Positions 1-64,000 of a stretch of DNA of 64,000 nucleotides are shown piece after piece. The notes under the pieces are model-generated. The model was not told the origin of the DNA, ran no database searches, and was given only the letters and a program-made list of their open reading frames with translations. This DNA is from Actinomyces sp. B33 (GTDB lineage: Bacteria > Actinomycetota > Actinomycetes > Actinomycetales > Actinomycetaceae). Within the stretch, counting starts at the first letter, position 1. Every line of letters begins with the position of its first letter. The stretch is from NCBI RefSeq assembly GCF_028437565.1, contig NZ_JAMRYR010000004.1, positions 248,001-312,000 on the forward strand, written 5' to 3'. The position numbers and the translations under genes are program-made.

Positions 1-708
1 GGGATCAAAGCCTCCGTCGTCGACGAACGGGGAACGATGATCGCCCCCGCCCGACGCACCCCCACCCCCTACCCGCTCCCCCCCGAACTCCTCGTCTCCA
101 CCATCGTCGGCCTCGCCGCCCGCCTGCCCCGCGCCACGCGCGCCACCGTCGGCATGCCCGGGATGATCCGCCACGGCATCGTCGTCGCCACCCCCCACTA
201 CATCACCAAGGACGGGCCCCGCTCGCGCGTCCTGCCAGACCTCGTCGACCAATGGAAGCGCTTCGACATGCGCCGCGCCCTCGACAACGCCCTCGCGATC
301 CCCGTCAAAGTCCTCAACGACGCGGAAGTCGCCGGCGCCGGCGTCATCACCGGGACCGGCCTCGAAATGATCGTCACCCTCGGCACCGGCCTGGGCAACG
401 CCGTCTTCGACGGGGGGACTCTCGCCCCCCACGTCGAGGTCTCCCAAGGATTCGTCCGATGGGGACTGACCTACGACGACTACATCGGCGAGCATGAACG
501 CCTGCGCCTGGGAGACTCCCACTGGTCGCGCAGAGTGCGCCGCGTCGTCGACGGCCTGCGCGCCATGTACATGTGGGACCGCCTCTACCTCGGCGGCGGG
601 AACTCCCACCGGATCACCCCCCTCCAGCGCGGGCGATTGGGCGACGACGTCGTCATCGTCCCCAACGACGCCGGGATCATCGGCGGCGTCCGGGCGTGGG
701 AGCTATGA
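1..708 (+). CDS. ROK-family sugar kinase, polyphosphate-glucokinase-like (5' truncated by window edge)
   Basis: The reading frame is open from base 1 and begins inside the phosphate-binding loop (GIKASVVDERG), so the true start lies upstream. ROK kinases phosphorylate glucose or related hexoses in the cytoplasm. Visible motifs are a catalytic-Asp region (LNDAEVAG), the second phosphate loop (TLGTGLGNAVFDGG) and the C-terminal LYLGGGNS segment. The pattern resembles polyphosphate glucokinase, but the usual ELGH-type segment after the second loop reads EVSQ here, so substrate and phosphoryl donor are uncertain. Its stop codon overlaps the truA start by 4 nt (ATGA), suggesting co-translation. 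Confidence 0.72.
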   Translation, partial: GIKASVVDERGTMIAPARRTPTPYPLPPELLVSTIVGLAARLPRATRATVGMPGMIRHGIVVATPHYITKDGPRSRVLPDLVDQWKRFDMRRALDNALAIPVKVLNDAEVAGAGVITGTGLEMIVTLGTGLGNAVFDGGTLAPHVEVSQGFVRWGLTYDDYIGEHERLRLGDSHWSRRVRRVVDGLRAMYMWDRLYLGGGNSHRITPLQRGRLGDDVVIVPNDAGIIGGVRAWEL

Positions 709-1700
709 GCCGCCTCGCGCCGGCGCCAACGCCCCCCGCGCCGGAGGGCCCCCGCGGGCGCGCCCCCGAGCGCCCCCCGGCTCTCCCGCAAGAAGACGGG
801 GGAGAGACGAACGACCGCATCCGCCTCGACCTCGCCTACGACGGAACCCACTTCCACGGATGGGCCGCCCAACCCGGCCTGCGCACCGTCCAAGGACAGA
901 TCGAAGAAGCCCTCGCCGTCCTCGTGCGCGCCCCCGTCGCCCTGACCGTCGCCGGGCGGACCGACGCCGGAGTCCACGCCCGGCACCAGGTGTGCCACCT
1001 CGACCTGCCGGCCGGCGCCTGGCAGCGCCTGGCCCCCCGCGGCGCCGACCGCCCCGACGAGGCCGGTCCCGCCCTCGTCCGCCGGCTCAACGGGATGCTC
1101 GCCCGCGACTACGCCCGCTTCCTCGACGAGCGCGGGCTGAGCGCCCCGCGCGGCACCGCCGACATCCGCATCCGCTCCGCCCAGCGCGTCCACCCCTCCT
1201 TCGACGCCCGATTCTCCGCCGTGTCCCGCTCCTACGCCTACCGGATCAGCGACGACCCCACCCCGCTGCGCCGCCACGACTGCCTGTGGACCCAGACCGG
1301 CCTCGACCTCGACGCGATGAACGAGGCCGCAGCCGCCCTCCTGGGCGAGCACGACTTCCTCGCCTACTGCCGTCCGCGCGACGGGGCGACGACGATCCGC
1401 ACCCTCACGCGCCTCGACTTTGCCCGGGAGGGCGCCGGACTCATCACCGCGCGCGTCGAGGCCGACGCCTTCTGTCACTCGATGGTCCGATCCCTCATCG
1501 GCGCCCACCTCCTCATCGGCCAGGCGCGCCGCCCCACCCGCTGGGCCCGCGACCTCCTCGACGCGCGCACCCGCGAACGCGCCGCCCCCATCGCCCCCGC
1601 CCACGGCCTCACCCTCGAAGCCGTCGCCTATCCGCCCGCCGAGCAGTGGGCGGCCCGCTCCCGACAGGCCCGTCGGCGCAGGGGCTCGTGCTGCTCATGA
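705..1700 (+). CDS. truA: tRNA pseudouridine(38-40) synthase TruA
   Basis: 331 aa. TruA isomerises uridines 38-40 in the anticodon stem-loop of tRNAs. The catalytic aspartate lies in the family motif AGRTDAGVHA, preceded by DLAYDGTHFHGWAAQPG near residue 45. The ATG at 705 overlaps the upstream kinase stop (ATGA). This gives a roughly 35-residue Pro/Arg-rich N-terminal tail before the conserved core, so an internal start is possible. It sits just upstream of rplM-rpsI, a common actinobacterial order. Confidence 0.93.
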   Translation: MSRLAPAPTPPAPEGPRGRAPERPPALPQEDGGETNDRIRLDLAYDGTHFHGWAAQPGLRTVQGQIEEALAVLVRAPVALTVAGRTDAGVHARHQVCHLDLPAGAWQRLAPRGADRPDEAGPALVRRLNGMLARDYARFLDERGLSAPRGTADIRIRSAQRVHPSFDARFSAVSRSYAYRISDDPTPLRRHDCLWTQTGLDLDAMNEAAAALLGEHDFLAYCRPRDGATTIRTLTRLDFAREGAGLITARVEADAFCHSMVRSLIGAHLLIGQARRPTRWARDLLDARTRERAAPIAPAHGLTLEAVAYPPAEQWAARSRQARRRRGSCCS

Positions 1701-1727
1701 GGGATCGCCCACAGTGCCCGCGCGGCT

Positions 1728-1756
1728 TTGACCGGCCCCACCGGCGTCGATAGGAT
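1728..1756 (+). promoter_or_regulatory. Promoter of rplM-rpsI
   Basis: A -35 box TTGACC (1728-1733) and a -10 box TAGGAT (1751-1756) are separated by exactly 17 bp, a good match to a housekeeping sigma-70-type promoter. Transcription would start about 140 nt before the rplM start codon. Confidence 0.65.
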
Positions 1757-1900
1757 GACCAATGCTGTGCGCTAGTCGGACCCTCGGTGCCTCCCACTCG
1801 CCGTCGCGAACCGCTAGCGCCTCGCGCGAACCGTTTGAATGCGGGCGCCCCCCGACAAGGGAACGGCGCCCCATGACCGAAAGAATTGAAGGTTACGCCC
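1757..1900 (+). other. Long 5' leader of rplM-rpsI mRNA
   Basis: About 144 nt lie between the predicted promoter and the rplM start. A GGGCGCC/GGCGCCC inverted repeat (about 1844-1872) can form a hairpin shortly before the Shine-Dalgarno GAAGG (1888-1892). The position fits a ribosomal-protein autoregulatory leader, but no known leader family was recognised. Confidence 0.3.
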
Positions 1901-2344
1901 GTGCGCACCTATTCACCCAAGCCCGGGGACGCCGACAAGAAGTGGTACGTCATTGACGCCACCGACGTCGTCCTCGGACGCCTGGCGGCCCACGTCGCCG
2001 CCCTCCTCCGTGGGAAGCACAAGCCGACGTTCGCCCCCCATATGGACATGGGCGACAACGTCATCATCATCAATGCGGACAAGGTCGTTCTGACCGGCAA
2101 GAAGCTCGAGCAGAAGATGGCCTACCGCCACTCCGGGCGCCCCGGTGGTCTGACCGCCACGTCCTACCGCGACCTCATGGCCACCGCTCCCGAGCGCGCG
2201 GTCGAGAAGGCCGTCCGCGGCATGCTTCCCCACAACAGCCTCGGCCGTGCGCAGTTCAAGAAGCTGCACGTGTACGCCGGTGCTGAGCACCCCCACGCCG
2301 GCCAGTCGCCGGTTCCCTACGAGATCACCCAGGTCGCCCAGTGA
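1901..2344 (+). CDS. rplM: 50S ribosomal protein L13
   Basis: 147 aa, the normal length for L13. The protein begins [10 protein letters not shown] and carries the conserved [28 protein letters not shown] and VRGMLPHN segments. L13 binds 23S rRNA early in large-subunit assembly. I chose the GTG at 1901 because it gives the canonical N-terminus and is preceded by GAAGG at good spacing; the in-frame TTG at 1886 would overlap that ribosome-binding site. It is co-transcribed with rpsI, 43 nt downstream. Confidence 0.96.
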
Positions 2345-2387
2345 GCCCCGCGCTCCAAGGCAACCGTGAAAAGCATTGAGGAGAACC

Positions 2388-2879
2388 GTGGCTGAGACCA
2401 CCGCTTCCGTCGAGCTGGACGAGGAGACCATCCCCAGCTCGTACACCACCGAGACCGAGACCGCCCCTGCCGGCGCCGGTCAGTCCATCACCGCCCCCGG
2501 TGCGGGCCTGGGCCGCCGCAAGGAGGCCGTCGCCCGCGTCCGCCTCGTCCCCGGCTCCGGCCAGTGGACGATCAACGGGCGCTCCCTGGAGGACTACTTC
2601 CCGAACAAGCTCCACCAGCAGCTCGTCAAGTCGCCCTTCGTCCTGCTCGACCTCGACGGCCGCTTCGATGTCATCGCCCGCATCAACGGCGGCGGCATCT
2701 CCGGCCAGGCCGGCGCCCTGCGCCTGGGCATCGCCCGCGCCCTCAACGAGATCGACCGCGACGCGAACCGTCCGGCGCTCAAGAAGGCCGGATTCCTCAC
2801 GCGCGACGCCCGCGCGATCGAGCGCAAGAAGGCCGGCCTGAAGAAGGCCCGCAAGGCCCCGCAGTACTCGAAGCGCTGA
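2388..2879 (+). CDS. rpsI: 30S ribosomal protein S9
   Basis: 163 aa. The core ([37 protein letters not shown]) and the basic C-terminus ending QYSKR, which reaches the ribosomal P site, are typical. The 30-40 residue acidic, Thr/Glu-rich N-terminal extension is common in high-GC actinobacteria. The GTG at 2388 is chosen because GAGGAG lies at 2378-2383. It follows rplM and is closed by a strong terminator. Confidence 0.96.
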
Positions 2880-2907
2880 GCATCGCTCAATCGCCGCCCG
2901 TGCGAAC

Positions 2908-2947
2908 ACCGGGGCCCCGCTCATCGAGCGGGGCCCCGGTCGTTGTC
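2908..2947 (+). terminator. Intrinsic terminator after rpsI
   Basis: A perfect 15-bp stem (2908-2922 pairing with 2926-2940) with a 3-nt ATC loop, rich in GGGGCCCC, is followed by a T-containing stretch. It lies 28 nt after the rpsI stop codon. Confidence 0.85.
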
Positions 2948-3137
2948 AGACCGCTCGGCGGCCTCGCCGGCGGATGCTCGACGAACCCCGTCTGATCCCT
3001 GCGGGTCTTCTGTGCGACAAGGTGCTCCAGATGCCGTCAGGACGTGCTGTCGCGACCGCTGCGCATGCCGAAGTCGATTCGGCGTCGATGAGCGCCGAGT
3101 AGTCTGAAGGCATTGACTGTCAATGAATGGAGAACCG

Positions 3138-4496
3138 ATGCCCAGAATGTTCGGTACCGACGGCGTGCGCGGCCTCGCCAATGATCTGCTGACCCCCAGC
3201 CTCGCCGTCCAGCTCGGCCAGGCGGCGGCGCGAGTCCTCACCGGAGGCCCCCCCTCGAGCGCATCGCGCACCGGTCGTCCCCGGGCCATCGTCGGACGCG
3301 ACACGAGGGCCAGCGGCGAATTCCTTGACCATGCGATCAGCGCCGGCTTGGCCTCGTCGGGAGTCGACGTCACCAGGGTCGGGATCCTCCCGACCCCTGC
3401 GATCGCCCACCTGACCGCCACGCAGGACATCGACCTGGGCGTCGTCATCTCCGCCTCCCACAACCCCTTCCAGGACAACGGGATCAAGTTCTTCGCCCGA
3501 GGCGGGTACAAGCTCGAGGACGCCGTCGAGGACGAGATCGAGTCGCTCATCGGGCGCGTCGACGACCTGCCGACCGGGGCCGGCGTCGGACGCGTCATCA
3601 AGGGGGAGACCGTCGCCGACCAGACCTACATCAACCACCTCGTCGACTCCGTCGGCACCGACCTGTCCGGTCTGAGGATCGTCGTCGACGCCTCCAACGG
3701 CGCCGCGAGCGCCGTCGGACCGGCCGCCCTGCGCGCCGCCGGCGCCGAAGTCATCGTCATCAACGCCTCGCCCGACGGCCTCAACATCAACGCCGACTGC
3801 GGATCCACCCACCCCGGGCGCCTCCAGAACTACGTGACCGCGGTCGACGCCGACATGGGCGTCGCCTACGACGGGGACGCCGACCGGTGCCTCGCGGTCG
3901 ACGCCGACGGCGCCCTCGTCGACGGGGATCAGATCATGGGACTGCTCGCCGTCGGCATGAAGGAGGACGGGACCCTGGGCTCTGACACCCTGGTCGTCAC
4001 CGTCATGAGCAATCTCGGCCTGATCCTCGCGATGAAGGAGCATGGCATCCGCACCGTCCAAACCGGTGTCGGCGACCGCTACGTCCTGGAGAAGATGCTC
4101 CAGGGGGGCTACACGCTCGGCGGCGAGCAGTCCGGGCACGTCATCGACACCCTCCATGCGACCACGGGCGACGGTGTTCTCACGTCGCTGAGGATCGCGG
4201 CGCGCATGAAGCGCACCGGCAAGTCCCTGGCCGAGCTGGCCGGGATCGTCACGCGCCTGCCCCAGACGCTCGTCAACGTCTCCGGCGTGGACAAGGCTTC
4301 GGCGGGCACCGACGCGCGTGTGCAGGAGGCGGTCGAAGCCGCTGAGGAGCAGCTGGGGCAGACGGGCCGCGTGCTGCTGCGCCCGTCGGGGACCGAGCCG
4401 CTCGTGCGCGTCATGGTCGAGGCTGCCACTCAGGAGCAGGCCGACGAGGTGGCTGGGCGTCTGGCTGACGTCGTCCGGGAGAGCCTGGCCCTGTAG
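3138..4496 (+). CDS. glmM: Phosphoglucosamine mutase GlmM
   Basis: 452 aa. Converts glucosamine-6-phosphate to glucosamine-1-phosphate on the route to UDP-GlcNAc for peptidoglycan. Visible are the N-terminal MPRMFGTDGVRG, the phosphoserine loop SASHNP (Ser about 107), the Mg-binding DGDADRC and the phosphate-binding RPSGTEPLVRV near the C-terminus. The ATG at 3138 has GGAG at 3129-3132 and gives the canonical start; the ATG at 3123 lacks a ribosome-binding site. A possible -10 TAGTCT is at 3100-3105. GlmS, the preceding enzyme, is encoded at 17427. The last 80 nt recur 11,062 bp downstream. Confidence 0.96.
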   Translation: MPRMFGTDGVRGLANDLLTPSLAVQLGQAAARVLTGGPPSSASRTGRPRAIVGRDTRASGEFLDHAISAGLASSGVDVTRVGILPTPAIAHLTATQDIDLGVVISASHNPFQDNGIKFFARGGYKLEDAVEDEIESLIGRVDDLPTGAGVGRVIKGETVADQTYINHLVDSVGTDLSGLRIVVDASNGAASAVGPAALRAAGAEVIVINASPDGLNINADCGSTHPGRLQNYVTAVDADMGVAYDGDADRCLAVDADGALVDGDQIMGLLAVGMKEDGTLGSDTLVVTVMSNLGLILAMKEHGIRTVQTGVGDRYVLEKMLQGGYTLGGEQSGHVIDTLHATTGDGVLTSLRIAARMKRTGKSLAELAGIVTRLPQTLVNVSGVDKASAGTDARVQEAVEAAEEQLGQTGRVLLRPSGTEPLVRVMVEAATQEQADEVAGRLADVVRESLAL

Positions 4497-4848
4497 TGGT
4501 GGGGGCGGTCTGGTCTCCGGTTCCCGTGGTCTCGGGTTCTCGTGGTCTTCCGATCCGCCCCTGAACGGGTCCTGCGCTGAGCGGGCTCGGTGCGTGGCGG
4601 TCGTGGCGTGTGAGCGGGCCTGGTGCGTGCGCCCCCCTGCCTATTGGGCCACGCTGTGCGTGAGTGGGCCCATGATGTGTGCGGTTTCCGCGCGTGAGCG
4701 CGCTTGACTACGCTGGCCGAGGCCGTTTTCTTCCGGACCTTGCGGTTTCCGCGTGTGAGCGGGGGCCGTGTGCGTGAATAAAACTGTGTGCGTGGGTTCG
4801 GCTGAAACTGTGTGTGCGTAGGCTCGGCGCGTGAATGCGCCGGTGCCT
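4417..4848 (+). repeat. Left direct repeat: glmM 3' end plus downstream GTG-rich module
   Basis: This segment begins in the last 26 codons of glmM and continues into non-coding DNA; it recurs at 15479-15864. Bases 4498-4640 are identical to 15560-15702. The coding part differs at 5 of 80 positions, 4 of them synonymous. From about 4650 the two copies diverge by indels but rejoin at the GTGTGCGT-GGTTCGG motifs and end at CGGTGCCT. Together with the right copy it brackets the glycopolymer island. Confidence 0.9.
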
Positions 4849-4950
4849 CGTCCTCCTCGTCTGCCAGCTTGTCCGCCCGCGGCCGGCGTTTCCCCGGGAT
4901 CCCGTCCACTGGGGGCGTTCCCGCCCATCCGTCCGTCCCAGGTGCCGGCG

Positions 4951-5012
4951 TTTCCTTCGAAAACGAATTTTTGGGCCTGTTTTTGGTGGGAAGTGTTCGT
5001 TTTCGGGGGAAA
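4951..5012. repeat. 62-bp hairpin repeat, copy 1
   Basis: Two 17-nt arms (4951-4967 and 4996-5012) flank a 28-nt loop. The inner 10 bp, CGAAAACGAA with TTCGTTTTCG, pair perfectly; the outer part has mismatches. Copies 2 and 3 have the same 17+28+17 architecture. Confidence 0.85.
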
Positions 5013-5051
5013 GCGTGGGGGGAGGCGGGCGTCGAGGAGACGGGAAACGCG

Positions 5052-5083
5052 TGCGGGGACGAGTCAGAGTCCGCCGGACGAGG
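5052..5083. repeat. 32-bp conserved intergenic segment, left copy
   Basis: Identical to 16020-16051. It follows the 62-bp hairpin after a GC-rich spacer in both places and forms the end of the roughly 200-bp repeat unit. Confidence 0.85.
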
Positions 5084-5101
5084 CCCGTGCGCCGACCGGG
5101 C

Positions 5102-5273
5102 ACGAGACGGTAGGGGGAGTGCGGGGCCGTGGGCGGGACGAGGCAGTCGGACGCGTGAGGCGTCGGGACGGACGCGGGCCTCGGGGTCGAGCGCGTGACA
5201 GCGTGCTCATGAGTCGTGGGGGAGCGTGGGGCCCGTGGGCGGGATGAGGCGGTTGGAGGCATGGGGCGTCGCC
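5102..5273. repeat. Degenerate tandem repeat, period about 107 bp
   Basis: Bases 5102-5166 and 5209-5273 align over about 65 nt with scattered substitutions; both contain CCGTGGGCGGGA followed by a GAGGC...GGCGTCG pattern. Two copies only, no coding potential seen. Confidence 0.5.
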
Positions 5274-5354
5274 GGACACCGGTCGCGGGGCGGCGAGGCG
5301 AGTGATCTACCGGTCATTCGAGGAGGGACGGGCGGTCGGCCGGGGCCCGTCTGG

Positions 5355-5360
5355 CACACT
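5355..5360 (+). promoter_or_regulatory. -10 box for leaderless mRNA of the cytidylyltransferase
   Basis: CACACT ends 6 nt before the GTG at 5367, the same geometry as the boxes before alr, nnr, tsaD and sdhC. The first base departs from the TANNNT consensus and no clear -35 is visible. Confidence 0.4.
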
Positions 5361-5366
5361 GGACCG

Positions 5367-5834
5367 GTGCGAGAACCAACGGAGCCCAAGGGGCCGATCA
5401 CCGGGTACGTGCCCGGCGGATTCGACATGTTCCACATGGGCCACCTCAACATCCTGCGCGCCGCGCGGCAGCGGTGCGACCGGCTCGTCGTCGGCGTGAC
5501 GACCGACGAGGCCCTCGAGCGGATGAAAGGGAGGCCCCCCGTGATCCCCCTCAAGGAGCGCTGCGACCTCGTGTCCGCGCTGCGATTCGTCGACGCGGTC
5601 GTCGTCGACCTCGATCAGGACAAGCGCCTGGCCTGGCGCCTCCAGCCCTTCGACGTCCTCTTCAAGGGGGACGACTGGAAGGGCACGGCGAAGGGCGCCA
5701 GGCTTGAGGCCGAGATGGCCGAGGTCGGCGCCGTCGTCGTCTACCTGCCCTACACCCCTTCGACCTCCTCGACGAAGCTGCGCCGCTTCATCTCGCCGGA
5801 GGACTTCGACGACGAGATCGAGGAGGGCCGATGA
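5367..5834 (+). CDS. TagD-like cytidylyltransferase (glycerol-3-phosphate cytidylyltransferase type)
   Basis: 155 aa. Nucleotidyltransferase with the HxGH motif (FDMFHMGH), the GDDW signature (FKGDDWKG) and a terminal TPSTSSTKLR loop equivalent to the ISTT motif. TagD-type enzymes join CTP to glycerol-3-phosphate or a similar polyol phosphate to give a CDP-activated precursor for teichoic-acid-like polymers. A GTG start at 5367 removes an unconserved N-terminal stretch and follows a -10-like box by 6 nt, suggesting leaderless translation. It overlaps the next gene, a CDP-alcohol phosphotransferase, by 4 nt. The exact alcohol phosphate is unknown. Confidence 0.82.
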   Translation: MREPTEPKGPITGYVPGGFDMFHMGHLNILRAARQRCDRLVVGVTTDEALERMKGRPPVIPLKERCDLVSALRFVDAVVVDLDQDKRLAWRLQPFDVLFKGDDWKGTAKGARLEAEMAEVGAVVVYLPYTPSTSSTKLRRFISPEDFDDEIEEGR

Positions 5835-6589
5835 CGCCCGACCCCAACGCCATCGACGCACTGCCCTGGTCGCAGCGCTTCCGCGCCTACCGCGAATCCC
5901 TCGCCTCGGCCCAGAAACCGGGGGACGGCGTGCCCGCCTACATGCGGTGGGTCAACCGCGGCGGGGCCCGACTCGTCGCGGCGTTCGCCGCGGCCTGCGG
6001 ATGGACGCCGAACCTCGTCACCGCGATCTCCGTCGCCCTGTCCGGACTCGGCCTGCTCCTGCTCGTCCTCCTCGAGCCGTCCTCCTGGACCGGGCTGCCG
6101 ATCGCCCTCCTGCTCGCCGCCGGATTCCTCCTCGACTCGGCCGACGGGCAGGTCTCCCGCGTCACCGGCGCGTCGTCGAGGACCGGGGAGTGGATCGACC
6201 ACGTCGCCGACGCGTTCCGATCCCCCGCCATCCACCTGTGCACGGCGACCGCCGTCGTCCTCCACAGGCCCGAGACGCCCTGGTTAGCGCCGGTCGCCCT
6301 CGTCTACGCGTGGGTCGCCTCCGGTCAGTTCCTCAGCCAGATCCTCGCCGAGCAGTTCGTGCGCGCCGCCGGGCGCGACCAGACCCGCGGCGGGACCCTG
6401 CGCTCCCTGATCCTCCTGCCCACCGACCCGGGCGTCCTGTGCTGGTCCTTCGCCCTGTGGGGGCTGACCGGGCCCTTCGCCATCGCCTACACCGCGCTCG
6501 CGACCGCCGCGCTCGCCCACAGCGCGATCTCCCTGTCCAGGCGCTACCGCGACCTGCGGGCCCTCGACGCCGCCCAAGCGGGGCGATGA
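5831..6589 (+). CDS. CDP-alcohol phosphatidyltransferase family membrane protein
   Basis: 252 aa. Carries the family signature D-x2-DG-x2-(A/S)R-x8-G-x3-D-x3-D as DSADGQVSR followed by GEWIDHVAD, with the two metal-binding aspartates in place. Several hydrophobic segments surround it (about 45-95 and 135-235). These enzymes move a phospho-alcohol or phospho-sugar from a CDP donor to an acceptor in the membrane. The ATGA overlap with the TagD-like gene suggests that this protein uses its CDP-linked product, in a surface polymer rather than housekeeping phospholipid. Confidence 0.85.
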   Translation: MTPDPNAIDALPWSQRFRAYRESLASAQKPGDGVPAYMRWVNRGGARLVAAFAAACGWTPNLVTAISVALSGLGLLLLVLLEPSSWTGLPIALLLAAGFLLDSADGQVSRVTGASSRTGEWIDHVADAFRSPAIHLCTATAVVLHRPETPWLAPVALVYAWVASGQFLSQILAEQFVRAAGRDQTRGGTLRSLILLPTDPGVLCWSFALWGLTGPFAIAYTALATAALAHSAISLSRRYRDLRALDAAQAGR

Positions 6590-6590
6590 C

Positions 6591-7505
6591 ATGCCCGACC
6601 TCAGCGTCATCCTCCCGGCCCGCGATTGCGAATCCACGATAGGCACGGCCGTCTCCTCCACCCTGCGGGCCATGCCCGCAGACGCCGAACTCGTCGTCGC
6701 CGACGACGCCTCGACGGACGCGACGGCCGAGAGGGCCTGTGCGGGCGCCACCCGCCGCGGCGGCGCCGTCGATCCGCGACTCCGCATCATCACGGCGACC
6801 CCGGGGGAGGGCGGAGTGGCGCGAGTCCTCTCCCAGCTCCTCGACGCCACCGACTCCCGGCTCGTCGCGCGCATGGACGGCGACGACATCTCCCTGCCCT
6901 CGCGCTTCGCGCGAGCCCTCGGCGCGATCGAACAAGGGGACGACATGGTCTTCACCCAGGTCGTCGAACTCGTCGGCCGCCTGCCCCGGCCCCGGGCGCC
7001 CTACGAGATCGCCCCCGACGAGATCGGCTGGCACCTCCTCCTGACCAACCCCCTGTGCCACCCGACGATGGTCTCCACCCGCGAGGCCCTCGACCGCGTC
7101 GGCGGCTACCGTCCAGTCCCGGCCGAGGACTACGACCTGTGGATCCGATCGGCCCACGCGGGCGCCGCCATCCGCAGGCTCGCCGCATGGGGACTGGTCT
7201 ACCGGATCCACCCGGCCCAGGTCACCGCCTCCTCCTCGTGGCGCGCCTCCTCATGGGACGACCCCGACCAGGCGCGCGCCTTCGCCGACCTGTCCGAGAG
7301 CCTCACCGGTGAGAGGCTGCCGCGCCTCGTCTCCCTCGTCGGCCTGCCCGCAGCCGAGCGGGAGGACGCCCTCACCCGATTCGAAGCGGCGATCGCCCCC
7401 GGAATCGCTCGCCTCGGCGGGCTCCGCGCGACCCGCCTGACCCGGCGGCTCCGCGCCCGCATCGCCTGGGCGCGCGCCGCCCGAGCCGACGGAGGACCCC
7501 GATGA
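6591..7505 (+). CDS. GT2-family glycosyltransferase
   Basis: 304 aa. A GT-A fold is indicated by the N-terminal LSVILPARDCESTIGTAV, the nucleotide-binding VVADDASTDAT and the DxD-type ARMDGDDISLPSRF. A second acidic stretch PAEDYDLWIRSA resembles the catalytic ED motif. It probably transfers a sugar from a nucleotide-sugar to the growing lipid-linked glycopolymer at the cytoplasmic face. The start lies 1 nt after the upstream stop codon. Sugar specificity cannot be read from the sequence. Confidence 0.88.
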   Translation: MPDLSVILPARDCESTIGTAVSSTLRAMPADAELVVADDASTDATAERACAGATRRGGAVDPRLRIITATPGEGGVARVLSQLLDATDSRLVARMDGDDISLPSRFARALGAIEQGDDMVFTQVVELVGRLPRPRAPYEIAPDEIGWHLLLTNPLCHPTMVSTREALDRVGGYRPVPAEDYDLWIRSAHAGAAIRRLAAWGLVYRIHPAQVTASSSWRASSWDDPDQARAFADLSESLTGERLPRLVSLVGLPAAEREDALTRFEAAIAPGIARLGGLRATRLTRRLRARIAWARAARADGGPR

Positions 7506-7570
7506 GCCCCGCCGCCGCCCGAACCCGCGGTCGGCTCGCGCCGGCCCCGATCAGGCAGGAGGACCGATGA
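7502..7570 (+). CDS. 22-codon coupling micro-ORF between two glycosyltransferases
   Basis: Its ATG overlaps the stop of the upstream glycosyltransferase (ATGA at 7502-7505), and its own TGA overlaps the ATG of the next one (7567-7570). It also carries AGGAGG, the ribosome-binding site of the next gene, near its 3' end. The peptide is Arg/Pro/Ala-rich with no known domain. It may serve only to keep ribosomes moving between the two genes; it could equally be chance. Confidence 0.3.
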   Translation: MSPAAARTRGRLAPAPIRQEDR

Positions 7571-8814
7571 CCGGCCCCGATCAACCTCAGACCGACCCCC
7601 TGGCCTCCTCGATCTGGCACGTCGATCGGACGACCCCCGACGTCGTCCGGATCTCGGGAGGATCGAACGACCCGCGGGCCCTCGTCGTCGTCCGCGACCA
7701 CCGCCGCGTCTCCGCCATCATCCCCCTGGGGCCCACCGGCGCCCCGGAGAGGGCCCCCGAAGTCCTCGCGGCCCCCCCGGCGCCCCCGCGCCCGTGGGAC
7801 GAGGGGGCGGGGGCGCGCCTGAGCGCCACCGTCGTCCTGTGCACGACCGGCCGATGCGACGTCCTCCCACGGTCCGTGGAATCCGTCCTCGCCCAGGACC
7901 ACCCCGGCTTCCGGCTCGTCGTCGTCGACAACGCGCCGGCCAGCGGGCGCACGCGGGCAGCCCTCGCCGGCATCGACGACGACCGCATGACGATCGTCGA
8001 GGCCCCCAGGGCGGGGCTCTCGCGGGCCCGCAACAGGGGAGTGCTCGCCGCCACCGGCGACGTCGTCGCCTTCACCGACGACGACGCGCTCGTCGACCCC
8101 CACTGGCTCACCGCCCTTCTCGACCCCCTCGCCGCCGACCCCGCGGTGGGCGCGACGACCGGCGTCGTCCTCGCCGCCGAACTCGCCACCGCCGCGCAAC
8201 GCTGGTTCGAGTCGCGCGGCGGCTTCCCCAAGGACCTCGTCCCCCGCGTGTGGAGCGTCGGCTCGCCGCCCGCCGGCGCCGCCGGACTGGGGGACGCGGG
8301 CGAGGGAGGCCCCCTCTACCCGGTGACGACCGCCCGCGTCGGGGCGGGCGTCTGCATGGCGATCCGCCGCGACGCCCTCGCCCAGGCGGGGCCCTTCGAC
8401 CCGGCCCTCGGCGCGGGCACCCCCACCCGCGGCGGGGAGGACCTCGACATGTTCGCCCGCATCCTGCGCCTGGGCCGCCCGATCGTCCACACCCCGGACG
8501 CGCTCGTCCACCACCGCCACCGCCGCGACCCCGCCGGCCTGGACGCCCAGATACGGGGCAACGGGTCCGGCATGGCCGCGCTCCTCGTCAAGTCCGCCCT
8601 CGAACGGCCCTCGACCCTCCTCGTCCTCGCGTCGCGCGTCCCCGCGATCCTCACGCGCCTGAGCCCAGGATCGGAGCGCGTCAGCGGCGCCGACGACGAC
8701 GTCCCCGCATCCCTCACCGCCTCGGAGATCAAAGGGTTCCTCGAAGGGCCCCTCCTCTACGCGAAATCCCGTCGCGCCAACCGGCCGGCGCCGTCGAGGG
8801 GGCGACGAGCGTGA
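7567..8814 (+). CDS. GT2-family glycosyltransferase with N-terminal extension
   Basis: 415 aa. The GT-A core starts near residue 78 (LSATVVLCTTGRCDVLPRSV), with the nucleotide-binding VVVDNAPAS, the DxD-like AFTDDDALVDPHW and a late GGEDLDMFARIL motif. The 75-residue N-terminal part (SIWHVDR..., VVVRDHRRVS) is a small conserved-looking region seen in some actinobacterial GT2 proteins but has no assigned role. AGGAGG precedes the ATG. It probably acts with the preceding transferase on the same polymer. Confidence 0.88.
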   Translation: MTGPDQPQTDPLASSIWHVDRTTPDVVRISGGSNDPRALVVVRDHRRVSAIIPLGPTGAPERAPEVLAAPPAPPRPWDEGAGARLSATVVLCTTGRCDVLPRSVESVLAQDHPGFRLVVVDNAPASGRTRAALAGIDDDRMTIVEAPRAGLSRARNRGVLAATGDVVAFTDDDALVDPHWLTALLDPLAADPAVGATTGVVLAAELATAAQRWFESRGGFPKDLVPRVWSVGSPPAGAAGLGDAGEGGPLYPVTTARVGAGVCMAIRRDALAQAGPFDPALGAGTPTRGGEDLDMFARILRLGRPIVHTPDALVHHRHRRDPAGLDAQIRGNGSGMAALLVKSALERPSTLLVLASRVPAILTRLSPGSERVSGADDDVPASLTASEIKGFLEGPLLYAKSRRANRPAPSRGRRA

Positions 8815-8845
8815 CGGCCGCGCACGGCAGACGGCCGGGGGCCCG

Positions 8846-9469
8846 TCAGCAGGTCGGGTCCTCGGCGAACCCCTGCTTCTCGATCTTCCAGGCGCCGTCC
8901 TCGAGAACGAGGAAGAAGAGGGACAGGGCCCGGTCCGACGTCCGCTCCAGGCGCGTCCCCGCCTCGTTGACGATCGTCACGCCCGACGAGTCCACGCACG
9001 CCTGGAGCGTGATCCGCGTCCCGTCGTCGGAGGCCTCGACGAGCACCGGGTCCTCGATGGACGGCGCCCCCTCCTGGTGGAGCCCCGTGTCGTCGAACTC
9101 CTCCGCCTGCGCCGCGTACTCCTCCAGGGAGAAACCCGTGAGAATGCCCGACAGGTCCGTCGCCCGTCCCGATGCCGGATCGGCCAGGCCCTCCGAGACG
9201 GTCGCCAGCGCCCATCCGACCTGCTCGGCCGCCTGCTCCTGGGACAGGGGCCCCGACACGTCGCCGGTGTTGGCCGGGCCGGCCGATTCGGGGGCCGTCG
9301 TCTCGGGAATCCCCGATTCCGGATCGGAGACGCCCGATCCGGAGGCAGCGTCGTCGACGCCGGCCGGGCGCGACAGCACCCACGCCCACCATCCGACGAG
9401 GAGCGCGACGACGACGAGCGCGACGAGGACGAGGAGGAGCAGGGAACGACGGGAGGGGGAGGAGTGCAT
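8846..9469 (-). CDS. Membrane-anchored protein with NTF2-like extracytoplasmic domain
   Basis: 207 aa. A single hydrophobic helix at about 10-30 (LLLLVLVALVVVALLVGWWAWVL) is followed by a Ser/Pro/Glu-rich linker (35-75) and a globular domain. The C-terminal segment ALSLFFLVLEDGAWKIEKQGF is typical of NTF2/SnoaL-like or Mce-associated folds. There is no lipobox. It points against the surrounding genes, converging with the second GT2 gene and diverging from the flippase gene. Function unknown; an envelope accessory role is an inference from location. Confidence 0.7.
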   Translation of the reverse strand: MHSSPSRRSLLLLVLVALVVVALLVGWWAWVLSRPAGVDDAASGSGVSDPESGIPETTAPESAGPANTGDVSGPLSQEQAAEQVGWALATVSEGLADPASGRATDLSGILTGFSLEEYAAQAEEFDDTGLHQEGAPSIEDPVLVEASDDGTRITLQACVDSSGVTIVNEAGTRLERTSDRALSLFFLVLEDGAWKIEKQGFAEDPTC

Positions 9470-9538
9470 GAGCGTACTCTTTCACGCGAGGGGCGAAGGA
9501 CGTGGAGACACGAGGATACTCCAGGCCGGGGGCCGCGG

Positions 9539-11038
9539 ATGAGCGGGGATCGCACCGACAGGAGGGGCCTGGCCCGCTCGGGGGCGCTCGGATTCGCCGG
9601 AGCCGCGGCGTCGGCGGGGCTCGGATTCGCCCTGACGGTCGTCCTGGCCCGGATGCTCGGCCCTGCCGGATCGGGCGTCGTCACCCAGGCGACCGGAGTA
9701 TTCGCCGTCGTCATGGGCCTGACGAAAGTCGGCCTCGACTCGACCTCGATCTACCTCCTCCCCCGCCTGCGCATCGACGCCCCCGAGCAGATCCGCGCGT
9801 GCCTGACGTTCATGGCGGCGACGACGATCGGCGTCTCCGCCGCGACGGTCCTCGTCCTCGAAGCGGCCGCCCCGCTCATCTGGTCGGCGCGAGAACCCGA
9901 GGTCGCTGAGGCGGTCCGCGCCGTCGTGTGGCTCGTCCCCCTCGGCTCGCTGGCCGTGGTCGCCGCGGCCGCGCTGCGGGCCGTGGGGAGCATGCGCGAG
10001 TACGTCGTCGTCCAGAACATCGCCCTGCCCGGCTCGCGCCCTCTCCTCGTGGCGGCCGCCGCCGCGCTGTCCGGCTCGCTCGCGCTCGTCGCCGTGGCGT
10101 GGGCCCTGCCGTTCCTCGTCGCCCTCGTCGCGTCGTGGACGCTGCTCCTGCGGCGCCTGCCCGCATCGGCCTCGTCGGCGCGCTGGCCCGACGCCCCCCG
10201 AAGGCGCGAGATCCTCTCCTTCGCCCTGCCCCGGACCCTGACCGCGGGATTGGAGCAGGGGCTCGTCTGGCTCGACGTCCTCCTCGTCGGCGCGCTCGCG
10301 GGCAGCGCCGCCGCGGGCGTCTACGCCGGGGCGAGCCGGTTCATCCAGGCCGGGCTGATCGTCGACACGGCCCTGCGCGTCGTCGTCTCCCCCCGGTTCT
10401 CCCGCCTCCTGCACCTCGGCAGGCTCGACGAGCTCGATCGCCTCTACTCGACGGCGACGACCTGGCTCGTCCTCTTCGCCACGCCGATCCACATCCTCAT
10501 GGCCGTCTTCGCCCCTGCTCTCATGCGCCTGCTCGGCGACGAGTTCGCCTCCGGATCGGCCGTCCTCGTCGTCCTGTGCCTCGGCGCCGTCGTGACCTTC
10601 CTCGCGGGCAACATCCACTCGCTGCTCATCATGAGCGGGCGCTCCGGGTGGGCCGCCGTCAACAAGGCCGTCGTCCTCGTCGTCAACGTCGTCGGCAACA
10701 TCGTCCTGGTCCCGCGCCTGGGGATGATCGGGGCCGCGGCGGCCTGGGCCGCGTGCATGGTCCTCGACGCGTTGATGGCCGGGGTCCAGGTCATCGCCTT
10801 CACCGGCCTGAGGCCCAGGATCGGCCGGGCGGTGCTCCCGCTTCTCGGAGGGCTCGTCTCGGTGGGGGCCCCGAGCGCCGTCGCCGCCCTCATCGCGGGG
10901 CGGGACTCCTTCACGGGCCTGCTCATCGGGACGGCCGCCTCGGCGGCATGCTTCGCGCTCATGTGCAGAGTGATGCGCAGGCCGCTCCACCTGTCGGGGC
11001 TGGGGGCGGTCTTCTCCGCGCGGCGGGACGGGGGGTGA
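9539..11038 (+). CDS. Polysaccharide flippase (Wzx/MATE-like, MOP superfamily)
   Basis: 499 aa, almost entirely hydrophobic with roughly 12-14 predicted membrane helices, starting with LGFAGAAASAGLGFALTVVLARMLGP, the usual N-terminus of polysaccharide flippases. MOP-family flippases translocate undecaprenyl-linked glycans across the membrane. I chose the ATG at 9539; the open frame extends upstream across the opposite-strand gene, which is not credible. No polymerase or initiating transferase is encoded in this island; both types occur at 47.6-52.0 kb. Confidence 0.85.
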   Translation: MSGDRTDRRGLARSGALGFAGAAASAGLGFALTVVLARMLGPAGSGVVTQATGVFAVVMGLTKVGLDSTSIYLLPRLRIDAPEQIRACLTFMAATTIGVSAATVLVLEAAAPLIWSAREPEVAEAVRAVVWLVPLGSLAVVAAAALRAVGSMREYVVVQNIALPGSRPLLVAAAAALSGSLALVAVAWALPFLVALVASWTLLLRRLPASASSARWPDAPRRREILSFALPRTLTAGLEQGLVWLDVLLVGALAGSAAAGVYAGASRFIQAGLIVDTALRVVVSPRFSRLLHLGRLDELDRLYSTATTWLVLFATPIHILMAVFAPALMRLLGDEFASGSAVLVVLCLGAVVTFLAGNIHSLLIMSGRSGWAAVNKAVVLVVNVVGNIVLVPRLGMIGAAAAWAACMVLDALMAGVQVIAFTGLRPRIGRAVLPLLGGLVSVGAPSAVAALIAGRDSFTGLLIGTAASAACFALMCRVMRRPLHLSGLGAVFSARRDGG

Positions 11039-11077
11039 CGGCGTCGCGGTGGCGGCTCACACAATCCCGTCGACGGC

Positions 11078-11104
11078 TTGAAAACGAGCACGCATCCATA
11101 AGAT
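11078..11104 (+). promoter_or_regulatory. Promoter of the fibrinogen-like protein gene
   Basis: TTGAAA (11078-11083) and TAAGAT (11099-11104) are spaced 15 bp apart, short for sigma-70 but with good boxes. Because the -10 overlaps an in-frame ATG at 11103, it argues for translation from the ATG at 11172. Confidence 0.5.
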
Positions 11105-11171
11105 GATTCGCTCGACTAGCAACAAACATACCCGGCGCTCCCGTGGGCGCTCGACAACATTGAGGACGTTC

Positions 11172-14100
11172 ATGCCCCTTCGCCGCCGCGCACGCGCGCT
11201 CGCCGCCGTCCCGCTCGCCGCACTGGCCGCACTGACAGCCCTGGCCATCGCCCCGGTTCAGGCCAGGGCCGACGACTCCCCCCACGCCCAGACGATCGCC
11301 CGCGACGGGTCGAGCGCCGCGACGGCCGCGGCATCGTGCTGGCAGATCAAGAGGGACTCCCCGCAGTCGCCCTCGGGCGCCTACTGGCTCCAGACGCCGA
11401 CGATGAAGGCGCCTCAGCAGTTCTTCTGCGACCAGACGACCGATGGGGGCGGATGGGTCCTCATCGGCCGCGGCCGCGAGGGATGGGAGACGTGGACCCA
11501 GGGCAAGGGCGACCCCGCCGCCCTGACCCGTCGCGAGAGGACGCCAGCCGACTTCGGCACCGTCCAGCTGTCGACCGAGACCGTCAACGGCCTCCTCGGC
11601 GGCGGCGCCGTGTCGTCCCTGAACGAGGGGCTGCGCGTCGTCCGCGCCCAGGACAGCCGGGGCTCCTCGTGGCAGACGGTCGACATGGTCCTGCCGAAGA
11701 TGAAGGACTTCGTCTGGCCCTTCAAGTCGGCCCACCCCGTCAAATACCGCTACAACAACAGGGGCTACTGGTACGAGGGCCGCATCTGGGACACCTTCGG
11801 CAGCGATCAATCGTTCAACGGGGTCAACATGACGACGTCGACGGCCCGCAGCGGGATCCTCGGCTTCGCCTACGGCAAGTACGCCTCCGCCCGAGGATGG
11901 TGGTCCGACACGAGCTCTAACACGACGTTCCTGTACAACGTCGGCCGGGCGCTCATGCCCTACGCCGAGGCGTACATCCGCCCGCAGATCTCCTCGGACG
12001 ACCCGGGCTTCCAGCGCATCGCCGATTCGGGGACTCCGGCGACCACGGTGACCGCCGCCGTCTCCGAATTCGCCGCCCCCTCCGAGTGGGGCGTCTCCGG
12101 CAACCTCAACGGTTCCGTCGCCGAGGGATCGATCCAGGTCCAGGCGTTCGAGGAGATCGGCTCGACGATGTTCGTCGGGGGCAATTTTACCGGCGTCAAA
12201 AAGGGGGAGAAGGGGCGGGAGACCCGCAGTTCGGGGCTGGCCGCCTTCGATGTCGCCACCGGCGCCTGGAACGGGTCGATGACGTGGGAGTTCAACAACC
12301 AGGTCAAGGACCTCGTCGAACTGCCCAACGGCAGGCTCCTCGTCGTCGGGGACTTCACGACGGTCAACGGCGAGAGCCACCGCGGCACCGTCCTCATCGA
12401 TCCCGCCACCGGCGCCATCGACCCGGCTTGGGACCTCCAGATCGTCAATAACCTGTCCTCCGGGCGCATCTCGGTCAAGAGCGCGTCCGTATCCGGCGAC
12501 TACATCTACCTCGGCGGCTCCTTCACCCACCTGTCCGGCCAGGGCGCCAACAAGGTCTACGGCCGCAACGCCGCGCGCGTCTCGCTGACGGGCAAGCCCG
12601 ACCGCTCGTGGAACCCCGAGTTCAACGGCGCCGTCCTGGCGGGCACGGCCGACCCCGAGCAGTCCTACTACTACGCCGCCGGGCACTTCACGAGGTCGAT
12701 CAACACCACCGCGAAGAACGCGACCCGCGTCTCGACCGAGGCGGGCGCCCGAGTCGACACCTCCTTCTCCTTCGTCCCGTCCTACCACCGGGGGACCTAC
12801 CAGCAGGATGTCAAGGTGTTCGGCGACCGCGTCTACTTCGGCGGCGCCCAGCACAGCCTGTTCGGCTACACCCGATCGGATATGAGGCGGGTCTCCGGGT
12901 CGATCACCATGAACAACGGCGGCGATGTCCAGGCGATCACGACGGCGCAGAACGGCGTCCTGTACGCCTCGTGCCACTGCTCCGACTTCTCCTACGAGGA
13001 CGCGACCAAGTTCTACTTCTACGACGACTTCAGCCGGGCCGATGAGATCCGCTGGGTCGGCGCCTGGGACGGCGCGACCGGCAAGCAGATCGGATGGGCC
13101 CCCTACCGGCTGAACTCGACCCGGTCGACCGGCGCCTGGGCCCTTGAAACGGACTCGAACGGCTCGCTGTGGGCGGGCGGCGATTTCAACCGGTCGTTCA
13201 CCTCCCTCACGTCGAATCAGTGGAGCGGCGGGTTCGTCCGGTTCCCGGCCCGCGACCAGAGCGCTCCCGAGGCGCCCTCGCTCGTGCGCAGCACCGCCAG
13301 CGACGCCGCGTCCATCACCCTCGCGTGGAACGGCGTCCCCGACGCGGCCGGGTACGAGATCCTGCGGGACGACCGCCCCGTGGCGGTCTCGAAGACCACC
13401 ACCGCGCAGGTCCCCCGGGGCGGCGAGAACCGGTACTTCGTCCGCGCCGTCGACGCCGCGGGCAACCGCTCGGCGTCGTCGCCGGTCTACTCGGCCCCGG
13501 CGGCGGGGCAGGCCGACGAGAACAACCCCGTCCTCGTCGAGGACTCCGCCGAGTGGAAGTACCTGTGGGCGACCGACGCGGTCCCCGCCGACTGGAACGC
13601 CCCCGGCTTCGACGACTCCGCCTGGACGACCGGCACCGCGCCGATCGGCTACGGCGATTCGGGCCTGGGCACCGTCCTGACCCCCGGTGCCGCGGCGACC
13701 CGTCCGGTGACGACCTACTTCCGCAAGACGATCTCGCTCGACGACCGGACCAGGGCCGGGGGCATCTCGATCTCCTACACGGCGGACGACGGAGCCGTCG
13801 TCTACGTCAACGGCCGGGAAGTCTCCCGCACCCGCATCGACGACGGGCCGGTCGCCCAGGGGACCCACGCGAACGCCGCCGTGTCGGCCTCACGTGCCCG
13901 TCAGGACAGGACGACGGTCGCCGTCCCCTCCTCCGGCCTCGTCGTCGGCGAGAACGTCATCGCCATCGAGACGCACCTCAACTACCGCGGCTCGAAGACG
14001 ATGACGATGCAGGCCACCGTCTCCACGGCAGCTCCGGCCGCGCTGGCCGCCGCGCAGGACGACCCGTCGGAACCCGTCGAGCAGGACGCCGCCCCCTCCG

Positions 14101-14705
14101 GCGAGGACTCGGATGAGGCCGCCGACGCCGAGGCGCCCGGCGCCGGGCGCCCGCAGGGGCAACCGCTATCGGCGATCGACGCCACGGGCATCGCATCCGG
14201 CGATGTCGTCGCCTCCGGCGAGACGTGGTCCTACTGGGTCGAGAAGGACGCGCCCGCCCCCGACTGGACCACCACCGGCGACATCAGCGGCTGGAGGACC
14301 GGTGCCGGGCCGATCGGCTGGGGGCACTCCTCGGTCGTCACCGCCCTGGACATCCCCCGTTCGGATCGGGCCGCCACCTCCTACTTCGCCCGCGATATCG
14401 ACCTCGGTGACCTGTCCGATTCGGCTGAACTCACCCTGAGCGTCCGTGCCGACGACGGCGCCGTGGTGTACGTCAACGGGCATGAGGTCGGCCGCCAGCG
14501 CCTCGCCGAGGGCAAACCGGTCACCCACACGACCCGGGCGACCTCGTCGGTGAACACCCGATTGGCGATCAACGCGCCGCTGACGATCACGGTGCCCGCG
14601 CGATACCTCGTCGACGGGGTCAACCGGATCGGCGTCGAGGAGCACGTCGGCTACCTGTCGACCCCGTCGATGACCTTCGATCTGTCGGCTTCCCTGAGCC
14701 GATGA
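11172..14705 (+). CDS. Secreted fibrinogen-C-terminal-like surface protein with FN3 and twin galactose-binding-like domains
   Basis: 1177 aa. The ATG at 11172 has GAGGA 6 nt upstream and starts a typical signal peptide (basic RRRARA, hydrophobic core, ending near QARA). Next comes a fibrinogen-related domain (SCWQIKRDS..., FFCDQTTDGGGWVLIGRG; about 55-280), then a delta-60/propeller-like repeat region (FVGGNFTGV, VVGDFTTVNGE, YLGGSFTHLSG, WAGGDFNRS; about 310-690), an FN3-like domain (about 700-780), and two similar beta-sandwich modules (WKYLWATD...TTYFRKTISL...DDGAVVYVNGREVSR and a second with DDGAVVYVNGHEVGR) separated by a Glu/Asp/Pro linker. No LPXTG or membrane anchor was found at the C-terminus. 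Probably a secreted lectin-like or matrix-binding protein; the ligand is unknown. Confidence 0.85.
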   Translation: MPLRRRARALAAVPLAALAALTALAIAPVQARADDSPHAQTIARDGSSAATAAASCWQIKRDSPQSPSGAYWLQTPTMKAPQQFFCDQTTDGGGWVLIGRGREGWETWTQGKGDPAALTRRERTPADFGTVQLSTETVNGLLGGGAVSSLNEGLRVVRAQDSRGSSWQTVDMVLPKMKDFVWPFKSAHPVKYRYNNRGYWYEGRIWDTFGSDQSFNGVNMTTSTARSGILGFAYGKYASARGWWSDTSSNTTFLYNVGRALMPYAEAYIRPQISSDDPGFQRIADSGTPATTVTAAVSEFAAPSEWGVSGNLNGSVAEGSIQVQAFEEIGSTMFVGGNFTGVKKGEKGRETRSSGLAAFDVATGAWNGSMTWEFNNQVKDLVELPNGRLLVVGDFTTVNGESHRGTVLIDPATGAIDPAWDLQIVNNLSSGRISVKSASVSGDYIYLGGSFTHLSGQGANKVYGRNAARVSLTGKPDRSWNPEFNGAVLAGTADPEQSYYYAAGHFTRSINTTAKNATRVSTEAGARVDTSFSFVPSYHRGTYQQDVKVFGDRVYFGGAQHSLFGYTRSDMRRVSGSITMNNGGDVQAITTAQNGVLYASCHCSDFSYEDATKFYFYDDFSRADEIRWVGAWDGATGKQIGWAPYRLNSTRSTGAWALETDSNGSLWAGGDFNRSFTSLTSNQWSGGFVRFPARDQSAPEAPSLVRSTASDAASITLAWNGVPDAAGYEILRDDRPVAVSKTTTAQVPRGGENRYFVRAVDAAGNRSASSPVYSAPAAGQADENNPVLVEDSAEWKYLWATDAVPADWNAPGFDDSAWTTGTAPIGYGDSGLGTVLTPGAAATRPVTTYFRKTISLDDRTRAGGISISYTADDGAVVYVNGREVSRTRIDDGPVAQGTHANAAVSASRARQDRTTVAVPSSGLVVGENVIAIETHLNYRGSKTMTMQATVSTAAPAALAAAQDDPSEPVEQDAAPSGEDSDEAADAEAPGAGRPQGQPLSAIDATGIASGDVVASGETWSYWVEKDAPAPDWTTTGDISGWRTGAGPIGWGHSSVVTALDIPRSDRAATSYFARDIDLGDLSDSAELTLSVRADDGAVVYVNGHEVGRQRLAEGKPVTHTTRATSSVNTRLAINAPLTITVPARYLVDGVNRIGVEEHVGYLSTPSMTFDLSASLSR

Positions 14706-15436
14706 ACGCGCCCCGGTCCGAGCCCCCGGCGGGCGATGGGGACGATGCCCTCTATCGTGCCGTCGCCCGTCGGGCTCTCGAACCCGGGACTCGAACGACC
14801 TGGATCAACCACTGGTCGCTCCTTCACGCCGATTGGGAATACCTGGCCCGCATGGACCTCATCGGTGTCGACGGGACGCTCTTGCAGATGGCCCTGGGAC
14901 GCTCGGGGCACGGGGTCGGCAGGAGCTCGGCGGACCTGGTCCTTCCTCATGTCTTCGACCTGCTCGACGAGGAGGCGCGGATCGCCCTCGTCGGCGCCGA
15001 GCCGGGAGTCGCCGACCGGGTCGCCCAACGGCTACCGCGCTTCGACGTCATGTGCGTTGACGGCTATTCCGGTTTGACGGCCCTGAAACAGGACCCTCGG
15101 AGGATCCTCGACTTCTCGCCCCGACTCGTCGTCGTCGGGCTGGGCGCGGGTCTCCAGGAGCGCGTCGGCTCGATGATCCACGAATGGCTCCCGGACGCAT
15201 CGGTGTGCACGGCCGGGGGGTGGCTCGATCAGTACGCGCGCTCGGAGCGCTATTTCCCGCGCTGGGTTCACCGGGCGCGTCTCGGGTGGGCGTGGAGGAT
15301 CGCTCACGAGCCCCGGCGGCTCATCGGGCGCTACACCGTCGAGGCCGTCGGGTTCCTCGCCTCCAGCGGCGGCCTGATCCGAAGACTGGAGGGGCTCGGC
15401 GATTTCGACGGGATCGGGCTGCGCGTCCGCTCCTGA
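14702..15436 (+). CDS. WecG/TagA/CpsF-family glycosyltransferase
   Basis: 244 aa. Family motifs are visible: an N-terminal DLIGVDGTLL, the mid-protein VDGYSGL, VVVGLGAGLQER, AGGWLDQYA and the C-terminal EPRRLIGRYTVEA. These GT26 enzymes (TagA, WecG) add N-acetylmannosamine-type sugars to lipid-linked GlcNAc at the start of teichoic-acid or polysaccharide linkage units. The ATGA overlap (14702-14705) couples it to the fibrinogen-like gene. With the TagD-like gene at the other end of the island it supports a teichoic-acid-like product. Confidence 0.85.
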   Translation: MNAPRSEPPAGDGDDALYRAVARRALEPGTRTTWINHWSLLHADWEYLARMDLIGVDGTLLQMALGRSGHGVGRSSADLVLPHVFDLLDEEARIALVGAEPGVADRVAQRLPRFDVMCVDGYSGLTALKQDPRRILDFSPRLVVVGLGAGLQERVGSMIHEWLPDASVCTAGGWLDQYARSERYFPRWVHRARLGWAWRIAHEPRRLIGRYTVEAVGFLASSGGLIRRLEGLGDFDGIGLRVRS

Positions 15437-15478
15437 CACGGCGGCCGACGCCCGGCGAGATCGGCGCGGGACGCCCGA

Positions 15479-15558
15479 TCGAGGCTGCCACTCAGGAGCG
15501 GGCCGATGAGGTGGCCGGGCGTCTGGCCGATGTCGTCCGGGAGAGCCTGGCCCTGTAG
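15479..15558 (+). pseudogene. glmM 3'-terminal relic (26 codons)
   Basis: These 80 nt encode the C-terminal residues of GlmM in frame with its stop (EAATQERADEVAGRL onward). Compared with the intact gene there is one amino-acid change (Q to R) and four synonymous changes. No start, ribosome-binding site or upstream glmM sequence is present. The mostly synonymous divergence suggests it came from a functional glmM allele rather than a recent local duplication. Confidence 0.85.
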
Positions 15559-15864
15559 CGGTGGGGGCGGTCTGGTCTCCGGTTCCCGTGGTCTCGGGTT
15601 CTCGTGGTCTTCCGATCCGCCCCTGAACGGGTCCTGCGCTGAGCGGGCTCGGTGCGTGGCGGTCGTGGCGTGTGAGCGGGCCTGGTGCGTGCGCCCCCCT
15701 GCGTAGTGGGCCACGCTGTGCGTGAGTGGGCCTGGTGTGTGCGGGCCACTGCGTGTGTGCGGTTTTCGCGTGTGAGCGGGTCGTCTGCATGAATAAAAAC
15801 TGTGTGCGTAGGTTCGGTTAAAACTGCGCGCGCGTAGGCTCGGCGCGTGAATGCGCCGGTGCCT
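15479..15864 (+). repeat. Right direct repeat: copy of glmM 3' end and downstream module
   Basis: Counterpart of 4417-4848. It starts at a TCGAGGCTGCCACTC boundary and ends at CGGTGCCT. Offset from the left copy is 11,062 bp over the first 224 bp. The 143 nt from 15560 to 15702 are identical to the left copy; further on, an indel shortens this copy. Confidence 0.9.
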
Positions 15865-15921
15865 GAGCCCGCTGATTCGTGATCCCGCTGGCGTCTGATC
15901 CCGTCGCTCGGGGCCTCCCGC

Positions 15922-15983
15922 TTTCCCCCGAAAACGAACATTTCCCACTTTATCCGGTAGGAAACATTCGTTTTCGGGGGAAA
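15922..15983. repeat. 62-bp hairpin repeat, copy 2
   Basis: Arms 15922-15938 and 15967-15983 form a perfect 17-bp inverted repeat (outer TTTCCCCCG, inner AAAACGAA). The 28-nt loop contains TTTATCCGGTAGGAAA. It is the most regular copy and starts 196 bp before copy 3. Confidence 0.9.
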
Positions 15984-16019
15984 TAGTGCGGGAGAAAACG
16001 GGGGAAGCGAGGGGAGGCA

Positions 16020-16051
16020 TGCGGGGACGAGTCAGAGTCCGCCGGACGAGG
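16020..16051. repeat. 32-bp conserved intergenic segment, right copy
   Basis: Identical to 5052-5083. It separates hairpin copy 2 from the leader of hairpin copy 3. Confidence 0.85.
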
Positions 16052-16117
16052 TCCCGGCATTTCCCTGGGACCCCGTCCACCGGGGACGTTCCCGCTCACC
16101 CGCTCGAGGTCCCGGCA

Positions 16118-16179
16118 TTTCCCTCGAAAACGAATTTTTTGCGCTTTATTCGGTAGGAAATGTTCGTTTTCGGGGGAAA
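16118..16179. repeat. 62-bp hairpin repeat, copy 3
   Basis: Arms 16118-16134 and 16163-16179 pair over 17 bp with one G-T type mismatch. The loop contains TTTATTCGGTAGGAAA, nearly the loop of copy 2. It ends about 115 bp after the 3' end of coaA, which is transcribed towards it. Confidence 0.88.
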
Positions 16180-16295
16180 GCATGGGGGGGGGGAGGCGGG
16201 CGTCGAGGAGAGGGGAAAGCATGCGGGGGAGGTCAGTGCCGGGAAAGGGCGCGCTGAGGAGGCGAGGGAGCGCTGAGGGATCGCGCGACGGGGCG

Positions 16296-17270
16296 CTACT
16301 CCTTGCGCAGGGCCAGGGACTCCACGCGATGACCCGAGCCCTTGCGGAAGATCATCGTCGCGCGCTCGCGGGTCGGCGCGATGTTCTCGCGCAGATTCGT
16401 CAAATTGATCGCCGACCAGATCATCCGGGCCGTCGCCTCCGCCTCCTCGTCCGTCAACCCCGCATACGTGCGGAAGAACGAGTCCTCGCGGGAGAACGCC
16501 GTGCGACGCAGCGTCAAGAAACGATCGACGTACCACTGCTCGATATGAGCGGGATCCGCATCGACGTAGATCGAGAAATCGAAGTAGTCCGACACCGCGA
16601 CCGACACCGACCCGGCCTGGACCCGAGCAGGCTGCAAGACGTTGACCCCCTCGACGATGAGGATGTCGGGCTGGCGGACATGGGTGTACTCGCCCTCGAC
16701 GACGTCGTAGACGACATGGGAGTACACGGGGGCCGCGACATCGGCCACCCCCGCCTTGACGGCCGATAGGAACGCGAGCAGCCCCGCCCGGTCGTAGGAC
16801 TCCGGGAACCCCTTCTTCGCCATGAGGCCGCGCTCCTCCAACACCGCATTGGGGTACAGGAACCCGTCCGTCGTCACCAGGTCGACGCGCGGCGTGCGCT
16901 CCCACCGGGACAACAGGAGCTGCAAGAGCCTGGCCACCGTCGACTTGCCGACCGCGACGGACCCCGCGATCCCGATGACGAACGGGGTCGGCGCCGCCTC
17001 CGCCTCCCCCAGGAAGGCGCGCCGCTCGTCGGCCGTGCGCCTCCTCCCGTCGACGTAGAGCTGAAGCAGAGCCGACAGCGGCCGGTAGATCGCGTCGACC
17101 TCGGTCATGTCGATCGGGTCCCCGAGGGAGGCGATCCGGGTGACGTCCTCCTGCGTCAGCGGCAGCGGAGTCCGCTCGACGAGGCGATCCCACCGGGCCC
17201 GGTCGAACACGGCGTAGGGGGACAGGGGAGGCGGGGGAGTCAACGGATCCACCAGGGCATTGTCCCCCAT
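16296..17270 (-). CDS. coaA: Type I pantothenate kinase
   Basis: 324 aa, close to the usual 310-320. Phosphorylates pantothenate, the first step of coenzyme A synthesis. Visible are the P-loop GIAGSVAVGKST, VDLVTTDGFLYPN, the substrate region MAKKGFPESYD, VYSHVVYDVV and ILIVEGVNVLQ. The ATG at 17270 (MGDNALVDP) gives the most natural N-terminus; an upstream ATG at 17327 would add 19 residues. It is divergent from glmS across about 156 bp. Confidence 0.93.
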   Translation of the reverse strand: MGDNALVDPLTPPPPLSPYAVFDRARWDRLVERTPLPLTQEDVTRIASLGDPIDMTEVDAIYRPLSALLQLYVDGRRRTADERRAFLGEAEAAPTPFVIGIAGSVAVGKSTVARLLQLLLSRWERTPRVDLVTTDGFLYPNAVLEERGLMAKKGFPESYDRAGLLAFLSAVKAGVADVAAPVYSHVVYDVVEGEYTHVRQPDILIVEGVNVLQPARVQAGSVSVAVSDYFDFSIYVDADPAHIEQWYVDRFLTLRRTAFSREDSFFRTYAGLTDEEAEATARMIWSAINLTNLRENIAPTRERATMIFRKGSGHRVESLALRKE

Positions 17271-17413
17271 CGAAGCCCCGCGCGCGTGCCCGTGCCGGCC
17301 GGCGTCGAGCGCGGCCGCGAATCGCATCGGCCGCGATCCACGGGCTCATGGGCGCAAATGCGCCGCTTCGCGCGCGCCGGTGCTTCGCGAGGCCGCCGGT
17401 GCCCGCCGTGTGC

Positions 17414-17419
17414 TGGAAT
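17414..17419 (+). promoter_or_regulatory. -10 box for leaderless glmS mRNA
   Basis: TGGAAT ends 7 nt before the glmS ATG (17427), leaving no room for a Shine-Dalgarno. This also excludes a glmS ribozyme in the leader. Confidence 0.4.
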
Positions 17420-17426
17420 GGACCCC

Positions 17427-19340
17427 ATGTGTGGAATCGTTGGACATGTCGCGAACACCCCCTCCCAGCGCCCCCGTGAGGTCGTCCTCGACGGGCTCGC
17501 CCGCCTGGAGTACCGCGGATACGACTCGGCGGGCATCGCCCTGGCCTCGGGCGGCGGTCTCGAGGCGATCCGCGCCGTCGGAAAGCTCGCCAACCTGCGC
17601 GAGGCCATCGACGGCGCCGGCCCCGACGACGCGCTCGCCGGCATCGGGCACACCCGGTGGGCCACGCACGGGCGCCCCACCGTCACCAACGCCCACCCGC
17701 ACCGATCGGAGGACGGCGCCTTCGCCCTCGTCCACAACGGGATCATCGAGAACGCCGACGCCCTGCGGGCCCGTCTCATCGACGACGGCGCCTCCTTCGC
17801 CTCCGAGACCGACACCGAAGTCGTCGTCCACCTCATCCAACGCGCCTACGACGATCCCGCAACCCCCGCATGGGACGGGGACATCGCCGGAGCCGACGAG
17901 GCCACCGCCCCCGCCGCACGTCGCCTCGTCGCCGCGATGCGGGCGGTCGCCGACATCCTCGAAGGCACCTTCACCCTCCTCGTCGTCACCGAGCACGCCC
18001 CCGGCCTCGTCGTCGCCGCCCGCCGCTCCTCCCCCCTCGTCGTCGGACTCGGCGAGAACGAGAACTTCCTCGGCTCCGACGTCCTCGCCTTCGTCGAGCA
18101 CACCTCCCGCGCCGTCGAGATCGGCCAGGACCACGTCGTCGCCGTCACCGCCGACGGCGTCACCGTCATCGACCCGTCCGGTGCCGTCGTCCCCCTCAAG
18201 GAGTACGAGGTCGACTTCGCCTCCGACCGCGCGACCAAGGGCGACTGGCCGACATTCATGGACAAGGAGATCAACGAGCAGCCCCGGGGCGTCGCCGACA
18301 CGCTCGCCGACCGCCTCGACTCGCACGGGCACCTGACCCTCGACGAGATCCGCATCCCCGAGTACATCCTGCGCGGCGTCGACAAGATCGTCATGCTCGG
18401 CTGCGGCACCGCCTCCTACGCGGGCCAGGTCGCCCGCTACGCCATCGAGCACTGGTGCCGCATCCCCGTCGAGGTCGAGCTGTCCAGCGAATTCCGCTAC
18501 CGCGACCCCGTCGTCACCGAGAAGACCCTTGTCATCGCCATCTCCCAATCCGGCGAGACGATGGACACGATCCAGGCGATCCGCCACGCCCGCGAGCAGG
18601 GCGCCCGAGTGGTCGCCGTCGTCAACACCCCCGGGTCGACGATCTCGCGCGAATCCGACGCCGTCCTGCTGACCCACGCCGGCCCCGAGATCGCCGTCGC
18701 GTCGACGAAGGCCTTCACCGCCCAGGTCACCGCCTGCTACATCCTCGGCCTCTACCTCGCCCAAGTCCGCGGCAACAAGTACGCCGAGGAGATCGCCGAC
18801 TACATGGACAAGCTCGCCGAGGCCCCCGCGAAGATCCAGTGGATCCTCGACCGCGCCGAGACCGTCCGCCAATTCGCCCGCACCATGGTCGACGCCTCCT
18901 CCGTGATCTACCTGGGACGCCACGTCGGATTCCCCGTCGCCCTCGAGGGCGCCCTCAAACTCAAGGAGATCTGCTACATCCACGCCGAGGGGTTCGCCGC
19001 GGGCGAGCTCAAGCACGGGCCCATCGCCCTCGTCGACGACGGCCAGCCCGTCATCGTCATCGTCCCGACGCCGCGCCGCGCCGAACTGCACAACAAGGTC
19101 CTGGCGAACATCCAGGAGGTCAGGGCCCGGGGCGCCCGCACGATCCTCGTCGCCGAGGAGGGCGACTCCTCGGTCGACGCCTTCGCCGACATCGTCTTCC
19201 GCATCCCCCCGACCCCCACCCTGTACGCCCCCCTCCTGGCCGTCGTCCCCCTTCAGATCTTCGCGTGCGAGCTGGCGACCGCCAAGGGACTGGACGTCGA
19301 CCAGCCGCGCAACCTCGCCAAGTCTGTGACCGTCGAGTGA
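17427..19340 (+). CDS. glmS: Glutamine--fructose-6-phosphate aminotransferase (isomerizing)
   Basis: 637 aa. Makes glucosamine-6-phosphate from fructose-6-phosphate and glutamine. The mature N-terminus is the catalytic cysteine (MCGIVGHV). The glutaminase domain (EYRGYDSAGIAL, GHTRWATHG, HNGIIEN) is followed by two SIS sugar-isomerase domains (LGCGTASYAGQVA, ISQSGETMDTIQA; YLGRHVGFPVALEGALKLKE, GELKHGPIALV) and ends LAKSVTVE as in the family. The start is fixed by the need for Cys at position 2. It supplies the GlmM substrate; the two genes are 13 kb apart because the glycopolymer island lies between. Confidence 0.97.
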   Translation: MCGIVGHVANTPSQRPREVVLDGLARLEYRGYDSAGIALASGGGLEAIRAVGKLANLREAIDGAGPDDALAGIGHTRWATHGRPTVTNAHPHRSEDGAFALVHNGIIENADALRARLIDDGASFASETDTEVVVHLIQRAYDDPATPAWDGDIAGADEATAPAARRLVAAMRAVADILEGTFTLLVVTEHAPGLVVAARRSSPLVVGLGENENFLGSDVLAFVEHTSRAVEIGQDHVVAVTADGVTVIDPSGAVVPLKEYEVDFASDRATKGDWPTFMDKEINEQPRGVADTLADRLDSHGHLTLDEIRIPEYILRGVDKIVMLGCGTASYAGQVARYAIEHWCRIPVEVELSSEFRYRDPVVTEKTLVIAISQSGETMDTIQAIRHAREQGARVVAVVNTPGSTISRESDAVLLTHAGPEIAVASTKAFTAQVTACYILGLYLAQVRGNKYAEEIADYMDKLAEAPAKIQWILDRAETVRQFARTMVDASSVIYLGRHVGFPVALEGALKLKEICYIHAEGFAAGELKHGPIALVDDGQPVIVIVPTPRRAELHNKVLANIQEVRARGARTILVAEEGDSSVDAFADIVFRIPPTPTLYAPLLAVVPLQIFACELATAKGLDVDQPRNLAKSVTVE

Positions 19341-19451
19341 GGAACTGGGGAGAGCTCCTGTCGCGAGAACGCCTCTTGATCCGAATCTGAACGCCCTAGC
19401 TGCTCCAGCGGATTTCACGATCGATATGAAAATGTGATCTTCCAAACGTGA

Positions 19452-19465
19452 TGTGACCGGTAACA
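19452..19465 (+). promoter_or_regulatory. LacI-type operator upstream of the bicupin/ABC operon
   Basis: TGTGACCGGTAACA is a near-perfect palindrome with a central ACCGGT, the typical CG-centred LacI-family operator. The identical 14-mer occurs at 25616-25629. It lies about 155 bp before the bicupin start and contains a possible -10 (TAACAT, 19461-19466), a location that suits repression. Confidence 0.75.
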
Positions 19466-19617
19466 TGATGCTTGTGATCCTCCTCGAGGATCTGTCGTCT
19501 GGGCAATGAGGCCCAGGTGCTCAATCTGCTGGACCCTGTCGATGGATCCGGTCATCAAAGCGGCCGTCGGGCGAAGACGGGCGCTCACACACCCGAAGAA
19601 CGACGGAAGAGGATGAC

Positions 19618-20865
19618 ATGCCCTCCCAGGAGACGACTTTCACCATCCCTGTCAGCCACGCCGCGTCGGCGATCGACCGCGTGCTCAATGCGCACGGGGG
19701 AATCCTCCGACTCGCGCCCGCATGGGTGCCTCGTGCGTTCTGCACTCCTGGCCGCAGGCTCCGGCTGCACCCGGATGACTACTACCCCTTCGCCAAGGGA
19801 CGAGGAGGCATCGACGAACGATGGCTTGGATCTGCGATTCGCGCCGATAACGGCCCGGGAACCGGCCCCTACGAAGGCCTATCCCTCGCCGTAGATCCTG
19901 ATGAGGGCGTCCTGGTCCCCCTCGATGAAATCGTCGAGACCGCTCCGGTCGACGTCATCGGACAGCGCATGTGGAAGGCCGAGGGAGGGTGGGCCGCCTA
20001 CTCCAAGTTCTACGACAACCTACTGCCGCTCCCCTTCCACATGCATCCGATGGACAAGGACATGCTGCCGATGGGACTGCGCGGCAAGCCAGAGGCGTAC
20101 TACTACTCCCCGCAGATGAACAACTACCTGGGGGAGCAATCGATCATGTACATAGGTTTGAATCCGGAGACCTCGCCGGAGGAGATCGTTCGAGCGCTGT
20201 CCCGTCATGAACGAGGCGGCGATAATCGGATCACCGACTACTCACAGGGCTATCGGACCAGGCTCGGACAAGGATGGGATGTGCCCGCGGGCATTCTTCA
20301 CGCCCCCTCGTCGGTTTGCACATACGAGCCGCAACGGGCCTCCGATGTGCTGTCGATGTTCGAATCCTGGTCGAATAATATGGAGGTCGGGACGGATCTT
20401 CTGTGGAAAGACGTTCCGCCGGAGCACCATGGAGACCTGGAGCACCTCGTTGGGATGCTCGATTGGGAAGCCAATGTCGATCCCGATTTCCACAAGAACC
20501 GGACCTTGATCCCCTATGCGACAGCGCACTCTAGCGAGCACGGGGCCGGCGATTTCGTGGAAAAGTGGATCGTCTACAAATCCAGTGCCTTCTCGGCAAA
20601 GGAACTCACCGTCATGCCGGGTCGCTCCGCGACCATTCCGGAAAACGACGCCTATGGGATCATCGCGGTTCAAGGTCATGGGAGAATTAATGACCAGCCG
20701 ATCGGTGCGATCACGATGGTTCGGATCCACGACCTCACCCGCGATGAATACTTCGTCACCGCAGCAGCAGCCTCGCGCGGCGTGACGATCACCAACGAAT
20801 CCGACTGCGAGCCTCTCGTCCTGCTGAAGCACTACGGTCCCGGCAACGTCGAGTTGGGGATCTGA
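19618..20865 (+). CDS. Bicupin protein, mannose-6-phosphate-isomerase-like (putative sugar isomerase)
   Basis: 415 aa. Cupin-type metal-site elements are visible: PFHMHPMDKDM (about 139-149), the later GWDVPAGILHAPSSV (about 219-233), and a second cupin-like half (SAKELTVMPGRSATIPENDAYGIIAVQGHG). The family looks like phosphomannose isomerase but I do not recognise a characterised member. It is the first gene after a LacI operator and lies 5 nt upstream of the sugar ABC ATPase, so an isomerase step in the breakdown of the imported sugar is likely. Substrate unknown. Confidence 0.65.
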   Translation: MPSQETTFTIPVSHAASAIDRVLNAHGGILRLAPAWVPRAFCTPGRRLRLHPDDYYPFAKGRGGIDERWLGSAIRADNGPGTGPYEGLSLAVDPDEGVLVPLDEIVETAPVDVIGQRMWKAEGGWAAYSKFYDNLLPLPFHMHPMDKDMLPMGLRGKPEAYYYSPQMNNYLGEQSIMYIGLNPETSPEEIVRALSRHERGGDNRITDYSQGYRTRLGQGWDVPAGILHAPSSVCTYEPQRASDVLSMFESWSNNMEVGTDLLWKDVPPEHHGDLEHLVGMLDWEANVDPDFHKNRTLIPYATAHSSEHGAGDFVEKWIVYKSSAFSAKELTVMPGRSATIPENDAYGIIAVQGHGRINDQPIGAITMVRIHDLTRDEYFVTAAAASRGVTITNESDCEPLVLLKHYGPGNVELGI

Positions 20866-20870
20866 TCGCG

Positions 20871-22403
20871 ATGTCGTCTGAGAAACACTCCCCATCCGAG
20901 GCGTTGCGCCTGATAGGGATCACGAAGACTTTCCCCGGCGTGCGAGCGCTCAGCGGGGTCGACTTCGCCGTTGAATACGGGCGCTGCGTCGCACTCATCG
21001 GTGAGAACGGAGCGGGCAAATCGACGCTCATGAAAGTCCTCTCCGGAGTGCATGCGGCGACGGAGGGGACCATGACATTGGACGGCGAACCCTATGCCCC
21101 CCGTGGTCCTCGAGAAGCCGCGGATAAAGGAGTCGTCCTCATTCACCAGGAGCTCTCGCTTCTGCCTAACCTCACTCTGGCGGAGAACATCTTCCTCGGA
21201 CGTATGCCGCGGCGGGGTCCGATCCTCGATCGAGGCACGATGAACAGACAGGCTCGCGATCTGCTCGACCGGGTCGGACTCACCAGCATTCGCCCAACAG
21301 CTCTGGCCGGCCGTTGTTCCATCGCGGTTCAACAGCTTGTCGAAATAGCCAAGGCTCTCGCTCAACGTCCTCGCATTCTCGTCTTCGACGAGCCCACCGC
21401 CTCCCTCGGCGAGGACGAAGTGGAGTTCCTCTTCCGGATCGTTGATCGCTTGAAGGAGGAAGGGGTGGGGATCGTGTGGATCACCCATCGCCTTGCCGAG
21501 GTCCGTCGAGTCGCGCAGTCGATCGTTGTCCTGCGTGATGGCGAAATGGTCGGTGGATGGGATCATGGCGATGCGACCGTGGACGAAATGGTCGCCACAA
21601 TGGTCGGACGCTCCATCGAGGATATCTATCCTCGCCTCCCTCCCTCCCGGGATCGAGTCCGCCTTGAAATCGAGAGCCTCACGCGAAACGGGGAATTCGA
21701 GGACGTCACTTTGGATGTCCGGGCAGGTGAGATCCTCGGAATCGCGGGGCTCGTTGGGGCCGGGCGAACGGAACTCGTCGAGACGATCTTCGGTGCGCGT
21801 CGTCCCGATTCGGGGGTAGTCCGCCTGGACGGGCAGGAGATGCGTGTCAATTCGCCTCGTGATGCGGTGCGCCGGGGAATCGTCCTTGTCCCAGAAGACA
21901 GAAAAGGTCGGGGCCTCGCCCAGCGATTGACCATCGCCGACAACATTTCACTGCCTGAAAGGGCCTTTTGGCGAGGGCCCGTCAAAAGACGGGTTCTCGT
22001 GGAGCATGTGCGCTCAGCCGTCTCCCAAGTCAATCTCAAAGGGGGACTCGGGCAGTCCGCGTCAACGCTGTCGGGGGGCAATCAGCAGAAAGGGGTCATT
22101 GGGAAGTGGCTTGCCCTGGAACCGCAAGTTTTTCTCTTTGACGAACCAACCAGGGGGATCGACGTCGGGGCTAGATCCGCAATTTATGACATGATCGCGG
22201 GCCTCGCCTCTCGCGGTACCGCCGTGATCGTCGTCAGCTCCGAGCTTCCCGAAGTGATGGGATTGTCCCACCGAATCGCCGTTCTCTCGGCAGGGAAAAT
22301 CGCCGGGGTCCTCACCCGTGACAAGTTCTCCGAGGAAGCGCTCATGCGGCTCGCTGTCTCCCATCATGCCGATGGTCTCGTTCCTGCCGCCCGCGCATCG
22401 TGA
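20871..22403 (+). CDS. Ribose-type sugar ABC transporter, ATP-binding protein (RbsA-like)
   Basis: 510 aa with two fused nucleotide-binding domains, as usual for carbohydrate CUT2 importers. The N-terminal domain has Walker A GENGAGKST, a divergent signature SIAVQQLVEIAKAL and Walker B ILVFDEPTASL. The C-terminal domain has a degenerate Walker A (GLVGAGRTE), the signature LSGGNQQKGVIGKWL and FLFDEPTRGID. It powers uptake through the permease encoded next. It overlaps nothing but sits 5 nt after the bicupin gene, indicating one operon. Confidence 0.92.
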   Translation: MSSEKHSPSEALRLIGITKTFPGVRALSGVDFAVEYGRCVALIGENGAGKSTLMKVLSGVHAATEGTMTLDGEPYAPRGPREAADKGVVLIHQELSLLPNLTLAENIFLGRMPRRGPILDRGTMNRQARDLLDRVGLTSIRPTALAGRCSIAVQQLVEIAKALAQRPRILVFDEPTASLGEDEVEFLFRIVDRLKEEGVGIVWITHRLAEVRRVAQSIVVLRDGEMVGGWDHGDATVDEMVATMVGRSIEDIYPRLPPSRDRVRLEIESLTRNGEFEDVTLDVRAGEILGIAGLVGAGRTELVETIFGARRPDSGVVRLDGQEMRVNSPRDAVRRGIVLVPEDRKGRGLAQRLTIADNISLPERAFWRGPVKRRVLVEHVRSAVSQVNLKGGLGQSASTLSGGNQQKGVIGKWLALEPQVFLFDEPTRGIDVGARSAIYDMIAGLASRGTAVIVVSSELPEVMGLSHRIAVLSAGKIAGVLTRDKFSEEALMRLAVSHHADGLVPAARAS

Positions 22404-22420
22404 ACGAAGGAGGAAATACA

Positions 22421-23449
22421 ATGTCCAATACGCTTGTCGGGAATTCGAATGAGGAGCTTCCCGAAGGAGCTCCGTCTAGAGGGGCGAGAAAACTATCATT
22501 CTCCGGAGTTAACCTGCCCCCGTATGTCGGAGCGCTTGGGGCCCTCATTCTCTTGTGCATCGTCTTGTCAATCGTCTCTCCGAGCTTTCTCACAGTAGCG
22601 AATATCTTCAATATCGGTCAGCAGTCCGCTATTCTCGCAGTTATCGCGATCGGAGGAACTGCGGTAATCATCGTTGGCGGTATCGATCTGTCCGTTGGAT
22701 CGATTCTCGCTCTCGCCGGGGCCGTTGTCGGTGTATTCCATATCGGTCTAGGGTGGGATGTCTGGAGCGCTTCTTTTCTCGGCCTCGTCGTTGGCGCGGC
22801 CGCGGGAGCCGTTAATGGAATTCTCATCGTTTTAGGACGCCTTCCCGCTTTCATTGCGACACTCGCGATGATGTCAGTGGCACGAGGTCTTTCTCTCGTC
22901 GTTCTTGACGGGCGACCGCTTTCTGGCTATCCGGAATCATTCAGGGCCCTGACCACTCACTACGTTGCCGGGTGGCTGCCGACATCCGTCGTCGTCGCGG
23001 CTGTATGTCTTCTTATCGCGGGATTCTATTTCCGTTTTGCGCCGTCGGGTCGTTCTCTTTTTGCGATGGGTGCCAATCTTGAAGTTTCGCGGCTCTCGGG
23101 CGTTCCGACGGGTCGGCTGATGATCGGCGTATACACGGTTGCGGGCATTCTCGCAGCTGTCGGCGGGATCATGATGACTTCACGGCTGGGATCCGCCCAG
23201 CCGACCGCGGGGACCGGAATCGAGCTTGATGTCATTGCCGCCGTCGTCATCGGAGGGGCCTCGCTTTCGGGCGGCTATGGGTCGATCGTCGGGACCGCGG
23301 TCGGTGTCCTCATGATCGGAGTGCTGCGCAACGGCCTGAACCTGCTCAACGTATCTAGCTTCTGGCAGCAGGTCGTCATCGGCGTCGTCATCGCCTTGGC
23401 GGTTCTCGTCGAACAATTTCGGCAGAGGCGCGTTTTGAGCGCGCCCTGA
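22421..23449 (+). CDS. Ribose-type sugar ABC transporter permease (RbsC-like)
   Basis: 342 aa, very hydrophobic with about 8-10 membrane helices. Carries family hallmarks GGIDLSVGSILALAGAVVG, AGAVNGILIVLGRLPAFIATLA and GGASLSGGYGSIVGTAVGVLM. The ATG at 22421 is chosen because AAGGAGG lies at 22407-22413; an upstream ATG at 22400 overlaps the preceding gene. Third codon positions hold clearly more A/T than in neighbouring housekeeping genes. Confidence 0.93.
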   Translation: MSNTLVGNSNEELPEGAPSRGARKLSFSGVNLPPYVGALGALILLCIVLSIVSPSFLTVANIFNIGQQSAILAVIAIGGTAVIIVGGIDLSVGSILALAGAVVGVFHIGLGWDVWSASFLGLVVGAAAGAVNGILIVLGRLPAFIATLAMMSVARGLSLVVLDGRPLSGYPESFRALTTHYVAGWLPTSVVVAAVCLLIAGFYFRFAPSGRSLFAMGANLEVSRLSGVPTGRLMIGVYTVAGILAAVGGIMMTSRLGSAQPTAGTGIELDVIAAVVIGGASLSGGYGSIVGTAVGVLMIGVLRNGLNLLNVSSFWQQVVIGVVIALAVLVEQFRQRRVLSAP

Positions 23450-23478
23450 TCCTCCATCCACATGAAAGGAACAGTCCC

Positions 23479-24450
23479 ATGAAGTCCCTCAGAAGTTTCG
23501 CAGTCCTTGTTGCGGCCAGCACGATGCTGATCGCCGCATGCACGCCAACGCCCTCGGTAGGCACATCCGAGTCCGGTGCCGAAGCTCCGGCCAGTGCTGA
23601 CAGCGGGGAGGTGAAGATCGGCTTCGCGATGTCTACCTTGGAAAACCCCTTCTTCGTCTCGATGAAAGACGGGATTGACGAGGCGCAGAAGGAATCCGGC
23701 GTCGAAATCCTTTTCGCGGATGCCGGGGACGATGCGAATAAGCAAGCCAACGACATTCTTGACTTTATCGCCCAGGGAGTCGATGTCGCGGTTCTCAATC
23801 CGACCGACGGCGATGCGATCGTGTCCTCTGTGGAAGCCCTCAACCAGGCGGGGATTCCTGTTATCACCGTTGATCGCATCTCCAATGGGGGACAGGTCGT
23901 CGCTCATATCGGCACTGACAATGTCACGGCCGGAGAGGTGACGGCGAAAACGCTTTTCGACGCGATGGGAGGGAAGGGAACGGTGGCGATCCTCGAAGGC
24001 GTCCCCGGTGCGTCGTCGGCTATCGACCGTGGGACCGGTTTCCAGAATGTTCTCAAAGACTATCCGGATATCGAGGTCGTCGCTACGCAGACGGCCAACT
24101 ATCAGCGCAACGAGGGGTTGACAGTCGCTCAGAATATCCTTCAGGCGAATCCGGATCTGACTGCGTTCCTGTCGATGAATGATGAAATGGCATTGGGCGC
24201 TGCCGAGGCCATCGCTGCAGCCGGGCGAACAGGCAAGACGCTGACAATCGGTATCGATGGCGGGGCCGATGCCGTTAAGGCCGTGTCCGACGGAACTTTG
24301 GTCGCGACCGTCGCGCAGCAATCGAAGCTCATGGGATCGATGGGGATTCTGGAAGCGATCAAAGTCGCCCAGGGGGAATCCGTTGAGAAGCTTCAACCGG
24401 TCGAGGTCCTCGTGATCGACGAAAAGAACGTCGCCGAGCATCTCAAGTAA
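23479..24450 (+). CDS. Ribose-type sugar ABC transporter substrate-binding lipoprotein (RbsB-like)
   Basis: 323 aa. The N-terminal lipobox LIAAC (Cys21) indicates a lipoprotein exported and anchored outside the membrane. The mature part is a periplasmic-binding-protein-4-like domain (KIGFAMSTLENPFFVSMKDG, VLNPTDGDAIVSSVEAL, ITVDRISNGG, FLSMNDEMALGAAEAI, IGIDGGADAVKAV). It captures the sugar for the RbsA/C-like transporter. An intrinsic terminator follows directly. Confidence 0.93.
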   Translation: MKSLRSFAVLVAASTMLIAACTPTPSVGTSESGAEAPASADSGEVKIGFAMSTLENPFFVSMKDGIDEAQKESGVEILFADAGDDANKQANDILDFIAQGVDVAVLNPTDGDAIVSSVEALNQAGIPVITVDRISNGGQVVAHIGTDNVTAGEVTAKTLFDAMGGKGTVAILEGVPGASSAIDRGTGFQNVLKDYPDIEVVATQTANYQRNEGLTVAQNILQANPDLTAFLSMNDEMALGAAEAIAAAGRTGKTLTIGIDGGADAVKAVSDGTLVATVAQQSKLMGSMGILEAIKVAQGESVEKLQPVEVLVIDEKNVAEHLK

Positions 24451-24454
24451 CCTC

Positions 24455-24504
24455 GAAAACGGCGGGCGGAGGGTCGTGATGGGCCATCCGCCCGCCGTCT
24501 TCGT
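24455..24504 (+). terminator. Intrinsic terminator after the sugar ABC operon
   Basis: A perfect 12-bp stem (24459-24470 with 24487-24498, ACGGCGGGCGGA arm) and a 16-nt loop are followed by CTTCGT. It separates the transporter operon from the downstream lacI-type gene. Confidence 0.75.
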
Positions 24505-24568
24505 GCGTGAGCGGGAACGGGGAGGATACAGTTGCGCTAGGTCAGAGCGGGTAGTGAGAGGCGGTTTC

Positions 24569-25570
24569 ATGAGTCGATCCGAGAATCGCTCCAGTCTGAC
24601 GCTGAGAGACGTGGCTCGGATGGCAGGGGTTTCCCATCAGACGGTGTCCCGGGCGCTGAACCACCCCGATCTCTTAGATCCTGGCACGCTCGAACGGGTT
24701 CGGACGGTCATCGACGAAGTCGGGTATCAGCCGTCTGCGGTGGCTCGACGGTTGGCTACTCGCCGTTCTGGGCTCATTGGCGTCCTCGACACGGGCAGTT
24801 CCGTCCTCGGGCAGATCCTCTTGAATACGGGTATCGTCACGGCCGCAGCCGATGCCGGTCTGTCAGTGCGCATGATCGTGTGCGATTGGGAGGGAGGAGA
24901 ATCGCTGGACTCCGCGCTCCGGTCTTTCTGGGCGGAGCAGCTCGAGGGGGTCATCGTCATGGCGAATACGACATTGGCGGTTCGAGTCGCGAGCCTTGTC
25001 GCCGCCCGGATGCCAGTCGTTCTTGTTTCGGGGAAAGAAATTGGCGACGCTCATGTCTCTCGCGTCCTCATCGACCAGGCCGGAGGGACGGCTGCCCTTC
25101 TCGACCTGATCGAGCGCAGCGGTTATTCGCGTATCGGGCACATCGCCGGACCGGCTGGATGGGTGGATGCGGATGTTCGGCGACAAGTATGGGAATCCTT
25201 GCCACACTGCGATTCTGCGCTGCTTTATCAGGGGGATTGGAGTCCGAGTAGTGGGTACGAGGGGGCTGCGATCCTCGTGGAGCGTGGAGTCGACGCGATC
25301 TTCGCGGCGAACGACCATATGGCTCTGGGGGCCCTGCATTTCCTGGCCGACAACGCGGTTCAAGTCCCCGAGGAGGTTGGCGTTGTCGGCTTTGACGACG
25401 TGCTCGGTTCGGCTCATTATCAGCCCCCTCTGACCACCGTATCCCAGCCGTTCGAGAATCTTGGGCGCAGATGCGTGAAGCTGCTCGCCGAGCTTATCGC
25501 CGGAGGCGCGCCAAGCACCGAGATCCTGGAGACGAATCTTATTGTTCGAGATTCGCTGAGACACTTGTGA
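24569..25570 (+). CDS. LacI-family transcriptional regulator
   Basis: 333 aa. The N-terminal HTH (LTLRDVARMAGVSHQTVSRALN) binds palindromic operators; the hinge and the periplasmic-binding-like effector domain follow (GLIGVLDTGS, GYSRIGHIAGP, AIFAANDHMALGALHFL, VGVVGFDDV). The ATG at 24569 gives the canonical N-terminus; the longer frame adds a 31-residue non-conserved stretch. A possible -10, TACAGT, is at 24527-24532. Two identical 14-bp operators at 19452 and 25616 are its likely targets, so it should repress both the uptake genes and the epimerase until a sugar ligand binds. Confidence 0.92.
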   Translation: MSRSENRSSLTLRDVARMAGVSHQTVSRALNHPDLLDPGTLERVRTVIDEVGYQPSAVARRLATRRSGLIGVLDTGSSVLGQILLNTGIVTAAADAGLSVRMIVCDWEGGESLDSALRSFWAEQLEGVIVMANTTLAVRVASLVAARMPVVLVSGKEIGDAHVSRVLIDQAGGTAALLDLIERSGYSRIGHIAGPAGWVDADVRRQVWESLPHCDSALLYQGDWSPSSGYEGAAILVERGVDAIFAANDHMALGALHFLADNAVQVPEEVGVVGFDDVLGSAHYQPPLTTVSQPFENLGRRCVKLLAELIAGGAPSTEILETNLIVRDSLRHL

Positions 25571-25600
25571 TATTCGTATAAGCGAATCATGCGAACCCTC

Positions 25601-25630
25601 TTGATTCTCTAGGTGTGTGACCGGTAACAT
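25601..25630 (+). promoter_or_regulatory. Promoter with overlapping LacI operator before the epimerase gene
   Basis: TTGATT (25601-25606) and TAACAT (25625-25630) are 18 bp apart. The palindrome TGTGACCGGTAACA (25616-25629) overlaps the -10, so bound repressor would block RNA polymerase. Confidence 0.65.
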
Positions 25631-25723
25631 CATGGAAAGGGATTGAGGTTTTCCGAGTGTGAATCCTCGCCCTGTGGAAGCAACGAGGATGTTGTTGAGG
25701 ATCGAGACGAATGGGGTGCAGTC

Positions 25724-26677
25724 ATGAGTGAGCAGATCGTCGATCAATGGCGAAGGAAAGTTCGCGAGCGTTTCTTCCGAGAGAGATCCTTGCGGCCGCA
25801 AGATTTTGAACGGCGAATCGATGTGTCATGGTCCAACTGGGGATTCGGCCTCGAAGAACTCGACGTTTCATGCGCGCGCCTGTCTGCTGAGGGCTTAAAA
25901 TATGTCGAGCTTCACGGTAATCACTACGGGCCCGACCTTGGATATGAGGTTGAGGAGACGAAAAAAATCCTAGAATCGCATGGATTGAAAGTCTCTGGCG
26001 TGTGTGGGATGTTTTCCAACGATAACGACCTGTCGTCGAACAACCCAGTGCAGCAGCAGCGCGCAATCGACTATATCCGTCGGGAAGCGCATTTCGTCCA
26101 GGAGATGCAAGGTGCGTATTTGCTGGTGGTGCCCGGGTCTGTCGGCAGGGCGGATGCGTATGATTCCAGCGAGTTTCCGCGTTCTGTCGCGGCGCTTCGT
26201 CGAATCGCTGATGTTTTCGTTGAAACCGGGGTCAAAGCCGCCATAGAGCCGATTCGCTCGGCAGAGGTCTCTCTCGTGCATTCGGTGCGCGATGCGATAG
26301 ATTACATCGAGGCCGTCGACCATCCGGGAGTTCAGCATATTAACGGGGATATCTACCACATGCTTGTAGAGGAGGCATACATTCCGCTGGCGGTTCTCGA
26401 AGCCGATGATCGCCTGATCAACCTCCATCTGGCCGATACGAACCGCCTTGCTCTCGGTAAGGGAGCGATGGACCTGGATACGATCATCATGTCCCTGTAT
26501 TTGGTGGGGCAGAACCAGCAGGGACGTTTCGTCACCCCGGAGCCTCTGGGGCCAGGGGCCGGGCCGTATGCCGCGAGGACGGCAGTCCCGAATCCGAAGG
26601 TCCTCGATCGGCTCGTGCATGATACGGTCTCATATTTTAGGGAGAGAGAGGAAGCCGTTCGGATGATGGAGCCGTAA
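25724..26677 (+). CDS. Sugar phosphate isomerase/epimerase (D-tagatose/psicose 3-epimerase-like TIM barrel)
   Basis: 317 aa. TIM-barrel protein of the xylose-isomerase-like/AP-endonuclease-2 superfamily. Residues matching the metal site of ketose 3-epimerases are present in order: Glu in AAIEPIRSAE, Asp in NGDIYHM, His in NLHLADTNR and Glu in VTPEPLGPG. The ATG at 25724 starts MSEQIVDQW; the frame is open further upstream but without a ribosome-binding site. It is under its own LacI operator. With the bicupin isomerase it may convert an uncommon sugar to a central intermediate; no sugar kinase is encoded nearby. Confidence 0.85.
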   Translation: MSEQIVDQWRRKVRERFFRERSLRPQDFERRIDVSWSNWGFGLEELDVSCARLSAEGLKYVELHGNHYGPDLGYEVEETKKILESHGLKVSGVCGMFSNDNDLSSNNPVQQQRAIDYIRREAHFVQEMQGAYLLVVPGSVGRADAYDSSEFPRSVAALRRIADVFVETGVKAAIEPIRSAEVSLVHSVRDAIDYIEAVDHPGVQHINGDIYHMLVEEAYIPLAVLEADDRLINLHLADTNRLALGKGAMDLDTIIMSLYLVGQNQQGRFVTPEPLGPGAGPYAARTAVPNPKVLDRLVHDTVSYFREREEAVRMMEP

Positions 26678-27042
26678 GGGCGAGCGAAGAAGAAGCGGGA
26701 GCGGCGCCCCCGGCGACAAAGACTCCTCTCAATCTCAAGGAGAGTGCCCCACTGACGGTCTCGTGCGATCGCGGAGGCGGGCTCTATGCCTCCCGGAGAC
26801 GTTCAGGGGGAAGGGCCCTCTCGGCGTGTTTCTCCGTGGCGGATGAGCCCCCTGGTTCGGGTGATGACACTGAAGATCGCAAGAAGATAGAGGATTTCCT
26901 GCTGTCAACTTTCAAACTGGCTATCGGTTTCCTCTACCGCTCGCCGGAGGAGCGGCCAAGGGGATCGACGTGGCCTGAGTCGTCTGAGCCGGGTCTCCGG
27001 GTCGTCTGGCGGGCGACCTCCGCCGAGTGCGATGATGCCGGG
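26678..27042. other. 365-bp gene-free stretch at the sugar cassette/nnr junction
   Basis: No gene or repeat shared with the other end of the cassette was found. A GGAGGC/GCCTCC inverted repeat with a 9-nt loop lies near 26777-26797 and could act as a weak terminator. The end holds the predicted leaderless promoter of nnr. Confidence 0.5.
27031..27036 (+). promoter_or_regulatory. -10 box for leaderless nnr mRNA
   Basis: GATGAT followed by 6 nt and the ATG at 27043; same geometry as before alr and tsaD. The box is a weak TANNNT match. Confidence 0.35.
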
Positions 27043-28728
27043 ATGATCCCCGTGCACACGCTGGAACAAGTCCGCCGGGCCGAGAGGGCGCAGGTCCTCC
27101 GCGCAGAGGTCGAGGGGGACCCCGATCGTCTGATGCGCATCGCGGCCCGAGCGGTCGCCGACGAGGCTCTCGCGCGCTGCGCCGGGCTCGGGCGGCGCAC
27201 GGAGAAAGCCCCCTCTTCCGGCGAGGCGGCGGAGGCCCCCGCCGGCCCGTCAGCCCCGTCGGCCGCCCGGGACGAGGGCGCCGGGGCGGCGCGCGTGTGC
27301 GCCCTCGTCGGCGGAGGAGACAACGGCGGGGACGCCCTGTACGCCGCGGCCCTCCTCGCCCGGGCCGGAGCCGAGGCCGCCGCCCTCGTCCTGGCCCCCG
27401 CACCCCACGCGCGCGCCCTCGACGAGGCCCGGGCCCAGGGGGTGCGGATCGTCGAGGCCGCCCCTCAGGAGGTCGCGGCCGCGCTCAGGGCCGACGGAGG
27501 AGGCGCCGGCGCCGCGGCGGCCCCGGGGGATCTGGGGCTCGACGCCCCCGTCTGGATCGACGGGATCCTCGGATCGGGCCTGACCGGCGAGGTGCGCGAG
27601 CCGATGGCATCGGCGCTCGCGGCCCTCGACGCCCGGCGCGAGCGCGTCGGCGCGGTCGTCGTCGCCGTCGACGTGCCCTCGGGGATCGGATCGGGCCGCG
27701 CCTCCGGGCCTGTCCTGCACGCCGATGCGACGGTGACGATGGGGGCGTTGAAGGACTCCGTGATGCTGCCCCCGTCGTCCTACGCCTGCGGGAGCGTGAG
27801 CGCCGTCGACCTGGGCCTGGACCTCGGGCCGGCGCCGACGAGCCTGTTCCGCGATGAGGACGCCCGGCGCCTCCTGCGCCCGCCGGGCCCCCACGACCAC
27901 AAGTACACGCACGGCGCCGTCGGCCTCGTCGCCGGCTCGACCACCTACCCGGGGGCGGGCCTCCTCACGTGCATGGGGGCATGCGCGACGGGGGCGGGCA
28001 TGGTGCGCCTCGACGCTCCGGCGCAGGTCCAGAGCATGGTCGTCGCCCGACTGCCCGCGGTGGTCGCCGTCGGCGGTCGCGTCCAGTCCGGGGCCGTCGG
28101 CCCGGGGATGGACGAGGACACGCGGGGGCGCGGGCTCGACCTGGCCCGGTTCTGCCTGGCCTCCGGGCTGCCCCTCGTCCTGGATGCCGGCGGCCTGGCG
28201 CTCGTGCCGGACCTCCTGGACGCGCTGGGCGGAGCCGACGCGGTCCTCACCCCGCACGCGGGCGAGGCGAGCGCGGTCCTCGGCGCCCTCGGGCATCCCC
28301 GGTCGCGCGAGGAGGTCGAGGCCGATCCGGCGGACGCGGGACGCGTCCTCGCGCGCGAGACCGGGGCCCTCGTCCTGGTCAAGGGGGCGACGACGCTGAT
28401 CGCGGCCCCCGACGGGCGCATGGTCGTCATCGAGCGGGGGAGCCCGTGGGCGGCGACGGCCGGGACGGGGGACGTGCTGACCGGGGTCCTCGCGGGTCTT
28501 GCGGCCTCGTGGCGGGCCGATATGGAGAACGGCCGGGGCCGCGGCGACTTCCTCGGGCTCGTGGCGTTGGGCGCCCATGTCCATGCGGCCGCAGGGCGCC
28601 GCGCCGCCCTGCGGGTCGGCGGGAGTCTCGGCGGGCCGGTCCGCGCCGATGAGATCGCCGACGAGGTCCCGGCGGTCATCGCCGGCCTGACTGGCGAGGG
28701 GCGATTCCCGTATCGCGCGCGGGTGTGA
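27043..28728 (+). CDS. nnr: Bifunctional NAD(P)H-hydrate epimerase / ADP-dependent (S)-NAD(P)H-hydrate dehydratase
   Basis: 561 aa. Repairs NADHX and NADPHX, the damaged hydrated forms of nicotinamide cofactors. The N-terminal NnrE (YjeF_N) domain shows VGGGDNGGDALYAAALLARAG and VVAVDVPSGIGS (about 80-275). The C-terminal ribokinase-like NnrD domain shows HKYTHGAVGLVAGS, VLTPHAGEAS, LVKGATTLIA and the ATP-site TAGTGDVLTGVLAG (about 285-545). The ATG at 27043 starts MIPVHTLEQVRRAE, the family N-terminus. It precedes alr, the usual actinobacterial order, but acpS, often found between glmS and nnr, is absent here. Confidence 0.94.
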   Translation: MIPVHTLEQVRRAERAQVLRAEVEGDPDRLMRIAARAVADEALARCAGLGRRTEKAPSSGEAAEAPAGPSAPSAARDEGAGAARVCALVGGGDNGGDALYAAALLARAGAEAAALVLAPAPHARALDEARAQGVRIVEAAPQEVAAALRADGGGAGAAAAPGDLGLDAPVWIDGILGSGLTGEVREPMASALAALDARRERVGAVVVAVDVPSGIGSGRASGPVLHADATVTMGALKDSVMLPPSSYACGSVSAVDLGLDLGPAPTSLFRDEDARRLLRPPGPHDHKYTHGAVGLVAGSTTYPGAGLLTCMGACATGAGMVRLDAPAQVQSMVVARLPAVVAVGGRVQSGAVGPGMDEDTRGRGLDLARFCLASGLPLVLDAGGLALVPDLLDALGGADAVLTPHAGEASAVLGALGHPRSREEVEADPADAGRVLARETGALVLVKGATTLIAAPDGRMVVIERGSPWAATAGTGDVLTGVLAGLAASWRADMENGRGRGDFLGLVALGAHVHAAAGRRAALRVGGSLGGPVRADEIADEVPAVIAGLTGEGRFPYRARV

Positions 28729-28875
28729 TCCCCGGGCTGCGCCGCGCCTCATGCGCGCGCAGTGTTTTCGCTGATCGCAGATCATTGAGTCGGGGTGCTC
28801 CTCGTTCCGGTGAATGGAACCGCACGCATTCCGGAGCAGGCCGGGGCCAGAACCGACGGAGCCAGTCCAGGGTGG

Positions 28876-28881
28876 GATACT
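28876..28881 (+). promoter_or_regulatory. -10 box for leaderless alr mRNA
   Basis: GATACT ends 6 nt before the GTG at 28888. No Shine-Dalgarno is present, and the position fixes the alr start. Confidence 0.55.
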
Positions 28882-28887
28882 GGCCCG

Positions 28888-30177
28888 GTGACTGAACGAC
28901 CCGACGCCGCGCGACCCGATGACGCGCTGCGATCCGACTACCCGGCGCGCGCCGTCGTCGACCTGGGGGCGATCGGCGCCAACCTGCGCGTCCTGCGCGC
29001 CGCCGCGCCGACGAGCAGTCAAATGGCGGTCGTCAAGGCCGACGCCTACGGGCATGGCCTGGGCCCCGTCTCCCTCGCCGCCCTGCGCGCCGGCGCGGAC
29101 TGGCTCGGCGTCGCCCAGGTCGCCGAGGCCCTCGACCTGCGAGCCCTCCTCGACGCCGCCGGCATCCCCCGGAGCCTCCCCGTCCTCGCGTGGATCGGCG
29201 CCCGCGGCTTCGACTGGGGGCGCGCCCTCGACGCCGACATCGACCTGTCCGTCTCCTGGACGTGGACCCTCGCCGAGATCTGCGCCGCCGCCCGCGACAG
29301 GGGCCGACCGGCACGCATCCACGTCAAGATCGACACGGGCATGAGCCGCGCCGGATCGACCCTCGCGGACCTGCCGGCACTGGCCGCCGCCATCCGCACG
29401 GCCTGCGACGAGGGCCTCGTCGACGTCGTCGGCGCCTGGAGCCACCTGTCTCGCGCCGACGACCCCTCCGACGAGGGGCTCGCCTCGACCGCCGCCCACA
29501 TCGAGGCCTTCGAACGGGGCCTGGCCGTTCTCGCCGACGCGGGCGTCCGCCCGAGGATCCGCCACCTCGCCGCCACCTCCGGCATCCTGTGGCACCCGGA
29601 CTCCCACTACGACCTCGTGCGCGCCGGCATCGGCCTGTACGGGCTGAGCCCCGCCCCCTCGGTCGCCTCCTCCGCCGACCTCGGCCTCACCCCGGCGATG
29701 ACCCTCGAAGCGCCCCTGACCAGTGTCAAAGCCGTCGACGAGGACGTCCCCGCCTCCTACGGCGGCACGTGGCGCTCCCCGACGCGGCGCTGGTTGGGCC
29801 TCGTCCCCCTCGGCTACGCCGACGGCATCCTGCGCGCCTCCTCCAACGGCGCCCCCGTCCTCGTGCGCACCCCCGACGGGGACAGGGCCGGCCGCGTCGT
29901 CGGCCGCGTGTGCATGGACCAGGTGATCGTCGACCTGGGGCCCGCCGACGGAGCCCCGGGAGCCCCCTCCGCGCGGACGCCCCGCCCGCCCGCCCGCGTC
30001 GGCGACCGCGCGGTCCTCTTCGGCGACCCCGCCTCCGGCGCCCCCTCCGCCGACGACTGGGCGGCCTGCGCCGACACCATCAACTACGAGATCGTCTCGC
30101 GACTGGGGGAGAGGATCCCCCGCGTCCACCTGCCCGAGAACCGAGGAGGGACCCGATGCCAGCCCCCGACGACCTGA
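28888..30177 (+). CDS. alr: Alanine racemase
   Basis: 429 aa. PLP-dependent enzyme that converts L- to D-alanine for peptidoglycan. The PLP lysine is in AVVKADAYGHGLG (about residue 48); the substrate-side region shows SYGGTWRSPTRRWLGLVPLGYADG and VGRVCMDQ. HVKIDTGMSRAG is also typical. Near the C-terminus an Ala/Pro-rich insertion (GAPGAPSARTPRPPAR) breaks the barrel-distal domain. GTG start at 28888 is set by the leaderless promoter. It overlaps tsaE by 22 nt. Confidence 0.96.
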   Translation: MTERPDAARPDDALRSDYPARAVVDLGAIGANLRVLRAAAPTSSQMAVVKADAYGHGLGPVSLAALRAGADWLGVAQVAEALDLRALLDAAGIPRSLPVLAWIGARGFDWGRALDADIDLSVSWTWTLAEICAAARDRGRPARIHVKIDTGMSRAGSTLADLPALAAAIRTACDEGLVDVVGAWSHLSRADDPSDEGLASTAAHIEAFERGLAVLADAGVRPRIRHLAATSGILWHPDSHYDLVRAGIGLYGLSPAPSVASSADLGLTPAMTLEAPLTSVKAVDEDVPASYGGTWRSPTRRWLGLVPLGYADGILRASSNGAPVLVRTPDGDRAGRVVGRVCMDQVIVDLGPADGAPGAPSARTPRPPARVGDRAVLFGDPASGAPSADDWAACADTINYEIVSRLGERIPRVHLPENRGGTRCQPPTT

Positions 30178-30737
30178 CCGTGACGACCGGGACCGCCGAG
30201 GAGACCCGGATCCTCGGGCGAGAGCTCGGCAGGATCCTCGCCGCCGGGGACCTCGTCATGCTCCACGGCGGCCTGGGCGCCGGGAAGACCACCCTCGCCC
30301 AGGGGATCGGCGAGGGGATGGGCGTGCGCGGGCGCGTCGCCTCCCCGACCTTCATCGTCGCCCGCGCCCACCCGTCGCTCGGCTCGGGGCCCGACCTCAT
30401 CCACGCCGACGCCTACCGCATCCGCGACCTCGACGACCTGGAGACCCTCGACCTCGATTCGACCCTCGACGAGGCCGTGACCGTCGTCGAATGGGGCGAG
30501 GGCAAGACCGAGGCCATGTCCGACCAGCGGCTCGAGATCGAGGTCCGGCGCGCGGCCGGCGGGTCGGCTCCGGCGGGAGACGGGCCCATCGACCTGGAGA
30601 CGATGGACGACGGGGCGCGGACGATCGTCCTGCGCCCGTTGGGAGAGCGCTGGGCCGGCGCCCTCGATCGAGCCGTCGACGCCGCCCGCCGCCTCATCGA
30701 CGAGGCGCGCGCCGACCGCGAAACGGCCGGGAAGTAG
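30156..30737 (+). CDS. tsaE: tRNA threonylcarbamoyladenosine biosynthesis ATPase TsaE
   Basis: 193 aa. P-loop protein needed for t6A37 modification of ANN-decoding tRNAs together with TsaB and TsaD. Walker A GGLGAGKTTLAQGIG, SPTFIVARAH, HADAYRI and VVEWGEG are all present. The ATG at 30156 follows GAGGAGGG by a normal spacing and lies inside the end of alr. A roughly 20-residue Ala/Gly/Pro insertion after position 130 is lineage-type. Confidence 0.93.
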   Translation: MPAPDDLTVTTGTAEETRILGRELGRILAAGDLVMLHGGLGAGKTTLAQGIGEGMGVRGRVASPTFIVARAHPSLGSGPDLIHADAYRIRDLDDLETLDLDSTLDEAVTVVEWGEGKTEAMSDQRLEIEVRRAAGGSAPAGDGPIDLETMDDGARTIVLRPLGERWAGALDRAVDAARRLIDEARADRETAGK

Positions 30738-30740
30738 GAT
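30735..30740 (+). promoter_or_regulatory. -10 box overlapping the tsaE stop, before tsaB
   Basis: TAGGAT ends 7 nt before the tsaB GTG (30748) and includes the tsaE stop codon. It would give a leaderless tsaB-rimI transcript. Confidence 0.45.
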
Positions 30741-30747
30741 CGTCGTC

Positions 30748-31443
30748 GTGATCGACCTGTGCCTGGACACGTCCGCCTCCACCGCCGTCGCCCTCGTCGC
30801 CGACGGCGAGGTCCTCGCCCGCGCGGCGCACGACTCGCCCCGCCACCACGCCGAGTCCGTCGTCCCCCTGCTCCACCGGGCGCTCTTAGAGGCCGGACTG
30901 CCCCTCGAGGTTGCCCGCGCCGGCATCGACCGCGTGTGCGTCGGCACCGGCCCGGCCCCCTTCACGGGACTGCGCGCCGGCCTCGTCTCCGCCCGCGTCA
31001 TCGCCCGCGCCTGCGGCGCCCCCCTCCACGGCGCCTCCTCCCTCGACGTCATCGCCCGCCAGGGGCTCGACCGCCTGCCCCCCGACGCCCGCGTCTTCGC
31101 GGTCTCCGACGCCCGACGCAAGGAGCTGTACTGGGGCTGCTACCGCGCCGAGGGGCCCGACGACGTCGCCCTCATCGGCGACCTGGAGGTCGGCCCTCCC
31201 CAGATGCTCGCCAACCAGATGGGCGGCTCCGATGCGCTCATCGTGGCCGCCGACGACCTGCCGGCCCACTGCGCGCCGATCCTCTCCTCGGACCGGACCG
31301 GGCCGACGGCGCCCCTCGACCCGGCGGTCCTCGCGCGCCTCGTCTGCGCCCGCCTGGCCCGGGGCGACGTCGAGCGCCTCGGCGTCGAACCGCTCTACCT
31401 GCGCCGCCCGGACATCCACGGACGGCCCGCCGAGCGCCTATGA
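30748..31443 (+). CDS. tsaB: tRNA threonylcarbamoyladenosine biosynthesis protein TsaB
   Basis: 231 aa. ASKHA-fold partner of TsaD. It begins CLDTSASTAVAL and contains SVVPLLHRALLEAG, CVGTGPAPFTGLRAGLVSARVIA and VFAVSDARRKELYWGCYRA, all typical. The stop overlaps the rimI start (ATGA). Together with tsaE it forms the t6A gene set; the catalytic partner tsaD is displaced 27 kb downstream. Confidence 0.94.
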   Translation: MIDLCLDTSASTAVALVADGEVLARAAHDSPRHHAESVVPLLHRALLEAGLPLEVARAGIDRVCVGTGPAPFTGLRAGLVSARVIARACGAPLHGASSLDVIARQGLDRLPPDARVFAVSDARRKELYWGCYRAEGPDDVALIGDLEVGPPQMLANQMGGSDALIVAADDLPAHCAPILSSDRTGPTAPLDPAVLARLVCARLARGDVERLGVEPLYLRRPDIHGRPAERL

Positions 31444-31919
31444 GCCCTCGCCCCCTGAGGCTGCGCCCCGCCGTCGAATCCGACGGCGGGATCGTCGCCG
31501 CCCTGGAGCAGGCGGTGTTCCCCGAGGACCCGTGGACCCCGGCGATGATCGCCGAGGAGCTCGCCTCGGCGGTCGGCCACTACACGATCGTCGAGGCCGG
31601 CGGCGAGCCCGTCGGCTACGCGGGGATCCGGGTCGTCGGGTCCCAGGCGGACGTCATGACGATCGGCGTCGCTCCCGGAGCGCGCGGCAGGGGGGCGGGC
31701 GCCCTCCTCCTCGACGAGGCGCTCGCGTGGGCGAGGCGGGCGGGCGCGCGTGAGGCGTTCCTCGACGTGCGCCCGTCGAACACGGCGGCGATCGGCCTGT
31801 ACGCGTCGCGAGGGTTCGTCGAGATCGGCCGGCGCCCGAGGTACTTCCGCCACCCCGTCGAGGACGCCGCCGTCATGCGCCTGGACCTGCGCGGCGACGA
31901 GGGCGATCGCCGTCCCTGA
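31440..31919 (+). CDS. rimI: Ribosomal-protein-S18-alanine N-acetyltransferase RimI
   Basis: 159 aa. GNAT fold: LRPAVESDGGIVAALEQAVFPEDPWTPAMI, YAGIRVVGSQADVMTIGVAPGARGRGAGALLLDEAL (acetyl-CoA loop) and LDVRPSNTAAIGLYASRGFVEIGRRPRYF. RimI acetylates the N-terminal alanine of ribosomal protein S18. The last 30 nt, encoding GDEGDRRP and the stop, are identical to the end of the Wzy-like gene 20,130 bp downstream. Confidence 0.92.
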   Translation: MSPRPLRLRPAVESDGGIVAALEQAVFPEDPWTPAMIAEELASAVGHYTIVEAGGEPVGYAGIRVVGSQADVMTIGVAPGARGRGAGALLLDEALAWARRAGAREAFLDVRPSNTAAIGLYASRGFVEIGRRPRYFRHPVEDAAVMRLDLRGDEGDRRP

Positions 31920-31920
31920 C
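31891..31920 (+). repeat. 30-bp exact direct repeat at the rimI 3' end
   Basis: Identical to 52021-52050 over 30 nt, including the stop codon in the same frame; flanking bases differ on both sides. It contains the palindrome GGCGATCGCC. Confidence 0.9.
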
Positions 31921-32129
31921 GGCTGGGCCCGGTGTCCGGGGCCGCGTCGTGGACGGCCGCGGGCCCGTGGAGCCCGGTGGAGCCTCTGGCGCGCGGTGGC
32001 GCCTGAGCTCTCCCGGCGGCTGGGCCGGACCGGTCCGGGAGGATCAGTCGCGCGACCGGGAGCGCGGTGCGCTTTCGCGAGGAGCGCGGGAGCGTCGGCG
32101 CGAGGCGCTCGTCCGCCCCGCCGTGCGCC

Positions 32130-32702
32130 TCAGCCGCGCAGGGGCGAGATCGTCGTGATGAGCGCGGAGACGTCGTCGAGGTCCTCGGCGATGGTCTGTG
32201 GCGGCGCTCCCCATAGTCGCACGACGAGGTCGACGGGCGCGGTCGGCAGGCTGGCCCCCATGCGCAGGGCGATCGCGATCTGGGGGGCGCGGTGGCCGCC
32301 GATGGGCCTGGCCCTCCTCGTGGCGAGGAGCCCGGCCGTCTCGGGAGTGGGCCGGTACCCCGTGGTGGACTGGCGGTCGCCGGCGTCGATGAGCCGATCG
32401 AGGATCCTCAGCTGGGTCGATCGTCGGGCGTCCCCGCTGCCGTCGTCGTCGGCGGGCTCGAGGGCGAGGTCCGCGACGAAGGAGGACTGACGGGAGGAGG
32501 AGACGTGGACGAGGCGGACGAGCCCCTCGGAGCGCGACCACTGGGGCAGGCCCGAGAAGCGCTCCTCAAGGGAGTCGCATCGCATCCCCGGCATCGAGCC
32601 GCGTGCCAGGCACGAGGAGGCGGCGCGCCGCGCCCACCCGGGGGGAGGGAATCGGGGGACGGTCACCCAGTGCTCCGCGTCCGGTTCGATTGCGATCTTC
32701 AT
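32130..32702 (-). CDS. Hypothetical protein at the head of the FHA/kinase locus
   Basis: 190 aa starting MKIAIEPDAEHWVTVPR, with AAAGGA upstream and a TATACT -10 at 32762-32757. Balanced amino-acid composition and regular codon use support a real gene, unlike the Pro/Gly-rich frames on the other strand. Pattern: LVRLVHVSSSRQSSFVADLAL and RAPQIAIALRMG suggest beta-strand-rich domains. I do not recognise a family. It is divergent from the FHA gene and may belong to the same signalling locus. Confidence 0.6.
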   Translation of the reverse strand: MKIAIEPDAEHWVTVPRFPPPGWARRAASSCLARGSMPGMRCDSLEERFSGLPQWSRSEGLVRLVHVSSSRQSSFVADLALEPADDDGSGDARRSTQLRILDRLIDAGDRQSTTGYRPTPETAGLLATRRARPIGGHRAPQIAIALRMGASLPTAPVDLVVRLWGAPPQTIAEDLDDVSALITTISPLRG

Positions 32703-33176
32703 CTGACGCGCCGGTTTCCTTTCGCACGAGACGCTGGCGCCACCAGCGGTGGAAGGAGTATACGACGGTCGGGGCGGAGCCGCTCGCCGGGGACGCTCGA
32801 CCGCGGGGCGACGGCCGCACGGGATCCGCTCGGCGCCCGTGCGGGCCCGGACGATCGTCCCCGTGCTATAGAACCCCTGGCCGACGCCGACTGGTGGGCG
32901 CGCGGGCGCCCCGATAATTCGATCCGGGGGCCAGTGGGGGCGCGCACCGGATGCGCGCACGTGGAGGTCGGGTCGCGCAGGCGGGGATCGGGTCGAGCTC
33001 CCGGCCGTGAGCGCGTCCTTCGCGACGTCCGCCGGAACTCCCGCGGAGTACCCAACGGGCGCGCGGCATGAGACGATAGGCATCGACGATCGCGCCGGAT
33101 CAGCGCGATCGTCGAATATCAACCGGACGTACAGGGGCCGTGGTCGGCCGTGACGGAAGAAGAGGGACGCATCACC
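32703..33176. other. 474-bp divergent intergenic region
   Basis: No gene found. On the minus side it contains TATACT (32762-32757), the likely -10 of the hypothetical gene. On the plus side a TATAGA (about 32867-32872) and a perfect inverted repeat (33085-33113) precede the FHA gene. Confidence 0.5.
33085..33113. repeat. 11-bp perfect inverted repeat upstream of the FHA gene
   Basis: GACGATCGCGC (33085-33095) pairs with GCGCGATCGTC (33103-33113) across a 7-nt loop. It lies about 64 bp before the FHA start and could be an operator or an RNA hairpin. Confidence 0.6.
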
Positions 33177-34310
33177 GTGTCTTATGAAGGAATCGCCGAG
33201 ACGACTCGTTGGACCCCCGGCGCATGGTCCGCAGTGGTTGCGCCCAAGGGGAAGATCCTTCTCCCGCCCGAGGCGCCCGGCGGGCTTCTCGACGCCCTGT
33301 GGGACCTGCTCCACGTCGACGGCGATGTCGAGATGCCCGTCGTGCTCGACGCGATCGTGTCGCACGCCGGCCGGATCGGCGACACCTGGGACTTCGCAGT
33401 CGTCCTCATCCACTCCGACGGCTCGGTCAGGGCGGCGCTGAGGGGCTCCCCGGTCCTCGAATGCGACGGCGAGGCCATCGGGGCGGCGCCGTGCGTCACG
33501 TGGAGGGAGATGCTCCTGACGCCCTCGGCGACGATCCTCATCCGCTGCGAGGAAGCTGAGGGCCTCCCGGAGTTCTCGGTCAAGGACGCGGTTCTTCAAG
33601 CGTCCGCCCTGCGGCTCGGGGGGGCCGGGGCCGACGGCGGCGCGCGCGCGGACCAGCGGGGCGCCGACGCCCCCGAGCCGCAGGACGCCGTTCCGGGGGC
33701 GCCGGAGTCGAGCGGTCCCGGCGGGACCGTTCAGGGGGATCCGTCCCTTCCTGGCGACCACGACGGCAGGACGATCGCGCACCTGCCCGACGAGCTGGTC
33801 GAGGAGATCGAGCGCTGGCAGAAGGACGGGGCCGTCCGCGAGCAGGAGGCGGCCCCGTCGGCCGAGGTGATGTCGGCCCGGTGCTCCGCCGGGCACGACA
33901 ACCCGACGAGCCGCAGCGAATGCGGAGAATGCGGCAAGCCCCTGGAGCGCCCCGCCGTGAAGATCCCCCAGCCCGCCCTCGGGCGGATGGTGACGTCGAC
34001 GGGGCAGACGGTCGTGATCGACGGCCCGGTCCTCGTCGGGCGCGCCCCCGTCGTCCAAGACGGCCTGCCCGTGCGCCGCCTGGTCGCGGTGACGAGCCGG
34101 GACCGGACGATCTCGCGCAACCACGTGCTCGTCACCATCGAGGGGTGGTCGGTCCTCGCCCAGGACCTGAGGACCAATAACGGGACGATGCTGCTGCGCG
34201 AGGGGGAGGCCCCACGGCGCCTCTCGGACGCGCACCCGACCCTGCTGCGCTCCGGGGACGCGCTCGACCTCGGCGATGGCGTGACCCTGGGCTTCCAGGA
34301 CATCCCGTGA
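33177..34310 (+). CDS. FHA-domain protein with zinc-ribbon motif
   Basis: 377 aa. The N-terminal 150 residues form an unassigned domain (WSAVVAPKGKILLPPEAPGG...). A low-complexity linker follows, then a zinc-ribbon-like element (CSAGHDNPTSRSECGECG, about 239-256) and a C-terminal FHA domain (VLVGRAPV, SRDRTISRNHVLVTIEG, DLRTNNGT; about 280-375). FHA domains bind phosphothreonine, so it is a plausible substrate or partner of the kinase whose GTG overlaps its stop (34307-34310). The GTG at 33177 is preferred (GAGGGA upstream); a GTG at 33150 is an alternative. Confidence 0.85.
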   Translation: MSYEGIAETTRWTPGAWSAVVAPKGKILLPPEAPGGLLDALWDLLHVDGDVEMPVVLDAIVSHAGRIGDTWDFAVVLIHSDGSVRAALRGSPVLECDGEAIGAAPCVTWREMLLTPSATILIRCEEAEGLPEFSVKDAVLQASALRLGGAGADGGARADQRGADAPEPQDAVPGAPESSGPGGTVQGDPSLPGDHDGRTIAHLPDELVEEIERWQKDGAVREQEAAPSAEVMSARCSAGHDNPTSRSECGECGKPLERPAVKIPQPALGRMVTSTGQTVVIDGPVLVGRAPVVQDGLPVRRLVAVTSRDRTISRNHVLVTIEGWSVLAQDLRTNNGTMLLREGEAPRRLSDAHPTLLRSGDALDLGDGVTLGFQDIP

Positions 34311-35767
34311 ACCCTCCGCGAGTGGGCCCGGCCCCCCTGATCCCGGGTTTCACCTACGTCAAGGATCTGGGGGCCGGCGGCTACTCGAGCGTCTACCTCT
34401 TCGAGCGGCACCTGCCCAGGCGCCACGTCGCCGTCAAGGTGATGAACGGCGACATCGGCCCGGACGGGACCGCCGCCTTCGAGTCCGAGGCGAACAAGAT
34501 GGCGCTCCTGTCCTCCCACCCGGCGATCCTGTCGATCTACGAGGCCGGGATCACCGAGGACGGTCGGCCCTTCCTCGTCATGGAGTACTGCCCGCCGCCC
34601 CATCTCGGCGGGCTCATCGCCGGCGGTCAGATGAGCGTCTCCGACATGCTGAGCACGACGATCCAGATCGCGGGCGCGGCCGAGACCGCTCATCGGATGG
34701 GCATCGTTCACCGCGACATCAAGCCGTCGAACATCCTCATCACCCCGTACCACCGGCCCGTTCTCTGCGACTTCGGGATCTCGGCGCTGACGGGGCGCAC
34801 GGCGGAGCAGGACCTGCGGGGGATGAGCGTGCCCTGGGCCCCTCCCGAGCAGCTCGCGGGCACCGCGGGGGCGGATCCGCGCGTGGACGTCTACTCGCTC
34901 GGGGCGACGGCCTACGCCATGCTCGCCGGGCACAGCCCGTACGAGGCCCCGGGGGGCGCGAACGGGGTGTACGAGGTCTCGCGGCGCATCGTCAGCCAGC
35001 CGCTGCCCCAGATCGAGCGCGAGGACGTCCCCTCCGGCCTCTTCCAGATCCTGTCGATCGCCATGTCGAAGAACCCGGAGAACCGCTACGCCTCGCCTCT
35101 GGCGTTCGCCCGGGCGCTCCAGAAGATCGAGATCGACCTCGGTCTCAACGTCACTCCGGTCGACCTCATGCGGGGGCCGGACGACCTCGCCGTCGCCCTG
35201 TCGGACGGCATGGAGGACGAGGGGGCGACGAGGGTCGGGGTGTTCCGGCGGGTCGACATCGACGCCCCGGCGACGGCCCGGGAGGAGGGAGCGCCGCCGT
35301 CGGAGCCGTCGGATGCGGGCGATGCGCCGCGCGCCGCCGACGGCGCCCGCCGCCGGGCGAGGACGTGGACGTGGGTCGGCGCGATCGCCGTCGTCCTCAC
35401 GGCGGCGGGGCTGATCGTCGCCTCGGGATTGCTGAGGACGGACGACTCCGCCCCGACGGGGGATCTCGTCCCGTCGGGCTCTCAGCCCCATGACTCGTTC
35501 GGGGACGAGGTCCCGGGGCCCCGGGCGGTGCAGGGGAGGGCCGTCGACGACGAGGTCGAGTTCACGTGGCTCGCGCCGGAGGACGGGTGGAGCGGGAGCT
35601 ACCTGTACCGCGAGGACCTCCCCGGCGGGCAGAGCGACGCCCACCCCCTGTTCGAGCCGAAGGTCAGGCTGCGCCGCCAGCCGGGGAGGACCTGCGTGAG
35701 GATCATCGCGGTCCGTGAGGACGGCAGGTCGTCGGACCCAGTGTCCTCGTGCGTCGATACGCCCTGA
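34307..35767 (+). CDS. Membrane Ser/Thr protein kinase (PknB/Pkb2-like)
   Basis: 486 aa. Complete kinase domain: glycine loop GAGGYSSVYLF, VAVKVM lysine, HRDIKPSNIL catalytic loop, DFGIS and a P+1 region ending APPEQL (about 12-270). An acidic juxtamembrane segment leads to one membrane helix (about 353-375) and a roughly 95-residue extracellular part with a beta-sandwich/FN3-like pattern (VEFTWLAPEDGWSGSYLYRED), not PASTA repeats. Likely senses an envelope signal and phosphorylates FHA partners. No PP2C phosphatase is encoded in the window. GTGA overlap with the FHA gene. Confidence 0.93.
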   Translation: MNPPRVGPAPLIPGFTYVKDLGAGGYSSVYLFERHLPRRHVAVKVMNGDIGPDGTAAFESEANKMALLSSHPAILSIYEAGITEDGRPFLVMEYCPPPHLGGLIAGGQMSVSDMLSTTIQIAGAAETAHRMGIVHRDIKPSNILITPYHRPVLCDFGISALTGRTAEQDLRGMSVPWAPPEQLAGTAGADPRVDVYSLGATAYAMLAGHSPYEAPGGANGVYEVSRRIVSQPLPQIEREDVPSGLFQILSIAMSKNPENRYASPLAFARALQKIEIDLGLNVTPVDLMRGPDDLAVALSDGMEDEGATRVGVFRRVDIDAPATAREEGAPPSEPSDAGDAPRAADGARRRARTWTWVGAIAVVLTAAGLIVASGLLRTDDSAPTGDLVPSGSQPHDSFGDEVPGPRAVQGRAVDDEVEFTWLAPEDGWSGSYLYREDLPGGQSDAHPLFEPKVRLRRQPGRTCVRIIAVREDGRSSDPVSSCVDTP

Positions 35768-35812
35768 GCGCGGATCGGCCGGGCGATCCCCCCGATGAAC
35801 GGGAGAGGGGCC

Positions 35813-37066
35813 TCACAGGTCGACGCGGAAGGCCCTCCTGCCCATCGTGACGATCGAGCCGCGCGGGGCCGGTTCGAGGTCGGTGACGACTTTCGTCCGG
35901 CCGTCGACCGTCACCCGGGTCCCGTTCGTCGAGTGGAGGTCCATCACCCACAGCCCGTTCTCGGTGGGGATCAGCAGGGCGTGCGTCTTCGACAGGGAGT
36001 AGTCGAGGTCGCCGATGACGAGGAGGGCGGCGTCGGGCGCGTCGGAGATGTTCTCGGGCTTGCGACCGACGACGGTGATCCCTGTGACGTCGAAGGACGG
36101 TCCCTCGTCGAGCGGGATCAGGCGGACGCGCGCGCTCGGCTCGGGTCCCGCGACCGTCGAAGGAAGGACCGCGTGGCCCTTCGCGGTTTCTGGGCCCCTC
36201 GCGGCCGCGGGTTCCGGTCCCGGCGGGTCCGTCGGGGGCATGGCGGCGTCGGGGGCGGTCGGGACGTCCTCGCTGGATCGGGGGGGAGCGGGCTGCTCCG
36301 CGGACCGCTCGGGCTCGGGGACCGTGCGGGCGGGTTGCGCGGCGCCGTCCGAGGCGGCCCGGGCCGGCGCCGCCTCCTTCGGTCCGGCACCGGTGGAGAG
36401 GGCCTGCTCGACCACGTCGGCCGGTAGGACGGAGAGGGCGTTGACCGTGTGACCGGCGGGGGCGTCGACCGGCACGGGGACGTTCGACCACGGCACCGAG
36501 TCGATGAGGATCTGCGGGGGGGCCTCCTCTTCGGCCAGCGAGTACCTCTGCTCGAAGGAGGCCGGGGACGGCCGGTCGGCCGCGGGGGCGGCCGACGCGT
36601 CCTCGACGAGGCGGACTCCCGTGAGGTGATCGTGCCACCCGGCCCCCTCCGCGTCGCGGGACGCCGACCGCAGGAGGAGGACGGAGCCGATGCCCGCGGT
36701 GACGAGGACGAACCCGCCGGTGAGGAGGCTGTGGGCCAGGGCCCGTCCCGCCGGGGCGGCGGCGGTCGCGCAGTCGATCATCCGGATGCCCGCGATCATC
36801 ATGCCGGGCGTCGCCGAGGCGAGCATCAGGATGAGGAGGCGCAGGCCCAGCAGGATGACGAGCGCGACGCAGACCGCGGAGGAGGCAGAAACCGGCGCGT
36901 TGACGCTCTCGAACAGCCAGGGCAGCCAGACGGCCGCGACGAGGACGGCGATGATCGCGGCGTCGATGAGGACGGCGACCGCCCGAGCCCGCACGGGGGC
37001 GGGCGAGCGCCTGTGGCGCTGGTCGGAGCGTCGCGGGAGGGATCGCGGTGCGTTCGGCATGCTCAT
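35813..37066 (-). CDS. RDD-domain membrane protein with C-terminal FHA domain
   Basis: 417 aa. The N-terminal RDD domain (RARAVAVLIDAAIIAVLVAAV, SATPGMMIAGIRMI; about 25-150) has three or four membrane helices. A Pro/Ala/Glu-rich cytosolic linker (about 165-320) leads to an FHA domain (VVGRKPENISD, DYSLSKTHALLIPTENGLWVMDLHSTNGTRV; about 335-410). It is the last gene of the minus-strand operon; its ATG overlaps the preceding stop (TGATG). A possible internal leaderless promoter TAAGAT (37081-37076) ends 9 nt from the start. Probably a membrane-bound phosphothreonine reader for the kinase. Confidence 0.88.
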   Translation of the reverse strand: MSMPNAPRSLPRRSDQRHRRSPAPVRARAVAVLIDAAIIAVLVAAVWLPWLFESVNAPVSASSAVCVALVILLGLRLLILMLASATPGMMIAGIRMIDCATAAAPAGRALAHSLLTGGFVLVTAGIGSVLLLRSASRDAEGAGWHDHLTGVRLVEDASAAPAADRPSPASFEQRYSLAEEEAPPQILIDSVPWSNVPVPVDAPAGHTVNALSVLPADVVEQALSTGAGPKEAAPARAASDGAAQPARTVPEPERSAEQPAPPRSSEDVPTAPDAAMPPTDPPGPEPAAARGPETAKGHAVLPSTVAGPEPSARVRLIPLDEGPSFDVTGITVVGRKPENISDAPDAALLVIGDLDYSLSKTHALLIPTENGLWVMDLHSTNGTRVTVDGRTKVVTDLEPAPRGSIVTMGRRAFRVDL

Positions 37067-39294
37067 CAGCCTATCTTAGGGGTCTTGGCGGCCCGGCGGG
37101 CCGTCCGCACGAAATCCACGAGCGAGCGCGGGCAGAGCAGGGCCCGCAGGCGAGCGGCCCGCGAGCGGCCGGCGCCCATCGACGGGAGGATGACGGCGAC
37201 GGACTCCCACAGGTCCCGTCCGTCGCCCGCCGCGCAGCGGGAGAACACCCTCTCGTCGACGGCGTCGCCGAACGCCTTCAAGTCGCATGCGGAGAAGACG
37301 GAGTCGAGGAGCGCCGCGGTCTCGCGTCGCGTCGCCCCCGCCGGCGGCGCGCACCCGAAGTCGCGCGCCTCGTCGACGATCTCCTCCCACGCCCCGAGGG
37401 CGCGGTCCACGGGGTCGGGCCGTCGGCGGCGGGTCGACCGGCGCAGGGCTTTCGCGGCGACGACGAGCAGCGGGATCAGCAGCACGGGCCCGCACACGGC
37501 GACGACGAGCAGCCATCGGGAGGGCCGGCGGTCCTCGTCCGGCTGCTCCCACTCCTCATCGCCCCCGTCGTACGCGGGGGGCAGCCGGGCGGGGTCTTTG
37601 GGCGGGGGCGGCGGCTGGAGCACCTGCGGCTCGGGGTTGGACACCTTCTGCGTCGTCTGCTGCTGGGGGACCCGATCGCGCCGGGGGGTGACGTCGAAGG
37701 GGACCCATCCCAGATCGGTGAAGGGGATCTCGACCCAGGCGTGGACGTCCTCGCCGGTGACGGTGGACGGGTCGGAGTCCGTGGCCGGGACGAAGCCCAT
37801 CGCGATGCGCGCCGGGATGTCGAGGGAGCGGCACATCAGCATCATGAGGGTCGCGTACTGCTCGTCGTCGCCGATGAGCGAGTCGGCCTGGGCCATCGAG
37901 GAGAGGCGGGCCGCGCCGTGGCCCGGCAGCGACGGGGTGGTGGTGCCGTCGGCGTAGTACCCGCTCGTCAGGGCCTGCTGGAGGGCGAGGACCTGGCGCA
38001 GGGGATTGGACTCCGAGCCGACGATCTTCGTCGCCAGGGCGGACACGGCCGGCGGGACCTCGGAGACGGGTCCGAGGGGGACGGCGGAGATGGGCACCGA
38101 CTCCAGCCGGGTGGGGGTGGGGACGGCGCTGACGCGGGCGTCCTCGGTGATGACGTCGCCGGTGGCGGTGCCTTCGGGGACGAGGACCGTCTCGGAGACG
38201 GGATCGTAGTAGAGGGGGAGGCCGTCGGGGGCCTCGCGGGCCGAGTCGAGCCTCAGGGAAGCGGTGGAGACGACGGTCGGCACCCAGGGGAAGGCGTAGT
38301 CCTCGACGGTGATAGCGACGGGCGCGGGTTCTCCGGGCCGGTCGGCGAGGGACGAGCGCGGGCCGAGGAGCTGGAAACGGGCCTCGACGGCGTCCCGCGC
38401 CCCGATCGTCGCGTTGAGCCCGTCGTAGGAGTCCATCGTCGCGATCCGCAAGCGGGTGGAGTCGTCCCCGCCGTCGAGGGTCATCAGCGTGGTCTTCGCC
38501 AGGTCGGTCTCAAAAGCCCTGGTCAGCGCGAGGGGGGTCGCGTACTCGGCGAAGTTCAGGGGCGGGACCGCGTGCTGCCTGAGGGCGAACCGGTCGGCGC
38601 CCGACGAGGGGAGCGCGAGGGCGATGCCGGAGGCGAGGACGAGGACCCAGCCCGCCGCGACGGCGGACCTCAGGGCGCGCCGGGAGCGCCCCGCGCTCGC
38701 GGCGGGGCTCCGAAGCCCCTCGGCCGAGGCGTCGCGTCTGCGCCTCCACAGGACGAGAAGGCCGCAGGCGATCGCGGCGCCGGCGGCGGACGGGTGCCAG
38801 GCGGCGGCGGGGGTGCCCCATAGGATGGCGACGCCGAGGAGGGCGATCACGGGGATCCCGGCGGCCAGGGGGCGGCCCGCCGAGACCGCCCTCCCCGCGA
38901 GGAGCCCGCAGGAGAGGGCCGCGATCCACGGCAGGGCCGTCATCGAGTTGAAGGAGGAGACCGGGGGGGCGACGGTCAGGAAGTCCTTCCAGACGGTGAC
39001 GGTCGCCGTGAGGTTGGTCAGCACGGCGTCGGGCAGGGGCTCCCACCGGATGTGGAGGAGGGGCCCGAGGCAGAGGTGGACGGCCAGGGCGATGGCGGTG
39101 GTCGGGGCCGCCCCGAGGCGTCGCCGTTGCGTCGCCCAGGCGACGGCGAGGCCGGCGCATGCGCCGGCCGCGGCCGCGACGAGGCCCTCGAACGTCCCGA
39201 ACACGGGGACGAAGGGCGTCGAGGCGATGACGAGGAGGACGAGGAGGAGGCCGTACTCGGCGGCGGCGCCGCGGGTCGAGGGGGTCGGGGTCAT
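37066..39294 (-). CDS. TgpA-like transglutaminase-domain membrane protein lacking the Cys nucleophile
   Basis: 742 aa. About six N-terminal membrane helices (10-235), an extracytoplasmic part with the transglutaminase-like core (about 430-540), a Pro-rich stretch, another helix (about 600) and a cytosolic tail. The core keeps His (GEDVHAWVEIPF) and Asp (GWVPFDVTP), but the segment that normally reads GxC-E-FA is GDDEQYA, so the catalytic cysteine is replaced. It may therefore act as a structural or binding module. In the PFNA-type operon it lies between DUF58 and RDD-FHA; ATGA overlap with DUF58. Confidence 0.88.
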   Translation of the reverse strand: MTPTPSTRGAAAEYGLLLVLLVIASTPFVPVFGTFEGLVAAAAGACAGLAVAWATQRRRLGAAPTTAIALAVHLCLGPLLHIRWEPLPDAVLTNLTATVTVWKDFLTVAPPVSSFNSMTALPWIAALSCGLLAGRAVSAGRPLAAGIPVIALLGVAILWGTPAAAWHPSAAGAAIACGLLVLWRRRRDASAEGLRSPAASAGRSRRALRSAVAAGWVLVLASGIALALPSSGADRFALRQHAVPPLNFAEYATPLALTRAFETDLAKTTLMTLDGGDDSTRLRIATMDSYDGLNATIGARDAVEARFQLLGPRSSLADRPGEPAPVAITVEDYAFPWVPTVVSTASLRLDSAREAPDGLPLYYDPVSETVLVPEGTATGDVITEDARVSAVPTPTRLESVPISAVPLGPVSEVPPAVSALATKIVGSESNPLRQVLALQQALTSGYYADGTTTPSLPGHGAARLSSMAQADSLIGDDEQYATLMMLMCRSLDIPARIAMGFVPATDSDPSTVTGEDVHAWVEIPFTDLGWVPFDVTPRRDRVPQQQTTQKVSNPEPQVLQPPPPPKDPARLPPAYDGGDEEWEQPDEDRRPSRWLLVVAVCGPVLLIPLLVVAAKALRRSTRRRRPDPVDRALGAWEEIVDEARDFGCAPPAGATRRETAALLDSVFSACDLKAFGDAVDERVFSRCAAGDGRDLWESVAVILPSMGAGRSRAARLRALLCPRSLVDFVRTARRAAKTPKIG

Positions 39295-40565
39295 CGTGCG
39301 GCGACCGCCATCGCGCGGGGGAGCTGCCCGATCGCCGACAGGTCGAACACGGGCATGCCGCCGACGTGGCGCATCGACAGGTCGCGTTCCCCGCATCTGA
39401 TCGCGGCGGCCGCGATGCCGGGGGGCATGAGGGTGCGCGTGCGGGCGAGGAGTTCATGGGGGGCCTCCTGCCCGGTGACCATGACGACGACCGAGGTCGA
39501 GGGATGGGCCGCGAGCCCGTGCCGCGCGAGGGAGTCGCACGAGGGCGAATCGTGGAGGGTCACGCCGCACGAGGCGTCGAGGAGGCGCCGAGGCGAGGAG
39601 ACGGGGAGGAAGTCGTCACCGACGAGCACGCGCACCCCGATGTCCTCGCTCATCCCCTTGAGGGCGAGCGAGCAGGCGGACGACACCGCGGTCTCGAAGT
39701 CCTCGTCCGAGGCGTAGTCGGAGGGGGCGCACGACAGGACGACGAGGAGGGTCGCCCGGCGGGTCTCCTCGAACTGGCGGACCATGAGGGACCCGGTGTG
39801 AGCGGTCGAGCGCCAGTGGATCGAGCGGCGGTCGTCGCCCGGCGCGTACTCGCGCAGGGCGTGGAACGAGACGTCGGAGCTCGACAGAGTCTGCGTCACC
39901 CTGCCCTCGATGTCGCGCAGGTTCCCGGTCAGGCCCCGCGAGATGCGGACGGTCCTGGGGTGGACGTAGATCGTCAGCGACCCGGTCCACGACTTCTCCG
40001 AGCTCAGGAGGCCGAGGGGGTCGCCGACCGCCGAGAGGATCGGGCCGAGGACGACGACTCCGCGCTTGCGCGTGGGGATGCTGAATCCCTCCTCGAAGTC
40101 TTCGCCCGGGTGGAGGGGCGGGACGTCGAGGGACACGGTCCTGCCCCCGATGTCCATCTTCATCCGGGCCCCGGGGATCCGGCGGCTCGACGGGTTCGCG
40201 ATCCGCACGTGCACGAGCGCCCGGTCCCCGACGGAGATCCTCTTGTCGAGGATCTCGCGGCGCACGTCCCACGCGGGGCGGCGCACGAGCCACAGCAGCG
40301 ACGACGCCAGGACGACGGCGAGGATCACTGCGACCGTGCGCATCTCCTGCCAGTGGGCGAGGCCGCCGAGTCCCGAGGCGACGACGAGGAGGGAGAGGGC
40401 GGCGCGGCCGGAGGGCGTGAGCAGGGCGGCCGCGCGCCTCAGCGGGCGCAGGGGGGCGGAGTCCCGGATGCGCGCGACCCGGAGCCGGGCGGCGTCCGCG
40501 AAGGACGCGGGCGCGCCGGTCTGCCGGGAGGCGTCCCGGCGGCGTGACGGCGCCACCGCGGTCAC
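39291..40565 (-). CDS. DUF58 (von Willebrand A-like) protein
   Basis: 424 aa. Two membrane helices near 45-90 are followed by a beta-rich region and the DUF58 signature ALREYAPGDDRRSIHWRSTAHTGSLMVRQFE (about 255-285; quoted in parts here: YAPGDDRRSIHW). DUF58 proteins pair with MoxR ATPases, presumably as the target of their chaperone activity. GTG start at 40565 overlaps the moxR stop (GTGA), and the stop overlaps the next gene. Confidence 0.9.
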   Translation of the reverse strand: MTAVAPSRRRDASRQTGAPASFADAARLRVARIRDSAPLRPLRRAAALLTPSGRAALSLLVVASGLGGLAHWQEMRTVAVILAVVLASSLLWLVRRPAWDVRREILDKRISVGDRALVHVRIANPSSRRIPGARMKMDIGGRTVSLDVPPLHPGEDFEEGFSIPTRKRGVVVLGPILSAVGDPLGLLSSEKSWTGSLTIYVHPRTVRISRGLTGNLRDIEGRVTQTLSSSDVSFHALREYAPGDDRRSIHWRSTAHTGSLMVRQFEETRRATLLVVLSCAPSDYASDEDFETAVSSACSLALKGMSEDIGVRVLVGDDFLPVSSPRRLLDASCGVTLHDSPSCDSLARHGLAAHPSTSVVVMVTGQEAPHELLARTRTLMPPGIAAAAIRCGERDLSMRHVGGMPVFDLSAIGQLPRAMAVAAR

Positions 40566-41524
40566 CTCGACACGGGCGCGGGCACGGTCTCGAGCGCGCG
40601 CTGGACGATCGTGGCGGCGGTGGCGCCGATGAACTCGGCGTCGGGATCCATGACGAGGCGGTGGGTCCACACGGCGGGGGCGAGGTCCTTGACGTCGTCC
40701 GGGAGGACGTAGGACCTGCCGTGGGCGGCCGCCCAGACGCGCGCCGCCCGGGCCATCGCGATGGCCCCGCGGGTGGACACCCCCAGGCGGGTCTCCTCGG
40801 CGCTGCGGGTCTGCTCGACGAGGGCCCCGATGTAGTCGAGGACGGAGTCCTCGATGTGAGTGGACGCGGCCCCCTCGGACATCGATACGAGGGCGGTGGA
40901 GGAGATGATCGCGTTGAGCCGGGCCGACCGGTCGGGCGCCGCGGAATCGCGCAGGATGGCCGTCAGCGCCGGCCCGTCGGGGTATCCGAGGGAGGTTTTC
41001 ATCAAGAAGCGGTCGAGCTGCGCCTCGGGCAGGCGGTAGGTGCCGGCCTGCTCGATGGGGTTCTGCGTGGCGATGACCATGAAGGGCTTGCCGGCGTCGT
41101 GCCGGACGCCATCGACGGTGACGTGCGACTCCTCCATGATCTCGAGCAGGGCCGATTGGGTCTTGGGGGAGGCCCTGTTGATCTCGTCGGCGAGGACGAT
41201 GGAGGCGAAGACGGGGCCGGGGTGGAAGTCCCACGACTGGGTCTGCGAGTTGAAGACCGTGACGCCCGTGATGTCGGAGGGGAGCAGGTCGGGGGTGAAC
41301 TGGATGCGCGAATCGGTCCCCTGGATCGTCGCCGCCAGCGAGCGGGCCAGCGCGGTCTTGCCGGTCCCGGGGGCGTCCTCCAGGAGGAGGTGGCCGCCGG
41401 CCAGGAGGCTCGTCACCGTCAGGCGGACCGCCCTGTCCTTGCCGAGGATCGCCCGGCCGATGTTCGCGACGATCTGGTCGAAGGTGGTCGCGAACCATGT
41501 GGCGTCGTCCTGGGTCATCGCCAT
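40562..41524 (-). CDS. MoxR-family AAA+ ATPase
   Basis: 320 aa. AAA+ core with Walker A EDAPGTGKTALARSLA, Walker B IVLADEINRASPKTQSALLEIMEE, sensor ATQNPIEQAGTYRLPEAQLDRF and the C-terminal lid. MoxR proteins act as chaperones that assemble or activate partner complexes, usually with a VWA/DUF58 protein. AGGAGG lies 9 nt before the ATG at 41524. It is 34 nt downstream of the giant Ig/FN3 gene. Confidence 0.94.
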   Translation of the reverse strand: MAMTQDDATWFATTFDQIVANIGRAILGKDRAVRLTVTSLLAGGHLLLEDAPGTGKTALARSLAATIQGTDSRIQFTPDLLPSDITGVTVFNSQTQSWDFHPGPVFASIVLADEINRASPKTQSALLEIMEESHVTVDGVRHDAGKPFMVIATQNPIEQAGTYRLPEAQLDRFLMKTSLGYPDGPALTAILRDSAAPDRSARLNAIISSTALVSMSEGAASTHIEDSVLDYIGALVEQTRSAEETRLGVSTRGAIAMARAARVWAAAHGRSYVLPDDVKDLAPAVWTHRLVMDPDAEFIGATAATIVQRALETVPAPVSR

Positions 41525-41558
41525 GTCGGGGTGTCCTCCTGGGTCGGGGAAAGGGGGG

Positions 41559-44500
41559 TCATTGCTGGGTGCAGGTGATGGAGTAGCCGTTGAGGATGGC
41601 GCTCAGGGCGAGCCGGTGCGGGAAGACGTGCCGGGCCGAGCCGGCGGCGTCGACGTTGAAGGACTCGTCATACGGCATCGTCTGCGCGCCGTGGTAGGGC
41701 GCGTAGTGGTACCCGCACGAGACGGTCGAGTTCGGCGCGAAGCCGCGGACGTCGATGACCATCCTGCGGCACTGCTGGGCGGGGATGCCGCTCGCGGCGA
41801 CGTCCTCGGCCGAGCACTGGGCCTCCGGGACGTTGGGGAGGAGGCGGAAGTCCCCGGTGAGGACCGACGTCGTCGCGTTCGCGCACGCCCACGGCGAGTA
41901 CTGGCCGGCGGTGTTCGACGCGGCGACGCACCAGGTGACCGTCTTGCCGGCCCCGGCGTTGATCGTCTTGACCGTGCCGGCCTCCAGCCGCTGGGAACCG
42001 GTGCCGTGGGGGTTGTCGGCCTCCCAATAGGCCGTCGGGGACAGCCCGCCGCTCGCCCCCGGGGTCCAGGTGCAGGCGACCTGCGAGGACGACGTGGCCG
42101 AGCAGGAGACGGACGGGGCGGAGGGGGGGCCGTACGGCGTGACCGGGGAGGACTCGACGGCCTGCGAGTAGACGGTCGTCCCGTCGTCCCCCTGGCCCGA
42201 GGCACGCGCCTGGACCGTGTACTCCTGGCCGTCGACCAGGCTCGAGAACGTCGTGTCCGACGTCCATTCGGTGACGGCGGCGCCGCCCCTCATCACCCGG
42301 TATTCGACGCGCAGCTCCGACGCGGCCCATCCGCCCCCGCCGTGCGGCGAGGCGGCGGAGGAGGCGCGGATCATCCCCGAGGCGCCGGTCGCCTGGAACG
42401 CGGGAACCGATGGCGCGGCCGGGGTGGTGACGATCCGGGCGCTGGCCGGCGCGGACGTGGCCGAGCCGCCGCGATTGGAGGCCGTCACCGTCACCGTGTA
42501 CGAGCCGGCCGGCAACTGCCCGATGGAGGCGCTGGTCTCGGCCCCCGCGGATACGGTGCGCTCGGCGGCGCCGGTCACGGCGACGGTGTACGTCACGGGG
42601 TCGCCGTTGGCCTGAGCCGGGGCCCACGAGACGTTCAGCCCGTCCTGCGTCGAGGACACCCGGGGGGTGTCGGGCGCGCCGGGCGCGCCGTAGACGTTCT
42701 CGGCGGTCGAGGACACCCACGCGGAGGCCCCGCCCCCGTCGGCGACGGCGCGGATCTTCAGCGTGTAGGTCCCCGGGGGGACGGCGAAGCGCTCCGGCGA
42801 GACCGTCGCGCTGCGCTGCGTCCCGTTGCTGAGTTCGAGCTCGTATCGGATCGTCGCGCCCTCGATGGGGGGCGACGGCGTCCACGAGGCGACGAGCTCC
42901 CCGTTGCCCCCGGTCAGGCGGGGGGTGGACGGCGCGCCGGGGGTGACGGTCAGGACGGTCGGGCTCGACGCGGTCGAGGGGGCCGACGCGCCGGCGTCGT
43001 TGCGCGCGACGACCTGGAAGGAATAGGTCTCCCCGGCGGTCAGGCCCGTCGCCTGGCACGGGGAGGCGGCGCACTCCCAGGTCGTTCCCCGGGAGGCGTC
43101 CTTCACGGTGTACCCCCTGATCGGGGAGCCGTTGTCGGCGCCGTCGGTCCACGTGACCGTCATCGATTGGGCGCCGCGCGGAGTCGCGCGCACGTTCCGG
43201 GGCGACTCCGGGGCGGCGGCGACGACGACCGTCACCGTTCCCCTGACCGCGCGCGCCGGATTGCCCGTCGCGTCGAGGACGCGGTACTCGGCGACGAGCC
43301 TGCCCGCGAACCCGGCGTCCGGGGAGATCGTCAGGACCGTTCCCGAGGCCGAGACCGATCCCGAGCCGGAGGCGACCCTCGGAACGGAGTACAGGGAGAT
43401 CGGCTTGTCCGGGAAGGGGTTCGTCGCCAGGGTGGAGACGTCGACGGACACCGGCTCGCCCTGGGAGCGCAGCGTCGGGTCGGAGAGGGTGATCAGGGGC
43501 CGGGAGGAGTCGACCACCGTCATCGGGATCGCCCCGGTGGTCGGGGATGACGACGCGTCGTCGAGGGTCACGGGCAGGGCCCCGGTGGTCCCGGCCTGGG
43601 CGCCGTCGGCCGCCGAGACGGTCAGGCGGGAGCCGGCGAGGGAGACGATGAACCCGTCGGGGATCTCGCCGATCGAGTAGGAGATCGGATCGGAGTCGGG
43701 GTCCTTCGACATCTCGGCGAGGTCGACGATGACCGGCTCCTCCCCGATCCCCACGTCGATGGAGGTCGGCGTGAACGCCGGGGGCGTGTTCGACTCCGAC
43801 ACGACGAGGACGGGGAGGGTCAGCGTCTCGGACAGGGCGTCGGCCCCGGTCCCGTCCGCCACGACGAGGGTGATCGACGTCGCGCCGGAGAAACCCTGGT
43901 CGGGGGTGAACGTGACGGTCCCGGGGTCCTTCAGGCCGGTCGCGCCCCCGGACCCCGCCCCGGTGCGGATCGTCGTCGGGTCGGTGACGATCGGGGAGGT
44001 CCCCGCGCGCGTGACGATGTGCCTGGACAGGTCGATGAGGGTGGTCTCATCGGCGGGGACGCGGACGGGGACGCTCCCGGCGTCGACGCGGGGCCGCAGC
44101 CCGGAGACCCCTGGGACGACGACCGCGGCCCGCCCCGAGAGCCCGTCCACGTCGGTGATCGTGTACATGACGAGGCGCCATTCGTCGCCGATCGTCACGA
44201 GCAGCTCGTCGCCGTCGACGCCGGCCGAGGGGTCGTCGGTCGACACCGTGAGATCCCACGGGGAGCCGTCGGGGTCGGAGTCGTTCGACAGGACGTCGAC
44301 GCGGACGTGCCCCTCGGCGTCGATGCTCTCAAGGGCGACGACGTCGTCCATCCCCGCCGGGCCGAGGTTGGGGGCGTCGGCCTTGACCTCGACGGTGACC
44401 GTGCCGATGTCGGTCCCGCCCCGCGAGTCCGTCACCGTGTAGCGGACCGCGTGGACGCCCTCGGCCTCGGGGGCGGTCAGGAGGATCCTGCCCTCCCTCG

Positions 44501-47500
44501 TGGTCGCGCCCAGGGCTGGGTCCGCCGCGACCGGGGTGCTCGCCAGGCTCAGGGAGTCCCCGTCGGAGTCGATGTCGTTGATCACCGGGTCGATGGCGAC
44601 GACCCGTCCGGGGCGGACGGTGACGATGTCGTCGACGGCTTCGGGGGCGTGGTTCTCGGACAGGGCCGGGGCGATGCCGACGCGGATCGTCGCGCTGGCC
44701 GACGCCCCGAAGCGGTCCTCGACCTTGTAGGTGAACGTGTCCGTCCCGACGGCGCCGGAGGCCGGCGTGTACGTCAGCCAGGTGGCCCCGGCGCCGACCG
44801 TGCCGAGCGACGGGGGCTGGTCGACGCCGACGAGGGTGACGGAGTCGCCGTCGCGATCGATGTCGGTCAGGGGGATGGCGATCGGCGTCGTCGATCCGAC
44901 GACGGCCCGCGCCTCGAGGCTGACCGGGTGGGGCGCGGTGTTCGCGTTGTCGTCGCGGGCGACGACTTCGATGTCGAGGACGCCCTTGTTCTCCTGGCCG
45001 TGCTCGTCGACGGCCGTGTAGGTCACGGTCGTCCTGCCCGGGGCCGACCCGGCCTTGAAGCGGACGTCGGTGCCGTTGACCCACGCCTCGCCGAGCTCGG
45101 GGTCCGACGAGACGACCTCGCCGCCCAGGGACAGGACGAGCCCGGAGGGGGAGGAGTCGTTGTCGAGGACCGCGATCGTCGCGATGTCGTCGACCCTGAC
45201 GACGGCCCGGTCCGGCTCGACGCGCGGCGCCTGGAGGGCGGATTCCTCCATCGGGATGAGCGCGATCGTCCCGGTCGCCGTCGCCGTCCCGTTCGTCACG
45301 GTGTAGGAGACGGAGGAGGAGCGCTCGACGGAGTCTGCGGTCGACAGCTGGAGGAGCGAGTGGTCGACGATCGTCGCCGTCACGTGGGCGTCGTCGGGGA
45401 CCTCGACCGACTGGAGGACGAGGACCCCCCCGACGGGGTCGAAGTCGTTGGCGAGGGGGGCGATGGTCGCCGACCCGCCGTCGCGCAGCATCGCGGTGTC
45501 GTTCTCGACGGCGGGGGGGACCGTCGAGTCGGCCTTCGCCGTCACGTCGACCCGCACGATGCCCGACGCGATGCCGGGCCCGTCGGTGATCCCGTAGTCG
45601 AGGTAGTACGTCCGCGCCTCGTCGGAGACGAAGGTGAAGGTGCCGGCGCCCTGGTCCACGTCGATACGCGTGCCATGCGGGGCCTCCTGGACCTGGGCGA
45701 GCTTGAGGTCCCCGCCGCTGGGGGAGGCGTCGTTCGACAGGGGGGAGACGGTGATCGGCGACCCCGCGACGACTCGGACGTGGTCGGCGTTGGCCACGGG
45801 CGCGGCCTCCGACTCGGGGACGACGTTGACGGACAGGCGGCCCGTGGCCGTCTCGATCCCGTCGGACACGACCAGGGTCACCGTCCGGTTGCCGACTCCC
45901 CCGGACGATTCGTGCACGGCGACTCGCCCCTCCGCCGTCCAGCGCAGGTCGAATCCGTCCCCGGCGGCCGACACGAGGGCGAGCGCGTCCCCGTCCGGGT
46001 CGGTCCAGTGGCTGAGGACGTCGATCGTCCCGGAGGCGCCCTCGGTGAGGTCGAGGGAGGGGATCGCCTGCTGCTCGGGGGGGTGGTTCTCGTCCCACGG
46101 GTGGATCTCGACGGTGGCGACGGCCGAGGCCGTCAGCCCCCTGCCGTCGTCGGCGGAGTAGGGGATGACGACGGAGCCGGAGGCGTCGTCGGGGAGGTCG
46201 AGCTGGAGGGCCCGCCCGGAGCGGACCGCGGTCACCTCGCCCTTCGAGCCGTGGTCGCCGGCGATCGCCGTGAGGACGTCCCCGTCCTGATCGGAGTCGT
46301 TGGCGAGGACGGGCAGGGTCGTCGAGCGGCCGGGGCGGGCGCCGAACGCGTCGTCGTTGGCGACCGGGGGGTGGTTCTCCTCGGTGCGGTCCGGGGGCGC
46401 GGTGGACGTCGAGGTCTCCGCCGCGTTGTCGCGGGTGTCGGAGTCGTCCGAGGTCTGGGCGGTGGCGCTCGTCCAGTTGTCGACGAGGGTCAGTTCCTTG
46501 TCGAGCGTCCACACGGAGCCGGACGTCACGTCGTTGAGGACGACGACGTCCCTGTTGACGCGGAAGACGGGGCGGGCGGAGGCGGCGAGGGCGTCGTCGC
46601 GCATCCGCTCGGCCGGGGCGCCGCCGCAGGCCCTGAGGAAGCTCCCCGTCCCGGACCACGCCCCGTAGGCGCAGTGCCCGAGGCGCACCGGCTGGGCGGG
46701 CGCCCCCGACGACTGGGGGTCGTCGCCGGCGGGCGTCGTCGTCGGGGAGGAGCCGTCGAGGGGGACGGAGATCAGGGCGGTGCGCGAGGCGAGGAGCACG
46801 GCGTCGGCGCTCGGCCCGGGCTGCTGGAGGGCGAGTCCGGGCTCGTTGAGGCTGACGGTCGTCCCGTCCGGGAGGTGGACCGTGCCGTCGCCGCGGTCGA
46901 GGACGACCGTGAACTCGCCGACCGCGGTGATCGCCAGGTCGGCCGACTCCTGGACGTCGATCTGCGACTCGGAGACGGGCGCCCACCCGCCCGCGGGGAG
47001 GGCGGCGACGACCGAGACGGTGCGGGTCTTGGCGTTGACGGCGTGGATCGATCCGTCGGTCCCGGCGGCGGCGACGAGCCCTTCCGCCCCCGACAGGATC
47101 GGCTCGGACCCCGTCAAGGCCGATATGGACGAGGCGGTGGCCGCCCTGACCGTCCCGAGGGAGCGGTTGACCAGGACGACCCGATCCCCTCCCTGGAGCA
47201 CCGCGGTCCCCGGTTCGAGTTGGGTCTTCTCGGAGAAACCGATGGACGTCGTGTCCACGGCGGAGACGGAGGAGGAATCGGAGTCGGGGACGAAGACGTC
47301 CTCGGCGTTCTGGGTGACGTCGAACGAGGACGACGGGGTCCTCAGAACGGCGTCGATCTCCTTCGACGGGTAGTTGAGGCGGCCGACGAGGTGCTGGGAC
47401 TGGTTCGTGATCCAGATGCCGCCGTCGTTGAGATCGAGGTCGGTCCTGTGGATCCCGGGGTGGACGAGGGCGGCGCCGACGAGGGCGCACAGGGAGACGG

Positions 47501-47588
47501 CGACCGCCCCGGTCGACCAGTGCCGGCCGATCCGCGCGCGCATCGCGCCTCGCGGGGGCGCCGGGGGATGGATCGGGTTGCTCCTCAT
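41559..47588 (-). CDS. Giant surface protein with Ig/cadherin-like repeats and FN3 domains
   Basis: 2009 aa. An N-terminal hydrophobic segment (about 27-47) serves as signal or anchor. A propeller-like region (about 50-400; GGIWITNQSQHLVGRLNYP) is followed by about eleven cadherin/VCBS-like repeats with the core pattern NHPPVANDD...VLANDSDQDGD (about 403-1455), then about five FN3 domains (about 1458-1915; start PESPRNVRATP) and a Cys-containing C-terminal domain (QCSAEDVAASG..., SCGYHYAPY). No LPXTG was seen. It matches the FN3 component of the Bifidobacterium PFNA cluster in gene order but is much longer. Likely an adhesin or envelope scaffold; ligand unknown. TGATG overlap with the sugar transferase gene. 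Confidence 0.9.
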   Translation of the reverse strand: MRSNPIHPPAPPRGAMRARIGRHWSTGAVAVSLCALVGAALVHPGIHRTDLDLNDGGIWITNQSQHLVGRLNYPSKEIDAVLRTPSSSFDVTQNAEDVFVPDSDSSSVSAVDTTSIGFSEKTQLEPGTAVLQGGDRVVLVNRSLGTVRAATASSISALTGSEPILSGAEGLVAAAGTDGSIHAVNAKTRTVSVVAALPAGGWAPVSESQIDVQESADLAITAVGEFTVVLDRGDGTVHLPDGTTVSLNEPGLALQQPGPSADAVLLASRTALISVPLDGSSPTTTPAGDDPQSSGAPAQPVRLGHCAYGAWSGTGSFLRACGGAPAERMRDDALAASARPVFRVNRDVVVLNDVTSGSVWTLDKELTLVDNWTSATAQTSDDSDTRDNAAETSTSTAPPDRTEENHPPVANDDAFGARPGRSTTLPVLANDSDQDGDVLTAIAGDHGSKGEVTAVRSGRALQLDLPDDASGSVVIPYSADDGRGLTASAVATVEIHPWDENHPPEQQAIPSLDLTEGASGTIDVLSHWTDPDGDALALVSAAGDGFDLRWTAEGRVAVHESSGGVGNRTVTLVVSDGIETATGRLSVNVVPESEAAPVANADHVRVVAGSPITVSPLSNDASPSGGDLKLAQVQEAPHGTRIDVDQGAGTFTFVSDEARTYYLDYGITDGPGIASGIVRVDVTAKADSTVPPAVENDTAMLRDGGSATIAPLANDFDPVGGVLVLQSVEVPDDAHVTATIVDHSLLQLSTADSVERSSSVSYTVTNGTATATGTIALIPMEESALQAPRVEPDRAVVRVDDIATIAVLDNDSSPSGLVLSLGGEVVSSDPELGEAWVNGTDVRFKAGSAPGRTTVTYTAVDEHGQENKGVLDIEVVARDDNANTAPHPVSLEARAVVGSTTPIAIPLTDIDRDGDSVTLVGVDQPPSLGTVGAGATWLTYTPASGAVGTDTFTYKVEDRFGASASATIRVGIAPALSENHAPEAVDDIVTVRPGRVVAIDPVINDIDSDGDSLSLASTPVAADPALGATTREGRILLTAPEAEGVHAVRYTVTDSRGGTDIGTVTVEVKADAPNLGPAGMDDVVALESIDAEGHVRVDVLSNDSDPDGSPWDLTVSTDDPSAGVDGDELLVTIGDEWRLVMYTITDVDGLSGRAAVVVPGVSGLRPRVDAGSVPVRVPADETTLIDLSRHIVTRAGTSPIVTDPTTIRTGAGSGGATGLKDPGTVTFTPDQGFSGATSITLVVADGTGADALSETLTLPVLVVSESNTPPAFTPTSIDVGIGEEPVIVDLAEMSKDPDSDPISYSIGEIPDGFIVSLAGSRLTVSAADGAQAGTTGALPVTLDDASSSPTTGAIPMTVVDSSRPLITLSDPTLRSQGEPVSVDVSTLATNPFPDKPISLYSVPRVASGSGSVSASGTVLTISPDAGFAGRLVAEYRVLDATGNPARAVRGTVTVVVAAAPESPRNVRATPRGAQSMTVTWTDGADNGSPIRGYTVKDASRGTTWECAASPCQATGLTAGETYSFQVVARNDAGASAPSTASSPTVLTVTPGAPSTPRLTGGNGELVASWTPSPPIEGATIRYELELSNGTQRSATVSPERFAVPPGTYTLKIRAVADGGGASAWVSSTAENVYGAPGAPDTPRVSSTQDGLNVSWAPAQANGDPVTYTVAVTGAAERTVSAGAETSASIGQLPAGSYTVTVTASNRGGSATSAPASARIVTTPAAPSVPAFQATGASGMIRASSAASPHGGGGWAASELRVEYRVMRGGAAVTEWTSDTTFSSLVDGQEYTVQARASGQGDDGTTVYSQAVESSPVTPYGPPSAPSVSCSATSSSQVACTWTPGASGGLSPTAYWEADNPHGTGSQRLEAGTVKTINAGAGKTVTWCVAASNTAGQYSPWACANATTSVLTGDFRLLPNVPEAQCSAEDVAASGIPAQQCRRMVIDVRGFAPNSTVSCGYHYAPYHGAQTMPYDESFNVDAAGSARHVFPHRLALSAILNGYSITCTQQ

Positions 47589-49027
47589 CAGTAGGCCCCT
47601 TCCCCGCCGAGGACGGCTTTAACGGTGCGGACGATGATCTTCCCGTCGAGCCGGGCGCCCCTGTTGTCCACGTAGTGCTGGTCGAGGGCGACCGTCGACT
47701 CCCACGACAGGCTCGACCGCCCGGAGACCTGCCACAGCCCGGTGAGCCCGGGCTTGACGAGGAGCCGGCGGCGGGCCTCGGCGTCGTATTCGGCGACCTC
47801 GTCGGGCAGGGCGGGCCGGGGGCCGATCAGACTCATCTCGCCCCGGACGACGTTGATGAGCTGGGGGAGCTCGTCGATGGAGAAGCGCCTGATGAACGCG
47901 CCGACCCGGGTGATCCTCGGGTCCCGGCTGTCCTTGAACAGGACCTGGTTGCCGCTGTCCCCGCCGCGGGCGACCACGGCCGAGCGCAGGGCGTCGGCCT
48001 CCTGGCACATCGACCGGAGCTTCCACAGGGTGAAGGGGCGCCCCTCCAGGCCGATCCTCGTTTGCCGGTAGAAGGCGGGCCCCGGCGATTCGATGCGGAT
48101 CGCGAGGGCCGCGACGGCGATGACGGGCGAGGCGAGGACGAGGAGGACGGGCCCGAGGACCGAGTCGACGAGGGATTTGAGGGCCAGCCGGGTGCGACGG
48201 GCGCGAACCTCGAGCGAGGCAGTCCACCCCCCGACGACCGGCAGCGCGCGGACCCTCTCGGCGGTGACGTCCTTGAGCCCGGGCAGGACGAGCATCCGGG
48301 CGCCGGTCCCCTCGATGCCGCGGAGCACGGTCGTCAGGTCCTCGGGGGTGACGGCGCCGATCGTGGCGACGACGTCGATGCCCTCCTCGTCGATCGCCCT
48401 GCGGATCTGCGCGGGCGAGGCGACGGCCTCGGGATCGGAGGCGGAGCGGCGCCCGAACCCCGATGAGAAGTAGCCGATGATGAGGAGCCCCGTCTCCGGG
48501 CGTCGCCGCAGCCCCAGGAGGATCCTCTCGAAGCCGGAGCCGAGGATGATGAGCGTGCGACGCAGGGCCCGGCCGCTGAGCCTGTCGCGCCTGAGGGACG
48601 ACGCCGCGAGCGACTGGAGGACGAGCACCGCGACGAGCGAGGCGGCCAGCGCCGTCAGCGGCGGCCGCGCGTCGAATCCGATCCGCGCGCCCGCCGCCAC
48701 GAGAGCCAGGGCGACGACGGAGGCGATGGCCAAGGGAATGCCGGCGACGGCGTTCCCATCGTCGAGGAGGCCCCGCCTGCGGGTCGGGGAGAACTGGAGG
48801 AGGACGACGAGGGCCGTCGAGGCCCCCAGGCCGGCGAGCGCGTCCGGCAGGCTCCGGGTCGCCGCGAGGAGGACCATCGCGGGGACGAGCGCCGCGGCGA
48901 GGTCGAGCAGGAGGAGGCGCGCGGCCCTGACGCTCCTGTACCCGGGCCATGGGACCGAGTGCAGGCGGACGCGCGGGTTGCGCGGGAGGAGGGTCTCGGT
49001 CCTCTCGGTGCGCGAGCGCGTGGGCAT
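47588..49027 (-). CDS. Exopolysaccharide-initiating phosphosugar transferase (polyprenyl-phosphate type)
   Basis: 479 aa. Four to five N-terminal membrane helices (about 35-150), a CoA-binding-like middle domain (LIILGSGFERILLGL..., about 160-275) and the catalytic bacterial sugar-transferase domain (SPGPAFYRQTRIGLEGRPFTLWKLRSM, RRFSIDELPQLINVVRGEMSLIGPRP, KPGLTGLWQVSGRSSLSW). These enzymes load a sugar-1-phosphate onto undecaprenyl phosphate, the first committed step. ATG at 49027 has AGAGGA upstream. It heads the operon that continues into the Ig/FN3, MoxR, DUF58, TgpA-like and RDD-FHA genes, an unusual coupling. Confidence 0.92.
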   Translation of the reverse strand: MPTRSRTERTETLLPRNPRVRLHSVPWPGYRSVRAARLLLLDLAAALVPAMVLLAATRSLPDALAGLGASTALVVLLQFSPTRRRGLLDDGNAVAGIPLAIASVVALALVAAGARIGFDARPPLTALAASLVAVLVLQSLAASSLRRDRLSGRALRRTLIILGSGFERILLGLRRRPETGLLIIGYFSSGFGRRSASDPEAVASPAQIRRAIDEEGIDVVATIGAVTPEDLTTVLRGIEGTGARMLVLPGLKDVTAERVRALPVVGGWTASLEVRARRTRLALKSLVDSVLGPVLLVLASPVIAVAALAIRIESPGPAFYRQTRIGLEGRPFTLWKLRSMCQEADALRSAVVARGGDSGNQVLFKDSRDPRITRVGAFIRRFSIDELPQLINVVRGEMSLIGPRPALPDEVAEYDAEARRRLLVKPGLTGLWQVSGRSSLSWESTVALDQHYVDNRGARLDGKIIVRTVKAVLGGEGAY

Positions 49028-49104
49028 GCCTGTCCTCTCTCCTCTGTATCGACCGGTCGGCGCGGCGGGGCCCCGGGTCGTTCCATCTTTGAAATTGCGG
49101 TCGG

Positions 49105-49110
49105 AGTCTA
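49105..49110 (-). promoter_or_regulatory. -10 box of the sugar transferase operon
   Basis: TAGACT on the minus strand (49110-49105) lies 77 nt before the ATG at 49027. The expected -35 position lies close to the 28-bp palindrome. Confidence 0.5.
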
Positions 49111-49142
49111 GCAGGGCGGGACGCGCGGGCACTGCCCGTCGG

Positions 49143-49170
49143 GCGCGGGGATCGCCGGCGATCCCCGCGC
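49143..49170. promoter_or_regulatory. 28-bp perfect palindrome in the divergent polysaccharide promoter region
   Basis: Left half GCGCGGGGATCGCC, right half its exact reverse complement, with no spacer. It lies 6 bp upstream of the -35 of the plus-strand Wzz-like gene and just behind the minus-strand promoter, so a dimeric regulator here could control both transcripts. Confidence 0.75.
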
Positions 49171-49176
49171 GGCCCT

Positions 49177-49205
49177 TCTGACATCCGATGGGCCGATACT
49201 AGGAT
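49177..49205 (+). promoter_or_regulatory. Promoter of the wzz-like/wzy-like genes
   Basis: TCTGAC (49177-49182) and TAGGAT (49200-49205) with 17-bp spacing. Transcription would begin about 70 nt upstream of the start codon at 49282. Confidence 0.55.
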
Positions 49206-49281
49206 CGGTCGCACGTTTGGGGAAGGGCCTTATCGCCCGCCCCCTCGTCCACGCACGCCGATCGATAAGGGAAACCCGCTG

Positions 49282-50550
49282 ATGAACGCACTCGTGCTCC
49301 CCGCAGCGTCCAGCCGCGAACTCGTCGCCCGCGGCCTGAGGAGCGGATGGCACTGGATCGCCGCCGGCGTCCTCGCCGGCGTCGTCGCGGCGGTCGCGGT
49401 GATATTCGCCGCACCGCATTCGGTCGTCGCCACGGCCACCGTCAACGTCGTCGCCGTGAACGCCGAGGGCAACGGGGCCTCCGCGCGCTCGGCGGCCTCG
49501 ATCGTCGACATGCCCACCGAGGTCGAGCTCGCCCGATCCGCCCTCACCGCCAAGGCGGCGCTGGACGAGCTCGGCGACGGCTGGAGCCTCGGCGCCCTGA
49601 TGAGGGGGACCTCCGTCAGCGGGGACTCCGGCGGAACGGTCCTGAAGATCGCGTACCGCGACGACGACCGCGAGCGCGCGACGGCGGGCGCCGACGCCCT
49701 GTCGAGGGCCTACCTGTCGACCCGCTCCTCGCTCGCCAAGTCCCGCTACGAGAAGAAGGTCGCCGCCATCGACTCGCGGATCGGCGAACTGGAGGGGGCG
49801 CTCGACTCGACGGGCTCCGACGACGAGAAGCGCGCGAGCCTGCGGGCGAGCATCCGGGACCTCGTCGCCCAGCGGGCGGCCCTCAACGACCCGACGATCG
49901 AGGCGGGGCAGGTCATCACCTCGGCCGAGCAGGCGCCGACCCCCGTCTCGCCCTCCCGGCGCCTCGTCCTCGTCGCCGGTGTGCTCACCGGGGCCTTCGC
50001 CGGGGTCGTCGCGCTCCTGCTGCGGCGCGCCCTCTCCGACCGGATCCGGGGGGGCGAGGACCTGGCGGAACTGCTGCGCCTGCCCGTGTGGCTGCCGGAG
50101 TTCGGGAGCATCCAGCAGAACCCCGAGGAGGCGTCCTGGTCGTCCGAGCTCGACCAGACGACGAGCGTCTTCTCCGCCGGCGCGACGGTGTCGGCTCGCT
50201 GGGCGTCGGCCGTCGAGCTCATGCTCAGCGCCTCGGACGCCTCCCCCCTCCTCCTGATCCTCGACCCGGGGTCCCCCGAATCGGACGAGCTCTTCTTGAC
50301 GGTCCGCGGCGCTATCCAGCGCGCCGCGGAGGGGGGCGCCGCCTCCCGACTCGAGGTCGTCGACGCGACCGGGCCGCGGTGGCGGGTCGTCAGGGCGGCC
50401 GCCGACTGCCCGGTCTGCGCCATCGCGATCACGCCGAACCTCAGGAAATCCCAGGTCTCCCAGCTGTGCGATCAGATCGAGATGGCGGGCTGCCGGTGCC
50501 TCGGGGCCTTCCTCCTGTCCCCCCAGGACCCGCGATCGGCGGTCAGGTGA
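49282..50550 (+). CDS. Wzz/CpsC-like polysaccharide chain-length regulator
   Basis: 422 aa. Two membrane helices (about 24-46 and 230-250) enclose an extracytoplasmic coiled-coil domain (about 50-225; SLAKSRYEKKVAAIDSRIGELEGAL), the layout of polysaccharide co-polymerases. The cytosolic C-terminal domain (LLLILDPGSPESDELFLTVRGAIQRA...) resembles a tyrosine-kinase P-loop fold but lacks a Walker A motif, so it may be a degenerate kinase-like domain. Its GTGA stop couples it to the Wzy-like gene. Confidence 0.82.
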   Translation: MNALVLPAASSRELVARGLRSGWHWIAAGVLAGVVAAVAVIFAAPHSVVATATVNVVAVNAEGNGASARSAASIVDMPTEVELARSALTAKAALDELGDGWSLGALMRGTSVSGDSGGTVLKIAYRDDDRERATAGADALSRAYLSTRSSLAKSRYEKKVAAIDSRIGELEGALDSTGSDDEKRASLRASIRDLVAQRAALNDPTIEAGQVITSAEQAPTPVSPSRRLVLVAGVLTGAFAGVVALLLRRALSDRIRGGEDLAELLRLPVWLPEFGSIQQNPEEASWSSELDQTTSVFSAGATVSARWASAVELMLSASDASPLLLILDPGSPESDELFLTVRGAIQRAAEGGAASRLEVVDATGPRWRVVRAAADCPVCAIAITPNLRKSQVSQLCDQIEMAGCRCLGAFLLSPQDPRSAVR

Positions 50551-52049
50551 AGGACCTCGACCCGCTGGAGCTCGCCCGCCTGCTCACCGGGCGGCGCGAG
50601 GACGGCCCCGATGCGGCCCGGCTGACCCGGGCCGACCGCGGACTGCTCGTGCGGGCCCTGCCCGCCTGGCCCTTCGTCCTGTCCTTCGCGGGATTCCTCG
50701 CGGCCTGGGCGCTGGGGATCGGGGACCTGATATGGCCGGTCGCCGCGCTCCTGATGGTCTTCAGCTGGGCGGGGGCGACGAACCTCTCCCTCCCCCCGGC
50801 GACGGCCCTGTGGGGGCTCTTCCTCCTGTGGGCGACGGCCTCGCTCGTCATGAACGACACGGCGGGGCGCCTGATCGGGGCCCTGTACCGCGTCGTCCTG
50901 TACGCCTCGGCGGGCGTGATCTACGTCCACCTGCACAACGCCCGGCGGCGGATCCCGATCCGCGTCGTCACGTCGGCGATGACGTGGTTCCTCCTGTCCG
51001 TCACCGCCGGCGGCTTCCTGGGGATGGCCTTCCCCTCGCTCGTCCTGCGCACCCCGATGTCGTGGGTCGTCCCCGGCGCTCTGGCGTCGAACGACCTCGT
51101 CCACGACATGGTCTTCAGGCGGACGGCCCAGTGGAACCCCGAGGCGTGGAACCAGGTGGCGCCCCGCCCCTCGGCCCCGTTCCTCTACGCGAATCAGTGG
51201 GGCAACGTCTACTCCCTCGTGCTGCCCCTGGCCGTGCTCAACATCGTGTACGCGAGGACGCTGGCGCGCCGGGTCGCCACCGCCCTCGTCGTCCTCGCCT
51301 CGTTCGTCCCGGCGGCGGCCACCCAGAACCGGGGGATGGCCATCGGGCTGCTCGTCGTCCTCGCCTGGACGGGGGTTCAGGCGCTGCGCAGGGGGCGGGC
51401 CGCCCCGGTGATCGCCGGCGCGGCCGTCCTGGTGCTGGCGGCGCTCGCGTGGGTCGTCTCCCCGGCGTCGGAGGCGTTCTTCCACCGCCTCGAGGCCTCC
51501 CCGTCGACGACCGACCGCTACGAGCTGTACCGGCTCACCATCGAATCCGTCCTCCAGTCGCCGCTCCTGGGATGGGGGTCTCCCCGGCCGGCCGGGTCGG
51601 CGTGGCTGCCCTCGGTGGGGACCCAGGGGCAGCTCTGGCTCCTCATGCAGTCCCACGGATTCGTCGGCCTGGGGCTCTTCCTCGCGTTCTTCCTCGTCCT
51701 GGCGGTGCGCGCCGCGAGGCGGACCGACGCCTGCGGGGCCGTCGCCGGGGGAGTGATCGCGGCCACGCTCGTCGAGACCGTGTACTACGGGATGACGTCC
51801 GGCCTGGCGGTCTCCATGGTCGCCGCCGCGCTCGTCGCGCGCCCCGAGGAGGAGCTGACCAGGTCGCACGGCCCGGCGCCGGCTCCCCCGGGCTCGCGCC
51901 CTCCCGCGCGCACGCGGGCGGAGGAACGGATCGAGCGCGCCCGGGGGCGGACGAGGAGAGCCGCCGGGGAGCCGCTCGTCCGGGGAGGCGGGCGGCGCTC
52001 GGCGGCGCTCCGGGGCTCGGGCGGCGACGAGGGCGATCGCCGTCCCTGA
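50547..52049 (+). CDS. Wzy/O-antigen-ligase-like membrane polymerase
   Basis: 500 aa with about 10-12 membrane helices and a large loop (about 180-215; DMVFRRTAQWNPEAWNQ), plus the TQNRGMAIGLLVVL and late ESVLQSPLLGWGSPRP segments typical of the O-antigen ligase/polymerase superfamily. Likely polymerises or ligates lipid-linked repeat units outside the membrane. The C-terminal 60 residues are Arg-rich and cytosolic; its final GDEGDRRP is shared exactly with RimI. GTG start overlaps the upstream stop. Confidence 0.85.
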   Translation: MKDLDPLELARLLTGRREDGPDAARLTRADRGLLVRALPAWPFVLSFAGFLAAWALGIGDLIWPVAALLMVFSWAGATNLSLPPATALWGLFLLWATASLVMNDTAGRLIGALYRVVLYASAGVIYVHLHNARRRIPIRVVTSAMTWFLLSVTAGGFLGMAFPSLVLRTPMSWVVPGALASNDLVHDMVFRRTAQWNPEAWNQVAPRPSAPFLYANQWGNVYSLVLPLAVLNIVYARTLARRVATALVVLASFVPAAATQNRGMAIGLLVVLAWTGVQALRRGRAAPVIAGAAVLVLAALAWVVSPASEAFFHRLEASPSTTDRYELYRLTIESVLQSPLLGWGSPRPAGSAWLPSVGTQGQLWLLMQSHGFVGLGLFLAFFLVLAVRAARRTDACGAVAGGVIAATLVETVYYGMTSGLAVSMVAAALVARPEEELTRSHGPAPAPPGSRPPARTRAEERIERARGRTRRAAGEPLVRGGGRRSAALRGSGGDEGDRRP

Positions 52050-52050
52050 C
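52021..52050 (+). repeat. 30-bp exact direct repeat at the end of the Wzy-like gene
   Basis: Identical to 31891-31920 (the rimI tail), same frame and stop codon. The pair brackets the whole FHA/kinase and polysaccharide segment. Confidence 0.9.
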
Positions 52051-52057
52051 CGGCGCT

Positions 52058-52116
52058 GCCCCCGCCCCGCGAAATTGGAAACGCACTATTGCGCAAAACG
52101 GGGTCGGGGCGGGGGC
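52058..52116. other. Inverted repeat after the Wzy-like gene
   Basis: GCCCCCGCCCCG (52058-52069) is the exact reverse complement of CGGGGCGGGGGC (52105-52116); the 35-nt loop contains the palindrome TTGCGCAA (52089-52096). It may terminate the plus-strand polysaccharide transcript, though no T tract follows. Confidence 0.45.
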
Positions 52117-52257
52117 GCCCGAGGCGGCGGCGGGCGCGGGGCCGACGAGGGGGTCCGGGACCGGCGAGGGGCGCCAATACGCCGAAAACGACAGTGTGTC
52201 GTCAAGGCGTCGGAAGGGTCCAGACGTGGGTCCCAGATCGCCCCTGAAGCCGGTGGA

Positions 52258-52263
52258 TAGGGT
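52258..52263 (+). promoter_or_regulatory. -10 box for leaderless sdhC mRNA
   Basis: TAGGGT ends 6 nt before the sdhC ATG (52270). The upstream region has no Shine-Dalgarno at the right place. Confidence 0.5.
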
Positions 52264-52269
52264 GGGCGC

Positions 52270-52974
52270 ATGGCCACAACAAACGTCGCAACGAAGAAGC
52301 GCCGAGCGTGGACCACCAGCGTGTTCGTCAAGCAGCTGATGGCCATCTCGGGCTTCGTCTTCGTCTTCTTCCTGCTCTTCCACTCCTACGGCAACCTCAA
52401 GATGTTCCTCGGCGAGGAGGCCTACAACCACTACGCCGAGTGGCTGCACTCCGAGGCGTTCGTGCCGATCTTCCCGCACGGTGGATTCCTGTGGGTGTTC
52501 CGCGCCGCGATGATGCTGATGCTCGTCATCCACCTCTTCGCCGCCGCCTACACGTGGAAGCGCTCGCGCCGCGCCCGCCGCACCCGCTACGTGGTCAAGA
52601 AGTCCGTGACGAACTCCTACGCCGCCCGGACGATGCGCGCGACCGGCACGGTCCTCCTCTTCGGCATCGTGTTCCACCTCCTGCACTTCACGACCGGGAC
52701 CATCAAGACGAACTTCACCGCCGACGCCCTGCCCTACGAGCGGATGGTCAACTCCTTCCAGTCGCCGCTGCTCGTCCTCGTCTACGCGCTCTTCGTCTTC
52801 AGCGCGTGCCTGCACGTCTCCCACGGCTTCTGGTCGATGTTCCAGTCGCTGGGCTGGGTCCGTCCCTCCACCCGCAAGCTGATGATCGTCCTGTCCGGAC
52901 TCGTCGGCGCCGTGATCTTCGTGATGTTCATGGCCCCGCCGCTCGGCATCGTCGCCGGCTTGATCACGCTCTGA
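52270..52974 (+). CDS. sdhC: Succinate dehydrogenase cytochrome b subunit
   Basis: 234 aa with five membrane helices and several histidines ([45 protein letters not shown]) suited to ligate two haems, as in the type B succinate:menaquinone oxidoreductases of actinobacteria. It anchors SdhA/B to the membrane and passes electrons to menaquinone. First gene of sdhCAB. Confidence 0.94.
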
Positions 52975-52990
52975 GGAAGGCCTGACAAAC

Positions 52991-54966
<1,976 letters not shown>

Positions 54967-54970
<4 letters not shown>

Positions 54971-55710
54971 ACCTGACACTGAAGATCTGGCGCCAGAACG
55001 GTCCCGAGGACCGCGGCGCGATGCACGAGTACCAGGTCAAGGGGATCTCCGAGGAGTCCTCGTTCCTGGAGATGCTCGACGTTCTCAACGAAGAGCTGTT
55101 CGCCCGCGGCGAGGAGCCGATCGCCTTCGACTCCGACTGCCGCGAGGGCATCTGCGGCCAGTGCGGCATCGTCATCAACGGCGTCGCCCACGGCCCGGAG
55201 GTGACGACGACCTGCCAGCTCCACATGCGGACCTTCCACGACGGGGACACGATCACCATCGAGCCGTGGCGCGCCGAGGCGTTCCCGGTCATCAAGGACC
55301 TGGTCGTCAACCGCTCGGCCCTCGACCGGATCATCCAGGCGGGCGGCTACATCTCCGTCAACACGGGCGCGGCCCCCGACGCCCACGCGACCCCGGTCCC
55401 CAAGCAGGACGCGGAGCGCGCGTTCGAGGCCGCCGCGTGCATCGGCTGCGGCGCGTGCGTCGCGGCGTGCCCCAACGCCTCGGCGATGCTCTTCACATCG
55501 GCGAAGGTCACGCACCTCCAGCTCCTGCCCCAGGGCAAGCCGGAGAACTACACGCGCGTCGTCAACATGCTCAACCAGATGGACGAGGAGGGCTTCGGCA
55601 CCTGCACGAACATCGGCGAGTGCGCGGCCGTGTGCCCCAAGCAGATCCCCCTCGACGTGATCTCGACGCTCAACCGCCAGCTCGGCAAGGCCGCCCTCAA
55701 AGGCGTGTGA
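54967..55710 (+). CDS. sdhB: Succinate dehydrogenase iron-sulfur subunit
   Basis: 247 aa. Cysteine sets for three clusters are visible: [2Fe-2S] ([11 protein letters not shown] plus a later TTTC), [4Fe-4S] ([13 protein letters not shown]) and [3Fe-4S] ([12 protein letters not shown]). Transfers electrons from FAD in SdhA to the haems of SdhC. GTG start in a GTGA overlap. Confidence 0.97.
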
Positions 55711-55722
55711 CCCGAACGGCGC

Positions 55723-55770
55723 GACGGGGCCCCGACCGGAACATCCCGGTCGGGGCCCCGTCGTTCTCGT
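55723..55770 (+). terminator. Intrinsic terminator after sdhCAB
   Basis: A perfect 17-bp stem (55723-55739 with 55746-55762) and 6-nt loop, rich in GGGGCCCCG, followed by GTTCTCGT, 12 nt after the sdhB stop. Confidence 0.85.
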
Positions 55771-55880
55771 CGCAGTCCTCGCCGTCAGGGCCGGCGGCCG
55801 GACGGCGGCTGCCGGATCGTTCGTCGCGCTCGGGCGGTCGACGGTCTACGATCGATGGACGACGACTCCGGGGAGGTCCG

Positions 55881-56435
55881 ATGACGAATCCGACTGAGCG
55901 TCCCCGATCGCCCTATGAGAGGGACGAGCCGCCCCGCTACGACGTGCAGACCTGGCGCAAGGTCGCCTATTACGGCGGAGCCGTCCTGCAGGGCGTCGGG
56001 GTAGTGATGTTCTTCTCCGTGTTCTTCTCGTTCTTCCGCTTCTTCCGGGCCATGTCCTCGACGTTCGGGACCGGGAGCGCCGTCGACGGCCCCCACTTCA
56101 TGAGCCCGTTGGGGATGTTCCCCTTCGCTTTCGTCGGGATTCTCCTGATCGGTGCGGGCCAGTGGGTGCGCAATGTCGGCAAACGGGGCCTGGCCGGTTC
56201 GGGCGTCATCTTGTCGCCCGAGGGCGAGGCGCGCGACGCCGAGCCGTGGAAGCGCTCGGAGGGCGCGCAGGACCAGGACAGGCTCGAAGAGGTGCCGATC
56301 CTGCGCGATGCCGTCGCTCGGCTCGGCTCGGTCGCCCCTGACGTGCGCGTCCGATGCCCGAAGTGCGCCTATGTGGAGACGGAGGACGCGCGGTTCTGCT
56401 CGGCGTGCGGGGCGCCGATGATCGGCGGCGCCTGA
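55881..56435 (+). CDS. Two-helix membrane protein with C-terminal zinc ribbon
   Basis: 184 aa. Membrane helices at about 30-55 and 72-95; the C-terminal end has a zinc-ribbon motif RCPKCAYVETEDARFCSACG (CxxC...CxxC). GGGGAGG precedes the ATG at 55881. Proteins of this layout are common and uncharacterised in actinobacteria. No operon partner is evident. Confidence 0.75.
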   Translation: MTNPTERPRSPYERDEPPRYDVQTWRKVAYYGGAVLQGVGVVMFFSVFFSFFRFFRAMSSTFGTGSAVDGPHFMSPLGMFPFAFVGILLIGAGQWVRNVGKRGLAGSGVILSPEGEARDAEPWKRSEGAQDQDRLEEVPILRDAVARLGSVAPDVRVRCPKCAYVETEDARFCSACGAPMIGGA

Positions 56436-56685
56436 GGTCGACGGGGTTCGCTGTCGGCGCGCCTCGGGGGATCCGGGTTCGGGACCGCGGTCGTGGGCTC
56501 GTCGAGGTGCGCTGAGAATCTGAGGAGGCGGTTCGTCAGCGGCGCCGGTGGCTGGAGCGCGGCGAGGTCGGGGGCGTCTCGCGGGGCGGTGTTGTCCTGC
56601 CCGATCGGGCTGTCGCGGCCGTCCTCGTGCCGTCATGGTCCTCGCACCGTCTAGCATGGAGGGGAACTCGATCCGGGAGGACCCC

Positions 56686-56946
56686 ATGAGCACTCAGACC
56701 GCGCCCGACTCGTCGCAGGCCTCGACGCGCTACCGCGCCGGGACGTGGATCGGCATCGGCGCGATGGTGATCTTCGGCGTCCTGTCGCTGGTCCTCATCT
56801 GCGGCGTGATTGTCGGCCCCGCCGATCTCAAGCCCTACGCGGACTCGCTCTTCCCGTGGTCCCTGGGAGCCCTGGCGGTCTCCGGCGTCGGCATGCTCCT
56901 CGCCTCGGCCCGCCGCCCCCGCGACCCGGCCTCCGAGGACGACTGA
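56686..56946 (+). CDS. Small two-helix membrane protein
   Basis: 86 aa with hydrophobic segments at about 20-43 and 57-76 and a charged C-terminus. A TAGCAT -10-like box (56652-56657) and GGGAGG before the ATG support expression. Unknown function. The left copy of the 85-bp direct repeat begins 6 nt after its stop. Confidence 0.7.
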   Translation: MSTQTAPDSSQASTRYRAGTWIGIGAMVIFGVLSLVLICGVIVGPADLKPYADSLFPWSLGALAVSGVGMLLASARRPRDPASEDD

Positions 56947-56951
56947 CCTCT

Positions 56952-57036
56952 CCCAGGAGTCCGCGGCAGCGGTACCGGCGCCTGCCGCAGTGAGCTTCCC
57001 ACCCTACTTCACACATAACATCCCACTGTGGGAAGT
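56952..57036 (+). repeat. Left copy of the 85-bp direct repeat around the AlbA_2 gene
   Basis: Matches 58451-58535 with two substitutions, offset exactly 1,499 bp. It encodes, out of context, the last codons of the AlbA_2 protein (RSPRQRYRRLPQ and stop), followed by the start of the TTCCCAC/GTGGGAA array. A 3' relic of a second AlbA_2-like gene is the simplest reading. Confidence 0.9.
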
Positions 57037-57057
57037 AAGTGGTATGTTGAGTGGTAT
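56996..57057. promoter_or_regulatory. Half-site array overlapping the AlbA_2 gene start (partial copy)
   Basis: Forward half-sites TTCCCAC (56996), TTCACAC (57008) and ATCCCAC (57020), centre T at 57027, then GTGGGAA (57028) and two degenerate GTGGTAT (57039, 57051). Spacing is 12 bp except 11 bp at one step. The candidate start codons of the AlbA_2 gene lie inside the last two units, so occupancy should block its own expression. Confidence 0.7.
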
Positions 57058-58492
57058 GTTGGTCGAAGACGTTGAGGAAATCGTCGCCCACCTGCGCGTC
57101 ACGGGATTCGATTCCCAAACGGTCGAAGTCAAGAGCGGCGTTGGCAAGGAGATTCGGCCGACGCTCAGCGCCTTTTCGAATAGTGGTGAGGGTCTGCTGA
57201 TCGTCGGATTGTCCGAAGCGGATGGATTCGCCCCGACCCCTGGATTCGATCCGGCCAGTGCGCAGAATCAATTGATCGCCAGATGCCAGCAAATGACACC
57301 GGTCGTCAGGCCGAGCATCGAGATCTACGACCTCGCAGGGTCGCCCCTCCTCATCGCCCGGATCGAGGAGATCCCGACTGTCGACAAGCCCTGTTTCGTC
57401 ACCGACCAGGGGCGTTACGGCGGCTCCTACCGCCGCACGGGCGATGGGGACCTGCGAATGAGCCAATACGAGGTCGATCGCCTGGTCGAGCAGCGAACCC
57501 AGCCGAAATGGGATGAGGAGCCCGTCGAAGAAGCCTCCCTCGACGATCTTGACGAAGAGGTCTTGGCCCCCTATCTGCGGGCCGAGCGGGAGCGGCGACC
57601 CAAGACGTTCGCCCACGGGGACGAGCAGGCCCTTGAGCATCTGAGGGTATGCAGGCAGAGCGCCCCTACTCTCGGAGCCCTTCTCGCCATGGGCGAGTAT
57701 CCCCAGGAGTTCTTCCCGCGATTGACCGTCACCTGGGCGATGTTCCCGGGGACGTCGAAGGCCGAGGTCCTTACGGGCGCTCGACTTCTCGACAGCGAGA
57801 CTCTGACCGGTCCCATTCCTGAACTCGTCGAACGGACGGTTGATCTCGTCGCGAAGAATATGCGGACCGGTGCGCTCATCGATGCGAAGTTCAGAACTGA
57901 AGTCCCGGACTATCCCTTGGTCGCCGTCAGGGAGGCGATCGTCAATGCGCTGATGCACCGCGACTACTCGCCGGTGGCCAGAGGCGCGCAAGTCCAGGTC
58001 AACCTGTTCGTCGACCGGCTGGAAATCACCAGCCCCGGCGGCCTGTACGGCAATACGACTCTCGCAACGCTGGGAAGTGCCGGGGTATCCGCGACTCGCA
58101 ACCAGCGCCTGGCGACCTTTTTGGAGACGGTTTCGTTGCCCGATGGTGGGATCGTCGCGGAGAATCGAGGGACCGGCATACAGGTGATTCAGGCGTCTCT
58201 CGCCGAGGCTCTCATGCCTCCCGCGGAGTTCAAGAGCGATCTGACCCACTTCACGGTGATCTTTCGGCGCCGGAGGGTTGCGCCGACTGAACGGTATGAG
58301 ACGTCGATGGATCGGGTTCGAGAGATCATCCTGCGGCGCGAGAGCGCGTCGACATCGGAGATCGTCAGCCTGACCGGGTTGAGCCGGACGTCTGTTCAGA
58401 ATGCGATCAACGAGCTCATCGACGCCGGGATCGTCGAGCCGACCGATCCACCCAGGAGTCCGCGGCAGCGGTACCGGCGCCTGCCGCAGTGA
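57056..58492 (+). CDS. AlbA_2/HATPase_c_4/wHTH regulator (COG2865-like, Schlafen-type AlbA domain)
   Basis: 478 aa from ATG 57056 (ATG 57044 adds 4 residues). The N-terminal AlbA_2 domain has VEVKSGVGKEIRPTLSAFSNSGEGLLIVGLSE. An ATPase-related domain follows (PLVAVREAIVNALMHRDYS, VDRLEITSPGGLYG, RNQRLATFLE, ENRGTGIQVI; about 285-415), then a winged helix (MDRVREIILRRESASTSEIVSLTGLSRTSVQNAI; about 425-475, cited by ends). Such proteins are annotated as DNA-binding regulators of unknown role; some relatives sit in defence loci. Repeat arrays at both ends suggest autoregulation. Confidence 0.85.
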   Translation: MLVEDVEEIVAHLRVTGFDSQTVEVKSGVGKEIRPTLSAFSNSGEGLLIVGLSEADGFAPTPGFDPASAQNQLIARCQQMTPVVRPSIEIYDLAGSPLLIARIEEIPTVDKPCFVTDQGRYGGSYRRTGDGDLRMSQYEVDRLVEQRTQPKWDEEPVEEASLDDLDEEVLAPYLRAERERRPKTFAHGDEQALEHLRVCRQSAPTLGALLAMGEYPQEFFPRLTVTWAMFPGTSKAEVLTGARLLDSETLTGPIPELVERTVDLVAKNMRTGALIDAKFRTEVPDYPLVAVREAIVNALMHRDYSPVARGAQVQVNLFVDRLEITSPGGLYGNTTLATLGSAGVSATRNQRLATFLETVSLPDGGIVAENRGTGIQVIQASLAEALMPPAEFKSDLTHFTVIFRRRRVAPTERYETSMDRVREIILRRESASTSEIVSLTGLSRTSVQNAINELIDAGIVEPTDPPRSPRQRYRRLPQ

Positions 58493-58535
58493 GCTTCCCA
58501 CCTTACTTCCCACATAACATCCCACTGTGGGAAGT
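58451..58535 (+). repeat. Right copy of the 85-bp direct repeat
   Basis: Covers the last 14 codons of the AlbA_2 gene and the first half of the operator-like array. Matches 56952-57036 with two substitutions; here the second half-site is the intact TTCCCAC. Confidence 0.9.
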
Positions 58536-58557
58536 TGAGTGGGAAGTTCGGTGGGAA
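58495..58557. promoter_or_regulatory. Symmetric array of six 7-bp half-sites, 12-bp period
   Basis: Half-sites TTCCCAC (58495), TTCCCAC (58507), ATCCCAC (58519), centre T at 58526, then GTGGGAA (58527), GTGGGAA (58539) and GTGGGAA (58551). Start positions are 12 bp apart on each side and the whole array has two-fold symmetry about 58526. It lies just after the AlbA_2 stop and about 135 bp before the tsaD -10. Confidence 0.8.
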
Positions 58558-58691
58558 GCTCGACGGTGAGCCGGGAGGACGGGCCCGGGCGGCGCAACCC
58601 CGATCCGCTCGCGGGACGCCGCCCGAGGACGCGGCGCGGAACCCCGGGAGCCCCCCGACGGGGCGGGCGCGAAGCCGCGTCCGGTGAGAAC

Positions 58692-58697
58692 TAGACT
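58692..58697 (+). promoter_or_regulatory. -10 box for leaderless tsaD mRNA
   Basis: TAGACT ends 6 nt before the tsaD GTG (58704). Having its own promoter fits its separation from tsaE-tsaB-rimI. Confidence 0.6.
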
Positions 58698-58703
58698 GGG
58701 CCC

Positions 58704-59762
58704 GTGACTCAACCACTCGTCCTCGGCATCGAATCCACCTGCGATGAAACGGGCGTCGCCCTCGTGCGCGGCCACGACCTGCTCGTCGACCGCACGGCGA
58801 CCTCGATGGACCAGTACGCCCGCTACGGCGGCATCATCCCCGAGATCGCCTCGCGCGCCCACCTCGAGTCCTTCCTGCCGACCCTCGACTCCGCCCTCGA
58901 CGAGGCGGGCGTCGGCCTCGACGAGATCGACGCGGTCGCCGTGGCCGCCGGCCCCGGCCTCGTCGGATCGCTGACCGTCGGCATCTGCGCCGCCAAGGCC
59001 CTCGCCTCCTCCATCGGCGCGCCCCTGTACGGCGTCAACCACGTCATCGGCCACCTCGCCGTCGACGCCGTCGCCGAGGGCCCCCTGCCGCAGCGCTTCA
59101 TCGGCCTCGTCGTCTCCGGCGGCCACTCGAACATCCTCCTCGTCGAGGATCTCGCCACCGACGTGCGCGAACTTGGCGGCACCCTCGACGACGCGGCCGG
59201 AGAGGCCTTCGACAAGGTCGGGCGCCTCCTCGACCTGCCCTACCCGGGCGGACCCCACGTCGATCGGCTCTCCCAGCAGGGCGACCGCTCGGCGATCCGC
59301 TTCCCGCGCGGCCTGGCCGCCGGCAAGGACAAGGACCGCCACAAGTACGACTTCTCCTTCTCCGGACTCAAGACCGCGGTCGCCCGCTACGTCGAGGGCG
59401 CGCGCGAGCGCGGCGAGCGGATCGACGCCGCCGACGTGTGCGCGGGCTTTTCCGAGGCCGTCAACGACTCGCTGACCGCCAAGGCGGTGCGCGCCGCCCT
59501 CGACACCGGCTGCGGCACGATCGTCGTCGGCGGGGGGTTCTCCGCGAACTCGCGGCTGCGGGCCCTGATCGGCGAGCGGGCCGCGGCCGCGGGACTGAGC
59601 GTGCGGATGCCCCCGCTGCGCTTCTGCACGGACAACGGCGCGCAGATCGCGGCGATGGGGTCGGCGCTCGTGCGCGCGGGGGTCGCGCCCTCCGACTGGG
59701 ACTTCTCCCCGGATTCGGGGATGCCGTTGACGCAGACGTGGATGGCGCCCGCCGGGAGCTGA
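58704..59762 (+). CDS. tsaD: tRNA N6-adenosine threonylcarbamoyltransferase TsaD
   Basis: 352 aa. ASKHA-fold metalloenzyme that attaches the threonylcarbamoyl group to A37 of tRNAs. Visible: LGIESTCDETGVALV, IPEIASRAHLE, VAAGPGLVGSLTVGI, the metal-binding NHVIGHLAVD, GGTLDDAAGEAFDKVGRLL and a C-terminal GGGFSANSRLR with NGAQIAAMGS. Starts GTG at 58704. It works with the tsaE-tsaB products encoded 27 kb upstream. Confidence 0.96.
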   Translation: MTQPLVLGIESTCDETGVALVRGHDLLVDRTATSMDQYARYGGIIPEIASRAHLESFLPTLDSALDEAGVGLDEIDAVAVAAGPGLVGSLTVGICAAKALASSIGAPLYGVNHVIGHLAVDAVAEGPLPQRFIGLVVSGGHSNILLVEDLATDVRELGGTLDDAAGEAFDKVGRLLDLPYPGGPHVDRLSQQGDRSAIRFPRGLAAGKDKDRHKYDFSFSGLKTAVARYVEGARERGERIDAADVCAGFSEAVNDSLTAKAVRAALDTGCGTIVVGGGFSANSRLRALIGERAAAAGLSVRMPPLRFCTDNGAQIAAMGSALVRAGVAPSDWDFSPDSGMPLTQTWMAPAGS

Positions 59763-59804
59763 GGCGCGACGAGGGGGCGGCCGGGCCCGTTCGGGGAGGG
59801 CCCC

Positions 59805-60974
59805 TCACGTGTCGCGACGGCGCGTGAGGAATTCCCGTGGGGCGATCGGCCGGCCGAGGCTCATCTCGGCGCGCATGAGATCGACGACCGCGTCTACGCC
59901 CGCGCGCGCGGCGACGACGCGCTGACGTTCGTAGGAGGCCCCGATCGTCATGATCTGGGCGATGGAGTCGAGCTCGCCCGCGCAGTCCAGATCGTCGGCG
60001 ATCGGCCGGAGTCGGTCGACGAGATCGTCGATCGCCGCCCGAGCGCCGATCGACCCGCCGGATTCGTCGGTGATGAGATCGGCCTCGAGCCCGTAGCGGG
60101 CGGTGCGCCACTTGTTCTCGGCGATGAACCAGTCGGGGATCGCCGGAAGGGCCAGGCCGGCGTCGAGCCTGCGCGAGAAGTCCTCGACGAGGCAGTGGGT
60201 CAGCGCGGCGAAGGCCCCGACTTCGGCGAGATTGGTCGCCGAGTCGAAGGCCCTCACCTCGATGGTCCCGAGCCGCGGCGAGGGACGGATGTCCCAGCGG
60301 ACTTCGTCGAAGACGCTGATCGCGCCCGCCCGGATCATGCCGTCGGCGTAGGCCTCCAGGTCGTTCCACGTGGAGAATCGTCGCGGGATGCCCGCCGCCG
60401 GGAGCTGCTGGAAGAGCATCGCCCGATTGCTCGCGTAGGCGGTGTCCTCGCCGGACCAGAAGGGGGACGACGCGGCGATGGCCTGGAGGTGCCCGAGATG
60501 GGCGACGAGGGCGTCCTGGATCGGCAGGACTTTGCGCCTGTCCTCGATGCCGACGTGGACGTGGACGCCGTATAGGAGCATTTGACGGCCCCAATGCCGT
60601 GTCCGTTCGACGAGGCGGGTGTAGCGGTCCGAACCGGTGACGATCTGGCGGCTGGGGCGCGCGAAGGGGTGAGTCCCGGCCGACACGAGATCGATGCCGA
60701 GTTCGCGGGCGAAGGGGCTGAGGAAATCGATGGCCTCGGTGAGATCGGCGAGGCATCGGGAGACGGACGAACGGGGCAGTGAGGTCACCTCAATCGTGTT
60801 GAGGAACATCTCACGGTGGATGTTCTCGCGCGCAGCCCGTTCGGAGTCGAGTCCGGCCCGCTGGAGGATCGTGTCGGCTGCCTGGCGCAGGTCGCGGGAG
60901 TTCTCGTCGACGAGTTGGAGCTCCCATTCGATGCCGAGGCTGGAACGTTCGGAATGGGCGAAGGTCAAGGTCAT
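59805..60974 (-). CDS. Carboxylate-amine ligase (YbdK/GCS2 family)
   Basis: 389 aa. Begins with the ATP-grasp-like glutamate-cysteine ligase motif SLGIEWELQLVDENSRDL; also VHVGIEDRR, SSPFWSGEDTAYASNRAML and SPRLGTIEVRAFD. Members ligate glutamate to cysteine or another amine; in actinobacteria the physiological product is often unknown. It converges with tsaD; the 42-bp gap holds a GGGCCC inverted repeat that may terminate both. Confidence 0.88.
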   Translation of the reverse strand: MTLTFAHSERSSLGIEWELQLVDENSRDLRQAADTILQRAGLDSERAARENIHREMFLNTIEVTSLPRSSVSRCLADLTEAIDFLSPFARELGIDLVSAGTHPFARPSRQIVTGSDRYTRLVERTRHWGRQMLLYGVHVHVGIEDRRKVLPIQDALVAHLGHLQAIAASSPFWSGEDTAYASNRAMLFQQLPAAGIPRRFSTWNDLEAYADGMIRAGAISVFDEVRWDIRPSPRLGTIEVRAFDSATNLAEVGAFAALTHCLVEDFSRRLDAGLALPAIPDWFIAENKWRTARYGLEADLITDESGGSIGARAAIDDLVDRLRPIADDLDCAGELDSIAQIMTIGASYERQRVVAARAGVDAVVDLMRAEMSLGRPIAPREFLTRRRDT

Positions 60975-61015
60975 CGGGCGGTGCCCTTCGGTCAGTGGTG
61001 CGCATGGCGGTCGTG

Positions 61016-62257
61016 TTATCGGGCTCGATTGTCACAGCGAATAGCGATGATCGCGCGATGACGGCCCTCCAGGCGCGTGGCGATGACGACGGCGTCGGCG
61101 TCCCCGGTCAGGGACAGGCGCGCCCGCAGGGCGGCCGGGTCGATGTCGGCGCCGCGCTTCTTGATCTCGACGCGGCCGGCGCCCATCGCCCGCAGGGCGG
61201 CGGTGATCGCCTTGGGGCGCAGGGCGACGGCGTCGACGACCTCGAAGCGTCGGACGAAGGGGGAGGCGGGCAGGTCATCGCCGGTGAGGTAGGCGATGCG
61301 CTCGGACACGCAGTGGGCGCCGAGGTCGGCCGCGAGGCGGGCGACGCAGCCGGAGCGGATGACCGCGGCGTCCGGTTCGGCGATGACCGATCCGAGGGGG
61401 CCGACGGGGGCTGCGGGCACGGGCGCGTCGGCACGGCGGACGTCGGGGTCGCTCAGGCGGTGTGCGCGGCCCGAGCGGATGACGACGGCGGTGCGCCCGG
61501 GTCCCTCCGGGGCCAGGTCCGGCGACCAGACGGCGGCCTCGACGAGGTCGGAGTCGACGCTCGTCCATTCCGCCCGCCAGTCGCCGGGCAGCGCCGAGTG
61601 GTCGATGCCGGGGGCGAGCTTGGCGCCGACCCGGGGGATGCTTTCGCTCCAGGCGAGGACGGCGGACAGGGGCGGGGACCAGGACTCGGGGTCGTGCAGG
61701 CGCGTCGAGCCGCGGGCGGCGCCGGTGCGTCGGGCGGGGTCGGCGTAGATCGCGTCGACGCCGCGCGCCGTCAAGTCCTGGGGGTCGAGGTCGGTGGCGT
61801 CTCCGAGTTCGACGCGGGCGTCGGGGAAGGCGCGCAGGTTGACGGCGGCCGCGGCGGCGGCCTCGTCGTCGATGTCGATGGCGAGGACCCCCAGGCCCAG
61901 GCCGGCCATGGCCATCGCGTCGGCGCCGATCCCGCAGCCCAGGTCGGCGACGCGGGTGGCGCCGGAGTCGACGTATCGCCGGGCGTGGAGGGCGGCGACG
62001 ACGAGGCGGGTCGCCTGTTCGAGTCCGTCCCGGGTGAAGATCATCGATCGGGCGAAGTCGCCGAATTTGGCCTCGGCGCGGTCGCGCAGGGCGAGTTGGC
62101 CGAGGACGGCGGCGGCCGTCTCGGGGGAGACGCCGGAGCGGCGCAGGGCCCGTCCGAGGGCGAGGGGATCGGTGGAGGCGCGTTCGGGGCGCGACTCCCA
62201 CGCCTGGAGGAGCTCCCACCCGGGGGAGGAGAGGATCGGTTCGAGGCAGGAGGGCAC
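61016..62257 (-). CDS. Class I SAM-dependent methyltransferase with THUMP-like C-terminal domain
   Basis: 413 aa. The Rossmann methyltransferase core has VADLGCGIGADAMAMAGLG (SAM loop), LAIDIDDEAA and IYADPARR in the position of the catalytic motif IV. The C-terminal third (about 330-410) matches the THUMP-like domain of actinobacterial proteins (VEIKKRGADIDPAALRARL). An RNA methyltransferase role is likely but the target is unknown. Confidence 0.85.
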   Translation of the reverse strand: MPSCLEPILSSPGWELLQAWESRPERASTDPLALGRALRRSGVSPETAAAVLGQLALRDRAEAKFGDFARSMIFTRDGLEQATRLVVAALHARRYVDSGATRVADLGCGIGADAMAMAGLGLGVLAIDIDDEAAAAAAVNLRAFPDARVELGDATDLDPQDLTARGVDAIYADPARRTGAARGSTRLHDPESWSPPLSAVLAWSESIPRVGAKLAPGIDHSALPGDWRAEWTSVDSDLVEAAVWSPDLAPEGPGRTAVVIRSGRAHRLSDPDVRRADAPVPAAPVGPLGSVIAEPDAAVIRSGCVARLAADLGAHCVSERIAYLTGDDLPASPFVRRFEVVDAVALRPKAITAALRAMGAGRVEIKKRGADIDPAALRARLSLTGDADAVVIATRLEGRHRAIIAIRCDNRAR

Positions 62258-62691
62258 GGGGGAATTGTGTCATGAGCGCATTCGTGTGGGGTTCCGGCCG
62301 GTGGCGGATGGGCTTCCGCTGTCCGGTGGCGTCGCCGGTGCCGGAAGAGGGAGCCGGTGCGTCGGCGCGCGTGCGCGGGGACGGCGCCCACTCGCCGCGC
62401 ATCGCTGCGACCATCCCGCGCGTCGGCGCGCGCGTGAGGGGGAGCCTGTCCGCGGGCGGGCGTGTTCGACGGGGCGCGGGACGGCGAGTGCCCGGCGGTG
62501 GGGCCGATGAGGCCCCGGCGCGGCGCTCGGAGCATCCGGGAGGACGTGTTGGCACTCGGCTTGCCGGAGTGCCAACACGAGCCTAGACTCGACCCCGGAA
62601 CGCGGCGAGGAGCCGCGGTCGTGTCCCGCGCCTGACCCCCGCGACGGCAGGGAAGGGACGGTATTCGTCATCTGTGAGAAAGGGAGTCGCC
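62258..62691. other. 434-bp region before groES: no gene, CIRCE promoter at the end
   Basis: Bases 62258-62540 are very GC-rich with two short GCGTCGGCGCGCG stretches and no convincing gene; a 104-codon frame from 62272 is Arg/Gly-rich and lacks a ribosome-binding site. The remainder carries the groES promoter and operator. Confidence 0.6.
62546..62589 (+). promoter_or_regulatory. CIRCE (HrcA) operator and groES promoter
   Basis: TTGGCACTC (62549-62557), a 9-nt spacer and GAGTGCCAA (62567-62575) match the CIRCE consensus TTAGCACTC-N9-GAGTGCTAA, with symmetry extending to GTG/CAC outside. TTGCCG (62561-62566) and TAGACT (62584-62589), 17 bp apart, form the promoter, so HrcA would cover the -35 region. 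Confidence 0.9.
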
Positions 62692-62988
62692 ATGTCGATC
62701 TCCATCAAGCCCCTCGAGGACCGCATCGTCATCCGTCAGGTCGAGGCCGAGCAGACCACCGCCTCGGGCCTGGTCATCCCGGACACCGCCAAGGAGAAGC
62801 CCCAGGAGGGCGAGGTCATCGCCGTCGGCCCGGGCCGCATCGACGACAACGGCAACCGCGTGCCGGTCGACGTCTCCGTCGGCGATGTCGTGATCTACAG
62901 CCGTTACGGCGGCACCGAGGTCAAGTACGAGGGCCAGGAGTACCAGATCCTCTCGGCCCGCGACGTCCTCGCGGTCGTCGAGCGCTGA
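62692..62988 (+). CDS. groES: Co-chaperonin GroES
   Basis: 98 aa, canonical length. [23 protein letters not shown], the mobile loop [18 protein letters not shown], the roof-side VIAVGPG and the C-terminal [10 protein letters not shown] are typical. GroES caps the GroEL cavity during protein folding. ATG 62692 follows AAGGGAG. No groEL follows; the next gene is convergent, so groEL must be elsewhere. Confidence 0.97.
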
Positions 62989-63017
62989 TCGCTCACCCGG
63001 TCGGATCGGCCGGGAGG

Positions 63018-63047
63018 ACGGGCCTCACCCCTCGGGGTGGGGCCCGT
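63018..63047. terminator. Bidirectional terminator between groES and ccdA-like gene
   Basis: A 14-bp stem (63018-63031 with 63034-63047, one mismatch) with a TC loop, rich in GGGCC/CACCCC. It overlaps the stop codon of the convergent ccdA-like gene (63025-63027). Confidence 0.7.
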
Positions 63048-63870
63048 TCCGCGTCCGCTGGGGGCGCATCGCCCAGACGGCGGCGACCAGGAGCGCGACG
63101 GAGACGGCGATGAGCCACCACGGCATCCGGGCGCCGAGGTCGATGATCCGTTCCTCCCACGCGGCCAGGCGCTCGGAGCCGACGAGGGAGCCGAGGGGGT
63201 TCGTCGGCCCGACGACGAGCATCCCCAGGCCCAGCGCGACGAGGATCGCGCCGGACACGGCGTTCGTCCACGTCGTCGCCCGTCCCAGGAGGGTGAGCGG
63301 ACGCGGTCTGAGGAGGCGGCGGGTCCTGTCCCCGGCCGTCTGCCAGGCCAGGGCGAGGGCGCCGAGGGGCGCGGCCATCCCCGTCGCGTAGAGGGTCATG
63401 AGGAGGGCCCCTCGCGCCGGGTCGCCGCCCAGGCCGGCGGAGACGAGGACGGCGCCGAGGATCGGCCCGGCGCAGCCCACTCCCGCTAAGCCGTAGGCGG
63501 CTCCCAGGAGGAAGACCGCCAGGGGCTTCGAGGAGTCCCGGTCGGCTTGCGCTCGGGCGCGGGGCCGAGGCCACCGGGGGGTCTCGACGGCGAGGGCCTG
63601 GAGGATCCCCAGGACGATGACGATGGCCGCGCCGATGCGGGTGATGAGGCCCATATGGTCGCGCAGGACGGCGCCGAGGGTCGAGGCGGCCATCCCCAGG
63701 GGCAGGAGGACGGCGAGGAGCCCGAGCCAGAAGGTCGCGGTGCGGGCGATGAGGGTCGTCGGGGAGGCGAAGGCGTAGGCGAAGAAAGCCGGCAGGAGCA
63801 TCACCGAGCACGGGGCGACGAGGGTAAGAACGCCGCCCAGGAGCGCGGCGATGGGCGCGATGTCACTCAT
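63025..63870 (-). CDS. CcdA/DsbD-like thiol-disulfide transmembrane electron carrier
   Basis: 281 aa with about six to seven membrane helices. The two conserved cysteines of the CcdA fold are in LVAPCSVMLLPAF (helix 1) and LAGVGCAGPILGAV (helix 4). These proteins carry reducing power from cytoplasmic thioredoxin to extracytoplasmic thiol proteins. It overlaps the upstream DsbA-like gene by 8 nt, pairing carrier and partner. Confidence 0.85.
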   Translation of the reverse strand: MSDIAPIAALLGGVLTLVAPCSVMLLPAFFAYAFASPTTLIARTATFWLGLLAVLLPLGMAASTLGAVLRDHMGLITRIGAAIVIVLGILQALAVETPRWPRPRARAQADRDSSKPLAVFLLGAAYGLAGVGCAGPILGAVLVSAGLGGDPARGALLMTLYATGMAAPLGALALAWQTAGDRTRRLLRPRPLTLLGRATTWTNAVSGAILVALGLGMLVVGPTNPLGSLVGSERLAAWEERIIDLGARMPWWLIAVSVALLVAAVWAMRPQRTRNGPHPEG

Positions 63871-64000
63871 TCCCGGTCGATCGGGCCTGTTCGAGGACGG
63901 TCGTGCGGATGTAGTCGAGATCCTTGTAGCCCGAGATCACGGCGTCGCCGACGATCATGAAGGGCGTGCCGGTGATGCCGATCTCGTAGGCGTGCTGCTT
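63863..64000 (-). CDS. DsbA-like thioredoxin-fold protein, C-terminal end (cut by window edge)
   Basis: The last 45 codons only. It contains the cis-proline loop GITGTPFMIVGD and ends LEQARSTGNE before TGA. The CXXC active site, if present, is outside the window. Overlap with the ccdA-like gene suggests it is that protein's redox partner. Confidence 0.75.
   Translation of the reverse strand, partial: KQHAYEIGITGTPFMIVGDAVISGYKDLDYIRTTVLEQARSTGNE

Follow-up and report, generated by a model that had tools for sequence, protein, structure and literature searches.

Surface-glycan loci are usually viewed as fixed addresses with exchangeable contents, and in islands of the integrase type the distal boundary carries a copy of the 3′ end of a gene that itself stays intact. 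In the cps capsule locus of Neisseria meningitidis, region D is accompanied by region D′, a second and partly truncated copy of galE and rfb; the locus is absent from capsule-null relatives, the second copy is argued to be at least partly foreign, and inversions occur (PMC6619384). Minimal mobile elements, in the definition given by PMC3082526 citing Saunders and Snyder 2002, have two conserved genes flanking different whole-gene cassettes between genomes, without mobility genes. In replacement flexible genomic islands, surface-glycan clusters are exchanged without integrase hallmarks, and the borders differ mostly by synonymous changes (PMC4033161).

The locus described here lies in a 64,000-nt stretch of the Actinomyces sp. 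B33 genome (the window). Eight genes sit between glmM and coaA and are bracketed by a direct repeat that begins with the glmM tail:

3123..4496, plus strand: glmM, intact; its last 80 nt (4417–4496) open the left repeat (NCBIfam glmM equivalog over cut-off; Pfam PGM_PMM I–IV)
4417..5086, no strand: left repeat, with the glmM tail, GT-rich non-coding DNA, and a palindrome at ~4950–5025 (alignments)
4498..4640, no strand: 143-nt block without differences between the repeats, at 15560–15702 in the right one (difference listing)
5087..5366, plus strand: unique DNA between the left repeat and the first island gene, with an upstream motif common to G011 and G034
5367..5834, plus strand: TagD/RfaE-like nucleotidyltransferase (family matches; start 5367 chosen, longest ORF 5226–5834)
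5831..6589, plus strand: CDP-alcohol phosphotransferase (Pfam PF01066)
6591..7505, plus strand: GT2 glycosyltransferase a (Pfam PF00535)
7567..8814, plus strand: GT2 glycosyltransferase b (Pfam PF00535)
8846..9469, minus strand: 207-aa protein, conserved in relatives' clusters (no match in Pfam or NCBIfam)
9533..11038, plus strand: Wzx-type flippase, start approximate (Pfam PF13440, PF01943); sole copy found in its own genome
11103..14705, plus strand: 1200-aa protein with a fibrinogen-like GGGW domain (NCBIfam NF040941)
14702..15436, plus strand: WecG/TagA-type glycosyltransferase, last island gene (Pfam PF03808)
15479..16228, no strand: right repeat, with a truncated glmM tail (15479–15558), non-coding DNA, a palindrome, and a further, incomplete palindrome unit (16054–16228)
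16296..17327, minus strand: coaA (type I pantothenate kinase), right neighbor (NCBIfam panK_bact over cut-off; Pfam PF00485)

As at cps, resident genes recur in partly truncated form in association with a surface-glycan locus that some relatives lack. The second copy at cps comprises several genes, whereas here 80 coding nt and non-coding DNA are repeated, and the present locus has another home within its genus (PMC6619384). With minimal mobile elements, as PMC3082526 describes them, it shares two conserved genes, cassettes that differ between genomes, and the lack of mobility genes; unlike them, it is seen here in a comparison across species, and a direct repeat derived from one of the two flanking genes encloses the cassette. 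Like replacement flexible islands, it is a surface-glycan cluster without integrase hallmarks and with mostly synonymous border differences, but there (PMC4033161) the place is fixed and the contents change, whereas here the content is conserved, the place has changed, and the border carries a repeat. A literature search by title and abstract opening found no account of the present locus or of glmM as such an insertion site.

Two papers reportedly mention glmM in other settings (PMC9376610, PMC10871549). Pairwise comparison within the window aligned 4417–4670 with 15479–15732, ungapped, over 254 nt at 97% identity (8 differences), which bears out the original prediction that the glmM 3′ end recurs past the last island gene; the two copies start 11,062 nt apart. 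A second matching block (4780–4848 and 15796–15864) has 91% identity. The repeat is longer than first described (4417–4848 and 15479–15864), because gapped alignment carries it to 5086 and 16054 (4417–5086 versus 15479–16054; 76% over 672 columns, E ~1e-139), and positions 4883–5058 align additionally to 16054–16228 at 82% identity. The repeat is confirmed as real, and a chance origin is excluded.

In a search of its own genome, the glmM-tail part of the repeat was found in only two places; the other matches, among 42 listed in total, all fall at query positions ~530–646, which hold a dispersed palindrome of 60–95 nt. A REP/RAYT origin for this palindrome was rejected, as the genome holds no Y1_Tnp match. 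The palindrome was also considered as the driver of insertion; both repeats contain it, the right one twice, yet it does not extend over the duplicated glmM tail or GT-rich DNA and so cannot by itself account for the repeat. The predicted RNA structure of the 143-nt block shows no excess stability over shuffled sequences (z 0.00; 90 of 200 shuffles as good), and there was no Rfam match at the gathering threshold within 4300–16400. An exact 32-nt pattern gave 0 matches against viral contigs, and a near-mode plasmid and phage search gave none. The right joint is weakly matched in G008 (query 24–80, 77%, E 7e-5), a match that was not considered meaningful.

Divergence between the copies is uneven: 5 of the 80 coding nt differ, none of the next 143 nt do, and many gaps follow. 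Of the five coding changes, four fall on third codon positions, a hint that a functional glmM from another strain was the source of the right tail. The 80-nt tails were also compared with 23 further genomes, which was uninformative as to which tail is native and which is from a donor, with the left copy differing at 18–35 sites and the right at 18–34, and the two differing from each other at only 5.

The eight island genes occupy 9,859 of the 10,392 nt between the repeats, and the largest gap is 271 nt. The glmM fragment begins 42 nt past the wecG stop, and the 3′ ends of glmM and coaA face each other. The description of the block as holding only envelope-glycan genes was nearly right: six genes are of glycan type, and the exceptions are the 1200-aa GGGW-domain protein, single-copy here versus two tandem copies in many relatives, and the 207-aa protein. 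Of the parts of a Wzx/Wzy-type surface polysaccharide system, which comprises a flippase, a polymerase, a chain-length protein, an initiating transferase, and glycosyltransferases, the island itself holds the flippase and glycosyltransferases. A candidate Wzy is encoded elsewhere in the window, at ~50655–51902; it has no Pfam match of its own and is a 47% homolog of the Wzy_C protein in the G006 cluster, whose own Pfam match falls just below the cut-off. Beside this candidate are genes for a GNVR protein, just below the Pfam cut-off, and a Bac_transf protein.

A repeated gene 3′ end, an intact glmM, and relatives with an empty site would all fit insertion at the glmM 3′ end by a tyrosine recombinase, with the gene restored and the recombinase gene later lost; the first two of these likenesses are those of integrase-type islands in general. 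The difference lies in the length of the repeat, far beyond that of an attachment site, in the lack of a recombinase, and in cargo whose composition is not foreign. Homology continues past the glmM stop for 590 nt in the left copy and about 500 nt in the right, and duplicated DNA reaching 590 nt past the stop on the left is more than an attachment site at a gene end would account for. Family assignment by Pfam and NCBIfam found no integrase among the eight island genes, and no gap between the repeats exceeds 271 nt, which leaves no space for one, in agreement with the prediction that no integrase is visible. Eight further intergenic or minus-strand ORFs had no integrase match in PHROGs, only one weak match of unknown function, and the four tyrosine-recombinase (PF00589) matches of the genome are on contigs C1, C4, and C5, whereas the window is on C6. 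GC content, the only measure of composition used, gave no sign of a foreign island (1-kb windows, 0.67–0.77 in the island and 0.67–0.75 in the flanks). The 590-nt extension, the missing integrase, and the flank-like GC argue against site-specific integration. We rejected an integrase island as the main reading because of the overlong repeat, the missing recombinase, and cargo that is the genus's own, and we consider it improbable.

The origin of the cargo was traced in 35 genus genomes, one per species, including that of the window (G000). A family sample of 151 genomes had 11 with a WecG match and 10 with a match to the 1200-aa protein; it leaves some genus members unlisted, so the genus count was taken from the 35-genome flippase search. 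The flippase matched in 22 of the 35, one copy each. Among the 21 carriers besides G000, 19 have the cluster in the purU–glyA interval (both genes identified by NCBIfam); one of the remaining two has it just beyond glyA and the other has it on a short contig. The purU–glyA interval of G000 is empty, being 181 bp in which only a ZTP riboswitch was recognized, and its cluster at glmM–coaA is ~116 kb away on the same contig. The upstream motif of the island recurs at the corresponding cluster in G011 and in G034; in each of these two comparisons, 0 of 300 shuffles scored as high. Identity to relatives is 60–69% for cluster proteins and 82–87% for core proteins, without strong conflict between trees; tree support was low to moderate, so an old acquisition is possible. 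The island is a cell-surface glycan locus native to the genus that here has an unusual address, and the foreign accessory block of the original prediction, delivered by site-specific gene-end integration, is not supported, given its purU–glyA home, its flank-like GC, and the reach of the repeat past the glmM stop. At the usual home, 9 of the 10 genomes examined lacked edge repeats. In G152, a weak repeat (79 nt, 72%) lies at the edges of the cluster.

As the original prediction expected, some relatives have glmM directly adjoining coaA (14 of the 34 others, gap 62–637 bp) and some have different islands there: 16 share one large block of other content (sugar use) and 3 have small inserts, while the remaining genome is broken by contigs. 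Exchange had been called doubtful should empty or exchanged sites be found nowhere, and at the species level both kinds were found. The glmM repeat is absent from all 19 other inserts at this junction. Island-gene homologs are absent from the glmM–coaA region in 33 other genus genomes (G030 is outside both the region comparison and the trees) and, up to 10 kb downstream of glmM, from 80 named loci. The junction has features of a minimal mobile element, in that the same two genes flank different gene sets between species and the cassette lacks mobility genes. Within this clade, glmM itself has passed between genera, and its neighbors rpsI, rplM, and coaA have not; the count of changes for the group labeled "Act" is disregarded, as that label also covered Actinotignum and Actinobaculum in error.

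These contents and exchanges lend some weight to loss at purU–glyA followed by uptake at glmM–coaA from another strain or species, by homologous exchange with crossovers in the flanking core genes, much as in minimal mobile elements or replacement-type flexible islands. The mainly third-position differences of the right glmM tail point the same way, and mostly synonymous differences are described at the borders of exchanged islands elsewhere (PMC4033161). However, no sampled genome has the cluster at glmM–coaA, hence there is no known donor of such an arrangement, and a plain double crossover in the flanks would leave no direct repeat; we regard this route as unlikely, though worth keeping in view.

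Tandem duplication of a ~116–130 kb stretch that begins at the glmM tail and ends with the cluster, followed by deletions of most of the extra copy and of the original cluster, would account without a recombinase for a glmM fragment 42 nt past the wecG stop, and glmM and purU–glyA are indeed ~116 kb apart on one contig. It requires at least three events, and no purU or glyA remnant stands out by the island, where the best matches (27–28 nt, 89%, E 6e-4 and 2e-3) are among many short GC-rich ones; we give it little credence. Least probable is a misassembly in which a repeat fused two separate loci. The assembly is a draft in 11 contigs, but the repeat copies differ from each other, glmM and coaA are neighbors in relatives too, and the island, both repeats, and both flanks are on one 394 kb contig.

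The best explanation, which we hold with slightly more confidence than doubt, is that the genus glycan locus was re-sited to glmM–coaA by a recombinase-free duplicative event and that its purU–glyA copy was lost or replaced. Ordinary recombination, rather than a mobile element, probably moved or re-inserted the block. The cluster and its upstream motif would have been placed between glmM and coaA without a recombinase, and we infer that insertion-duplication left ~0.6 kb of the target, comprising the glmM tail and the DNA after it, present a second time beyond the cluster. The route may have been a single crossover (Campbell-type) of a circle carrying the glmM tail, or a replication template switch to the locus with a return ~0.67 kb upstream of the departure point. 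A copy event alone would not explain the cleanly empty purU–glyA interval, so a second event is needed, in which that copy would have disappeared or given way to an empty allele. The cluster would either have moved within the lineage or have been re-delivered by a near relative.

The layout is structurally compatible with the predicted excision of a circle of about 11.06 kb, which would leave glmM intact; the repeats could permit this in a RecA-dependent manner, and present-day excision is possible. One speculative version, to which we assign a low probability, is that replication copy-and-return moved the whole conserved operon without a recombinase, overshoot on return duplicated the ~0.6 kb target, and the fixed genus locus became a RecA-excisable unit. 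If so, loss of the unit would turn off the surface polymer at low frequency.

A gene-end repeat together with an empty site in relatives is not by itself proof of a foreign, integrase-borne island. The present locus reverses the usual view of surface-glycan loci, with conserved content, a different address, and a visible scar. It offers a natural test case for whether insertion-duplication can produce gene-end repeats, which are often read as integrase scars, and for whether a wall polymer becomes reversible through such a repeat.

The original prediction that the 3' end of glmM is repeated on both sides of the surface-glycan island (eight genes, from a tagD-like gene at 5367 to a wecG/tagA-type gene ending at 15436) was borne out by alignment, and the repeat extends further than first given. 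Positions 4417-4670 and 15479-15732 align over 254 nt with 8 differing sites, and the repeat starts are 11,062 nt apart. The gapped alignment reaches 5086 on the left and 16054 on the right (76% over 672 columns), and left-copy positions 4883-5058 align a second time at 16054-16228 (82%). Although the genome is a draft, the two copies are not identical to each other and relatives also have glmM beside coaA, so a simple assembly error is unlikely. Unique DNA between the left repeat and the first island gene holds a short tandem-like duplication (5123-5165 and 5229-5271, 84%).

Divergence between the copies is uneven. The 80 coding nt carry 5 differences, four at third codon positions and one changing Gln to Arg; in the rest of the 254-nt alignment there is one difference directly 3' of the stop codon, none in the following 143 nt and then two. 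Past the 254 nt the copies diverge, and gaps are needed to align them. Given 8 differences evenly spread, an identical run of at least 143 nt has a probability of about 0.01. The pattern suggests either a tract of recombination or conversion or a constrained stretch; a structured RNA element is unsupported, as the predicted fold of the identical block scored z 0.00 against shuffles.

In a DNA search of the strain's genome (2.28 Mb, 11 contigs; the window is C6:248001-312000), the glmM-tail part had no further copy; the remainder of the 42 matches listed belong to a near-perfect 60-95 nt palindrome within the repeat, which is dispersed at about 40 places in the genome. Palindrome copies in the repeats are located as follows.

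about 4950-5025, palindrome
about 15920-15985, palindrome
about 16115-16185, palindrome

All three form much more stable predicted folds than their shuffles do (z -4.5, -5.8 and -7.2). The palindrome may be MITE-like or REP-like; no Y1_Tnp transposase was found in the genome. With the right repeat as DNA query, no palindrome was detected in the 34 other genus genomes. The six weak matches outside this strain, in six genomes, comprised five glmM ends and one site in G008 away from glmM ends. On another contig (locus L006, C1 near 294.4 kb), a palindrome copy directly adjoins what appears by eye to be a CRISPR repeat.

All 35 genus genomes have glmM and coaA, and the region joining them was retrieved for 33 of the 34 others, sampled at one genome per species; in G030 the two genes are on separate contigs, the one junction split in this way. 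The gap between the gene matches is 62-637 bp in 14 genomes, 1.1-2.5 kb in three and 8.9-19 kb in 16. The 16 large inserts have a common gene set, exemplified in G006 by a LacI-type regulator, a GH2 beta-galactosidase, a solute-binding protein with two permeases, and a 1255-aa protein with cell-wall-binding repeats. The G006 insert also encodes an MFS transporter and a sialidase-like BNR protein, both of which occur in six of the 16. Two of the 16, G007 (L093) and G008 (L094), have coaA inverted relative to glmM, with this sugar-use block between them. The glmM repeat was absent from all 19 inserts, large and small. No island-gene homologues were found in the 33 retrieved regions (E 1e-5) or, across 80 named loci, in the stretch of up to 10 kb that follows glmM (E 1e-8).

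The cluster usually resides elsewhere. A flippase match is present, as a single copy, in 22 of 35 genus genomes, and the surroundings were read in the 21 carriers other than this strain. Nineteen of these have the ordered cluster in the purU-glyA interval (G001, G005, G006, G007, G008, G011, G018, G021, G027, G028, G034, G002, G013, G015, G020, G023, G024, G031 and G032) and one, G033, has it just past glyA; in G030 a 6.2 kb contig cuts it off. G152, from another genus, has a homologous cluster too. Both purU and glyA scored over the NCBIfam cut-off for their named families in G006 and in this strain, where they lie on the window's contig:

C6:367317-368180, purU
C6:368361-369641, glyA

They are about 181 bp apart and about 116 kb from glmM, with no cluster genes between them and a ZTP riboswitch (RF01750, 55.3 bits; 1238-1322 of fetched locus L266) upstream of glyA. 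The cluster is also missing at this site in G003 (408 bp) and G004 (193 bp); the 1.36 kb found there in G009 is other DNA, and none of the three has a flippase match.

For six cluster genes, joined at the protein level, identity is 69% with G034, 66-69% across nine genomes of the G005/G006/G007/G008 group, 66% with G011 and 60% with both G028 and G152. The joined purU, glyA and coaA proteins reach 82-87% in comparisons with eleven genomes. The strain sits deep in both the cluster and core trees; support is low to moderate, and the two do not conflict strongly. Judged from these sequences, vertical inheritance with relocation fits, and the trees are also compatible with an old acquisition of the cluster from an unsampled relative. 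G011 and G034 share the tagD upstream region with this strain (none of 300 shuffles scored as high in either comparison; a 19-nt match with G011), so the cluster brought its upstream signals with it. Island GC resembles that of the flanks. Past glmS, at about 19500-24000, GC drops from about 0.70 to 0.58-0.61, a composition break stronger than any in the island.

The glmM gene itself (3123-4496) has a different history. Its protein is 86-90% identical to those of G003, G004, G009, G011, G028 and G034, 84-87% to Actinomyces of another genus and 64-69% to the remaining 28 genus genomes, whereas rplM, rpsI and coaA follow the genus. In the tree these seven sequences are nested with 7 of the 13 Actinomyces (98/86) and separate from the remaining six, which indicates replacement of this one gene in situ, probably from an Actinomyces donor.

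Family searches assigned the island a TagD/RfaE-like nucleotidyltransferase, a CDP-alcohol phosphotransferase, a flippase, a fibrinogen-domain protein and three glycosyltransferases, one WecG/TagA-type. The G006 cluster has two extra genes, encoding GNVR (Wzz-like) and Wzy_C proteins, each just below Pfam's cut-off. Counterparts of in-cluster genes of relatives form a second glycan locus in the window (47588-52049):

47588-49132, Bac_transf protein
49282-50550, GNVR (Wzz-like) protein
about 50655-51902, homologue of the G006 Wzy_C protein

Judged by spacing, the G011 cluster is also without GNVR and Wzy_C genes, and its Wzy homologue lies elsewhere in that genome. These predicted functions suggest that a Wzx/Wzy-type surface polymer is likely to be made from two loci. 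Adjoining the second locus is an ORF of 2009 aa (41559-47588, minus strand) that looks by eye like a repeat-rich surface protein.

Site-specific integration would duplicate a core sequence at the end of the gene. Here the duplication runs 590 nt (left) past the stop codon and includes the palindrome, and family searches with an ORF and gap check found neither a recombinase gene in the island nor room for one; integration of this kind at the glmM end is therefore disfavoured, and we favour recombinase-free insertion-duplication, the steps of which are inferred. A circle carrying the glmM tail could have entered by a single crossover with the chromosome, or a replication fork could have switched from the intergenic region to the cluster, copied it and re-entered 0.67 kb upstream of its departure point. 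Either route would yield glmM, left repeat, cluster, right repeat and coaA in one step; the empty purU-glyA site would require a second event. Were the repeats to recombine, the sole flippase copy found in this strain would be lost and glmM-coaA restored. Thirteen of the 35 genus genomes have no flippase match, which shows that the genus tolerates lacking it.
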